A stretch of DNA of 43,881 bases, taken from Lachnospiraceae bacterium. GTDB lineage: Bacteria; Bacillota; Clostridia; Lachnospirales; Lachnospiraceae. Of the stretch, positions 1-43,881 are shown piece after piece; within the stretch, counting starts at the first letter, position 1; every line of letters starts with the position of its first letter. The translations under genes and the position numbers were made by a program. The stretch is from NCBI GenBank assembly GCA_016286555.1, contig JAEETA010000020.1, positions 1 to 43,881 of the forward strand. Direction: 5' to 3'. The notes below the pieces were generated by a model. It made no database searches. It saw only the letters and a list, made by a program, of their open reading frames with translations, and was not told the DNA's origin.

Positions 1-333
1 TCATATACAGAGCATCTCGACGATATCGCGAAGGAATATGAGCGCATACATACGGAATATGATATTCCCTACTATCCCCATGCTTCAATCGGCTGGGACA
101 ACAACCCGCGTTATACCGTCTTCAACGGCCCGGTGCTCATGGGCAACGAGCCCGAAAACGTTAAGAAGGGCTTTGAACTCGCGAAGGAATACTCAGATAA
201 ATACAACGAAATCCCGCTTGTCACGATTAACTCGTGGAACGAGTGGACCGAAATGAGCTATCTCGAGCCCGATGATGTTTACGGCTACGGCTATCTCGAC
301 GCCGTGCGCGACACCTTCGGAGCAGGGGAATAA
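1..333 (+). CDS. WbsX/GH99-like glycoside-processing protein, 3' end only
   Basis: The gene is open from base 1 and ends with TAA at 331-333, leaving 110 C-terminal codons; the start lies outside the window. The fragment has GWDNNPR near its start and INSWNEWTEMSYLEPD near its end, followed by YGYGYLDAV. These are hallmarks of the WbsX / glycosyl hydrolase 99-like family (TIM-barrel proteins found in polysaccharide gene clusters), in which the Trp-Asn-Glu-Trp and Glu-Pro-Asp residues line the sugar-binding cleft. Exact substrate cannot be told from this piece; surface or capsular polysaccharide processing is the usual context. It converges on pilB and shares a terminator with it. Codon use differs from most of the window: Leu is nearly always CTC and Glu often GAA, where genes from about 1.5 kb onward favour CTG and GAG. 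Confidence 0.75.
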   Translation, partial: SYTEHLDDIAKEYERIHTEYDIPYYPHASIGWDNNPRYTVFNGPVLMGNEPENVKKGFELAKEYSDKYNEIPLVTINSWNEWTEMSYLEPDDVYGYGYLDAVRDTFGAGE

Positions 334-353
334 ACAAATACAAAGCAAAAGCA

Positions 354-378
354 AAGCCGCAGAACATTTCTGCGGCTT
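354..378. terminator. Bidirectional rho-independent terminator
   Basis: A perfect 11-bp stem (AAGCCGCAGAA paired with TTCTGCGGCTT) closes a CAT loop. The right side is followed by T-rich sequence and the left side is preceded by A-rich sequence, so it can end both the plus-strand gene at 333 and the minus-strand pilB at 403. Confidence 0.9.
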
Positions 379-402
379 GATTCTTTATTGACAGTGAACT
401 TT

Positions 403-2091
403 TTACTCTTCCATTGAAACCTTGAGCAGCTCTCTGATTGTGGTCGTGCCTTCTATAACATACTGCGCGGCCGACATTCTCAGAGTATGCATGCCCTCCT
501 CGAGAGCAGCGGCTTTGAGCGTTTCGGTATTTGATTTGATGGTGATGAGGTGCTTTAGGTTCGGACTCATTTCCATAATCTCGTAAACACCGGTTCGGCC
601 GAAGAAGCCCGTATCGTTGCACATCGAGCAACCGCCCGGCTCATAGATTGTCAGCGGCTCGTCAACGGGAACCCTGAGCAGCTCCTTCTCATCCTTTGTC
701 GCCTCTCTGGGTTTCTTGCAGTGCGGGCAGAGCTTACGGATAAGTCTCTGCGCGAGAACGCCGACGACTGAGTCCGCGATAAGGAAGGATTCAACGCCCA
801 TATCGAGAAGACGCGTGATGGTCGCTGCGGATGAGTTCGTATGCAGGGTGCTTACAACCAAGTGGCCAGTGATGGACGCCTGAACCGCGATTGAGGCCGT
901 CTCATAGTCACGGATCTCACCGATCATGATGATATCGGGGTCCTGACGGAGGATGGACCGGAGGGCGCTGGCGAAGGTAAGCTCCGCCTTCACGTTGGTC
1001 TGAACCTGGTTGATGCCGTCGATATTCGCCTCGACAGGGTCCTCAACGGTGATGATGTTTACAAATTCTGTATTCAACTCACTGAGAGCCGTGTACAGGG
1101 TAGTGGACTTACCGGATCCGGTAGGACCGGTGACCAGCAGGATGCCGTGCGGGTGGCGGAGAATACGGTCGAACATGACCATCTCGTCCGGCTTCAGGCC
1201 CAGCTGACTCTTCTCTTTCGTCAGGCCGGTCTTGGAGGTAAGTCTCATAACCACCTTCTCGCCGTAGACGGTAGGAAGGACGGATACACGGATGTCATAC
1301 TCCATACGGTCAACCACCTGGGTGATACGACCGTCCTGGGGCTTTCTCTTCTCGGCAATGTCCATGCCACCGATGATCTTGATACGGGCGACGATGGCTG
1401 CCAGGGTTCCTTTGGGATATGTTTTCTTATTATAAAGAGCACCGTCGATACGGTAACGAACACGAACCTTCTTCTCAAGAGGCTCGATATGGATATCGGA
1501 AGCTCTCTGGCGCACCGCAGAATTGATCATATCGGTGACCAGCATAACGATAGGAGAACTGTTGATGTCTTCGGCTCTGAGGTCTTCCTCCTCGGGGAGA
1601 CGATCGTTGGCGTACTCTTCCAGCGCCTCATCCAGGTCATTGGAGCCGAAATACTTCTCAATGGCCAGCATGATGTCTCTGGTGGTGGAAACCACTGCCT
1701 CGACCCTGCAGTTGGACACGATGGAGATATCATCCATAGCGTACATGTCCAAAGGATCGGACATAGCCAGTCGCAGGATACCGGGCATAGGCTCTTCGAT
1801 GGGGAACACCACGTACTTCTTCAGAAGAGATGCGTTATCCTCCCAAATAGCCTTCATCTCATCCGTCAGGGAATAATCCTGTGGACGGACCAGCTCCAGA
1901 CCCATCTGCTGGGAAAGAGCCTGTGCGATGGAGTCCTCATTAACGATACCGCGGTCTACCAGGAACTCTCCCAGTTTCTTACCGCTGCCCTTCTGTTCTT
2001 CCAGAGCGGAAGCCAGCTGCGTGTTGGTCAAAACGCCGCTGTTGACCAGAACATCGCCGAGTCGCATCTTTTTTCTGTTATATTCTGCCAT
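403..2091 (-). CDS. pilB: Type IV pilus / type II secretion assembly ATPase with MshEN c-di-GMP-binding domain
   Basis: This 562-aa GspE/PilB-family hexameric ATPase powers pilus or pseudopilus extension at the inner face of the membrane. Residues 10-33 and 39-62 are two copies of the MshEN signature (RLGxxL...G...L...L..Q, then KLGEFL...), a known c-di-GMP-binding fold in this family. The motor domain follows: Walker A GPTGSGKST at about 322-330, Walker B region IIMIGEIRD at about 387-395, then the zinc-binding CPHC and CSMC pairs at about 453 and 490. The start at 2091 has GGAGG five bases upstream; an in-frame start at 2124 lacks such a site. It has its own promoter, and no other pilus genes are in the window. 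Codon use changes along the gene: the N-terminal half is CTG/TCC-rich, the last 150 or so codons CTC/TCA/GTT-rich. Confidence 0.93.
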   Translation of the reverse strand: MAEYNRKKMRLGDVLVNSGVLTNTQLASALEEQKGSGKKLGEFLVDRGIVNEDSIAQALSQQMGLELVRPQDYSLTDEMKAIWEDNASLLKKYVVFPIEEPMPGILRLAMSDPLDMYAMDDISIVSNCRVEAVVSTTRDIMLAIEKYFGSNDLDEALEEYANDRLPEEEDLRAEDINSSPIVMLVTDMINSAVRQRASDIHIEPLEKKVRVRYRIDGALYNKKTYPKGTLAAIVARIKIIGGMDIAEKRKPQDGRITQVVDRMEYDIRVSVLPTVYGEKVVMRLTSKTGLTKEKSQLGLKPDEMVMFDRILRHPHGILLVTGPTGSGKSTTLYTALSELNTEFVNIITVEDPVEANIDGINQVQTNVKAELTFASALRSILRQDPDIIMIGEIRDYETASIAVQASITGHLVVSTLHTNSSAATITRLLDMGVESFLIADSVVGVLAQRLIRKLCPHCKKPREATKDEKELLRVPVDEPLTIYEPGGCSMCNDTGFFGRTGVYEIMEMSPNLKHLITIKSNTETLKAAALEEGMHTLRMSAAQYVIEGTTTIRELLKVSMEE

Positions 2092-2137
2092 GCTGTCCTC
2101 CGTTGAAAGCGGTCCCACATACATTTTTAGACAACTT

Positions 2138-2166
2138 ATTATCCCACTTTATGACGCACATGTCAA
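2138..2166 (-). promoter_or_regulatory. Sigma-70-type promoter of pilB
   Basis: On the minus strand, TTGACA (2166-2161) and GATAAT (2143-2138) are separated by exactly 17 bp, about 50 bp before the chosen pilB start. The -35 box matches the consensus completely. No hairpin terminator for the upstream operon is visible between 2092 and 2194. Confidence 0.85.
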
Positions 2167-2194
2167 AGAAAAATTCGTCATTTATTAAATTTTT

Positions 2195-4879
2195 TTAAAC
2201 TTTTTTCGAATTTTTATACGAAAACTTGTTAATATATATTCGTTTCCGCAGGATCAGGAAAAGAGTAGAAAGTGCGCAAAGCCCGCAACCAAGCGGGAAA
2301 CCGGGAGATGTATACTTTAGCATAATACTGTGCTGACCGGATAAAATCGGGACTCCAAGGAGACTTCCGACATATTTTGAAATTTTTGATTTTTTTCCGT
2401 CCACATAGGCGGTAAAACCCTTGTCATAGGGAAGGGTCAGGAGGAGGATGCCCTCGTGATCCGCGTTAACCGTTCCGGTAATGGTTCCGTGGCTGACGGA
2501 AACGGTTTCCATTTGGTTTGCTGACAGGATCTGTAGTCCTTCTGCCAGAGCTGCTGCGTCCAGGGTGACCAGATGGGGCGTCCGCTCCTGTCCTGCACCC
2601 AAAATGGTTAGATTTACCTCTCTCCCCTCCTCAAAGGTGCCCAGGTACATATTGTAAGAGCGCTGATAGCCGATAAAGAGGTAGCTTTCGGCGCCGTCGA
2701 TATAAACCTTAATCTCGGGAGAATTGTCCTTCTCCTCGAAGGTCAGGTCTGATTCCTTCAAAAGGTCGAAGTTCAGATAGACCGGCTCGCCGGTGCCTTT
2801 GAAGGAAAGGGTCCAAAGCAGTCCGGAATAATCCTCCCCTTTGATCTTTCGGTCATGAACATAATCCGAAGCGGAGGTATAGGGAATCTCGGTATAGAAG
2901 CGCTGCTCTCTGCCGGTCATGGCGGAAAGGAGCAGTTCCTGATTTTGGAAGGGATCCGGGCCGAAAGAAAACGAGCCGTAGGAATCCGAGCCGGCGGAAT
3001 CCTGATCAATGGAATTTGCGCCATTGGCCTGTGCAGCGGATGGACCGCCCTCAACGAGGTACCCCAGGCTTAAGGCATAAGGATTGGCTACGGATTTGTA
3101 GTAACTGCCGGCACCGATCTGCGTGTACCAGTCCGGGAAGGCGCTGTGGCAAAGCTTGTAGCGGATGCCGAAGAGGGAATCCGTCAATGGCGTAGCACCA
3201 ATCTCATAGGATTTGTAGTGATATTGCAAGAGTCCCAGCCCTTTTAACAGGTCCAGGAAATCCTGATCATAGGTAGAACTGAAAAAGGACAGGCCATGCA
3301 TACCAAGAAGCTGACCGTCGTTGGTGCAGAGCTGGTAATCCTTCTCTACACGGTAGAAATCGCCGGTGGACCAAATGGCTTCTTCAGAAAGGGAATTTGC
3401 AAAGGGATCCTCTGTGTTCGTCAGGACATTGGCAGCACCGGACGCAAGCGACCCGTCAAATTCATTTAAGGATTCCAGCTCCGGTTCGGTTACATTCAGG
3501 AAGTAGACATATTCCGTACGGGTGGTCTCATGGAGTTCCGCCCGCATGCCCTCATACTGGGACCGGGCATTCATGCACAGTTCCGGTATGGTGATAAGGC
3601 ATATGGCTGCCGCGCATATTTTGGGGAGTACTTTGCTTTCCGAAGTAAAGATCCGCTTTTCCAGGAATTCCCAACCCTCCGCCGCCAGGACGCAGAGGAA
3701 GAACCCGATGAGAAAGGCAAAGCGGGCAGGATAAGCCACCGGATCCCGGAATCCGTGCCAGATACGGTACAGGGGGCGGATGCACAGAGATACTGTCAAG
3801 AGCACCAGGATACACGCTGCGGTCAGAGCAGGACGGCGTCCCCGCTTACCGGACAGCACAAAGTACAGCAGTGCCAGAAGCAGCACTGCAATGGAGCAAT
3901 ACAGGGCAGGAAGCCCTGCGGAATACAGGGAATCGTAATGCCCGGGGAAGAACTGTTTTAAGAGTTCATGGGGGAGGTGCACCAGGAATTTCCCGTCGGA
4001 GTAGGTGCCGGGGTCCTTCCCCTTCCCCTTCAACAGGTCCATGATCACCGGAAGCAGCAGCGGTGCGGACAGGCCTAATCCCAGAATCCCGCCCAAAGCC
4101 AGGCGACCATATGTGCGTGCACAAGCCCCCACGCCGGACGCAAGATTTCTTACCTTATCAGTTGTTGCAGCCTCTCCCGCCGCGGCATTCGCGACCTCAT
4201 CAGCATCTGTAGCAGATGCCTGCCGAGTTGCCCGATACCAGATCAGATACAGCACCGAGAATCCTGCGATCATATAGGCGGTATAGTAGTTTAGCACCAC
4301 GGCAACGCCAAAACTAACGGCAAACCAGGTAATACTCTTCTCTTCTGCCAGCTTCCGCACCCCCAGCATAACAATGGGCAGCATCATCACACCGTCCAGG
4401 TACATGGGAATGATGCCTGCGATGACAGAATAGCTCATCAGACCATAGGCCAGGGAGATGGTGAGAGCCACAGGGGAAGGCAAGCGCCTGGTTTTCAGCA
4501 TGTAAAAAGCCATAGAACTGCCGCACAGGGCAGTTTTGATCAGCACCATCACATAGATGCCGTCGGGCAGGCTCTCCAGAGGCCAGAGTCCGGGGATCCA
4601 GGCCAGGGGTCCCGACAGGTAATAGGCATAAAGCCCCATATAATTGGTTCCCAGGCCTCCGTTGAAGGAATACCAGAAGGAATTCCCGTCCTGCCACAGG
4701 TACCGCAGGGACGCAAAAAAGGCAGCGAACTGCTCATTCATGTCAAACATGAGTAGCGTGTGTTCACTGCCGATATAGATGCCCTGCAGGTAAAGTGCCA
4801 GAGCCAGGAGTCCCGCACTCAGGACTCCGGCTACAAGGATCAGGTAGTATTTATTTTTTGTGTCCCCCGATCTGTTCAT
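2195..4879 (-). CDS. YfhO-family polytopic membrane protein, predicted glycosyltransferase
   Basis: The 894-aa protein begins with a short polar N-terminus and a membrane segment, then FDMNEQF and a WYSFNGGLGTNYMG stretch typical of the YfhO family (PF09586). About a dozen hydrophobic segments fill the first half, and the rest has an extracellular domain and a last membrane helix near the C-terminus. YfhO proteins are GT-C-like transferases; the Bacillus and Listeria members glycosylate lipoteichoic or wall teichoic acids using undecaprenyl-phosphate sugars. The start overlaps the end of the Y-family polymerase gene by 29 bp and has a purine-rich upstream stretch, so it is the last gene of the leuS-sortase run. 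A role in decorating the surface polymers or proteins made next door is inference. Family assignment is firm, substrate unknown. Confidence 0.85.
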   Translation of the reverse strand: MNRSGDTKNKYYLILVAGVLSAGLLALALYLQGIYIGSEHTLLMFDMNEQFAAFFASLRYLWQDGNSFWYSFNGGLGTNYMGLYAYYLSGPLAWIPGLWPLESLPDGIYVMVLIKTALCGSSMAFYMLKTRRLPSPVALTISLAYGLMSYSVIAGIIPMYLDGVMMLPIVMLGVRKLAEEKSITWFAVSFGVAVVLNYYTAYMIAGFSVLYLIWYRATRQASATDADEVANAAAGEAATTDKVRNLASGVGACARTYGRLALGGILGLGLSAPLLLPVIMDLLKGKGKDPGTYSDGKFLVHLPHELLKQFFPGHYDSLYSAGLPALYCSIAVLLLALLYFVLSGKRGRRPALTAACILVLLTVSLCIRPLYRIWHGFRDPVAYPARFAFLIGFFLCVLAAEGWEFLEKRIFTSESKVLPKICAAAICLITIPELCMNARSQYEGMRAELHETTRTEYVYFLNVTEPELESLNEFDGSLASGAANVLTNTEDPFANSLSEEAIWSTGDFYRVEKDYQLCTNDGQLLGMHGLSFFSSTYDQDFLDLLKGLGLLQYHYKSYEIGATPLTDSLFGIRYKLCHSAFPDWYTQIGAGSYYKSVANPYALSLGYLVEGGPSAAQANGANSIDQDSAGSDSYGSFSFGPDPFQNQELLLSAMTGREQRFYTEIPYTSASDYVHDRKIKGEDYSGLLWTLSFKGTGEPVYLNFDLLKESDLTFEEKDNSPEIKVYIDGAESYLFIGYQRSYNMYLGTFEEGREVNLTILGAGQERTPHLVTLDAAALAEGLQILSANQMETVSVSHGTITGTVNADHEGILLLTLPYDKGFTAYVDGKKSKISKYVGSLLGVPILSGQHSIMLKYTSPGFPLGCGLCALSTLFLILRKRIYINKFSYKNSKKV

Positions 4880-6104
4880 TTCTCTCTCTGGTGGTCGCGT
4901 TTTTCTGCAGATCCATTCCTTTCAGGATAGCGTTTGCGCCGAAGCGCTCCTTAATCTCGATGGCCGCACGCTGGAGGCGATTCTCCCGCTCCAGATCCTC
5001 CGGATCCATGAAGAGGTCGTATTGCAGGTAGGCGTTGTCCGTCAGGCGCAGGTAAGCCAGATTGATGCGCCGAACCATAGCCCCCGGGATCACGATACGG
5101 TCATAGAGCTTCTCCACTGCTGCGATCAGCTCCCGGGAGGAACTGGTGGGGCGGATGGTTTTGTCCGTGCCGTCGGTGGATGGCAGATTTTCGTTGGACT
5201 CATAGGAAAGACCCAGGTACACGGACTGGGTCAGCAAGTCCTGGGCTACCAGTTCCAGCGCCAGATTGTCCGCCATCTCCTTTACCACGATCCTGGCATC
5301 CTCGGTGGAATACCCGCAAGGCAGCACCTGACCGGAGGAAAGGGAATGGTCCGTGGCACGAAAGGCCTTGATATCCGCGATGGTGGTACTTTCCCGGCCC
5401 CAGGCGTGGTCGATCAGGAGCTCCGCGTCGATACCGAAAGCGTGATAAAGCTTCTCCTCCGGCATTTTGGTGATGCCTCGCATGGTGGTGATTCCCATAG
5501 TAGCCAGTCTGCGGGCGGTGCCGGGACCGATGCGCCAGAAATCGGTGATGGGCATATGGTCCCAGAGCTGTTCCCGGTAGCTCTCCTCATCCTGGATCCC
5601 GATGTGGTCCGGAGAATGCTTGGCCGTAATATCAAGGGCCACCTTGGTGAGGTACAGATTCGTGCCCGCGCCGCAGGTGGCCGTGATGCCTGTTTTGTCA
5701 TAAATGTCTTCCATGATGCGGATGCCCAGCTCTCTGGCGGTACAACGGTACATCACCAGATAGTCGGTCACATCCAGGAAGGCTTCATCGATGGAATAGA
5801 CATGGATATCATCCTTCGACAGATACCGCAGATAGACGCTGTAGATCTCGGCGGATACATCGATATAAAGCTGCATCCGGGGAACCGCCATGATATAGTC
5901 GATCCCTTCCGGGATCTCAAATACTCTGCAACGGTTCCGCACCCCCAGCGCCTTCATGGAGGGGCTCACCGCCAGGCAGATGGTCTTCTCCGACCGTTCC
6001 GGATCCGCCACCACCAGATTGGTAGTCAGGGGATCCAGGCCTCTGGCCACGCATTCCACGGAAGCGTAGAAGGATTTCAGATCAATGCACAGATAACTTC
6101 TCAT
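4851..6104 (-). CDS. Y-family DNA polymerase (UmuC/DinB/UvrX-like)
   Basis: A 417-aa translesion polymerase homologue. It has the first metal-binding motif CIDLKSFYASVE at residues 6-17 (catalytic Asp8) and YSIDEAFLD at 103-111 (Asp106, Glu107), both intact, followed by the helix-hairpin-helix region (GPGTARRLATMGI) and a C-terminal little-finger domain. The opening DPLTTNLVVAD and LAVSPSMKALGV resemble the UvrX/YqjW branch of Gram-positive UmuC homologues rather than classic DinB. It would insert nucleotides opposite damaged bases. Its ATG overlaps the stop of the upstream surface-protein gene (ATGA), so it is translationally coupled to surface genes, an unexpected partner. No LexA-type box was found, since it has no promoter of its own. 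Confidence 0.93.
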   Translation of the reverse strand: MRSYLCIDLKSFYASVECVARGLDPLTTNLVVADPERSEKTICLAVSPSMKALGVRNRCRVFEIPEGIDYIMAVPRMQLYIDVSAEIYSVYLRYLSKDDIHVYSIDEAFLDVTDYLVMYRCTARELGIRIMEDIYDKTGITATCGAGTNLYLTKVALDITAKHSPDHIGIQDEESYREQLWDHMPITDFWRIGPGTARRLATMGITTMRGITKMPEEKLYHAFGIDAELLIDHAWGRESTTIADIKAFRATDHSLSSGQVLPCGYSTEDARIVVKEMADNLALELVAQDLLTQSVYLGLSYESNENLPSTDGTDKTIRPTSSSRELIAAVEKLYDRIVIPGAMVRRINLAYLRLTDNAYLQYDLFMDPEDLERENRLQRAAIEIKERFGANAILKGMDLQKNATTRERNEQIGGHKK

Positions 6105-8482
6105 TTTATCTTCACTAAGAGCAGAAGCACGGCTACCAGCGTCAGGCCCGCAGAGATCATGAGGCGGATCCTGTGCTGCTCCACCCAGTCGGTAAAGAGT
6201 TCCTTAGCGGTAGGGGTAACGGGAGCTGCGCTCTCCTGGACAAAGACAGTGTCCGCCGTCAGGATCTGCTCCGAGGAAAGGACTCTGCCGGTGCCGTAGA
6301 GGGCAAAGGGACTGAGGTGATAGGTGGTAAAGCGCACATAGGTGGTATCGTCCACCGTAACGATCTCGGTGGGAAGGAGCTCCAGCTGGCCATTCCGGTC
6401 CAGAGTTGCTACGATTACTTCCTGCCCGCTGACAGCCAGTGGTACAGGGATGGCTACGGTAAGTCCCTGGCGTCCCAGTCTGGTGATGGGCAGGCCTGTC
6501 GCATCCGTAAGCGTCAGCTGATACAGGGCGCTGCCGCCGGACAGGTTATAGGTATGGAGTCCGGAAGCCCGCTGAATCGCAGCCTCCAGTCTGCTGTCAG
6601 AAGGGGCACCGATCATGGTCAGCTCGTAACCGCCCTTCTCTCCTGCCAGGTACCCCAGTGCATCGGAGACGCCGGTGACAGTGACTTCGTATTCCGCACC
6701 CAGGGCTTTCGCATCAATGCCATTGGCTGCGGCATCCGCATTCTCGGGATCCGCTCCCTGTGCGCCGCCTTCGGTTCCGGTAGCCACAGCGGGATTTGCC
6801 CCGTAAGTTGCAGTCTCGCTACGGAAGGCCTTGTTGGAAAGGCGCTCCGCGGTCAGTTCATGGGTCAGAGCAGGCTCATTAGCACCTGCATTTACCGTAA
6901 CACCGCCGTCAAAAGCCTGGAGGCCCAGAGCGGTCACGGTTTCGGGCAGATCCACGGTGCTTAAGGAACATCCTGCGAAGGCTCTGTCCTTGATATTTTG
7001 CAAGCCATTATTCAGATGCACTTCCTTCAGGGAGCTGCATCCGAAGAAACTCTCCTCTCCCACACTGACCATGGAGTCAGGGAAGGACAGGGTTTCGATC
7101 TCGGTATGTCCGGAGAAAGCTCCGGCTGCAATGACTCTGGCTCCATCAGGCAGAGTCACATCAGGCGTTGTTCCGCGATAGGATACGATGACGCCGCCGC
7201 TCATGAGGAAATCGCCGGTGCCGTTGGTTCCGTCTGCCAGGAATTCATTCACCCATTCGGTATAGCCGAAAGCCTGGGGTTCCACGGTCATCACGGTATC
7301 GGGAATCACTACGGACTGGAGTCTGTCGCAATGATAAAATGCACCGTAACCGATCTCCGTCAGCCCGTCAGGCAGGTCAATGTGCATGAGCGAGCTTCTG
7401 GCATAGGAGAACTGTCCGATGGAGGTAATGCTCTCAGGTAGCGCCATATAGCTCAGGTCGCTGCGCTTATAGTAGGCCTGGTCCGCCACTGCAGTACCGT
7501 CAATGATGGTATACTTAGGGATCAGACTGTCGGCAACTGCAGAACGGGTACCGTTCTCTACCACCTGCGCCTCCGGATTTTCATCCTCGGGAGATACAGG
7601 CTGATAAGCGCCGGAATAGACATTGGCGTCCGCATTGTCCATGAAAAACACTGCGCTGTTTCCCACAATATGCACACTGGAGAGCTGCTTTCCGGCAGAG
7701 CCTCCCGTCACATAGAGATTGCTGTCGGCGCCGTAATAGGTGCCGTCACCGCTGGGAGTAAAATGCAGGGTCAGGGGATCCTCTTCCTGCTCTCCTTCTG
7801 CGCCTTCGCCTTCCTCACCTTCTCCGGCTTCTGAATCTTCTCCACCTTCGCCGGCCTCTCCGTTTTCTCCGGTACTCTCGTCTCCGGTGTAATCCGCCAC
7901 ATCCTCGTATTCCGGCATTTGTGCCTGACGCACATAGAAATCGATGGCGTATTTGTAAGCCGCAGTACCCTCAATGGCATGGATCACCAGACGCGAACAC
8001 CCATCGAAGGAGGTCTCATGAATGTGGAAGGTCTGATAAGGAATGGTGATGTCCGTCAGGTTCACATCATCCTCAAAGGCTTTGATGCCGATGGTGGTGA
8101 TGTTTCCGGGAACCGTAACATTGCTCAGGCCTTTGCAGTTGGCAAAGACATAGTCCCCGATCTCCGTCAGGCCACCGCCGATGGATACAGACTGCAGGTT
8201 GGTGCAGCCCCAGAAGGCGTAGGCCTCGATTTTTTCCACATTGTCCGGGATCACCACGGAGGTAATGTGGGTGTTGTCCTTAAATGCATCCGTCGCCACC
8301 ACCAGCACCGAGGAAGGGATGGTGACCTTTCCTTCCGTTCCGGTGTATTTGGTCAGGGTTCCGTCTGCCGTAATACTAAAATTGGAGGCGGATGTTGCCG
8401 CATCCGCCTCCGCGTAAGGAAGCTGCAGCACCACCAGCGCCAGGATGAGCAAAAGCACACCCATCAGCTTTCTTATTTTCAT
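6101..8482 (-). CDS. BspA-type leucine-rich-repeat surface protein with C-terminal membrane anchor
   Basis: 793 aa. A signal peptide at about 1-27 ends in AEA-like residues. Two blocks of LRR_5 (BspA-type) repeats follow, recognisable by recurring IPDNVEKIEAYAFWGC-style units. A very acidic Gly/Glu spacer at about residues 200-240 separates the blocks. The C-terminal part (about 610-755) is similar to the C-terminal domain of the adjacent 1873-aa protein; both carry a TTGLxIxxxxP-like stretch and end in a T-x-H-(F/L)-S-P-(Y/F) motif. The protein finishes with one hydrophobic helix and KIK, with no sortase signal, so it should be membrane-anchored with the repeats outside. The gene begins 33 bp after the sortase-substrate gene and overlaps the polymerase gene by 4 bp. 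BspA-type repeats commonly mediate adhesion or protein binding; the ligand is unknown. Confidence 0.9.
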   Translation of the reverse strand: MKIRKLMGVLLLILALVVLQLPYAEADAATSASNFSITADGTLTKYTGTEGKVTIPSSVLVVATDAFKDNTHITSVVIPDNVEKIEAYAFWGCTNLQSVSIGGGLTEIGDYVFANCKGLSNVTVPGNITTIGIKAFEDDVNLTDITIPYQTFHIHETSFDGCSRLVIHAIEGTAAYKYAIDFYVRQAQMPEYEDVADYTGDESTGENGEAGEGGEDSEAGEGEEGEGAEGEQEEDPLTLHFTPSGDGTYYGADSNLYVTGGSAGKQLSSVHIVGNSAVFFMDNADANVYSGAYQPVSPEDENPEAQVVENGTRSAVADSLIPKYTIIDGTAVADQAYYKRSDLSYMALPESITSIGQFSYARSSLMHIDLPDGLTEIGYGAFYHCDRLQSVVIPDTVMTVEPQAFGYTEWVNEFLADGTNGTGDFLMSGGVIVSYRGTTPDVTLPDGARVIAAGAFSGHTEIETLSFPDSMVSVGEESFFGCSSLKEVHLNNGLQNIKDRAFAGCSLSTVDLPETVTALGLQAFDGGVTVNAGANEPALTHELTAERLSNKAFRSETATYGANPAVATGTEGGAQGADPENADAAANGIDAKALGAEYEVTVTGVSDALGYLAGEKGGYELTMIGAPSDSRLEAAIQRASGLHTYNLSGGSALYQLTLTDATGLPITRLGRQGLTVAIPVPLAVSGQEVIVATLDRNGQLELLPTEIVTVDDTTYVRFTTYHLSPFALYGTGRVLSSEQILTADTVFVQESAAPVTPTAKELFTDWVEQHRIRLMISAGLTLVAVLLLLVKIK

Positions 8483-8515
8483 TGTCTTCGCTTCCTTTAA
8501 CTATTCCTTAGTACT

Positions 8516-11500
8516 TTATTTGTCAGCCTTTACGGGCTGCAGGGTTCTCCGATCTCTCTTCAGGAAGAGGACCAGACTGATGGCAAAGAGGCCGATACTG
8601 AAGAACCACTTGGGATGGATACCATCCGCCGTTTTCGGGGAGGTATCGATATCGCCGCCGGCCACAATGCTGTTGGTGTTCACATAGATCACATAAGGCG
8701 AGAAATGGGTCGCCGTAAAGGTCATGCAGGCCACACCGTTAATGGTGGTAAACTTCGGTGCCAAAACGCTCAGCTGGTTGTCGATGATGCAGGCGATCTT
8801 GTTGTTACCTGCATACTGGATCATGGAATCAGGAATGGGCAGGGTAATGGTAATGCTCAGACCCGTGGTATCCGTGATCTTGGTGGTTCCGGCTGCATCG
8901 TACAGGGAGATGTCCATGGGGAAGTACACGATATTGGAAATATCGCCGTACTCTGCCATCAATGCGGTCAGGGCTGCCTGTGCCGCAGAGGAACTCTCCG
9001 TGATCTTGATGGTAAAGTTATCGGAGGAACCGTTCACCGTTGCGGAAACCACACCGGTGTTGCTGAGGCCGTTCTTGTCGATGACTACGGTGGTACCGCC
9101 GCGGGTGTTGGTGCCGGAGTTGCCTCCGTTATTACCACCGTTGCCGCCGCCACCGCCGCCGTTACCGGAGTTGCTTCCGCCACCGCCGCCTCCGTTACCG
9201 CCGTTGCTTCCGTTCTTGAAGGATGCGGTTACGGTACAGTTCTCACCGGGCATGGTGATCACGGTTGCGGACAGTACCTTGGATGCGATCTTGGTTGCTT
9301 CGGGCGCTACGGACCAGGAATCAAATACCTTGCCGCTGGCGGGATCGTCGGCCACAATGATGACCTGTGCTCCCTCCACGTAGCTTCCGGAGCCGCTGCC
9401 GTTGATAACGGTCAGGGTGTAGTACTTTTTCTTGGTGTCGCCGTCTCCGCCGTCATCGTCGCCGCCGCCACCGTCTCCGCCGCCACCCTTGGTGTAAACG
9501 GCTCTGGTGTCAAAGCTTGCGGTGACATTGGTCAGCGGTCTGTCCCAACCGGTGAAGGTATAACCTTCTCTGGCAGGTCCCTGAATGAAGGGCGCGTCCT
9601 CTCCTGCTCCCACGGTTGCGGAGTAGTAGAGGCTCAGACCGTCGTAGGTATAGTAATTGACGGTGAAGTCACCGTTGTAATCGGTGTTGGATACGTACTG
9701 TGCCACAGTATCCATGTCGTTCTTAATGTTGGTGAGAGGTCTGTCCCAACCGGTGAAGGTGTAGCCTTCCCGCTCGGGTCCCTGGATATCGGGAGCGTTC
9801 TCACCATCGATGACCTTGATGGTGTAGTACAGGGTCGCGCCGTCAAAGGTGTAGTAGTTCACGGTGTGGGTCACCACATCCTCTTCCACATACTGAGCGT
9901 AGGTGTCGATGTCCTGGGTGACATTGGTCAGGATCTGGTCCCATCCGGTGAAGACGTAGCCCTTCCGCTCGGGTCCCATGATGTAAGGCGCATCTCCGCC
10001 GTACTCCACCTCGTAGGTCTTGAAGACATAGAGCCCATCGTAGGTATAGTAGGTAACGGTGCAGATGGCGTTGCCTTCCTTGTACAGAGCGATGGTGGAA
10101 ATATCGGACTGGACATTGGTCAGGTCCTGATCCCATCCGGTGAAGGTGTAGCCGTCTCTTGCGGGGCCGTTGATGTTGGGTGCGTCCTTACCCTTCTCAA
10201 CAATGGCGGTGTAGTACAGAGAACTGCCGTCGAAGTTGTAGTAGCTGACGGTATAGGTCACAATACCGATCTCGGAATAGGTAGCATAAGTATCCAGGTC
10301 GGTAGCCACCGCATTGATGGGGCGATCCCATCCGGTAAAGGTATAGCCCTCTCTCTCGGGAGGTTCGGGTGCCAGTTTGGTCAGGTCGCTGCCTCTTGCC
10401 ACGGTCTCGGTGGAAAGCAAGGTTCCGTCGTAGTTATAGAAATTAACAGTAACAGTATCCTCGGAGTACTGTGCAAAGAGATTCAGGTCGCTGTGGACGT
10501 TTTCATAGCCCATGTTACGCTGGCTATCCCACCACTGAATGAAGAAGTAGCCGCTTCTTCCATGTACTGTAGGAGGAACCGCATCTCTTCCCTCGATGAC
10601 AGTCTGGGAATCTACCATGACCATATTGTCGGGAGATGCATCGGTGTAATCCCAGAAGACTACGGTAAAGGTTGCAGGCAGCTGGGATACGGTATAGCCG
10701 TTGGCATCTGCGTATGCATAGGTCTGGGAATCCTTGGGCGCATACACCTCAACCACGGAGTTGCGGGTATGGTCGGACTGCTCGGTGGTGCCGTCAAATC
10801 CGGTGGACTCCATATGATCCAGCGCATGGGTGGAGAAAATGGTATTACCGTTGTAAATCTCCAAGTCTACCAGCTTCTTGGTTCCGTCGAAGGCATAATC
10901 CTTGATGGAATTGTTGGAAGCGGGCAGGATCACGCTGGAAAGGTCTACTGCATCCTTGAAGCAGAATTCCGGTACGGAAGCGATGCTGCTTCCGCTCAGG
11001 TCAACATTGGTCAGTGGCGTGTTGCCGAAGGCCTCTCTGCTGAGCGCCGTTACGCCGGTGACATCGGTGGAACGGATATTTCTGGAGGCTCTTCCTGCCA
11101 GCACCTCAATGATGGTAGCCTTATTATTCCCGTAGATGATGGAATTCTCGCAGGTAAAGTTCGTATTGGCTCCGAAGTCAACATGCGCCAGATTGCTGCA
11201 GCCCCAGAAAGGTGCAACAGACATTTCGGAGACGGAGGATGAGAAGGTTGCGCTATTAAGAGCCGCATCATTCTCAAAAGCATGATATCCCAGCTGAGAA
11301 GCATTCTGCAATGATACGGTAGCCAGAGAAGTACAGTTACCGAATGCTCTGTCACCCATGGAACCAATTGCACCGGTGCCGGATACATCCGTCAGATCCG
11401 TACAGCCGAAGAACGCACCTGCATCCAGGTCCACGGTCTCCGTTCCACGGAAGGTGACTGTCTTCAGATAAGAGCATCCCGCAAAATCGCTGGTATCAGG

Positions 11501-14137
11501 ATCAATGGTCATATCGATCCAGTATTTGCCGGTATCACCGCTGTGATAACCAAACGTTGTTCCGTCAGAACCGATATTAGCCTGGTGGTGGGTATGGGTG
11601 CCGTCAGCCGCATCGCCGGAAGCATCCACCGTATAACCGGTCTCCACCTTGGTCAGGCCCTCGATCACCACATCCATGGCATCGGCCGTGGTGGTTACCT
11701 TGGTCTTGAAAAGTCCATCTTTGATGGCATCCACGCCGGAGGGGATGGTCAGGGTCTTCGCCGCATTCAGGAAGATCTGCTGTTCCTCGGTAAGGGTACC
11801 GCTGGTAGCATTGGCAATGGCATTCGCTGCAGCTGCCTGCTGATCTGCTGTCAAATAAAAAGCAGTTGCGTAATTGGACAGGGTGGAATTGGTGGGGAAG
11901 TCCTGCAGTTCAGGGTATCCAGTTCCGGTTCCGCCGTCATAAACATATTTTACCGTCAGGCAGGTAGGCCATCCGGAATAATAGGTGATAAAGCTTGTTG
12001 CCTGGTTGCGATTGTTGTAATTACCGTTGGCATTCATCGCATACAGGTATGGAGTAGAACTGTCGGAAATCTCTCCCACAAAGGACAAAGCAACCTTGGG
12101 AGAATTGTCCGTATTCGTCATAGACGCACAATTTGCGGTGGCAGGTGAGACATGAATGGACACATCCTGGGTCTTGAAGGCTTCGTTTCCGATGGAAACG
12201 GAAGGATTCTCAAAACGGACCAGCCGCAGGTTATGACAGCCCTTAAAGGCCTCATCTCCGATGGACTGGATATTGGCAGGAAGGGTCAAGGTCTCCAGCG
12301 TACAGTGATCCTGGAAGGTCCTGGCTGCGATGGATCCGATGTAGTAGGGTCCGATCCAGTTGGGGAAGTCCAGGGTGGTGATATTGTTGGAGTTAAAGAC
12401 CGCAGACAACAGTGTATTGGTGGAGTCCACCTGGAAGGTCACGGTATCTGCCGCCGTTGCACCGCATTTCGTAGTCCGCTCATAGCGGTCTTCGCCGTAA
12501 TACTTGTAGGAAAGCTCATTGGCGGTACAGGTCTGATGCAATGCGCCCAGAGAATTGGCGCTTCTGTCCTTGCCCTCGAAATAAAACTTCTCCGTCACCT
12601 GCTCCTTGAAATCGTCCCAGGTGAAAGTAACGCCGGAATGGTTTGCTGTCGTAAGAGAGCCATCCGTGTATGCCTCGGTAGAGTCATAGAAATCGATGGT
12701 GGTATTGCCGGTAGAGATCCAGTTCAATGCATTACAGCCGGCAAAGGCGCTCATCTCCACGCCCTCGGTAAAGCCCTGAGGGAAGGTGATATCTGACAGC
12801 TCCATGCAATCCCAGAATGCATAATATCCCAGTCTGGTGAGGACCGAACCGGTATTGTTCCCGCCGGTGAGGTCACAGGTCTGGAGACTCCAGCCGTTCT
12901 GGAATGCTCCGTCGCAGATCGTCTCCACGGAGTTCGGCAGAGAGAAGTTCGACATGGAACGGCAGTCCTTGAAGGCATAGGCACCGATGGTCTTCAGACT
13001 ACAGACATCCGGAATGGAAACGCCGGACATACGGGTGCAGGCGTCGAATGCATGATTGCCGATCTCGTTTAAGCCGTTTCCGAAATTGAAATTGGTAAGA
13101 CCGGTACAGCCATAGAAAGCGTAATCGCCGATGCTGGACAGGTTCCGGCCGGTGATCAGCGTACCGATGTTACCGTGATTGGCGAAAATACCCTGATTTG
13201 CGCCGTTGGCATCCGTGATATCGCCTGCGATCTCCCAGGACGTGGATCCGGTAGTGCCATCGGTGGAGGAGGTCAGGTACTGATTGCCGATCCAGATGAC
13301 AGTGACATTATGGATCCACTGGAAGGCCTGATCGCTGGTAGCCACAGGTGCGACAGAGCCGTCCGCGGCAGGCTTGAAATTCGAAGTCGGATAGTAGTAG
13401 AAGGAAGCAGGATCCGACAGGAACTGATTCCAGGTGCTGTAGGTGTCATAGTAGCAGGGATAATACGAATAGGACGTAACCATGTGCTTTACATAGAGCT
13501 TTCCGTCATCGCTCTCGGTCATATCATGGATACGATTCCCGTCGTCATCATAGACCGGCTCATAGAACCCTCCGATCCTCATGTAATCACCGTTGGGATT
13601 CTCATCAAAGGTGGAGCCGTCCCAGGTCGTGTCGGTGATACAATAGAACAGATAGTTTCCGCTCTGTCCCACGGCGCAGTAACCGCCGGAGGAACCCTGG
13701 TTGTCATCGTACTGCTTGTATCCATCCACGGTATCCGGGATGGTCAGGGTGTTGTTTTCAATGGAACCGTTATGGGAAAAGCCGAGAATAATGGCACTGC
13801 GGTTGGTGGCACTGGGATTGCCGTACTCATCCACATACGCAAACTGATACCAGCCGTCACCGGTGGTATAGATGGGCGTGTTATAGGTGTTCCCGTTTCT
13901 TGTGTAGGTCTCCTGCACATGAGGGATCTTGGTATCGATGGTCACGCCGGTATTCCCGGTGGCACCGATCTTATATTTTGTATTTGTGCCAATGGTAAGA
14001 GTCGCGGGATCAGCCTGCGCTTCACCTCCGGAATAAGATCCGGTGGGGATCGCGGCTACAACAATACTGGATGCCAGGAACAGGGCTCCCAGCGTCCTGC
14101 GGACCTGCTTTTTCATTACTCTCTTCTTTTTCGCCAT
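8516..14137 (-). CDS. Giant LRR / InlB-B-repeat cell-wall protein with SPKTAD sorting signal
   Basis: 1873 aa. A signal peptide (basic start, hydrophobic LGALFLASSIVVAAI) is followed by a unique region and then long arrays of BspA-type LRR_5 repeats to about residue 1150. Six InlB B-type (Listeria-Bacteroides) repeats span about 1155-1550, most with the core GYTFTGWD. Next come a Gly/Asp spacer, a divergent B-repeat-like domain (about 1572-1640), a Gly/Asn-rich linker, and a C-terminal domain shared with the next LRR protein. Residues 1833-1838 are SPKTAD, then a hydrophobic helix and a KRDRR tail: a sortase sorting signal. The sortase gene ends 5 bp upstream of this start, so the pair is almost surely enzyme and substrate. 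The likely role is a surface adhesin reaching out through the wall; the ligand is unknown. Confidence 0.93.
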   Translation of the reverse strand: MAKKKRVMKKQVRRTLGALFLASSIVVAAIPTGSYSGGEAQADPATLTIGTNTKYKIGATGNTGVTIDTKIPHVQETYTRNGNTYNTPIYTTGDGWYQFAYVDEYGNPSATNRSAIILGFSHNGSIENNTLTIPDTVDGYKQYDDNQGSSGGYCAVGQSGNYLFYCITDTTWDGSTFDENPNGDYMRIGGFYEPVYDDDGNRIHDMTESDDGKLYVKHMVTSYSYYPCYYDTYSTWNQFLSDPASFYYYPTSNFKPAADGSVAPVATSDQAFQWIHNVTVIWIGNQYLTSSTDGTTGSTSWEIAGDITDANGANQGIFANHGNIGTLITGRNLSSIGDYAFYGCTGLTNFNFGNGLNEIGNHAFDACTRMSGVSIPDVCSLKTIGAYAFKDCRSMSNFSLPNSVETICDGAFQNGWSLQTCDLTGGNNTGSVLTRLGYYAFWDCMELSDITFPQGFTEGVEMSAFAGCNALNWISTGNTTIDFYDSTEAYTDGSLTTANHSGVTFTWDDFKEQVTEKFYFEGKDRSANSLGALHQTCTANELSYKYYGEDRYERTTKCGATAADTVTFQVDSTNTLLSAVFNSNNITTLDFPNWIGPYYIGSIAARTFQDHCTLETLTLPANIQSIGDEAFKGCHNLRLVRFENPSVSIGNEAFKTQDVSIHVSPATANCASMTNTDNSPKVALSFVGEISDSSTPYLYAMNANGNYNNRNQATSFITYYSGWPTCLTVKYVYDGGTGTGYPELQDFPTNSTLSNYATAFYLTADQQAAAANAIANATSGTLTEEQQIFLNAAKTLTIPSGVDAIKDGLFKTKVTTTADAMDVVIEGLTKVETGYTVDASGDAADGTHTHHQANIGSDGTTFGYHSGDTGKYWIDMTIDPDTSDFAGCSYLKTVTFRGTETVDLDAGAFFGCTDLTDVSGTGAIGSMGDRAFGNCTSLATVSLQNASQLGYHAFENDAALNSATFSSSVSEMSVAPFWGCSNLAHVDFGANTNFTCENSIIYGNNKATIIEVLAGRASRNIRSTDVTGVTALSREAFGNTPLTNVDLSGSSIASVPEFCFKDAVDLSSVILPASNNSIKDYAFDGTKKLVDLEIYNGNTIFSTHALDHMESTGFDGTTEQSDHTRNSVVEVYAPKDSQTYAYADANGYTVSQLPATFTVVFWDYTDASPDNMVMVDSQTVIEGRDAVPPTVHGRSGYFFIQWWDSQRNMGYENVHSDLNLFAQYSEDTVTVNFYNYDGTLLSTETVARGSDLTKLAPEPPEREGYTFTGWDRPINAVATDLDTYATYSEIGIVTYTVSYYNFDGSSLYYTAIVEKGKDAPNINGPARDGYTFTGWDQDLTNVQSDISTIALYKEGNAICTVTYYTYDGLYVFKTYEVEYGGDAPYIMGPERKGYVFTGWDQILTNVTQDIDTYAQYVEEDVVTHTVNYYTFDGATLYYTIKVIDGENAPDIQGPEREGYTFTGWDRPLTNIKNDMDTVAQYVSNTDYNGDFTVNYYTYDGLSLYYSATVGAGEDAPFIQGPAREGYTFTGWDRPLTNVTASFDTRAVYTKGGGGDGGGGDDDGGDGDTKKKYYTLTVINGSGSGSYVEGAQVIIVADDPASGKVFDSWSVAPEATKIASKVLSATVITMPGENCTVTASFKNGSNGGNGGGGGGSNSGNGGGGGGNGGNNGGNSGTNTRGGTTVVIDKNGLSNTGVVSATVNGSSDNFTIKITESSSAAQAALTALMAEYGDISNIVYFPMDISLYDAAGTTKITDTTGLSITITLPIPDSMIQYAGNNKIACIIDNQLSVLAPKFTTINGVACMTFTATHFSPYVIYVNTNSIVAGGDIDTSPKTADGIHPKWFFSIGLFAISLVLFLKRDRRTLQPVKADK
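9487..10674 (-). repeat. Six tandem InlB B-type coding repeats, period about 190-210 bp
   Basis: Approximate units, in coding order: 10465-10674 (divergent), 10265-10464, 10067-10264, 9871-10066, 9679-9870 and 9487-9678. The last five encode a YYxxDG opening and a GYTFTGWD or GYVFTGWD core, and the DNA word CCGGTGAAGG or a close variant recurs in phase. Such repeats commonly expand or contract by recombination. Confidence 0.85.
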
Positions 14138-14142
14138 GATTC

Positions 14143-15348
14143 TCAGTTCTCCCTTTTTTTGGCTACAACCACAAAACGACCGTTGGCCTCCTCATAATCG
14201 CAGGTGGACAACGTGATCAGGTGGTCTCCGTACTCAGCGGTGACACCTGTGTCGTAAAGCGACATGGCAGCCATCTCATCCATGTAGGAATCGAACTCAA
14301 CTGCGCTGTAAGCCTCATAAAACTGATAATATTTGAAAGCGATGGAGTCCTCCGTGTCCAGATGGGTCCGGAAGACGTACATCACATCATAGGTCCCGTG
14401 TTCATAGATGGAATCAAAGCTGATGGTCTTGTGTTTCTCGTAGAAAGCCTCGTCCTCATACTTGTCCAGCTTGCCGAACATGGCGCCGCTCTTCATATGA
14501 TGACCGTAAATGATCAGGTTTGTGGAAGGTTTTGCAACATCACAGCCGCTGTCTATGAACAGGGTCCCGTTCCGGTTCTCTTTCCCATCAAAGCTGTGAT
14601 TCAGATACCAGGAATTGGCATTCGGGTTATCCGCAGGCAGCTGCATGACAGGAAGACCCTCGTCAGAGAGTATATCGGCTATTTTGATCCATCCGATTAG
14701 GTTTATATTCTTTTTTAATAAATCTTCGAATTCGGGAAGGACATCAGGAAGGGAGGTGTCCACCTCATCCAGTGTGAAGGTTGCAGTCTTCTCTTCCTCT
14801 TCCTTGTTGGGCTTTACCGGCTTTCCGCTGAGCTCCGCATCCGCATTTTCCTTCAGGGTGCTGAGCACGGAAAAAGTCTGGGAATTCTTGTAATCCAGGT
14901 AGTAATAGAACCCGATGTAACCGATGCAGATCACGGCCACAACGGCACTTAAGGCTACGATGAGACGGCGCCTCTTCTCCTGCTTTTGCAGAATGGCGCG
15001 GGCTCCGGCTTCCACCTCGGCAGAGACGGGCTTTTTTGCGCCGCTCTCCTCTTTTCCGCCTTTGGATGCGCTTTTTCCGGAGAGGCCCTTCTTTCCGGCG
15101 GCTCCCGGATTTGCCTTTTCCTTCCGGATCATGTCATCCAGCTCTTCGAGAAAATCGTCCCCGAGGATGGTATGGAATTTGATCTTTTTATTTGCAATAT
15201 CACTCCGAAGGGCGGTGAGCTGCTGCAGGTTCATGGCTTTCGCTTTCTCCCGCAGCAGATCGATGGCAGCCTTATCGGTTTCCGCAAGCTTCGCATCCGC
15301 TGCGGTCCGGAACTGTCTGCCCTCCACAATGTAAACTTTTGGTGCCAT
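14143..15348 (-). CDS. srtB: Class B sortase with a long cytoplasmic N-terminal extension
   Basis: 401 aa. The catalytic domain is at about 200-401. It has YGHHMKSG (catalytic His at 283 or 284), TLSTCDYE (nucleophile Cys383) and NGRFVVVAK (Arg391), the class B triad. A single membrane helix lies at 129-151. In front is an unusual region of about 128 residues: a folded-looking part at 4-78 beginning VYIVEGRQFRTAADAK, and a Lys/Gly/Ser linker. The basic residues just before the helix place this part in the cytoplasm. The enzyme would cleave the SPKTAD signal of the next gene's product and attach it to the peptidoglycan precursor. It starts 12 bp after the leuS stop and ends 5 bp before its probable substrate gene. 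What the N-terminal domain does is unknown; I do not recognise its family. Confidence 0.93.
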   Translation of the reverse strand: MAPKVYIVEGRQFRTAADAKLAETDKAAIDLLREKAKAMNLQQLTALRSDIANKKIKFHTILGDDFLEELDDMIRKEKANPGAAGKKGLSGKSASKGGKEESGAKKPVSAEVEAGARAILQKQEKRRRLIVALSAVVAVICIGYIGFYYYLDYKNSQTFSVLSTLKENADAELSGKPVKPNKEEEEKTATFTLDEVDTSLPDVLPEFEDLLKKNINLIGWIKIADILSDEGLPVMQLPADNPNANSWYLNHSFDGKENRNGTLFIDSGCDVAKPSTNLIIYGHHMKSGAMFGKLDKYEDEAFYEKHKTISFDSIYEHGTYDVMYVFRTHLDTEDSIAFKYYQFYEAYSAVEFDSYMDEMAAMSLYDTGVTAEYGDHLITLSTCDYEEANGRFVVVAKKREN

Positions 15349-15360
15349 AAACGATATAGC

Positions 15361-17772
15361 CTACTTTACAACGATATTTACGAGTCTGCCGGGAACGTAG
15401 ATCTCCTTCACGATATTGCCGGTGATCTTCCCTGCAGCGGCTTCCTTTGCCATGGAAATGGCGGTCGCCTGATCCACATCTCTGGGAGCCTCAAAGGTAG
15501 CGCGGAGCTTACCGTTGACCTGCACTGCCAGAGTGACGGTATCTTCCACACACTTCTCCTCGGAATACTCGGGCCACTGTGCGGCATAGATCCGGCCCTC
15601 GAAGCCGCAGATCTGCCACAGTTCCTCGGTGATGTGAGGAGCCACGGGATTCAGGAGCAGCAGGAAGGTGCGGTACTCGCCCTTCGTGATCTCGCCCTTC
15701 TTGGTAAATTCGTTCAGCAGGGTCATGAGCTGTGCGATGCCGGTGTTGTACTTCAGGGACTCGAAATCGCTGCTGACCTTGCGGATGGTCTGATGCACCT
15801 TTGCTTCCAGGTCTGCGCTGTATGCATCGCCGTCCTTGCAGATATCCTGCAGCTTCCAGACTCTCTCCAGGAATCTGCGGCATCCCTTGACGCCGTCCTC
15901 GCTCCAGGCAGCTGCCTGATCAAAGGCACCGATGAACATCTCGTAGGTACGCAGAGTATCTGCGCCGTACTCTCTGACAATATCGTCGGGATTCACCACG
16001 TTGCCGCGGGATTTGGACATCTTCTCGCCGTTCTCGCCCAGGATCATGCCGTGGCTGGTGCGCTTTGCATAGGGCTCGGGCGTAGGCACCACCTTCTGGT
16101 CATAGAGGAACTTGTGCCAGAAACGGGAGTAGAGCAGGTGCAGGGTGGTATGCTCCATACCGCCGTTGTACCAGTCCACGGGAAGCCAGTACTTCAGAGC
16201 CTCCTGAGATGCCAGTGCCTTGTCGTTCTTCGGATCGGTGTAGCGCAGGAAGTACCAGGAAGAACCTGCCCACTGGGGCATGGTATCGGTCTCGCGCTTT
16301 GCGGGGCCGCCGCAGCAGGGGCAGGTCACATTCACCCAACTGTCCATTGCTGCCAGAGGAGACTCGCCGTTGTCGGTGGGCATGTAGCTCTCCACCTCGG
16401 GAAGTTCCAGAGGAAGCTCCTCTTCCTTCAGAGGCACGAAGCCGCACTTGTCGCAGTGAATGATGGGAATGGGCTCACCCCAGTATCTCTGGCGGGAGAA
16501 TACCCAGTCTCTGAGCTTAAAGTTCACCTTTGCATGGCCGATGCCCTTCTCCTCCAGGAACTCGATGATGCGCTTCTTTGCATCCGCAACGGAAAGGCCG
16601 TTGAGGAAGCCGGAGTTCACCAGAGTACCGGAAACCACGTCGGTGTAAACCTGCTCGGTTACGGGCACGGGGCTGCCTGCCACCACCTCGATGATGGGAA
16701 GGCCGAACTTGGTTGCAAAATCCCAGTCTCTCTCGTCATGGGCGGGCACTGCCATGATGGCTCCGGTGCCGTAGCTCATGAGCACATAATCGGAGATCCA
16801 GATGGGGATGGTGGTATCATTTACGGGATTCACGGCACGGAGACCCTTGATCTCAACACCGGTCTTCTCCTTGGAGAGCTCGGAGCGCTCGAAATCGGAC
16901 TTTCTCGCAGCTGCCTCGCGGTAAGCCATGATCTCGTCCCAGTTCTCGATGGAATCCTTGTACTTGTCGATGTAAGGATGCTCGGGGCTCATGACCATGT
17001 AGGTAGCACCGAAGAGGGTATCGGGGCGGGTGGTATAGACCGTAAGCTTATCCTCGGTGCCTGCCAGTGCAAAATCCACCTCCGCACCGGTGCTTCTGCC
17101 GATCCAGTTCTTCTGCTGGGTAGCGATACGCTCCACATAGTCCACGCTGTCCAGGCCCTCGATGAGCTTTTCAGCGTATTCGGTGATCTTCAGCATCCAC
17201 TGGCTCTTTACCTTACGGACAACGGGAGCACCGCAGCGCTCGCACTTGCCGTCCACAACCTCTTCGTTTGCAAGGCCCACCTTACAGGAGGTACACCAGT
17301 TGATGGGCATCTCACTCTTGTAAGCGAGGCCTGCCTTGAAGAGTTGCAGGAAGATCCACTGAGTCCAGTGATAGTACCCGGGATCGGTGGTATTGATCTC
17401 ACGCTCCCAGTCGAAGGAATAGCCCAGGGAATGGAGCTGCTCCTTGAAACGGGCCACATTGTTCTTCGTCACGATCTTCGGGTGGATGTGATTTTTGATG
17501 GCGTAATTCTCGGTGGGCAGTCCGAAAGCGTCCCAACCCATGGGATACAGCACATTATAACCCTGCATGCGGCGCTTTCTGGCCACGATATCCAGGGCGG
17601 TATAAGGTCTGGGATGGCCCACATGGAGACCCTGTCCGCTGGGATAGGGGAACTCTACCAGGGCATAAAACTTCGGTTTGCTGAAATCATCCGAGGTTGC
17701 AAAGGCTCTCTCGTCGTCCCAGATCTTCTGCCATTTCGGCTCTACCTCGTGATGATTGTAAAGTTCTGCCAT
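15361..17772 (-). CDS. leuS: Leucyl-tRNA synthetase
   Basis: 803 aa, the normal bacterial length. This class I enzyme charges tRNA-Leu. HVGH (the HIGH motif) is at 50-53 and KMSKS at about 584-588. Between them sit the zinc-like Cys motif (CTSCKVG...CERCG) and the CP1 editing domain with its threonine-rich [14 protein letters not shown] stretch, so proofreading should be intact. The anticodon-binding domain and a short C-terminal domain complete it. An AAGGAG site lies 10 bp before the ATG. The promoter is in the last codons of the preceding operon, and the leader is only about 50 nt, too short for a T-box, so amino-acid control by tRNA sensing is not evident here. It heads the sortase/surface-protein run. 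Confidence 0.98.
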
Positions 17773-17808
17773 GATTCCAAATCTCCTTCTGATTTATACT
17801 TGAAACAT

Positions 17809-17830
17809 CAAATTTCATTCAAATTTCATT
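17809..17830. repeat. Tandem 11-bp direct repeat at the leuS transcription start
   Basis: CAAATTTCATT occurs at 17809-17819 and again directly at 17820-17830. The pair touches the -10 box and covers the expected start of transcription, where a repressor could bind. It may also be chance in AT-rich DNA. Confidence 0.6.
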
Positions 17831-17856
17831 ATAGAAAAATCCGAACCTGTTTTCAA
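17828..17856 (-). promoter_or_regulatory. Promoter of leuS and the surface-protein run
   Basis: TTGAAA (17856-17851) and a consensus TATAAT (17833-17828) are spaced 17 bp on the minus strand. The -35 box overlaps the last codons of the DUF4832 gene. It gives a leader of about 50 nt to leuS. Confidence 0.85.
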
Positions 17857-19322
17857 TCCTTATCTTCTATGGTATAGAGTTCGTTGCGACCTTCGGATAT
17901 CTCCGTATCCAGGTCCAGGAGGAGAAATCCGCCGCCTGCAGCAGCGCTCTCTCCGGTCTGCCCGGCAGCCTCTTCGGACTCGATCCCGATGGCGATCTTA
18001 TACCCGGTCATCTCCTCCGGCTTCTCCACGGGGATCCGGAAAAGTGCGTGTAAGGAGGCTTCCGCCCCCTCGTAGAGCGCTCGCAGATCGATGTCCAGCT
18101 CCGCACGTTCAAGCACCTCTCCCTCCGGACTCAGCAGATACAGACACACCGGCAGATCCCGGTACATAGGAGCGACACCGATGTTTTTCAGGGTCACCTC
18201 TGAGGTGATGGTACGCTTTACATCATTCCGCGTGAAGGTTCCTTCAGTCACGGTGTAGCGGTAGCCTACCCTGCGCAGGATCTGCGGGATCGCCTCCTCC
18301 GTCACTTCCTTCAGGCGCTTTGACACATCTCTCTCCACCCCATCATCGTGAGGGATCTTCGGTCCGATGAAGCTCATATGGGACGCCTCCAGAAGCTCCA
18401 GAGTCCGCTTTAAGTGCCGTCCCAGCATCTCCTCCATGGAGAGTGAGCTCGTAAATTCCCCGCCAATGGCCGCCCGCCTCCAGATCTCGGGCGCTGCAGG
18501 CAACGCAAAAGGCTCCTCGGCATGGGGGTAGGTGCCACCCTCGGAGATCCATTCCAGCCATTCTTCGGTATCCTCCGGCTCCCCGGTCATATCATTATAG
18601 GTCCCGAAGCCATCCTCCGAAACCGGCGGAAAAGTCCGCCGCATCAGGAGCTGCGTATCCGGAAAGGCAGCTTTGTAGGCGTCCACGTATTTTTGGCATA
18701 CCTCCCAGTTCGGGAAGGTATCGTGCGTATCCTCTCCCTTACCCAGCAGGATATGCCACTCGCCCCAGTGCCCGAGGCTCCCCAGCTCCACATAAGTAAG
18801 AAAGCCGTTTCCTGCGTACGCATCCGCCAGCGCCTGCAGCGCCTCCCCATGGAGTGCGATCAGGGTCTCATTTTCGTAGTTCGGACAGTACCCGGCGCCA
18901 TATTCGTGATCGTAGTATGTTCCGTCCCCGGTGAGATCATAGAGCCACTGCGGAATGTCCAGGTGCTTCTCATCGTCCGGATAATCCATCAGAAAGCGCA
19001 GCACCAGGTGCTTACCTTCCGCTTTCCACCGCTCCAGATGATAGGCTTCCTCTATCCCCGCAAAATCATACACGCCCCGCTCCGGCTCCAGCTCCGCCCA
19101 GGTGATCCCGACGTAAACCAGCTCATATTTTTCGGCCAGCTCCTCATTGTCCGCATTCGGCGCAAATCCGATGTAGGGATTCGCCAGGATCGTATCCGCC
19201 GGAAGGGGATCATAGGTCACGGCAAACGACGACTGTCTGCTTTTGACCCATAGGAAAAGCCCTGCCGCCGAAAGCAGCAGGGTCATAAGAATTATCAGGA
19301 TTACGAAAAGCTTTTTTTTCAT
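17853..19322 (-). CDS. DUF4832-type secreted TIM-barrel-like protein, candidate glycan hydrolase of the Pel-like operon
   Basis: 489 aa with an N-terminal membrane anchor or uncleaved signal (KKKLFVILIILMTLLLSAAGLFLW). The middle resembles DUF4874/DUF4832 proteins. It has ANPYIGF near the start, a clan-A-like GITWAELEPERGVYDF strand-turn, LRFLMD, and VELGSLGHWGEWH with Glu179 and Glu188, which could serve as acid/base and substrate contacts. The C-terminal part looks like a beta-sandwich. A glycoside hydrolase role is inference from these features; the family has no characterised reaction that I can name. The ATG at 19322 overlaps the DUF4956 stop by one base (TGATG), and the in-frame TTG just before is less likely. 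As last gene of the operon it could supply the hydrolase activity that PelA has in Gram-negatives. Confidence 0.75.
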   Translation of the reverse strand: MKKKLFVILIILMTLLLSAAGLFLWVKSRQSSFAVTYDPLPADTILANPYIGFAPNADNEELAEKYELVYVGITWAELEPERGVYDFAGIEEAYHLERWKAEGKHLVLRFLMDYPDDEKHLDIPQWLYDLTGDGTYYDHEYGAGYCPNYENETLIALHGEALQALADAYAGNGFLTYVELGSLGHWGEWHILLGKGEDTHDTFPNWEVCQKYVDAYKAAFPDTQLLMRRTFPPVSEDGFGTYNDMTGEPEDTEEWLEWISEGGTYPHAEEPFALPAAPEIWRRAAIGGEFTSSLSMEEMLGRHLKRTLELLEASHMSFIGPKIPHDDGVERDVSKRLKEVTEEAIPQILRRVGYRYTVTEGTFTRNDVKRTITSEVTLKNIGVAPMYRDLPVCLYLLSPEGEVLERAELDIDLRALYEGAEASLHALFRIPVEKPEEMTGYKIAIGIESEEAAGQTGESAAAGGGFLLLDLDTEISEGRNELYTIEDKD

Positions 19323-20005
19323 CAACTGTGATATTCTCCGTCAAAAAGAAGAAGGGTACAGTCGCTCACATTCTCCAGATCACGGATCTTCTCCGCAAAG
19401 GACAGATTTTTATTCTTCGCCCGAAGCTGAACCGTCATCTCGGTCTCGTCGCCGCGCATCACCTTGGAACGGACCGTGTGGCTGATATGGGACAGATTCC
19501 GCTCCACCGCGTCACCGGCCTCGTCTCCCTGATAGTGTACCACCATGATATAGGCACTGCCAACAGAGGGGTTGCTGCTGAAGCTTATCACCACCAGAAC
19601 CATGATCAGGAATGACAGTCCAACAAGAATATACATGCTCGCGCCCATGGCGATCCCGGTACCGATGGCCCAGAAGAGATACATGAGGTCCAGGGGTTCC
19701 TTGATGGCGGTACGATAACGCACGATGGACAACGCACCGACCATACCGAGGGAGATGACGACATTGGTACTGATGGCCAGCGTCACCATGCAGGTCAGCA
19801 CGCACATGCCCACCAGGCTCATCCCGAAGTTCTTGCTGAAGACCACTCCGTGGTAGTATCTGCGATAGACCGCATAGATCAGCAGTCCCACCAGAAATGC
19901 CAGCAGCAGATCCACAACAAAGGTAAAGATCGTGGATCCGGTGATCGCCTGATTATAGGCTGCCGATTCCAGCACCGATTTCTTGATTACATCCTTAACG
20001 CTCAT
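19322..20005 (-). CDS. DUF4956 membrane protein
   Basis: 227 aa with about four transmembrane helices in the first 140 residues (FVVDLLLAFLVGLLIYAVY; MCVLTCMVTLAIST; then LFWAIGTGIAMGASMYILVG), followed by a cytoplasmic alpha/beta domain. GMVGALSIVRYRTAIKEP matches the conserved centre of DUF4956. The start at 20005 has AAAGGAT about 8 bp upstream and begins 14 bp after the VTC gene; a longer in-frame start at 20059 would overlap that gene. DUF4956 genes are often found beside VTC-domain and CotH genes, and that is the arrangement here, so the protein probably forms a complex with the VTC protein at the membrane. Its activity is unknown. Confidence 0.88.
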   Translation of the reverse strand: MSVKDVIKKSVLESAAYNQAITGSTIFTFVVDLLLAFLVGLLIYAVYRRYYHGVVFSKNFGMSLVGMCVLTCMVTLAISTNVVISLGMVGALSIVRYRTAIKEPLDLMYLFWAIGTGIAMGASMYILVGLSFLIMVLVVISFSSNPSVGSAYIMVVHYQGDEAGDAVERNLSHISHTVRSKVMRGDETEMTVQLRAKNKNLSFAEKIRDLENVSDCTLLLFDGEYHS

Positions 20006-20019
20006 TCGATCATCCTTTC

Positions 20020-20727
20020 TTACTGCAATACCTGCAGTTCTTTCTTTTTTTCCAGACACAGGACATATTTGGAAGCAGCGACATACTCGCTGTCATCTAC
20101 CCTGAGCAGATCCCGTACCACATCCGGCAGATACTCGGTAAACTTGACCTCCAGGATCAGCTGCCCCGGGGGAAGCACTTCAAAAACCGGACTCCGCAGA
20201 TCGAAGATATCCCGCTCAAATACACCGGCCCGCACATGCTGATCCAGCGTGATCCGCACCTCCCCATAGGGATAGACATACGGAATCCGATCATAGTCCA
20301 CCAGGATTGCGGGATGCATGGCACGCATGCTGTGGTCGAGGTAGAACTGCCTGCACACCGGCTCCCTGCGGTCTCTTAAGAAGTCATACCGGCCGTTCTC
20401 CATCCATTCCAGCTCCTGCACCGACAGCGAGGCCGAAATCTTCTGAATGAACTGTCCTTCCTTTCGCTTGCACTCGAGGCGGATCACATCCTGCTGTCCG
20501 TTGTAGATCCGGATACGGTATTTCTTGCGGGAGTCCGAGCCTGCGGTTTTCTCCGTATACGCCGTCTCCCACATGTCGTCAAAGTACAGACTCCGGATGA
20601 AATATCCGTCCGCCCCCGCATTGGGATCGAGCTGCAGGATCACACCGAGCCTGCTTTTCAAGACCTCCGCTTCCGCATATGTAATTGCGTATTTGAGTTC
20701 ATGCCGAAACGGCTTACTGCTGTTCAT
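20020..20727 (-). CDS. VTC-domain protein (polyphosphate polymerase-like)
   Basis: 235 aa, essentially a single VTC domain. The tunnel residues of the yeast Vtc4 polyphosphate polymerase fold are recognisable: HELKYAI near the N-terminus, SLYFDD, KYRIRIYNG, and LECKRKEGQ, which supply the basic residues and acidic metal ligands. In yeast this fold makes polyphosphate from ATP; whether bacterial single-domain members do the same is not settled. AGGAG lies about 7 bp before the ATG at 20727, while the GTG at 20733 is too close to that site. The gene begins 2 bp after the cotH stop. Sitting between CotH and DUF4956, it could handle a phosphate-rich ligand for surface-polymer modification (inference). 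Confidence 0.9.
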   Translation of the reverse strand: MNSSKPFRHELKYAITYAEAEVLKSRLGVILQLDPNAGADGYFIRSLYFDDMWETAYTEKTAGSDSRKKYRIRIYNGQQDVIRLECKRKEGQFIQKISASLSVQELEWMENGRYDFLRDRREPVCRQFYLDHSMRAMHPAILVDYDRIPYVYPYGEVRITLDQHVRAGVFERDIFDLRSPVFEVLPPGQLILEVKFTEYLPDVVRDLLRVDDSEYVAASKYVLCLEKKKELQVLQ

Positions 20728-20729
20728 GC

Positions 20730-22538
20730 TCACTCTCCTGCGCGATAGATGCTGCCGTCCGGCATCACATAGAAACGGATCATACCGAAGAATTTCACGC
20801 CGTCCTTATCCAGATAGTCAAAGGCATACTGCTCGTAACCCTTATCATCCACAGCCTTCACGCGATAATAGTAAGACCCCGGAGCCAGTTTTTCGCCCAG
20901 CTCATATTCCGGCCGAAACGTTTCTGCCGTTACCAGAACATCCGTAAATTCCTTGTCCAGGGAAAGCTCAAACCGATAAGTAACCAGATCCGCATCCAGA
21001 TCATAGGACGCATCCCAGTCAAAATATGTGGTGCCCTCCCTCGGTTCCGGTGTATCCAGATAAAAGGGCATAGGTCTTAACAGGGACTCCAGGTACATAG
21101 CATAATTGTCCGCGATGGAAGGAATGATCTGACTGACAACATGATCGTACTCATCCGGCAGCAAAGGAGCATGGGTCGCGTCTCGATCTTTATAGACATA
21201 GGACTTCACCACCGGCGTATATTGCTCGACCAGATTGCGGATCCGTTCCTCTGACAGATACTCCTCCATCAGGATATGGATCTTATCATCCACTAACTCA
21301 CGATACCCGGCATCCTGAAGGAACCGGCGATACAAAACGTTTCCCCAGTAATTGCTGATACCGTTATCCCATGATATCGACCTGGGCTGCGCATTTCTGA
21401 CGATCTCATTCTCGGCATCACGGAAGGCTGTATCACAGTCCCAGTTGAACACATACCAGGTATTCTCATTCTTTGCGCTGTAGAGCAGCGTATTTCTGGA
21501 CTGGGTATCCACATTTCCGGTCAGAATGTTAAAGGCCAGGAACATCGCAAGATTATCGGCATCGAACCATTTATCGATGATCGTGTGGATCGGAATGGTT
21601 TCATCATTCAGCTCCTGAAGCATCGTGATGAGTTTTTGGTGATCATCATCCCCCTGAATAGCCAGATGATACTCAAATGCATCCAGATCATAATCGGCAT
21701 CACTCTTCAGTTTGATGGCATCCTCATAGGGGAAAAACTCAAAGAGCTCATTCAGCTTATACAGCTGGCCGTTTTCATCCAGCCCGTGATGTCTCAGATA
21801 GGAGTCATTGGGCTGCTCCACCTGTGTATAGAGTCCGTAATCCGCAAAGCCCTCGTCGGTTCCGTCTGTGAGGTCGTTTACGTATAAATGCACAAACTGT
21901 GTCCGAAAGGACATCAGATCCGGCACTCCGACCAGAAGATCATACATCAGTTTGTTACGAAAACGGAGTCCGTCCGTCATGTGCTTATTCAGGTTAATGA
22001 CTCTCTGATCTTCATATTTCGGAGAGCCTTTATCGATACGGATCTTATAGTTTTTCTGTGCCAGTTCCGTGGAGGTCTGACCGCGGATCGAAACCGTACA
22101 GTTGGGGGTGAACAGTCCGTAACCGTATGCGCCCTCTGCCGGCCCGGTCTCATCTCCTACCTGGAGCAGCCCTTCCACTCTGTACCTATCGATTCCTCTG
22201 ACCTCATAATATTCATTGCTATAGGTATTCACTTCCTCCCAGGTGTGGTTCGTTCCCTCGGAGGCGTTTCCGGAAGTGACGGTCAGATACATGGTCTTAA
22301 CAGCGGCCACATCCCGGCCCTCATACAGCGACAGGTTATCCTGAAGACCCGCTTTTTCTTCCTCCGCAAAGGTTACCTCCATATGTGCGGGGGCGTCTGC
22401 GGAGGCAGCGTCTGCCTGTACTTCGGATTGCGTGGAAGATTCCTGCGATGCATCCGTTTCCGATACGCTGCCACATCCGGTAAGGGCTGCCAGACTTAAG
22501 GCACATACACAACTGATCAGTACGATTCTTCGATTCAT
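20730..22538 (-). CDS. CotH-family lipoprotein, atypical extracellular kinase-like
   Basis: 602 aa. A lipobox LTGC puts the lipidated Cys at 22, so the protein is predicted on the outer face of the membrane, followed by a Ser/Glu/Ala-rich linker. The CotH kinase core is present: RGQTSTELAQKNYKIRI (glycine-loop and lysine region), NVDTQSRN (Asp344, Asn349) and NWDCDTAF (Asp367, Asp369), equivalent to the catalytic and metal-binding residues of spore-coat CotH. A fibronectin-like beta domain (FDWDASYDLDADLVTYRFELS) makes up the C-terminus. CotH kinases phosphorylate secreted proteins such as CotB and CotG in Bacillus. The ATG overlaps the pelG stop (ATGA), giving a direct translational link to exopolysaccharide export. 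Its substrate here is unknown; a surface protein or the polymer itself are both possible. Confidence 0.9.
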   Translation of the reverse strand: MNRRIVLISCVCALSLAALTGCGSVSETDASQESSTQSEVQADAASADAPAHMEVTFAEEEKAGLQDNLSLYEGRDVAAVKTMYLTVTSGNASEGTNHTWEEVNTYSNEYYEVRGIDRYRVEGLLQVGDETGPAEGAYGYGLFTPNCTVSIRGQTSTELAQKNYKIRIDKGSPKYEDQRVINLNKHMTDGLRFRNKLMYDLLVGVPDLMSFRTQFVHLYVNDLTDGTDEGFADYGLYTQVEQPNDSYLRHHGLDENGQLYKLNELFEFFPYEDAIKLKSDADYDLDAFEYHLAIQGDDDHQKLITMLQELNDETIPIHTIIDKWFDADNLAMFLAFNILTGNVDTQSRNTLLYSAKNENTWYVFNWDCDTAFRDAENEIVRNAQPRSISWDNGISNYWGNVLYRRFLQDAGYRELVDDKIHILMEEYLSEERIRNLVEQYTPVVKSYVYKDRDATHAPLLPDEYDHVVSQIIPSIADNYAMYLESLLRPMPFYLDTPEPREGTTYFDWDASYDLDADLVTYRFELSLDKEFTDVLVTAETFRPEYELGEKLAPGSYYYRVKAVDDKGYEQYAFDYLDKDGVKFFGMIRFYVMPDGSIYRAGE

Positions 22539-24034
22539 TCTGCTTCACCAACCTCTTCGGAGACCACATATTCTTCCGGATGCGTCTCCCGATACTTCGC
22601 TTCAAACGAGTCAGACAGCTTTGTAAACAGCCCTTTACGTTCCACCTGCAGGATCGGCTGACTGCAAAGCGTATTGCGCATCATCTTGCGCATAAAGCGA
22701 TACAGAAGCGCCAGCGACACAAAGGTAAAGGCTACACCTCCTGCGAGGAAGCCCACCCCGTAATACTTCACGTCCATCAGGGACGTAATATACGTACCCA
22801 CATTGGCTACCATGGCAAAGCAGGCACCGCTGTAGAGTGCCCCTTTGTTGTCCGCAAAATACAGCTGAATCAGCATGACGCAATTGCCCGCCGCATAGAA
22901 GGCATAGCCCACGCACATGATGCGGTAGATGCCCAGCATATCCTCCGTCATACCCAGGGGCAGCGCCGGTAGCAGAAGCGTTCCTCCGACGATAAAGATG
23001 ACCGTGGTAAAGAACTGTTTGGTAAAGGTGTAGGTCAGCTCCTGCACCAGCGTCTCCCGCATCTCCCGTTCCGCCTGTTCGATGTCGCGAAGGGAACCCT
23101 CGTGATTGTACAGAGCAAAATAGTTCTTGTACTTCGGGTAGAAATTCACCTCCACCGAGGTCACAAAGCTGATGGTGGTGATCAAAATGGAGAAAAATGC
23201 CAGTAATGCGGAGATGTCATAGATCGGTGCCTCACGCAGGACGCCGGAGATCTGATGTCCCACCGGGGAATACCACATGATCAGGATATGTCCGAACAGT
23301 CCCAGCGCCATGGTAAGGCCCAGGGCCATCAGCTCTTTGTACTGATCCAGTGCCCGCAGGAAATAGAGTGCGCTTCCTTTCCCGAGAGGGAAAAATCTGG
23401 TCAGTGTCCGGTTATACCAGACCGCCATAATCCCGTATGCGGCCGCCACCGTCGTCAGCATGCAGTGGATCACATGAAGCTTTAAAACCACCAGACCGAT
23501 GTGGCATCCGCCCAGTGCGATCACCACAGCGAAAAAGAAAGCCAGCAGGATCCCGCGGTAATCCTTCACGGCAGTCAGGAAATTGATCTGGTTCCAGACC
23601 AGTACCAGCTCTCCATAGAGGATGACGCAGATGATGATCCCGTAGAGATCCTCCCCCGTAAAGCAGAGGAAAATGCCGTATATCACAGCGCCGATCGCGA
23701 TCAGCAGGCTGCTTCCGCCATAGAAGGAAGGCATCACCCGCTTCAAGCGGTTCTCATAGATCCGGTCCGCAGTGAACCTGGTCAGGGGCATGGACAGCAG
23801 ATCCGTGATCAGGAGAGAAAATAGCAGTGTCACGGTGATCAGTCCGTTGACCACGCGCATATCCTCATCGGGCGCCTGAATGATCCCGCCCAGGATGCGG
23901 ATCCCCAAAAGCAGTCCGATCCCCAGCAGCATCGGGCCCGTCGTGACGATACCTGCGTATCCGTAGGCTTTCACCATCGAAAACAGACCCTTTTTTTCGA
24001 ACATCTTCTTTAATTCAAATCCGATTCCGGCCAT
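22535..24034 (-). CDS. pelG: PelG-like exopolysaccharide transporter
   Basis: 499 aa beginning MAGIGFELKKMF, the typical start of PelG, with about 12 transmembrane helices throughout and a cytoplasmic C-terminal tail. PelG belongs to the MOP flippase superfamily and, with PelD, PelE and PelF, forms the synthase-export complex of Pel, a GalNAc/galactosamine-type polymer. YGYAGIVTTGPMLLGIG and the later DNKGALYSG region fit the family. The gene begins 3 bp after pelF and overlaps cotH by 4 bp. Assignment to the family is firm; the exact sugar composition of the polymer in this organism is not shown by the sequence. Confidence 0.95.
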   Translation of the reverse strand: MAGIGFELKKMFEKKGLFSMVKAYGYAGIVTTGPMLLGIGLLLGIRILGGIIQAPDEDMRVVNGLITVTLLFSLLITDLLSMPLTRFTADRIYENRLKRVMPSFYGGSSLLIAIGAVIYGIFLCFTGEDLYGIIICVILYGELVLVWNQINFLTAVKDYRGILLAFFFAVVIALGGCHIGLVVLKLHVIHCMLTTVAAAYGIMAVWYNRTLTRFFPLGKGSALYFLRALDQYKELMALGLTMALGLFGHILIMWYSPVGHQISGVLREAPIYDISALLAFFSILITTISFVTSVEVNFYPKYKNYFALYNHEGSLRDIEQAEREMRETLVQELTYTFTKQFFTTVIFIVGGTLLLPALPLGMTEDMLGIYRIMCVGYAFYAAGNCVMLIQLYFADNKGALYSGACFAMVANVGTYITSLMDVKYYGVGFLAGGVAFTFVSLALLYRFMRKMMRNTLCSQPILQVERKGLFTKLSDSFEAKYRETHPEEYVVSEEVGEAE

Positions 24035-24037
24035 TTT

Positions 24038-25459
24038 CTAATCCTCTTTTTTCCCGTTGGGAAGAAGTCTCTCGTACAGATCCAGATACATCTTCATGCT
24101 GCGCTCATGGGTATAATATGCTTTTGCCCGCGCTCTTCCGCTCTCAGCCATCTCACGGCAAAGCTCCTTCTGCCCACAGAGCATGCGCATCGCACCTGCC
24201 AGTAGGTCCTTATTCATGGGCGGAACGATAATGCCGGCGGGTCCGAACTCATCCGTCCCCTCCACCAGCTCTCTGCAGCATCCCACATCGGTCGCCACCA
24301 CAGGACGCCCTGCGGCAAAGGACTCGAGAACCGACAGCGGCTGACCCTCGGAGATACTGGTCAGGATGGTAAAGTCGATCTTCTTCAGGTATTCCATGAC
24401 ATTGACGATACCGGTAAAGAGGATGTCCTTCACGCCCAACTGTTCGATCAGCTGATGGCATTCCGCATCGTATTCCCGGTCATCCACATCGCCCATGATG
24501 TGCAGTCTCGCATTCGGAACCGAGGACTTGAGCTCGGAGAAGGCATAGATCATGGTCTTGATATCCTTGATCCTGGCGATACGGACCACCGCGCCGATAT
24601 CGACGAATCCGTCCGGCTTTTTGGGCTCGATCTTGCAGAAATTCTCATAATGGATTCCGTTGGGGATCACGCAGAGCTTCTCAGGATCGGCGCCCAGCTC
24701 CGCCTGGATGGTGTTTGCTCGCTGAAACAGTGCGGTAACCACATCCGCATGATGGTACGCACAGCGGGAAAAGATATAGAACAGATCAATCCATTGCTGG
24801 CGGAAGACGGGAAGCACCCACTCCGCACGAAGGAGCTCTTCCTCCCGCTCACGGGTATAGATACCATGCTCTGTCACGACATAAGGATTCCCGGTCTTCC
24901 ATTTTGCAAGGCTTCCAAGGAGTCCGCTGTATCCGGTAGCCGTCGCATGATACAAATCCGCATAGGGCACCTCCTGCGACAGAAGGTGCATCTCCGGAAG
25001 CATCATGGAGCGAACGCTGTAGAAATAATCCGAGAAAGAGATGTAGGGATATTTCGTCCGGCAGTTCTCGATGATCATATTCAGAAAGCTCTCGCTCATC
25101 AAAAGTCCTACCGGATCTACTTTCCGGTTCTGGAAGAGATCAAAAAGGATATCCCAGTCCAGATCCTCGGAACGGAACAGCTTTGTAAGAGCCTCCTCCT
25201 GCTGCGGATCCAGACGGACCTTCTTCTTTCTGCGGCTGGGAAGCGGCTCCTTCAGGGCACTGTCCAGAAAGACTTCATGTACTTCCTTCACATTCTCCGG
25301 AAGCTCGTATTTGAACTTTCCCTTGTCCTCCTCTTTCGCACCGATACACCAGAGCACAAATTCCGTATCCGGCATGCCTTTGATATAATTGTGGGTCCAG
25401 CTGGAAACTCCACCGTGTACGTAGGGGTAGCTCCCCTCAAGGATCATACAGATTCTCAC
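24038..25459 (-). CDS. pelF: PelF-like glycosyltransferase (GT4)
   Basis: 473 aa, soluble, with the two-Rossmann GT-B layout. The N-terminus MRICMILEGSYPYVHGGVSSW is the PelF type of GT4 opening. The retaining-transferase E-x7-E motif lies in SEGQPLSVLE (Glu371 and Glu379), and DVGCCRELVEG follows in the nucleotide-sugar site. PelF from Pseudomonas uses UDP-linked sugars and builds the Pel chain in the cytoplasm for export through PelG. The gene lies 58 bp after the DUF2194 gene and 3 bp before pelG. Confidence 0.95.
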   Translation of the reverse strand: MRICMILEGSYPYVHGGVSSWTHNYIKGMPDTEFVLWCIGAKEEDKGKFKYELPENVKEVHEVFLDSALKEPLPSRRKKKVRLDPQQEEALTKLFRSEDLDWDILFDLFQNRKVDPVGLLMSESFLNMIIENCRTKYPYISFSDYFYSVRSMMLPEMHLLSQEVPYADLYHATATGYSGLLGSLAKWKTGNPYVVTEHGIYTREREEELLRAEWVLPVFRQQWIDLFYIFSRCAYHHADVVTALFQRANTIQAELGADPEKLCVIPNGIHYENFCKIEPKKPDGFVDIGAVVRIARIKDIKTMIYAFSELKSSVPNARLHIMGDVDDREYDAECHQLIEQLGVKDILFTGIVNVMEYLKKIDFTILTSISEGQPLSVLESFAAGRPVVATDVGCCRELVEGTDEFGPAGIIVPPMNKDLLAGAMRMLCGQKELCREMAESGRARAKAYYTHERSMKMYLDLYERLLPNGKKED

Positions 25460-25517
25460 GATCTTACTCTCCTGTCATCGTTCTTCCTGAAAGGACGTTA
25501 AGCAAAGCCTGAAAGCT

Positions 25518-27413
25518 TTACCGGTATCTGATCTCGATGTGCTCCTGCGTGGCGCATACCAGATACAGGCCGTTTGCCACCTGTTCCAGGGAGCAACCGA
25601 CCGTCTCTCCGGGTTCCCTGTCTCTCATGCGCAGCAGGAACCACGCTTCGCCTGTAAAGCCCCCCAGATCCGCGCTGACGGACGATTCATCCGATGACCT
25701 TTTCAGGGAAATGTGATCATAGATCTGAACCGCATTGGCCATCTCACTGGCCGTCTGCTCCCGGATGGCAGCAGCATCGGTGGTGATCCAGTCCAGATAC
25801 GATTCAAACCACTCTGACATTTTTGCCCATCCCTGATCTGCATACCGATCTACATCCAGCGTATCGTCCGGATGAAAGAAATGGGACTGCACGAAATGAA
25901 AATTCAGTTCCGACATGGCCATCAGACTGTCATATTCATTGATGTAGGTACCGTAGACGATCCTGGGCATCTCGATGATCCCGTCTTCTGCCACGCCGAA
26001 TTCCTGCTCATACTCTGTTGCCTGACCGTGCGCGTTCGCATGCGTCACATAGAAGCTGGCGATGGCACGTATCTCCGGAACTGCCTCCTTTAGGGCTTCC
26101 CGCCCGGTTTCGGAAAAAATATTGGAGGGCGGAACATAAACCGCAAATTCCGTATTCGGGAAAACCGTATGAGAGAATCTGGACAGTTCCTTCAGGCTGC
26201 TTTCCATCTCTTCCACGGAAGGCCACATGACGTAGGATCCGATCCGCTTTTCGTCATCCTTTCCCTGCAGGATCAGAGGCATATGATTATAGCCGTGGTA
26301 CCCGAGCTCTCCGCGGTTGTTCAGAAGCATGTTCCCAAAGGCCTTAAACTGCGAAGTGGATTCGTTTTTCGGGAAGGGCCCGTTCACCAGGTCGTTGTAG
26401 TCCTCGATGATCACACCGGTATGACGGATGCCGTACTTTTCTTCCCAGTTCAGGATGGTTGCCCACCATACGTTGGAATAAAAGCTGGCGATATCGATCC
26501 CGTAATCTCTACGGATAAATTCTCCATCCCCTTCCGGAACGGGAGACGGAAAGTCATCGAGATAATACACGGAGGAATTGATCACCGGGTAAAGGGTGGC
26601 TTCTTCCATGAGGCTGTATGCCAGGGACAGGAAGCCCCGCATATACTTGTCCCCCATTGCCATGTTCGTTACGACAATATGTCCCTCTCCGTAAGGAACA
26701 TGCCATAATAACGGAACCGCTCCGTCCTCGGAAGACAGATATACCTCGCAGGCTTCGCTGATCTGTGCCTTGAGGGAAATATCCATTTTTTCGGCAGGGT
26801 CCGCAATCAATTCGTACAGCGGTTTTGAGGTACTGCCGACCATCCTATGATCCAGGACACGGACGCCGGAGATTCCCGCAAATTCATTGAATCCGCCCTC
26901 CACGCCCAGCTGCTGACTGATCATGTGAAGCGTCGGCCCGGGTTCCGGCGTGATGGTATTCATCAGGCTTCCGCCGTCTCTGACCCAGTAGATGATATCA
27001 CGAACGGAATCTCCCAGGACTTCCCAATCCGGGAAGCTGATGATCAGGTGATCATAGGAATCCAGCTGCTGCGCAAAGGAAAACTCTCCGGCTTCAAATA
27101 CGTCGTAGTTCACCTTCATGGACTGCAGAACATTGGTCATCTGCTCCGTGATCACTTTCCCGGCGCTCTGGGCATGATCCACCAGAAGCAGGCAGCGGAT
27201 GTCGTCTTCCACCGGCTCAGTGTAGGTGTAATCCTGCACCACGCCCGGTGTAAAGCCTTCCAGCTGGATCCCGTTTCGTTCCAGCATGACCACGATACCG
27301 ATCAGGACCAGGGCGATCAGCGGCAGCAGAATACGGAACACCATTCGATTCTTTTTATTTGGACGATATCTATCCTCGATTCCAGAATTCAAACCATTGC
27401 CTTTCTTCCGCAT
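25518..27413 (-). CDS. DUF2194 membrane-anchored protein, probable PelA-type polysaccharide deacetylase
   Basis: 631 aa. A basic cytoplasmic start and one helix (MVFRILLPLIALVLIGIVVM) anchor it outside the cell. Residues about 65-270 look like a flavodoxin/glutamine-amidotransferase-like domain (LLLVDHAQSAG; LIISFPDWEVL). The rest is a NodB-like deacetylase region: YYLDDFPSP with Asp286-Asp287 and GYHGYNH with His373 and His377, which match the metal-binding Asp and HxxxH of carbohydrate esterase 4. No PelA-type hydrolase barrel is present, so only the deacetylase half of PelA is represented. In Pel systems partial deacetylation makes the polymer cationic. The start at 27413 overlaps the previous gene by 44 bp; a start at 27344 lacks a visible ribosome site and would lose the basic tail. 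Confidence 0.85.
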   Translation of the reverse strand: MRKKGNGLNSGIEDRYRPNKKNRMVFRILLPLIALVLIGIVVMLERNGIQLEGFTPGVVQDYTYTEPVEDDIRCLLLVDHAQSAGKVITEQMTNVLQSMKVNYDVFEAGEFSFAQQLDSYDHLIISFPDWEVLGDSVRDIIYWVRDGGSLMNTITPEPGPTLHMISQQLGVEGGFNEFAGISGVRVLDHRMVGSTSKPLYELIADPAEKMDISLKAQISEACEVYLSSEDGAVPLLWHVPYGEGHIVVTNMAMGDKYMRGFLSLAYSLMEEATLYPVINSSVYYLDDFPSPVPEGDGEFIRRDYGIDIASFYSNVWWATILNWEEKYGIRHTGVIIEDYNDLVNGPFPKNESTSQFKAFGNMLLNNRGELGYHGYNHMPLILQGKDDEKRIGSYVMWPSVEEMESSLKELSRFSHTVFPNTEFAVYVPPSNIFSETGREALKEAVPEIRAIASFYVTHANAHGQATEYEQEFGVAEDGIIEMPRIVYGTYINEYDSLMAMSELNFHFVQSHFFHPDDTLDVDRYADQGWAKMSEWFESYLDWITTDAAAIREQTASEMANAVQIYDHISLKRSSDESSVSADLGGFTGEAWFLLRMRDREPGETVGCSLEQVANGLYLVCATQEHIEIRYR

Positions 27414-28251
27414 GCAGATAGATCCCGCTCTCCTTCAGGCGCTTCAGGACCCCGGGGATACGCTCTCCCTGCAAAGTGACCTGCAGATAGTCCACATAGA
27501 TCCGGTACAGCCCAAACTCTTCCGGCCAGCGCTGCATGGCAGATTCGATCTCCTTCTCCAGTCCGTCCGTCTCCTTCAGGGCGATCCTGCACTCCAGGTA
27601 TTCCAGAACGTACGCCTTGTAATCGGGATAGAGTTCCATCAGTTCCGTCAGTACGGTCTTCAGCTTCTGCCGGTAAATGTTCAGAACATTGCCGGTGATC
27701 AGTGTCGAGTCAATGTACTGTTTCAGGGCACGGCGGTAACCGCGCTTGGCCGAAGTGCTCTCCGGGAGCATCCGGTACGCTTCCTCCGCTTCACTGATCT
27801 GCTTCTCGTATCTGCCCTGGATGGACATCATGCTGGTGGTCGCGTAATGGCTGACCTCGGTGTCATCCGTGGCACTGGCACTCTTCAGCAGGCCGATATT
27901 TTCCTCCGGATTCTTCTGCAGGATATCGATCATCAGCTTCCGCCTTGTCTGCGCATCGTTGACAACGAGCGCCTCCTCCAGCGGAACCGTGATGTCCTGA
28001 TCTCTGGAATCGTTGTGATCGATGCGCTTATAGCGGATCTCATCGATGGTCATCTTCTCCAGACCGATCTCTTTGGTTGCGGATTTCTGCTTCTTCTCGA
28101 CATAGATCTGATCGACCAGGATCAGGATCCCCACGATCGGAAGAAACAGGACAAGCGTATAAAGTCTCGCATGCACCTGGATCCGTTTCGTCGCCATCAA
28201 GATACCGGTGACGATACAGATCAGGGCATGTATCAGTAAAAAGATCATCAT
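27370..28251 (-). CDS. pelE: PelE-like membrane protein with helical repeats
   Basis: 293 aa. Two closely spaced N-terminal helices (MIFLLIHALICIVTGIL and LYTLVLFLPIVGILILV) are followed by a mostly helical cytoplasmic domain of about 240 residues that looks like TPR-type repeats. That is the plan of PelE, which docks on PelD at the membrane in Gram-negative Pel systems. Sequence signatures are weak, so the name rests mainly on layout, size and its place between pelD (5 bp before) and the deacetylase-like gene. Two adjacent ATG codons (28251 and 28248) are possible starts, with a GGAG-containing stretch about 10 bp upstream. Confidence 0.75.
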   Translation of the reverse strand: MMIFLLIHALICIVTGILMATKRIQVHARLYTLVLFLPIVGILILVDQIYVEKKQKSATKEIGLEKMTIDEIRYKRIDHNDSRDQDITVPLEEALVVNDAQTRRKLMIDILQKNPEENIGLLKSASATDDTEVSHYATTSMMSIQGRYEKQISEAEEAYRMLPESTSAKRGYRRALKQYIDSTLITGNVLNIYRQKLKTVLTELMELYPDYKAYVLEYLECRIALKETDGLEKEIESAMQRWPEEFGLYRIYVDYLQVTLQGERIPGVLKRLKESGIYLHAEERQWFEFWNRG

Positions 28252-28256
28252 GTTTT

Positions 28257-30344
28257 TTACTCCGTTACCTTCTCATAGCTGACGCCGGACTTCGACAAAC
28301 GCTCGGATACTTTTCCGAATGCCGCTTCATCGAGTTGGCTCAGAAGCAGATACACCTCTCCGTCCCTGCCGCGTCCCAGGATATCATTGCTGCGGACACA
28401 GCTGGAAACCGCGTTGGAAAGCTCGGTCAGAGACTTCTTATCCTGCACGATCCTGAGCAGTACAAAATCAAGCAGATTTTTGTTTCTCATCTCCCGGCGG
28501 GTCTCCAGGATCGGCGCAAAATACTCCTCCTTCAGCACCAGCGTATCTCCTTCGGTCTCATCGTTGCGCTCCTGTGCTTCCGTTGCGCGCACGAAGGAAT
28601 CGGAGATCAGGTTGGATATGATATTCAGTTTGTTCAGGAACTCCATATTCTGCTGCTTTAACGTTGCTTCCTCGATCATGATGATACCGAGGAGCTCGTT
28701 GTTTCTGTGGATCGGCGCCGCATAGGAAGGATATCCTTCCTTTACCTCCCGGTTGACAAAGGTCTGATTGTCGCGCAGAGCCTTATGCATCTCGGGATAT
28801 TTATCGAGATCCAGCGACTTGGTCAGATGCTCCGAGATGGCGTTGGAGGCTACCATCAGGCGGGCGAAGGGTCTGCCGCCCTGCACGGTGTAGACAGCCA
28901 CCGTATTGTTCTCCAGGATCTCCTCCAGCACGTTGATGGATTCATAGAATACCTTGTCCGGAAGCACGGAATCCAGCCTGGTCACAACCGAATAGATCTT
29001 GCCGAAGCTGTCGCGGTATCCGATGATCTGGCTGTTAAATTCCTCCTTGCCGGAGAGGACTTCATCATAGAGACCTGTGAGGAAGGTGTATTTTTCCTCC
29101 AGGATGTCATGCTCCTCCTTCACATAGATGACATCATCGTCATGCTTGTCCTTCGTATATCCGGTGATGGTACCGAGGATGAAGAAGGTGGCGAAGGGGA
29201 TCCAGTTCTGGATGTTGAAAAAGAGGATCTGCCATTGGGTGATAACCGCATTTTCCACGAGGAATCCGATACAAGCCAGGATTGCGGTAACGACGCCGGG
29301 GACCAGGCCGTTGATCGTACCCATGAGAAGGATCGCGATCAACCGGAAATCAAAGAAATCCAGGAAAATATTATTGGCGGTCAGCCGGTTACAGAATTCC
29401 GCAAGCAGGCATACGATGATCACCTCCAGCACCACGCGGATCCGCTCCCGCAGCTGCCTGCGGTTCTTACGTCTCGTATAGGAGCGGCCCTTACGCAGGC
29501 TTTCCTGCGCCGCAGCATCGAGCATGGCCGGCAGATCCTTCACGAGCTGATGCGTCGGGAACCATCCGTATTCCTTGCGGGCAGTCTCATCTCCGTTTGC
29601 CACGGGGATGGCCGTCACGCTGTCATGGAACCGGACCTTATTGTCCTTACCGCGGACCAGAAGCTCGAATACTTCCTTGAAGGCATGATGATTCTGCCCA
29701 TCCAGATGCATCTCGCTGAAGAGATCCTCCATGGGATCGTCCAGGATCCGGCTCAGAAGCTCTGCCAGGTCCTCATCGTTCAGATAATCGGTCACATCCT
29801 CCGCCGCTCCGCGGAAGGAGAGACTCTCTCCGGAGACCGCCTTGTCGATCAGGTACCAGACTCTGCAGCCGGAGCGCTCGGTTCCGTAGATAAAAGGAAC
29901 ATGCAGGATCGTGATCCGCATCTCGTATTTTTCCGTGAAGGTTTTGCACAGCTCCTCGCAGGCCTTCAACAGTACCTGACGGCTGGGCGTGCCATCCATG
30001 ACGGAAACGTCATAGTACTCGTAGTCATTGGTCGCAACATAGATGAAATGCTTCACACTGCTGCGGCGGGCCTGATACAGGTTGCTTTCCAGGTCTTCCA
30101 GCTCATCGAAGACCTTCACCGCACCATCCAGCGCATGAGAGAAAAAGACGACCGCCTCCGGCCGGAAGGCTGCGTATACCGCGACCTCTTCCTCTTCTCC
30201 TCCCGCCGGGTAGGTGGAAATATTTTTTCCGCCGATGCCGGGAGCCATATGCTCCTTCGACAGGATGCATTTGTAATCCTGGGACAGCCGTTCGGTGAAT
30301 TTTCTGGACAACAGATCCGTGTTACCGGTCAAAAGTACATTCAT
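28257..30344 (-). CDS. pelD: PelD-like c-di-GMP receptor fused to a degenerate SDR/epimerase domain
   Basis: 695 aa. Residues 1-300 resemble an NAD-dependent epimerase (MNVLLTG start, HVPFIYG). However, the Rossmann glycines are largely lost (TGNTDLLS) and the catalytic Tyr of YxxxK is Gln123 before Lys127, so it is probably inactive. Four membrane helices follow at about 318-430, then a GAF-like domain and a C-terminal GGDEF-like domain. In that domain the active-site motif has become RDGEV (660-664), but the inhibitory site RSND (651-654, RxxD) is kept at the usual distance. This is the PelD pattern: it binds c-di-GMP without making it and turns on the PelF-PelG complex. The start at 30344 has AGGAGG 4 bp upstream; an earlier in-frame ATG (30398) would lie very close to the transcription start. 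It is the first gene of the operon. Confidence 0.92.
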   Translation of the reverse strand: MNVLLTGNTDLLSRKFTERLSQDYKCILSKEHMAPGIGGKNISTYPAGGEEEEVAVYAAFRPEAVVFFSHALDGAVKVFDELEDLESNLYQARRSSVKHFIYVATNDYEYYDVSVMDGTPSRQVLLKACEELCKTFTEKYEMRITILHVPFIYGTERSGCRVWYLIDKAVSGESLSFRGAAEDVTDYLNDEDLAELLSRILDDPMEDLFSEMHLDGQNHHAFKEVFELLVRGKDNKVRFHDSVTAIPVANGDETARKEYGWFPTHQLVKDLPAMLDAAAQESLRKGRSYTRRKNRRQLRERIRVVLEVIIVCLLAEFCNRLTANNIFLDFFDFRLIAILLMGTINGLVPGVVTAILACIGFLVENAVITQWQILFFNIQNWIPFATFFILGTITGYTKDKHDDDVIYVKEEHDILEEKYTFLTGLYDEVLSGKEEFNSQIIGYRDSFGKIYSVVTRLDSVLPDKVFYESINVLEEILENNTVAVYTVQGGRPFARLMVASNAISEHLTKSLDLDKYPEMHKALRDNQTFVNREVKEGYPSYAAPIHRNNELLGIIMIEEATLKQQNMEFLNKLNIISNLISDSFVRATEAQERNDETEGDTLVLKEEYFAPILETRREMRNKNLLDFVLLRIVQDKKSLTELSNAVSSCVRSNDILGRGRDGEVYLLLSQLDEAAFGKVSERLSKSGVSYEKVTE

Positions 30345-30408
30345 GGGGCCTCCTGATTCCTTGTAACAATCTCTATGACGATTTGATAAGAAAAACACAC
30401 ATTTTTAG

Positions 30409-30417
30409 ATTATAGCA
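30409..30417 (-). promoter_or_regulatory. Extended -10 promoter of the Pel-like operon
   Basis: On the minus strand TGC precedes a perfect TATAAT (30414-30409). No good -35 box lies at 16-18 bp (TAACCA at 17), which fits an extended -10 type and possible activation. The leader to pelD is about 58 nt. Confidence 0.7.
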
Positions 30418-30480
30418 CACTCATCCCAATATGGTTATAGGCTATTTATACATATTTCGTTTTTCTTGCCGATACACACA

Positions 30481-30515
30481 AAAACAAAGGCACACCCGCG
30501 AAGAGTGTGCCTTTG
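30481..30515 (-). terminator. Rho-independent terminator after the EF-G-like gene
   Basis: An 11-bp perfect stem, CAAAGGCACAC (30485-30495) with GTGTGCCTTTG (30505-30515), is followed on the minus strand by TTTTTGTGTG. It separates the EF-G-like gene from the Pel-like operon promoter. Confidence 0.88.
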
Positions 30516-30560
30516 ATTCGAAAAATTGCGCATATTTATGCAGGTACTACAGGAAAAAAC

Positions 30561-32654
30561 TTAATCCTCCACAGAATTCTCCGCGACCTTGGCTGCTCTT
30601 GCGGCAACCTCCTTCTCCTGAACGTCGCTGGGCGCCTGCTCGTAACGGGCGAACTCATAGGAATACTCTCCCATACCGCCGGTCATGGACCGGAGCACGG
30701 TGCAGTAGCCGAACAGTGCACTCTCGGGCACTTCCGCGTCGATCTGGGTCTTGCCGCCGCCCACGGGATTCATTCCCAGGACTCTGCCGCGGCGCTTGTT
30801 CAGATCACCCATGACATCACCGGTATTGGCATCGGGGACGACGACCTTCAGGCTCTCGATGGGCTCGAGAAGCACGGGGCCGGCCTTCATGATGCCGTCA
30901 CGGAATGCCATCTTGGCAGCCGTCTTGAACGCCATCTCGGAGGAATCTACCGGGTGATAGGATCCATCATAGAGGACAGCCTTCACGCCCACAACGGGGT
31001 ATGCTGCCAGAGGTCCTCTGCCCACGCTCTCCTGGATACCCTTCTCCACTGCGGGGAAGAAGTTCTTGGGAACGGCGCCGCCCACGACTTCCTGCTCGAA
31101 GACGTAAGGAACGTTGGGATCGTCTGCAGGGGAGAAGCGCATTTTTACATGACCGTACTGGCCGTGGCCGCCGGTCTGTTTCTTATACTTGCTGTCCACA
31201 TCGGAGGTCTTGCGGATGGTCTCGCGGTAAGCCACCTTAGGCTGGCTCAGCTCGATCTCTACCTTGTACTCGTTCAGCAGGCGGCTGACGATGATCTCCA
31301 GATGCTGATCGCCCATGCCGTAGAGCAGGGTTTGACGGTTCTCGGCGTCGTTGACGGCCTTCATGGTCAGATCCTCGTGGCCGATCTTCTGCAGCGCCTG
31401 GGAGATCTTGTCCACGTCGCCCTTGTTCTTCGGCTTATAGCGCATGAAGGTGTAAGGCGTGGAGATGTCAAACTTACCGAACTTGATGGGCATTGCCTTG
31501 GTGGACAGGGAGTTGCCGGTGCGGGCTGCGGTGAGCTTTGCCAGAGCGCCGATGTCGCCTGCGTGAAGCTCGGGAACCTCGATGGGCTTGTTGCCCTGGA
31601 GGATATACAGACGGCCGATCTTTTCCTCGATGTCCTTATCGATGTTGTAGATCACATCGTCGGTCTTCAGCACGCCGGAATTTACCTTGATGAGGCTGTA
31701 CTTGCCGATGAAGGGATCCACGATAGTCTTCCAGATGTAAGCGGATTTTGCCTTGGAGAAATCGTAGTCGCAATTGTAGATCTCGCTGGTCTTCATATTG
31801 ATGCCGGCCACGGTACGGTTCTCGGGGCTGGGGAAGTACTTGATCACATCATCCAGCAGTGCGTAAGCGCCCTGGCAGGTGATGGAGGAACCCATGGTCA
31901 CGGGAACGATGCTGCAGTCCAGCACGCTGGTGCGGATGGCTGCACGGATCTCGGCGTCGGAGAAGGTCTCGCCACCAAAGTAGCGCTCCATCATCTCCTC
32001 GCTGGTCTCAGCGACCGCTTCCATCAGAGTCTCTCTGTACTGCTCCAGATAAGGCTTGTTGTAATCGGGAATATCGCAGGAAACCACTTCCTTGCCCTGC
32101 CAGCGGTTTCCGGACTCGGCGATGACATTGACGTAACCTACCAGCTTCTCCTGCTCACGGATGGGAAGATGGAAAGGAGCGATCTTCTTGCCGTACAGAG
32201 CAACCAGATCCTCCACGACCTGACGGTAGGAAGCGTTGTCCACGTCCATGTTGGAAACGTAGATGATACGGGGCAGTTTGTACTTCTCGCACAGATCCCA
32301 TGCCTTTCTGGTACCGACCTCGATACCGGAACGGCCGTTGACTACGATGATGGCTGCGCCGGCTGCGGAAACGGCTTCCTCAACCTCGCCCACGAAGTCG
32401 AAATATCCGGGAGTATCGAAGAAGTTGATCTTGTGATCCTCCCACTCCACCGGAAGAACGGCAGTGCTGATGGAAAATCCGCGACGGATCTCTTCCTTGC
32501 CGTAATCGGTGACGGTGTTGCCGTCCGCTACGGTGCCCATGCGACTGGTCAGACCGGACAGGTATGCAAAACTCTCCGCGAGAGTGGTCTTGCCGCTGCC
32601 GCCATGCCCCAGAAGTACTACATTACGGATCTTGTCGGTGGTATAAACCTTCAT
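30561..32654 (-). CDS. EF-G-like translational GTPase paralogue
   Basis: 697 aa with all EF-G domains, but the G domain is atypical. The P-loop is GHGGSGKTT (16-24) instead of AHIDAGKTT. The PGH motif reads DTPGY, with Tyr84 in place of the catalytic His. The guanine-specificity motif NKMD reads SNMD (134-137). Such changes characterise the EF-G-2-like branch seen in Clostridia and Thermus rather than the housekeeping EF-G of the str operon, so this is a second factor. Its role (recycling, back-translocation or stress) is not established. GGAGG sits 8 bp before the ATG. It is a single-gene transcript with its own promoter and terminator, divergent from the PilZ gene. Confidence 0.92.
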   Translation of the reverse strand: MKVYTTDKIRNVVLLGHGGSGKTTLAESFAYLSGLTSRMGTVADGNTVTDYGKEEIRRGFSISTAVLPVEWEDHKINFFDTPGYFDFVGEVEEAVSAAGAAIIVVNGRSGIEVGTRKAWDLCEKYKLPRIIYVSNMDVDNASYRQVVEDLVALYGKKIAPFHLPIREQEKLVGYVNVIAESGNRWQGKEVVSCDIPDYNKPYLEQYRETLMEAVAETSEEMMERYFGGETFSDAEIRAAIRTSVLDCSIVPVTMGSSITCQGAYALLDDVIKYFPSPENRTVAGINMKTSEIYNCDYDFSKAKSAYIWKTIVDPFIGKYSLIKVNSGVLKTDDVIYNIDKDIEEKIGRLYILQGNKPIEVPELHAGDIGALAKLTAARTGNSLSTKAMPIKFGKFDISTPYTFMRYKPKNKGDVDKISQALQKIGHEDLTMKAVNDAENRQTLLYGMGDQHLEIIVSRLLNEYKVEIELSQPKVAYRETIRKTSDVDSKYKKQTGGHGQYGHVKMRFSPADDPNVPYVFEQEVVGGAVPKNFFPAVEKGIQESVGRGPLAAYPVVGVKAVLYDGSYHPVDSSEMAFKTAAKMAFRDGIMKAGPVLLEPIESLKVVVPDANTGDVMGDLNKRRGRVLGMNPVGGGKTQIDAEVPESALFGYCTVLRSMTGGMGEYSYEFARYEQAPSDVQEKEVAARAAKVAENSVED

Positions 32655-32748
32655 GTGTCAAACCTCCAATAATAGATTTCGTGCGGCCCTTTCGGAAAAT
32701 TGTCAAATTTGCACAAAATTTTCCAAAAATTCGTCTGCACATAGTCAT

Positions 32749-32777
32749 ATTGTACTAGGAATTCGAGTAAAGCGCAA
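32749..32777 (-). promoter_or_regulatory. Promoter of the EF-G-like gene
   Basis: TTGCGC (32777-32772) and TACAAT (32754-32749) are 17 bp apart on the minus strand, giving a leader of about 90 nt. Confidence 0.7.
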
Positions 32778-32843
32778 GGAAGTTATTGTGTTTTTTCACA
32801 GAGGGAAAATTGAGCGAAAAATAGGCCAAATCCGAAATAAATC

Positions 32844-32872
32844 TTGTTTACAGGCGGTCAAAATGGTATAAT
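32844..32872 (+). promoter_or_regulatory. Promoter of the PilZ-VanZ pair
   Basis: TTGTTT (32844-32849) and TATAAT (32867-32872) are spaced 17 bp, and a TG one base before the -10 box makes it an extended type. The leader to the PilZ gene is about 43 nt. Confidence 0.82.
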
Positions 32873-32921
32873 TTCAGAAATTGGACCTATATCATTTTTA
32901 CTAAAGCGAGGGTAAAACGAT

Positions 32922-33257
32922 ATGGAAGAAAGAAGACATGCGCAACGGACGAGCCTGGATTCCAAGCTGGTGATCAAGCGTCTCGATGGGAATACCTCCG
33001 AGGAGCTGAGCATCGAGATCACCGACGTTTCCAAGAGCGGCGTGGGATTCACCTGCCCGAATGCTCTGGAGATCGGTGCAGTATACGAGTCCTTCCTGAC
33101 CATCTGGACGAAGGAAGTGATCCATGCGTTTCTGCAGATCGTCCGCATTGAGCTGAAAGGGGATATGTATTTCTACGGAGCACACTTTGTAGGCATGCCC
33201 GAGATGGATGCAGCGCGCATCGCCACTTATCAGACCGTCACGGAAGAGACGCATTGA
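32922..33257 (+). CDS. PilZ-domain protein, c-di-GMP receptor
   Basis: 111 aa, a stand-alone PilZ domain. The two c-di-GMP-binding signatures are intact: RxxxR as RHAQR at residues 5-9 and DxSxxG as DVSKSG at 35-40, followed by a beta-barrel (VGFTCPNALEIGAVY). Such proteins change shape on binding c-di-GMP and bind a partner. A GAGGG site lies about 9 bp upstream of the ATG. The gene overlaps the VanZ-family gene by one base (TGATG). The Pel-like operon lies 2 kb away on the other strand, so both may respond to the same c-di-GMP pool. The partner is unknown. Confidence 0.93.
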   Translation: MEERRHAQRTSLDSKLVIKRLDGNTSEELSIEITDVSKSGVGFTCPNALEIGAVYESFLTIWTKEVIHAFLQIVRIELKGDMYFYGAHFVGMPEMDAARIATYQTVTEETH

Positions 33258-33856
33258 TGGGCTCTTCTGCCGGAAAAAAGGTACGCGTAACAAAACAGGG
33301 AAAGAAGGTTGCTATCACGGTAGTGAGCGCAATTCTCCTTTCCCTTCTTTATGTGCTGATCTTCTCTTTCTCGGAGCAGGACGGGGAGACCTCCTCCTCC
33401 TTAAGCATGACGATCTCTCGGAAATGTGCGGAGATCCTGGAAGCTCTTCAGCGGGAACATTGGACGGACGCTTACCGCGAAAGCTTAGCGTTGTATTTCG
33501 AGCACCCCATCCGGAAGCTGGCGCACTTTTGCGAATATGCCTGTATGGGGGTGCTGATCTTCGGGATCTGGAGTCCGCACAAGGCTCTACGGCCCTTCCC
33601 GAAGAAGTGGTTCCGGATCGAGGTGCTGTGGCTCTTCCTCAGCGCCGCTGCAGACGAGATCCATCAATTGTTCATTCCCGGCCGCAGCGGGCAATTCGCG
33701 GACGTTCTACTCGATACCGCCGGTGGTGTAACAGGATTTTTTGTGATTTATTTGATTGTTCTATGTATTACCAGGGATAAGAAGAACAGAAAAAGAAAGC
33801 GCAACAGTCACAGGCCCGGTTCAGACAGATACCCGGCGGGCGAGCTCGATCACTAA
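33257..33856 (+). CDS. VanZ-family membrane protein
   Basis: 199 aa with about four transmembrane helices. The conserved VanZ patterns KLAHFCEYACMGVLI and DEIHQLFIPGRSGQFADVLLDTAGG are both present. The protein ends in a basic, polar tail (KKNRKRKRNSHR). VanZ gives low-level teicoplanin resistance in enterococci, but most members of this family are of unknown function, and nothing here indicates a van cluster. The ATG at 33257 overlaps the PilZ stop; the TTG at 33254 could also be read as a start. Coupling to a PilZ gene suggests c-di-GMP-controlled envelope work (inference). Confidence 0.88.
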   Translation: MGSSAGKKVRVTKQGKKVAITVVSAILLSLLYVLIFSFSEQDGETSSSLSMTISRKCAEILEALQREHWTDAYRESLALYFEHPIRKLAHFCEYACMGVLIFGIWSPHKALRPFPKKWFRIEVLWLFLSAAADEIHQLFIPGRSGQFADVLLDTAGGVTGFFVIYLIVLCITRDKKNRKRKRNSHRPGSDRYPAGELDH

Positions 33857-34001
33857 CCTCGCCGCTGCTCATGCCAACCCGAGCCTTGCAGGGCTGAACT
33901 CGCTGCGCTCAAACACACGCCCTGCTGCGGCTGCGCATTTCGCACCGCTCGCTAAGTGACGACTCGCAGTTGACCGCCTAGGGTATCTGTCTGCCCGAGC
34001 C
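33812..34001. repeat. Long imperfect inverted repeat in the vanZ-tyrA spacer
   Basis: CAGACAGATACCC (33822-33834, inside the last codons of vanZ) pairs perfectly with GGGTATCTGTCTG (33981-33993). GGCGG/CCGCC extends the pairing across a two-base bulge, and GC-rich sequence flanks both arms. A third partial copy, GGGTATCTGTTTG, is at 34111-34123 inside the terminator loop. The 146-bp middle is GC-rich and holds no credible gene. Confidence 0.6.
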
Positions 34002-34097
34002 TTCACAAATCCGCATCATTCAGCGTTTGTATCCACTCACTTTTTCGTGAATGCCTTCTTCATAATCTACTCTGATCGAAGATTATCTCACTCACAT

Positions 34098-34137
34098 AAA
34101 AAGACCCGCCGGGTATCTGTTTGCGGCGGGCCTTTTT
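34098..34137. terminator. Bidirectional terminator between vanZ and tyrA
   Basis: CCCGCCG and CGGCGGG form the stem around a 12-nt loop, with five A on the left and five T on the right. It can end the plus-strand PilZ-VanZ transcript and the minus-strand tyrA transcript. Confidence 0.9.
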
Positions 34138-34144
34138 GTTTCCT

Positions 34145-35233
34145 TTATCCGTGTGTTGTATATGCCTTTGCATTTAAGACTTCGCGAGCTTTATTGAGCC
34201 CCTCTTCGTCCTCAAATTCAACACTCAGATCACCGCCCAAATACTCGCGGTTGTGGAGGATCCCGATGTTCTTAATGGAGATACCGTTGAGGGCAAGGAT
34301 GGTTGCGATAGCAGCAAGGGCGCCCGGCTCATCGGCGATGTCGATGGTGAGAGCATAGCGCACCTTGATGGGTCCGGAGCTGGCGGAGACAAAAGAGTCC
34401 CGGTAGACTCTGGCGTGATCAAAGAGATCATAGAGCTCCGTATCTTCCCGATCTGCGATCTGGGTCCGGATCTCCTGCAGACTGCCGATGTAGGAATCCA
34501 ACAGGCCCAGGATGTTTTCCCCGTTGGTGAGACAGATCTGTTGCCACATCACGGGGGAGGAAGAAGCAATACGGGTAATGTCCTTAAAGCCGCCCGCAGC
34601 CACCAGCTTCATAAGTCCGTCCTCATCGTCGGAAGACTTCACCAGATTCACCAGGGAGGCCGCAATCACATGAGGCAGATGGCTCACACCCGCAACGATA
34701 TAATCATGCTTCTCGCTGCTCATTTCCAGAGGAATGGCGCCCAACAGCAGGATCAGCTCCCGCATTTTTACCACGCGCTCCTTGGGGCATTCAGGCTCCG
34801 GAGTCATAATGTAATATGCATTCTGCAGGAGCTTGCTCTTGGATGCTGCGTAACCGATGCGCTCGGAACCTGCCATGGGGTGTCCGCCGATGAAATTGCT
34901 CTGCAGTCCTGCTTCCGTCACGGCCTTGTGGATGGGTTCCTTCACGCTGCCCACATCCGTCAGAATGGCATCCTCGCGAATGCAGCCCTTCAGCGCCAGC
35001 AGATTCTCATCATTTTTCTGCACAGGAGCACAGAGGAAGATCATGTCGCAATCTGCGAAATAATGCCCGATCTCCGGCGCAGCCGCCTGGATGACCCCTT
35101 CCTGCAATGCAGCCTCGGTGGCTTCCCTGCGGATGTCATATGCGCAGATCCAGGCGTCCTCCACCTGTTCGTGAATGGCCTTGGCAATGGAGCCTCCGAT
35201 GAGTCCCAGGCCGATAAATCCGAATTTGTTCAA
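34145..35233 (-). CDS. tyrA: Prephenate dehydrogenase with C-terminal ACT domain
   Basis: About 362 aa. The NAD-binding motif GLGLIGGSIA lies just after the start, the TyrA core includes GHPMAGSERIGY and HDYIVAGVSHLPHV, and an ACT domain (YALTIDIADEPGALAAIATIL) occupies the last 75 residues. The enzyme oxidises prephenate to 4-hydroxyphenylpyruvate for tyrosine synthesis, and the ACT domain probably senses tyrosine. The TTG at 35233 (giving NKFGFIGLG) is chosen because GGGAG lies 9 bp upstream and the family begins at this point. The ATG at 35263 has its purine stretch only 1 bp away. It is the last gene of the pheST-queA run, so aromatic amino acid supply and Phe-tRNA charging are grouped. 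Confidence 0.93.
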   Translation of the reverse strand: MNKFGFIGLGLIGGSIAKAIHEQVEDAWICAYDIRREATEAALQEGVIQAAAPEIGHYFADCDMIFLCAPVQKNDENLLALKGCIREDAILTDVGSVKEPIHKAVTEAGLQSNFIGGHPMAGSERIGYAASKSKLLQNAYYIMTPEPECPKERVVKMRELILLLGAIPLEMSSEKHDYIVAGVSHLPHVIAASLVNLVKSSDDEDGLMKLVAAGGFKDITRIASSSPVMWQQICLTNGENILGLLDSYIGSLQEIRTQIADREDTELYDLFDHARVYRDSFVSASSGPIKVRYALTIDIADEPGALAAIATILALNGISIKNIGILHNREYLGGDLSVEFEDEEGLNKAREVLNAKAYTTHG

Positions 35234-35301
35234 AATAGCTTTCTCCCGCCGGATTCCCGGCATTCCCCTAATCTGTCGTCAAGCCAAATCTGACGCTTGT
35301 A

Positions 35302-36351
35302 TCATTTTTTATCAAAATCTGCGATAAAGCAGGCATCACCGAAGGAGAAGAAACGGTATCTCTCACGCACTGCCTCTTCATAAGCGGCAAGAACGTTCTC
35401 TCTGCCTGCGAAGGCGGAAACCAGCATGATCAGCGTGGATTCCGGCAGATGGAAATTGGTGATGAGTCCGTCCAGCACCTTAAAACGGTAGCCGGGATAA
35501 ATAAAGATCTCGGTGTCCGCGGAGCCTGCCTGAACGATGCCGTTCTCATCCGCAGCGCTCTCCAGAGTCCTGCAGCTGGTGGTGCCCACGCAGATGATGC
35601 GTCCGCCCGCAGCCTTGGTGGCATTGATCTCCGCAGCAGCTTCCGGTGTCACCTGATACCACTCGGAATGCATGTGGTGATCCGTGATCACATCCTCTTT
35701 CACGGGGCGGAAGGTGCCCAGTCCTACGTGGAGTGTCACATAGGTAAGTCCGATGCCCTGCGCTTCCAGCGCTTTCAGGAGCTCCGGGGTAAAATGCAAC
35801 CCTGCGGTAGGTGCCGCAGCGGAGCCGTCGTAACGGGCATACACCGTCTGATAACGCTGCTTGTCCTGAAGCTTGTGAGTAATGTAAGGAGGCAGAGGCA
35901 TTTCTCCCAGAGCATCCAGCACCTCTTCGAAGATGCCTTCGTAATGGAACTCGATGCGGCGGTTCCCGTCCTCCAGGACTTCCAGTACCGTGGCGGTAAG
36001 TCTTCCGTCACCGAACTCCAGGTTCTGGCCCGGGAGGCATTTCTTTCCCGGTTTTACCAGGGTCTCCCACACATCCTTTTCCAGCCTGCGGAGCAACAGC
36101 ACTTCCACAGCGCCGCCGGTGCCGGCTCTCCTGCCGATGAGTCTGGCAGGAATGACACGGGTGTTGTTCAGTACCAGGCGATCGCCGGGACGAAGGAAGG
36201 ATCCCAGATCCCGGAAGATCTCGTGCCGCACCGCACCCGTATTTTTATCCAAAAGCAAGAGCCTGCTGGAGGAACGATCCTCCAGCGGGTCCTGTGCGAT
36301 GAGCTCCGGAGGGAGCTCATAAAAGTAGTCAGATTTACGTAAAGGTTCCAT
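35302..36351 (-). CDS. queA: tRNA preQ1(34) S-adenosylmethionine ribosyltransferase-isomerase
   Basis: 349 aa, full length for the family. It opens [20 protein letters not shown] and has [19 protein letters not shown] and [11 protein letters not shown], all typical of QueA. The enzyme transfers and isomerises the ribosyl part of SAM onto 7-aminomethyl-7-deazaguanine in tRNA to make epoxyqueuosine. No tgt or other queuosine gene is present in the window. It starts 16 bp after the aminopeptidase gene with only a weak AAAGAAAG ribosome site, so translation may depend on the upstream gene. Confidence 0.97.
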
Positions 36352-36367
36352 GCTTAAAGTTCTTTCT

Positions 36368-37786
36368 TTAGATCGTTACGCCCTTTGCGAAGGATACATA
36401 GCCGCGATAGGTCTCGTAGATGTCAGCCTTGCTGGTAGCCTCCCAGGGAGCGTGCATGTTCAGCACTGCGATACCCGCATCAATGACATTCATGCCGTAC
36501 AGTGCCAGGATGTATGCGATGGTGCCGCCGCCACCCTGATCCACCTTGCCCAGCTCGGCGAACTGATAGTTGATCTCATCCGCATCCAGTACGCTGCGGA
36601 TATGAGCGATATACTCTGCGTTTGCATCGTTGGAGCCGCTCTTTCCTCTGGAGCCGGTGTACTTGTTAAAGACCATACCTGCGCCCATATATGCTGCGTT
36701 CTTCTTCTCAAAGACGCCGTCATAGAGAGGATCGTAGCCGGCAGAGACATCGCTGGAAAGCATAGCACTGCGTGCCAGGGTTCTGCGAAGGTTCAGCTCG
36801 GAGAAGTCACCGGTGAGGTTCAGCAGTTCCGCCACAGCGTTTGCAAAGAACTGGGACTGCATACCGGTAGCGCCCACAGAACCGATTTCCTCCTTGTCCA
36901 CCAGGATGCAGCAGACGGTACGGTCCAGGGACTTGGGCAGATCCAGCATTGCCTGCAGAGAGGTGAAAGCACAGACTCTGTCGTCCTGTCCGTAGCCCAG
37001 CACCAGGCTTCTGTCAAAGCCCGCATCTCTTGCCTTACCTGCGGGAACCACTTCGATCTCTGCAGAGAGGAAATCCTCCTCCTCGATGCCGTACTGTTTC
37101 TTCAGAATATCCAGAACGCCTGCCTTGACTGCGTCCTTGGTCTCTTCCTTCTCTTCCCCCTTCTTGCCCTTGGTGATCTGGATGGGGCGATGTCCAACGA
37201 TGATGTCCAGCGCTTCGCCTTCCACCACCTTTGCTCCCTTCTTCTCCAGCTGGTCCTGAGACAGATGGATCAGCAGATCGGAGACGAAAAATACGGGATC
37301 ATCCTCGTCCTCACCGATGCAGACCTCTGCGGTGGTGCCGTCCTTCTTGACGATGACGCCGTGGAGTGCCAGGGGCAGGGTCACCCACTGATACTTCTTG
37401 ATGCCGCCGTAGTAGTGGGTATCCAGGTAAGCCATCTCTCCTGCTTCATACAGGGGATTGCACTTGATATCCATGCGGGGGCTGTCCAGGTGTGCGCCCA
37501 GAATGTTCATGCCCTCTGCCAGGGGCTTCTTGCCCATCTGGAAGAGCACAATGGACTTGTTCATCATGACGGAGTAAACCTTGTCGCCTGCCTTCACTTT
37601 TTTCCCTGCGGCAATGAGGCTCTCCAGTTCCTTGTAACCGGCTGCCTCGGCTGCGTTCACCACATAGTCAACGCACTCGCGCTCTGTCTTGCACTTGCTG
37701 ATAAATTCCTTGTAGTTTTCGCAGACGGCGTCCAGCTTCTTCAGATCCGCTGCCTTGTACTTTTTCCAGGTATTGGTATGTTCCAT
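36368..37786 (-). CDS. M18-family aspartyl aminopeptidase
   Basis: 472 aa. This is a dinuclear zinc aminopeptidase of family M18. [11 protein letters not shown] holds the first metal His and catalytic Asp, DKEEIGS the general base and metal Glu, and [11 protein letters not shown] the last metal His. It removes N-terminal acidic or other residues from peptides in the cytoplasm as a large oligomer. The start at 37786 has AGGAGG five bases upstream; the longer reading frame to 37873 would run into a strong hairpin. It lies between pheT and queA in one direction. Confidence 0.95.
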
Positions 37787-37845
37787 GTTTTCCTCCTGTG
37801 CCCACAATTTTTCAGGCTGATATTTTATGATTCTTATGCAGAACT

Positions 37846-37874
37846 GTTGGGGGCAAATGAATTTTGCCCCCAAC
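37846..37874. other. Perfect hairpin between pheT and the M18 aminopeptidase gene
   Basis: GTTGGGGGCAAA (37846-37857) pairs with TTTGCCCCCAAC (37863-37874) in a 12-bp perfect stem with a 5-nt loop. On the minus strand it is not followed by a T-run, so it is a poor terminator. It may slow or process the transcript downstream of pheT. Confidence 0.7.
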
Positions 37875-37886
37875 CTGTTTTACTGC

Positions 37887-40304
37887 TTAGGATCTGAGTT
37901 CGATGCCCAGGCTCTCCAGGCCGTTCAGGATCTTCTTCATGGCGCCGGTGATGTCCGCATCCTCCAGGGTACGGTCCTTGGCACGGAAGGTGAGCTTGTA
38001 GGCCATGGACTTGTAGCCGGTGAGGATCTGTGCGCCCTCGTAGACATCGAAGAGTTTGCACTCCTCCAGGATCTTGCCGCCACGCTGCTCGATGACTTCC
38101 TCGATCTGGCCTGCGGTAACGGTCTTGGGTACCACCATGGACAGATCTCTGGACACTGCAGGGAAACGGGCGATGCCTTCGTATCTGTGATCGAAGGAAG
38201 TGAAAGGAACCACTGCAGGCATATCCAGCACTGCAACATAAACCTTGTCACCGATGTCATAATTATCGCAGACCTGAGGATGAAGTTCACCCAGGAAACC
38301 GATCTTCTCACCCTTATAGGTGATGACGGCCTGTCTGCCGGGATGCAGGAAAGGAAGACTGCCGTCTGCAGTGTAGGTTCTCTTTTCGGAGAGGCCCACG
38401 CTGTCCAGGAACTCTTCCACCACACCCTTCATGGTGAAGAAATCACCGTCGCCGTAGAAGCCCAGCGTAAACTGCATCCGCTCATCGGGATAGTCGGTAA
38501 CGGGTACGGACTTGGGAAGGTAGACATTGCCCAGCTCGTAGAGACGGACATTCGCATTCCGGCGGTTAAAGTTGGTAGCCAGACTGGTCAGGATACCGTT
38601 CAGGGAAACGGTACGCATGACGGAGAAATCCTCACCCAAAGGATTGGAAATGGTCACGGTCTGACGAAGCGGGCTGTCTGCAGGGATCAGCAGCTTATCG
38701 AACACCTTGGGGCTCTCGAAGGAGTACACATATGCCTGGGAGAAACCACAATACTCTGCGATGTCCCTTGCCTTTGCTTCCACGCGAAGCTTGTGAGGAA
38801 GGCCTCCCAGAGCGTTGCCCCCGGGAAGGGTGGTAGGGATCTTGTCATAGCCGAAGAATCTGGCAACTTCCTCAGCCAGGTCCGCCTGTCCCACCAGATC
38901 CTGGCGGAAGGAAGGAATGGTGAGGGTCCGAGCGGAAGCATCATACACCAGCTCCAACTTCTCGAAGATGGTGATCATATCCTCTTCGGAAATATCGGTA
39001 CCCAACAGAGCGTTGTACTTGTCGGGGCGGAAAGGCAGGACTCTGAGATCTGCCAGAGGCTCCTTCACATCTACGATGCCGCCGACAACTTCGCCGCAGC
39101 CCAGCTCCTCGATGAGCTGGCAGGCGCGGTTGATGGCAACCTCTGCGTTTCTGGGATCCAGGCCCTTCTCAAAGATACCGGATGCATCGGTACGCAGGCC
39201 GGCACGCTTAGCGGATTTACGGATGTTGGAACCGATGAAGGTAGCTGCCTCGAAGAGGACGGTATCCACGTCGTCGGTGATCATGGAATTCTCACCGCCC
39301 ATGATACCTGCCAGACCTACGGGCTTCTCGCCGTCGCAGATCATCAGCATGCCGCTGTCCAGCTTTCTGGTCTGACCATCCAAAGTGACAAACTCGTCAC
39401 CATCATTCGCTCTCTTAACAATGATCTTCTTTCCTGCGATGGTAGACAGATCATAAGCGTGCATGGGCTGTCCCAGCTCCACCATCACGTAGTTGGTGAT
39501 GTCCACCAGGTTGTTGATGGGACGGATGCCGCTGGCAGCCAGGCGTCTCTGCATCCACTTGGGAGAGGGAGCAATCTTTACATTTTTCACGACTCTCGCG
39601 GTATAACGAGGGCACAGGTCGGGATCCTTTACCTCCACGGAAATGTAGGAACCCGCATCCTCGTCATTTCCGGTCTCCTTGATGACGGGAGGTACAAAGG
39701 GAAGCTTGAAAGTAGCAGCAACCTCTCTGGCGATGCCCAGCAGGCTGTAGCAGTCCACACGGTTCGAAGTGATCTCATACTCAAAAATGGTATCGTGCAT
39801 GCCCAGAAGCTCTACGGCATCGGCGCCCACCTCGGTATCCTCGGGGAAGACGTAAAGACCATCCTCGGGCTGCTCGGGATAGAAGTTCCGGTCACTGCCC
39901 AGCTCCTCGATGGAGCACATCATACCGGCACTGGGAACTCCACGAAGCTTGCCTGCCTTGATGGGGACCCCATTCTCGGGAAGGGGAGATCCGTCATGAC
40001 CTCCTGCAACCTTACCTCCGTCCAGAACCACGGGAACCTTCATACCCACCTCTGCGTTGGGTGCGCCGGTAACGATCTGGATCACTTCGCTGCCGATATT
40101 TACCTGGCAGACCACCAGCTTGTCGGCATCGGGATGACGCTCGATGGATTCGATCTGACCCACCACGATCTTCTCCAGATTCTTATCTCTTCTCTCATAC
40201 CCTTCCACCTTGGTACCGGTGAGGGTCATTGCATCCATATATTCCTGATCGGTGCACTTCAGATCCGGCACATATGCTTTGATCCATGATAATGCGGTAT
40301 TCAT
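37887..40304 (-). CDS. pheT: Phenylalanyl-tRNA synthetase beta subunit
   Basis: 805 aa. In order: an N-terminal EMAP/tRNA-binding domain (VVGQIESIERHPDADKL), the B3/B4 editing region, B5, the catalytic-like core (LVGQADLAEEVARFFGYDKI) and the C-terminal FDX-ACB domain that contacts the tRNA anticodon (DRTLEDADITGAMKKIL). It pairs with PheS as an alpha2-beta2 enzyme. AGGAGG lies about 11 bp before the ATG, a little far. Unlike the usual tight pheS-pheT junction, 210 bp of hairpin-rich DNA separate the two genes. Confidence 0.98.
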   Translation of the reverse strand: MNTALSWIKAYVPDLKCTDQEYMDAMTLTGTKVEGYERRDKNLEKIVVGQIESIERHPDADKLVVCQVNIGSEVIQIVTGAPNAEVGMKVPVVLDGGKVAGGHDGSPLPENGVPIKAGKLRGVPSAGMMCSIEELGSDRNFYPEQPEDGLYVFPEDTEVGADAVELLGMHDTIFEYEITSNRVDCYSLLGIAREVAATFKLPFVPPVIKETGNDEDAGSYISVEVKDPDLCPRYTARVVKNVKIAPSPKWMQRRLAASGIRPINNLVDITNYVMVELGQPMHAYDLSTIAGKKIIVKRANDGDEFVTLDGQTRKLDSGMLMICDGEKPVGLAGIMGGENSMITDDVDTVLFEAATFIGSNIRKSAKRAGLRTDASGIFEKGLDPRNAEVAINRACQLIEELGCGEVVGGIVDVKEPLADLRVLPFRPDKYNALLGTDISEEDMITIFEKLELVYDASARTLTIPSFRQDLVGQADLAEEVARFFGYDKIPTTLPGGNALGGLPHKLRVEAKARDIAEYCGFSQAYVYSFESPKVFDKLLIPADSPLRQTVTISNPLGEDFSVMRTVSLNGILTSLATNFNRRNANVRLYELGNVYLPKSVPVTDYPDERMQFTLGFYGDGDFFTMKGVVEEFLDSVGLSEKRTYTADGSLPFLHPGRQAVITYKGEKIGFLGELHPQVCDNYDIGDKVYVAVLDMPAVVPFTSFDHRYEGIARFPAVSRDLSMVVPKTVTAGQIEEVIEQRGGKILEECKLFDVYEGAQILTGYKSMAYKLTFRAKDRTLEDADITGAMKKILNGLESLGIELRS

Positions 40305-40354
40305 AACGCTATTTTCCTCCTGTTGGATTCACTCTATGTTAATCATTTTTGCTT

Positions 40355-40494
40355 CGGATGGCTCGTTTCTTCGAAACTTTCGCCATCCGCCCAAAATTCG
40401 CAATCCGCTGTTTTTCTTTGAAAAACGCTACTTGCTCATTTTCGGCAGGGTCTCAAATTCACAACGCTCCGCTTGCAAGCAAGCGATCGTTGTG
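40355..40494 (-). other. Three hairpins in the pheS-pheT spacer
   Basis: The 210-bp gap (40305-40514) has no gene. It holds three inverted repeats. The first is CGGATGGC (40355-40362) with GCCATCCG (40382-40389), with an inner GTTTC/GAAAC stem. The second is GTTTTTC with GAAAAAC (40410-40426). The third is CACAACG with CGTTGTG (40460-40494), with an inner GCTTG/CAAGC. None has a terminator T-run. Confidence 0.65.
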
Positions 40495-40514
40495 ATCTTG
40501 ATCCCCTCGCAACG

Positions 40515-41534
40515 TTAAAATTGTTTGAGGAACCGATAATCGTTCTCGTACAGGAGTCTCATATCATCGATCTCATACTTTAACAGCGCGATGCGCTCCA
40601 GACCTACGCCGAATGCAAAGCCGGTGTATTCCTCGGGATCGATGTGACACATCTCCAGCACATGGGGATGCACCATACCGCAGCCCAGAATCTCGATCCA
40701 GCCTTCGCCCTTGCAGAATCTGCAGCCCTTGCCGCCGCACTTAAAGCAGCTCACATCCATCTCGGCGCTGGGCTCGGTGAAGGGGAAGTGATGGGGACGG
40801 AACTTTACCTTGGTCTCCGCACCGAACATCTGCTGTGCAAAAGCAACCAGCGTACCCTTCAGATCCGCAAAGGTAATATTTTTATCAATGACCAGTCCCT
40901 CTACCTGATGGAAGGAAGGGGAATGGGTGGCATCCACTTCATCTGCGCGGAACACGCGTCCGGGAGAAATCATACGGATGGGAAGCTTACCCTTCTCCAT
41001 CTCATGGACCTGAGCGCCGGAAGTCTGGGTTCTCAGCAGGATGTCGCCGTTGACATAGAAAGTATCCTGCTCATCCTTGGCGGGATGATCCGCAGGGATG
41101 TTCAGAGCTTCGAAATTGTAATAATCCTTCTCCACCTCGGGGCCTTCCACCACTTCATAGCCCATGCCGATGAAGACGCGCTCGATCTCTTCCAGGGCGA
41201 TGGTATTGGGGTGACGATGGCCCAGCTGCATCTTCTGAGCGGGCAGGGTGACGTCAATGGTCTCAGCCTTCAGACGCTCGGCGCGCAGAGCGCTCTCCAG
41301 CGATTTCTTCGCCTCTTCCAGAACGTTCTCGATCTCGGCGCGGGTGTCGTTGACCATCTGACCGACCTTGGGACGATCCTCGGGAGCAACGTCCTTCATG
41401 GACTTCAGAATATTGGTGAGTTCTCCCTTTTTGCCCAGGATGGCAACGCGGATCTCGTTCAGCTTCTCGGGAGAAGTAGCCTCCTTGATCTGATCCATGG
41501 CTTGCTGCCGGATCGCATTTAATGCTTCTTTCAT
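40515..41534 (-). CDS. pheS: Phenylalanyl-tRNA synthetase alpha subunit
   Basis: 339 aa, class II catalytic subunit. An N-terminal coiled coil (residues 1-90) binds the tRNA, then come motif 2 (FRADEVDATHSPSFHQVEG) and motif 3 (GFAFGVGLERIALLKY). A cysteine cluster (CFKCGGKGCRFCKGEGW) interrupts the region before motif 3, as in many Firmicutes PheS. The ATG overlaps the stop of the YihY-family gene by 4 bp (ATGA), so translation is probably coupled. No T-box leader directly precedes it; the nearest leader RNA lies before the YihY gene. Confidence 0.98.
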   Translation of the reverse strand: MKEALNAIRQQAMDQIKEATSPEKLNEIRVAILGKKGELTNILKSMKDVAPEDRPKVGQMVNDTRAEIENVLEEAKKSLESALRAERLKAETIDVTLPAQKMQLGHRHPNTIALEEIERVFIGMGYEVVEGPEVEKDYYNFEALNIPADHPAKDEQDTFYVNGDILLRTQTSGAQVHEMEKGKLPIRMISPGRVFRADEVDATHSPSFHQVEGLVIDKNITFADLKGTLVAFAQQMFGAETKVKFRPHHFPFTEPSAEMDVSCFKCGGKGCRFCKGEGWIEILGCGMVHPHVLEMCHIDPEEYTGFAFGVGLERIALLKYEIDDMRLLYENDYRFLKQF

Positions 41535-42439
41535 TTGACGTTTTCTCCATTCCCCGGGTCCGTCTCGGGCGCTGGGCCGGCTGCGGACGCGGATTTTTTC
41601 TTCTTTTTATTCGGATAAACCAGCACCAGATTGATGGGCCGGAAATATCGATTTAAATAGGCGCATACCAGGAAAAGGTACATACAGCCGTAGAGCCAGA
41701 GCATGGTGATCACCAGGGTGGTCATGCTGCCGTAGAGGGACAGATATTTCGACGTGCTCACGTAGAGGGAGAACACGTAGGAAAAAACAGTCCACATAAT
41801 GGCTGCCAGCAGGGCTCCGGGAAGCTGCTCCCGGTATTTTAATTTTGCATTGGGCAAAAACCTGTAAAGCGCCGCAAACAGGAAGGTGAGCAGGAGCACC
41901 GAATACAGCGCCCTGGGCCGCATCACCGTATCGATCAGCGGTTGCACCACCGAAGGATTCACACTCTTCACCCGCTCCAGAAGCCTGTCGCCGAAGACCA
42001 GCACCACCAGGGACAGGATCAGTCCCGCCAGCAGGATAGTTGTATAAAAACAGCTCCAGAGGCGGATCACCAGCATATTTCGCTGCTCTTTCACATGATT
42101 GATCCGGTTTAACCCCTGGACCAGCGCCATCACGCCCTTTCCCGCAGACCACAGGGTCGCAAAAATGGAAATGGTGACGATGCCCGCAGAGGAATCGTAC
42201 ACCTGCCGGATGATGCTGTCCAGCACGCCGTCCATGGCGTCCGGGGACCATTCCAGCACCGCCTTCAGCAGGAAGTCCTCCGTAAGAGGTGTATAGGGGA
42301 GTATACCACAGATCAAAGCGATCATGGGAACAAACGAGAGTATGAGGAAAAATGAGGAACTGGCGGCGTAAGAAGGAATGTCCTTGCCCCGGATCCGCAA
42401 GGAAAAATTCCTGCAGATTTCGAATAGTTCTTTCTTCAT
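41531..42439 (-). CDS. YihY/BrkB-family membrane protein
   Basis: About 302 aa with six transmembrane helices. The family pattern is clear: DIPSYAASSSFFLILSFVP near the start, ATLWSAGKGVMALVQGLNRI in the centre and LWLYGCMYLFLVCAYLN near the end, then a Lys-rich cytoplasmic tail. It was once annotated ribonuclease BN, but that was a mistake and its function is unknown. The ATG at 42439 is chosen because the alternative GTG at 42475 lies inside the stem of a rho-independent terminator; a short GGAAG lies 3 bp before the ATG. It is the first gene ahead of pheS-pheT, preceded by the structured RNA. Confidence 0.9.
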   Translation of the reverse strand: MKKELFEICRNFSLRIRGKDIPSYAASSSFFLILSFVPMIALICGILPYTPLTEDFLLKAVLEWSPDAMDGVLDSIIRQVYDSSAGIVTISIFATLWSAGKGVMALVQGLNRINHVKEQRNMLVIRLWSCFYTTILLAGLILSLVVLVFGDRLLERVKSVNPSVVQPLIDTVMRPRALYSVLLLTFLFAALYRFLPNAKLKYREQLPGALLAAIMWTVFSYVFSLYVSTSKYLSLYGSMTTLVITMLWLYGCMYLFLVCAYLNRYFRPINLVLVYPNKKKKKSASAAGPAPETDPGNGENVK

Positions 42440-42454
42440 AACTTCCACACACAG

Positions 42455-42480
42455 AAAAAAGGAGCGACTTTTCACCGCTC
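42455..42480 (-). terminator. Rho-independent terminator of the structured RNA
   Basis: GAGCG (from 42480) pairs with CGCTC (to 42462) and is followed on the minus strand by TTTTTT (42460-42455). Flanking A and T runs lengthen the stem with one bulged base. Confidence 0.8.
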
Positions 42481-42685
42481 TTTTCTTCGCAATAACCTAC
42501 CGGTTACGCCCTCGGCCGAACCTTTTGCCTTTTGACGCCTAGCCAAAGCCAGGTGGGTGACCGCAGCGATGGTTTTTGCATCCCCGACCTCAGGAAGGCG
42601 AGGCTCCGCAGCTGCCATGCGATATAGGAATCCCGTGAAAGGTAAATGTAGGTTCAAAAATTTCAAAAGGTAGGGCTCCGGGTTG
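42455..42685 (-). ncRNA. Unidentified structured RNA, about 230 nt (stand-alone or leader of yihY-pheST)
   Basis: A strong minus-strand promoter starts the RNA and a hairpin with six T ends it. The 5' and 3' ends pair: CCTACC with GGTAGG, and GCAA with TTGC further out. Inside, GAACCT pairs with AGGTTC and CCTTT with AAAGG, leaving a large internal loop rich in A and U on the 5' side. The apex holds further hairpins, for example CCTGGC/GCTAGG and CCTC/GAGG. Closing stem, big asymmetric bubble and upper stem recall 6S RNA in plan, but I cannot match conserved 6S residues. The terminator sits 16 bp before the YihY ATG, which also suits an attenuator. A frame starting at a TTG would encode a short peptide with three Phe codons in its first 13 positions. 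Confidence 0.65.
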
Positions 42686-42690
42686 CCTTT

Positions 42691-42719
42691 ATTATATAAG
42701 ATGTGTTTTTTTATAGCAA
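42691..42719 (-). promoter_or_regulatory. Promoter of the structured RNA
   Basis: TTGCTA (42719-42714) and consensus TATAAT (42696-42691) are spaced exactly 17 bp on the minus strand. Transcription should begin near 42685. From here to 42840 the DNA is AT-rich with no visible gene. Confidence 0.85.
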
Positions 42720-42841
42720 CCTTTTTTCAAGGATATTCAGAAGTTTTTAGAAAATTCAGGCTTTATTCAGAATTCTTTTTTGTTGATAAAAAAAGTGGGA
42801 GAAACTTAACATTTTCGCTTTTCCTTTTTCGGTCTGTCGGG

Positions 42842-42865
42842 TATAATGATTGAGAATTGTTCAAT
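42842..42865 (+). promoter_or_regulatory. -10 box of pckA with an adjacent inverted repeat
   Basis: TATAAT (42842-42847) lies 82 bp before pckA; the -35 region at 17 bp (TTTTCC) is weak, so an activator may be needed. ATTGA (42849-42853) and TCAAT (42861-42865) form an inverted repeat right after the -10 box, at the likely start of transcription, a possible operator. Confidence 0.6.
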
Positions 42866-42929
42866 ATGGGGGGAAATTTTTATTTTTCCTCATCTTGGTC
42901 GAAAAAATTTAGAAAAGAGAGGACTAAGC

Positions 42930-43881
42930 ATGGCAACAATCGATCTTTCCCAGTATGGCATCACAGATGTCAAAGAAATCATTTACAATCCTACCTACGA
43001 GCAGCTGTTCGAGGCAGAGATGGATCCTTCCCTGGAGGGATATGACAAGGGCGTGCTCACCGAGCTGGGCGCTGTCAATGTCATGACCGGTATCTACACC
43101 GGCCGTTCCCCCAAAGATAAGTTCATCGTCGATGATGCAAAGGCTCACGACACTGTATGGTGGACTTCCGAGGAGTATCCCAACGACAACCACCGCGCTT
43201 CCCAGGAAGCATGGGATGCCTGCAAGAAGCTGGCTCTGGATCAGCTCTCCGGCAAGAAGCTTTTCGTGGTAGACGGCTTCTGCGGTGCCAACAAGGACAC
43301 CCGCATGGCAGTTCGTTTCATCATGGAGGTTGCTTGGCAGGCTCACTTCGTAACCAACATGTTCATCCGTCCCACCGAGGAAGAGAAGGCAAACTTCAAG
43401 CCTGATTTCATCGTTTACACCGCTTCCAAGGCAAAGGTTGAGAACTACAAGGAGCTGGGCCTCAATTCCGAGACCGCAGTACTCTTCAACGTTACCTCCC
43501 GCGAGCAGGTCATCCTGAACACCTGGTACGGCGGCGAGATGAAGAAGGGTATGTTCTCCATGCAGAACTACTTCCTGCCTCTGAACGGCATGGCTTCCAT
43601 GCACTGCTCCGCTAATACCGATATGGAAGGTAAGCACACCGCTATCTTCTTCGGTCTGTCCGGAACCGGTAAGACCACCCTTTCCACCGATCCCAAGAGA
43701 CTGCTCATCGGTGATGACGAGCACGGCTGGGACGACAACGGTGTCTTCAACCTGGAAGGCGGCTGCTACGCTAAGGTCATCAACCTGGACAAGGATTCCG
43801 AGCCCGACATCTACAATGCGATCCGCAGAAACGCTCTGCTGGAGAACGTTACCGTAGATGCGGAAGGCAAGATCGATTTCG
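42930..43881 (+). CDS. pckA: ATP-dependent phosphoenolpyruvate carboxykinase, 5' part
   Basis: The gene starts at ATG 42930, with GAGAGG about 8 bp upstream, and is open to the window end after 317 codons; about 220 more are expected. The ATP-type PEPCK is recognised from [12 protein letters not shown] near the N-terminus (substrate loop), FNVTSREQ in the middle and the kinase-1 P-loop GLSGTGKTT near residue 245, followed by LIGDDEHGW, which holds metal-binding Asp residues. The enzyme interconverts oxaloacetate and PEP with ATP; in anaerobic gut-type Clostridia it often runs toward oxaloacetate for fermentation. The codon use is strongly biased (CTG, GAG, AAG, TCC), typical of a highly expressed gene. 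Confidence 0.97.

Follow-up and report, generated by a model that had tools for sequence, protein, structure and literature searches.

The window, by which we mean the whole stretch of 43,881 nucleotides analysed from a Lachnospiraceae bacterium, carried nine minus-strand genes (30344-17853) that very probably form a Gram-positive Pel operon under c-di-GMP control, belonging to the subclass published for streptococci and clostridia and extending this subclass to another organism. More useful is a wider pattern: the unexplained accessory trio of cotH, VTC and DUF4956 is a portable unit that follows several polysaccharide systems, being found also beside sugar-making systems other than Pel, and it may make phosphate chemistry available at the cell surface.

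Layout and boundaries of the operon

The place, strand and order of the nine genes given by the initial annotation (pelD, pelE-like, DUF2194, pelF, pelG, cotH, VTC, DUF4956 and DUF4832) were confirmed, with family matches to most of them. The flanks were a terminator on one side and leuS on the other.

28257..30344, minus: pelD; SDR domain (degenerate), membrane helices, GAF domain, and a degenerate GGDEF domain bearing the predicted I-site (R651xxD654 plus R682)
27370..28251, minus: pelE-like; hydrophobic N-terminus and TPR-like region
25518..27413, minus: DUF2194, predicted PelA(DA)-type polysaccharide de-N-acetylase (Pfam 3.8e-158; later start at 27344 possible)
24038..25459, minus: pelF, GT4 glycosyltransferase (NF038011 9.6e-106)
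22535..24034, minus: pelG, exopolysaccharide exporter (PF16933 9.6e-120)
20730..22538, minus: cotH; CotH kinase domain behind a lipoprotein-type signal (ALTGC), FN3-like region at the C-terminus (Pfam 1e-64)
20020..20733, minus: VTC, polyphosphate-polymerase-type domain (Pfam 8.2e-29)
19322..20059, minus: DUF4956; membrane helices and cytosolic ferredoxin/ACT-like domain (Pfam 4.1e-10; likely start 20005)
17853..19325, minus: DUF4832; N-terminal membrane segment, homologue of the S. intermedius SIR_1591 glycoside hydrolase (Pfam 5.3e-19)
30485..30515, minus: intrinsic terminator belonging to the EF-G-like gene upstream, directly ahead of the operon; 13-pair stem, then T-rich tail
30409..30417, minus: candidate extended -10 promoter TGCTATAAT, read by eye
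17828..17856, minus: leuS promoter-like site TTGAAA-17-TATAAT (11/12 matches), overlapping the last bases of DUF4832

The mostly tight spacing claimed for these genes held as well. Read 3' to 5', the junctions were -4, -40, -4, -4, +3, +58, -44 and +5, seven of the eight being overlaps or gaps of 5 bp or less (3 bp between the adjacent pelF and pelG), with the exception of 58 bp between pelF and DUF2194. A DUF4956 start at Met 20005, where the alignment consensus of this protein begins, would turn the -40 junction into a 14-bp gap. The upstream terminator (30515-30485) was likewise found as claimed, and its pair count was the highest among the 20 terminator-like sites listed for the region, a number above that in shuffles (mean 13.2, sd 3.6). 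The candidate promoter was absent from the list of a scan requiring a -35, and a Shine-Dalgarno sequence was read by eye ahead of the pelD ATG at 30344. As a necessary member of the operon leuS was rejected, because it has the promoter-like site of its own at 17856-17828. A single transcript across the nine genes is plausible. Compared with the same-genus relative L244 (genome G407), omega was 0.05-0.23 in all nine genes (for DUF4832 over 339 codons only, as a contig end cuts the comparison), indicating that purifying selection acts on all of them, judged against this relative.

c-di-GMP control and the Pel core

PelD gave a weak Pfam match, under the family cut-off (Epimerase 7.7e-4). Since single-sequence PDB searches with PelD and VTC returned nothing useful, alignments were used for both. 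The PelD profile matched UDP-glucose 4-epimerase 4zrm over the SDR domain (9.6e-35) and 6khu over the degenerate GGDEF domain (2.1e-4); P. aeruginosa PelD was absent among its PDB matches down to E 0.1. An AlphaFold2 model (mean pLDDT 85.8, pTM 0.48) had 4zrn as its top Foldseek match (4.7e-15), and the SDR glycine motif is lost in the window protein (TGNTDLLS). R651 and D654 were present in 40 of 40 homologues and R682 in 39, and the three correspond by motif and spacing to R363, D366 and R395 of B. cereus PelD, reported as required for c-di-GMP binding and biofilm (PMC7112168, PMC13254593). PelD thus carries a predicted c-di-GMP I-site (RxxD plus downstream R), and 44 GGDEF matches were found in the window's genome, bearing out the c-di-GMP link and Pel-like nature proposed at the outset. 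By analogy with the findings in B. cereus, and given how well these residues are conserved, PelD would bind c-di-GMP at this site and turn synthesis on.

PelF and PelG were, as claimed, recognisable by sequence. The pelE-like product had no family above the cut-off (TPR_14 0.026), and relatives share its position and profile family. The DUF2194 profile matched the B. cereus PelADA structure 9zau (1.9e-57), and the motifs YLDDFP, HGYNH and SHFFHPDD (Asp-Asp, HxxxH and HPDD) keep the key deacetylase residues, which points to a PelADA deacetylase. No PDB match was obtained for DUF4832; the protein in the equivalent place of the S. intermedius locus matched this family (7.7e-20), and it is described as an active glycoside hydrolase in an organism whose polymer is GalNAc-rich (PMC12345266). 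Judging from its family, PelF would polymerise a GalNAc-type chain, PelG would carry it out together with PelD and PelE, DUF2194 would deacetylate the chain on the outer side of the membrane, and cutting it could fall to the DUF4832 enzyme.

The initial annotation had suggested that the operon may be a distinct variant. This idea was abandoned, because the complement pelDEADAFG plus cotH-PPP-DUF4956-DUF4832 was already reported in streptococci and clostridia (Whitfield 2020, PMC7112168), and S. intermedius SIR_1591-1594, counterparts of the window's last four genes, have been studied gene by gene (PMC12345266). All nine genes and their order agree between the window and the streptococcal/clostridial clusters, and the window also shows the features of that subclass, an N-terminal SDR domain on PelD and four contiguous accessory genes directly downstream (PMC7112168). 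The streptococcal PelD described there is without GGDEF, whereas the window PelD has GGDEF and I-site, and nothing else essential differs in that account; according to PMC12345266 streptococci make no use of c-di-GMP, unlike the system predicted here. The B. cereus pelDEADAFG shares the PelD I-site, the PelADA deacetylase and PelF/PelG but, as described in PMC7112168 and PMC13254593, its PelD is without the SDR domain and cotH-VTC-DUF4956 is absent.

Distribution of cotH, VTC and DUF4956

The comparison covered the 80 nearest named PelG loci, and in 63 of them at least 6 kb lay downstream; cotH, VTC and DUF4956 came after pelG in 55 of these 63 and in 61 of the 80 overall, far above chance. 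One ORF held PelG, a lipobox and CotH in 9 of the 80 loci. Divergence followed PelG distances to a similar extent for the module genes (r 0.78-0.88) and for the core genes (0.77-0.93; 31 loci plus the window). No earlier report of the downstream trio count or of the PelG-CotH single ORFs was found in the open-licence PMC literature. The co-occurrence of the accessory genes with Pel that had been proposed therefore stood for near PelG relatives, but in the phylum sample PelG/VTC enrichment was not significant (VTC anywhere in the genome in 4/13 PelG genomes vs. 60/385 others; p = 0.14), and the module adjoined PelG in only 3 of the 13 PelG genomes.

VTC and DUF4956 occurred in the identical 64 of 398 phylum genomes; CotH was present in 56, 50 of them also with VTC and DUF4956. 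The trio is not Pel-specific, as 37 of 40 full-trio loci in this sample had no Pel alongside, and only the gene order cotH-VTC-DUF4956 was confined to Pel. The statement in print that the arrangement is absent outside Pel loci thus holds for the gene order in the phylum sample and not for the trio. Directon counts are lower bounds, because the greedy ORF caller missed some genes (e.g., in locus L053), and GT2 neighbours may be undercounted, the 129 accessory directon proteins of >150 aa having been scanned by Pfam in part. VTC and DUF4956 were also found in the same three of 14 control genomes (Bacteroides ihuae, Corynebacterium glutamicum and Methanosarcina acetivorans), and CotH in C. glutamicum, M. 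acetivorans and B. subtilis. In 20 of 78 loci VTC was partnered with the carbohydrate-binding Cthe_2159 (PF14262 6.2e-97) instead of CotH, and in others with LRR/lamin-tail proteins. Genome G072 had a lipoprotein CotH and no VTC match; in the accessible text of a paper on Zetaproteobacteria stalks, a term search found CotH and neither VTC nor DUF4956.

It is highly improbable that the trio is a mere neighbour of Pel with no joint function. Its usual position away from Pel and the few phylum PelG genomes with an adjoining module would agree with such a view, which is disfavoured because of the single ORFs, the correlated divergence and the near-relative counts; in addition, S. intermedius accessory mutants are reported to show phenotypes (PMC12345266).

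Protein features and possible role of the trio

The CotH profile matched the solved CotH 5jd9 (1.7e-24), with titin FN3 matches further along, and its NxD and WDxD stretches aligned with 5jd9. Of the kinase-fold active-site residues, D367, D369, N349, K162, K185 and E241 were present in 37 of 37 sequences and D344 in 36. The change D228Q is reported to inactivate B. subtilis CotH, and D228 presumably has an exact equivalent in the window protein. All 42 CotH ORFs adjoining VTC had a signal-like N-terminus by a simple custom rule (negative control 0/79 VTC, positive control 23/26 Cthe_2159), whereas eight spore-coat-type CotH ORFs (364-414 aa) had no signal and none lay beside VTC. CotH beside VTC therefore looks secreted: secreted CotH kinases accompany VTC and DUF4956 and small unsecreted ones do not. 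No earlier report of this signal pattern, of the VTC/DUF4956 genome match or of Pel-free trios was found in the open-licence PMC literature.

The VTC alignment profile matched yeast Vtc4 (3g3q, 2e-9). Invariant in 36 VTCs were R10, E12, K14, K62, R69, K71, R73, R75, E87, K89, K98, R149, R160, E195, K197, S221 and K222, many of which align with Vtc4; we take the basic and acidic ones to be the tunnel-type residues of polyphosphate polymerases, and by these the window VTC would belong with such enzymes. It shares the VTC domain with the yeast complex but is a stand-alone domain, and its membrane partner DUF4956 is of a different fold class. The DUF4956 model (AlphaFold2, mean pLDDT 81.5, pTM 0.67) gave weak Foldseek matches only, including the MgtC C-terminal domain 2lqj (1.4e-3), none passing E 0.001; DUF4956 appears MgtC/ACT-like in this model, unlike the yeast VTC channel.

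The pattern offers a testable answer to how phosphate could be supplied to a kinase outside the membrane. CotH is predicted to sit beside PelG on the outer face as a lipoprotein kinase, and has VTC and DUF4956 as obligate companions. Tentatively, VTC would make polyphosphate from ATP inside the cell, DUF4956 would help to pass it out, or gate it, and CotH would draw its phosphate from it, ATP being scarce outside the cell. It is possible, though doubtful, that exported polyphosphate in this way fuels extracellular phosphorylation of nascent exopolysaccharide by secreted CotH, sometimes fused to PelG; the phosphate would go to the polymer or to surface proteins of the Pel system, adjusting how much Pel there is and how well it is retained. 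Where CotH obtains its ATP in spores is a question that PMC7821199 describes as unanswered. If polyphosphate is the donor, a VTC mutant should resemble a cotH mutant, and the published S. intermedius data go against this: the SIR_1593 (VTC) deletion retains aggregation, whereas DUF4956 and cotH deletions lower it and alter Pel in opposite directions (PMC12345266). The replacement of CotH by Cthe_2159 or LRR proteins, the CotH of G072, the dissimilarity of DUF4956 to the yeast channel and the reported in vitro activity of CotH as an ATP kinase also count against it.

These opposite shifts in Pel amount, together with the ACT/ferredoxin-like domain predicted in DUF4956, are consistent with regulation, in which CotH would phosphorylate Pel proteins (a part proposed by Whitfield 2020, PMC7112168), DUF4956 would sense metabolites and adjust Pel, and VTC would serve phosphate balance. 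We hold this with equally little confidence, as CotH is predicted outside the cell, where no ATP pool is known, and the company of secreted CotH and VTC at Pel-free loci is left unexplained. Extracellular DNA binds cationic Pel in P. aeruginosa. By analogy, VTC and DUF4956 could put polyphosphate on the surface to bind partly deacetylated, cationic Pel, with CotH, Cthe_2159 or LRR proteins as anchors. The Pel-type deacetylase of the operon and the nature of the alternative third genes would suit such an anionic glue; it is nevertheless unlikely, the kinase residues kept almost without exception in CotH being superfluous in an anchor and the S. intermedius VTC deletion still aggregating (PMC12345266).

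Under the polyphosphate-donor reading, the same exporting unit might, again tentatively, serve both Pel and GT2-type synthase systems, and elsewhere stand alone. In C. perfringens NELoc-2, as described in PMC2879425, VTC, a membrane protein annotated as tubulin/FtsZ GTPase and CotH lie beside a polysaccharide synthase, with a GT2 chitin-synthase-like enzyme and a HEAT protein where the window has Pel. Locus L032 displayed this NELoc-2 type of layout.

Composition and predicted c-di-GMP control of the operon

The following features were considered:

17853-30344, minus strand: pelD, a pelE-like gene, DUF2194, pelF, pelG, cotH, VTC, DUF4956 and DUF4832, in this order from 30344
6101-15348: two BspA-like LRR proteins adjoining a sortase gene

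Family matches and gene coordinates placed the nine operon genes where the initial annotation had put them. The terminator before the operon presented the most stem pairs among the sites listed for the region, a candidate extended -10 was read by eye upstream of pelD and a good ribosome site ahead of it by direct reading, and leuS, downstream of the operon, displayed a promoter-like site of its own. The tight junctions described earlier were found between most genes, but 58 bp separates DUF2194 and pelF. Omega was 0.05-0.23 for all nine genes as compared with a same-genus relative. The two LRR genes, one of which encodes a protein of 1873 aa with repeat domains, likely form a surface-protein cluster with the sortase gene.

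The identities of PelF, PelG and DUF2194 were plain; the latter matched 9zau, the B. cereus PelADA structure (1.9e-57), and keeps the Asp-Asp, HxxxH and HPDD motifs. PelD is of the long form, with membrane helices, GAF and GGDEF-like parts, and an SDR domain whose glycine motif is lost. By motif and spacing, R651, D654 and R682 correspond to R363, D366 and R395 of the B. cereus protein. These kept residues, together with 44 GGDEF matches in the genome, make the predicted c-di-GMP control of the operon well supported, in agreement with its annotation as a c-di-GMP-linked Pel-like system. At another locus, PelD (L139:3030-5849, 939 aa) carries an extra N-terminal HD domain (PF13487, 1.3e-24), resembling a fusion of a c-di-GMP hydrolase with a c-di-GMP receptor; PelD of L132, L133, L141, L142 and L152 was likened to it by length alone (923-963 aa). 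In L139 a GGDEF-EAL protein directly follows DUF4956.

The proposal of a distinct variant was not sustained. Exactly these accessory genes follow pelDEADAFG in streptococci and clostridia, where PelD has an SDR domain (PMC7112168), and the complement was deleted gene by gene in S. intermedius (PMC12345266); the operon is therefore of known type. In the latter study, the core pel genes were essential, loss of cotH or the DUF4956 gene lowered aggregation and altered Pel amounts, and the DUF4832 protein was an active hydrolase.

Association of the accessory genes with PelG

In the best 80 of 561 confirmed named PelG loci, a sample biased to close relatives (mostly Lachnospiraceae or other Bacillota MAGs among the nearest by PelG), cotH, VTC and DUF4956 followed pelG in 61. 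Where the downstream sequence extended for 6 kb or more (63 loci), the trio followed in 55 and DUF4832 in 26. The VTC-DUF4956 pair occurred without cotH in L113, the trio lay upstream of pelD in L151, and DUF4832 came directly after pelG on the short contigs of L115, L119 and L122. In contrast, among 398 genomes drawn evenly from the phylum, PelG exceeded the cut-off in 13 and had the module beside it in only 3. Loci with full PelD contained the module in 3/7 cases with long PelD and 0/3 with short PelD (window counted). VTC anywhere in the genome was not significantly enriched with PelG (4/13 PelG genomes vs. 60/385 others; P = 0.14, P-values being a guide only as these genomes are related). 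The disagreement between the two samples indicated that the module is a trait of one PelG lineage and not of Pel generally. Divergence of cotH, VTC and DUF4956 tracked that of pelG as closely as did that of the core pel genes, a correlation to which shared species history may contribute.

PelG was present in 11 of the 31 same-genus genomes searched. Eight had another Pel operon (PelG 23-25% identical), beside which the module was absent within the retrieved stretch. The window-type operon was complete in G407 except for its last gene, which is cut, and was present up to the contig end in G416. In this second operon type (L236-L243), pelG is followed by the gene of an additional PelF-like glycosyltransferase (about 410 aa), and DUF4832 is also encoded. 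Four loci with long PelD and without the module (L104:7075-9330, L105, L106:5573-9157 and L107) encode a protein of 714-1194 aa after pelG instead; a Pfam scan of those of L104 and L106 gave no match over the cut-off. Tandem cotH pairs follow pelG in L054, L136, L140, L146, L147, L153, L161, L164, L165, L176, L178 and L181.

Location of CotH and possible roles of the module

The window CotH is a lipoprotein-type kinase whose active-site stretches align to 5jd9, and VTC aligns with yeast Vtc4. DUF4956 was modeled with membrane helices and an ACT/ferredoxin-like tail, its weak predicted fold matches including the C-terminal domain of MgtC. At nine of the 80 near loci (Paenibacillus, six; Brevibacillus, one; Lachnospiraceae MAGs, two), PelG and CotH were encoded in a single open frame and joined by a lipobox-like stretch, an arrangement that places the kinase at the PelG exporter. 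By a simple rule made for this analysis (controls: VTC 0/79, Cthe_2159 23/26), a signal-like N-terminus was found in each of the 42 CotH ORFs lying no more than 2 kb from VTC and in 16/29 away from it. The 13 signal-negative ORFs comprised eight of spore-coat type (364-414 aa), L204 (389 aa, interrupted), L211, one fragment, and a pair of about 695 aa each, related to L202, which itself was positive.

Pel machinery with c-di-GMP residues, a predicted secreted CotH with kept residues and a polymerase-type VTC are evident at the sequence level. Polyphosphate made by VTC might be exported, perhaps with the help of DUF4956, and used by CotH as phosphate donor; this is the preferred role of the trio, but at low probability. 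The strongest points against it are the S. intermedius VTC mutant, silent in that it retained aggregation (PMC12345266), and other loci where proteins that are not kinases take the place of CotH. Two rivals were kept: CotH may phosphorylate Pel proteins while DUF4956 senses metabolites, or VTC and DUF4956 may place surface polyphosphate that binds Pel.

The module outside Pel

VTC and DUF4956 occurred in an identical set of 64 of the 398 phylum genomes; CotH was present in 56 genomes, and the pair accompanied it in 50. Of the six genomes with CotH and without the pair, G124, G139, G314 and G348 had a sole, unsecreted CotH (365-414 aa), G176 was a sub-threshold match, and G072, with a lipoprotein CotH, was a true exception. 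VTC and DUF4956 shared one directon in 67 of 78 loci; CotH accompanied them in 40, Cthe_2159 in 20 and Pel in 3. All 40 CotH loci had the full trio, 37 of them without Pel; the order was VTC-DUF4956-CotH in 32, and CotH-VTC-DUF4956 only in the three Pel loci. According to PMC12345266, the synteny is confined to Pel; given these counts, the statement holds for gene order in this sample and does not hold for the trio.

Four trio loci lay in GT2 synthase clusters (L032, L075, L085, with PilZ and MBOAT, and L093), and their VTCs formed one branch of the VTC tree (95/95); Pel-adjacent VTCs, entered as 31 rows after every other eligible named one had been left aside to halve their number, fell mainly in two other branches. 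VTC and DUF4956 are paired once more in the genome of the window, together with a Cthe_2159 protein (L070, G000 contig 72), and this second VTC belongs to a different branch from that of the window.
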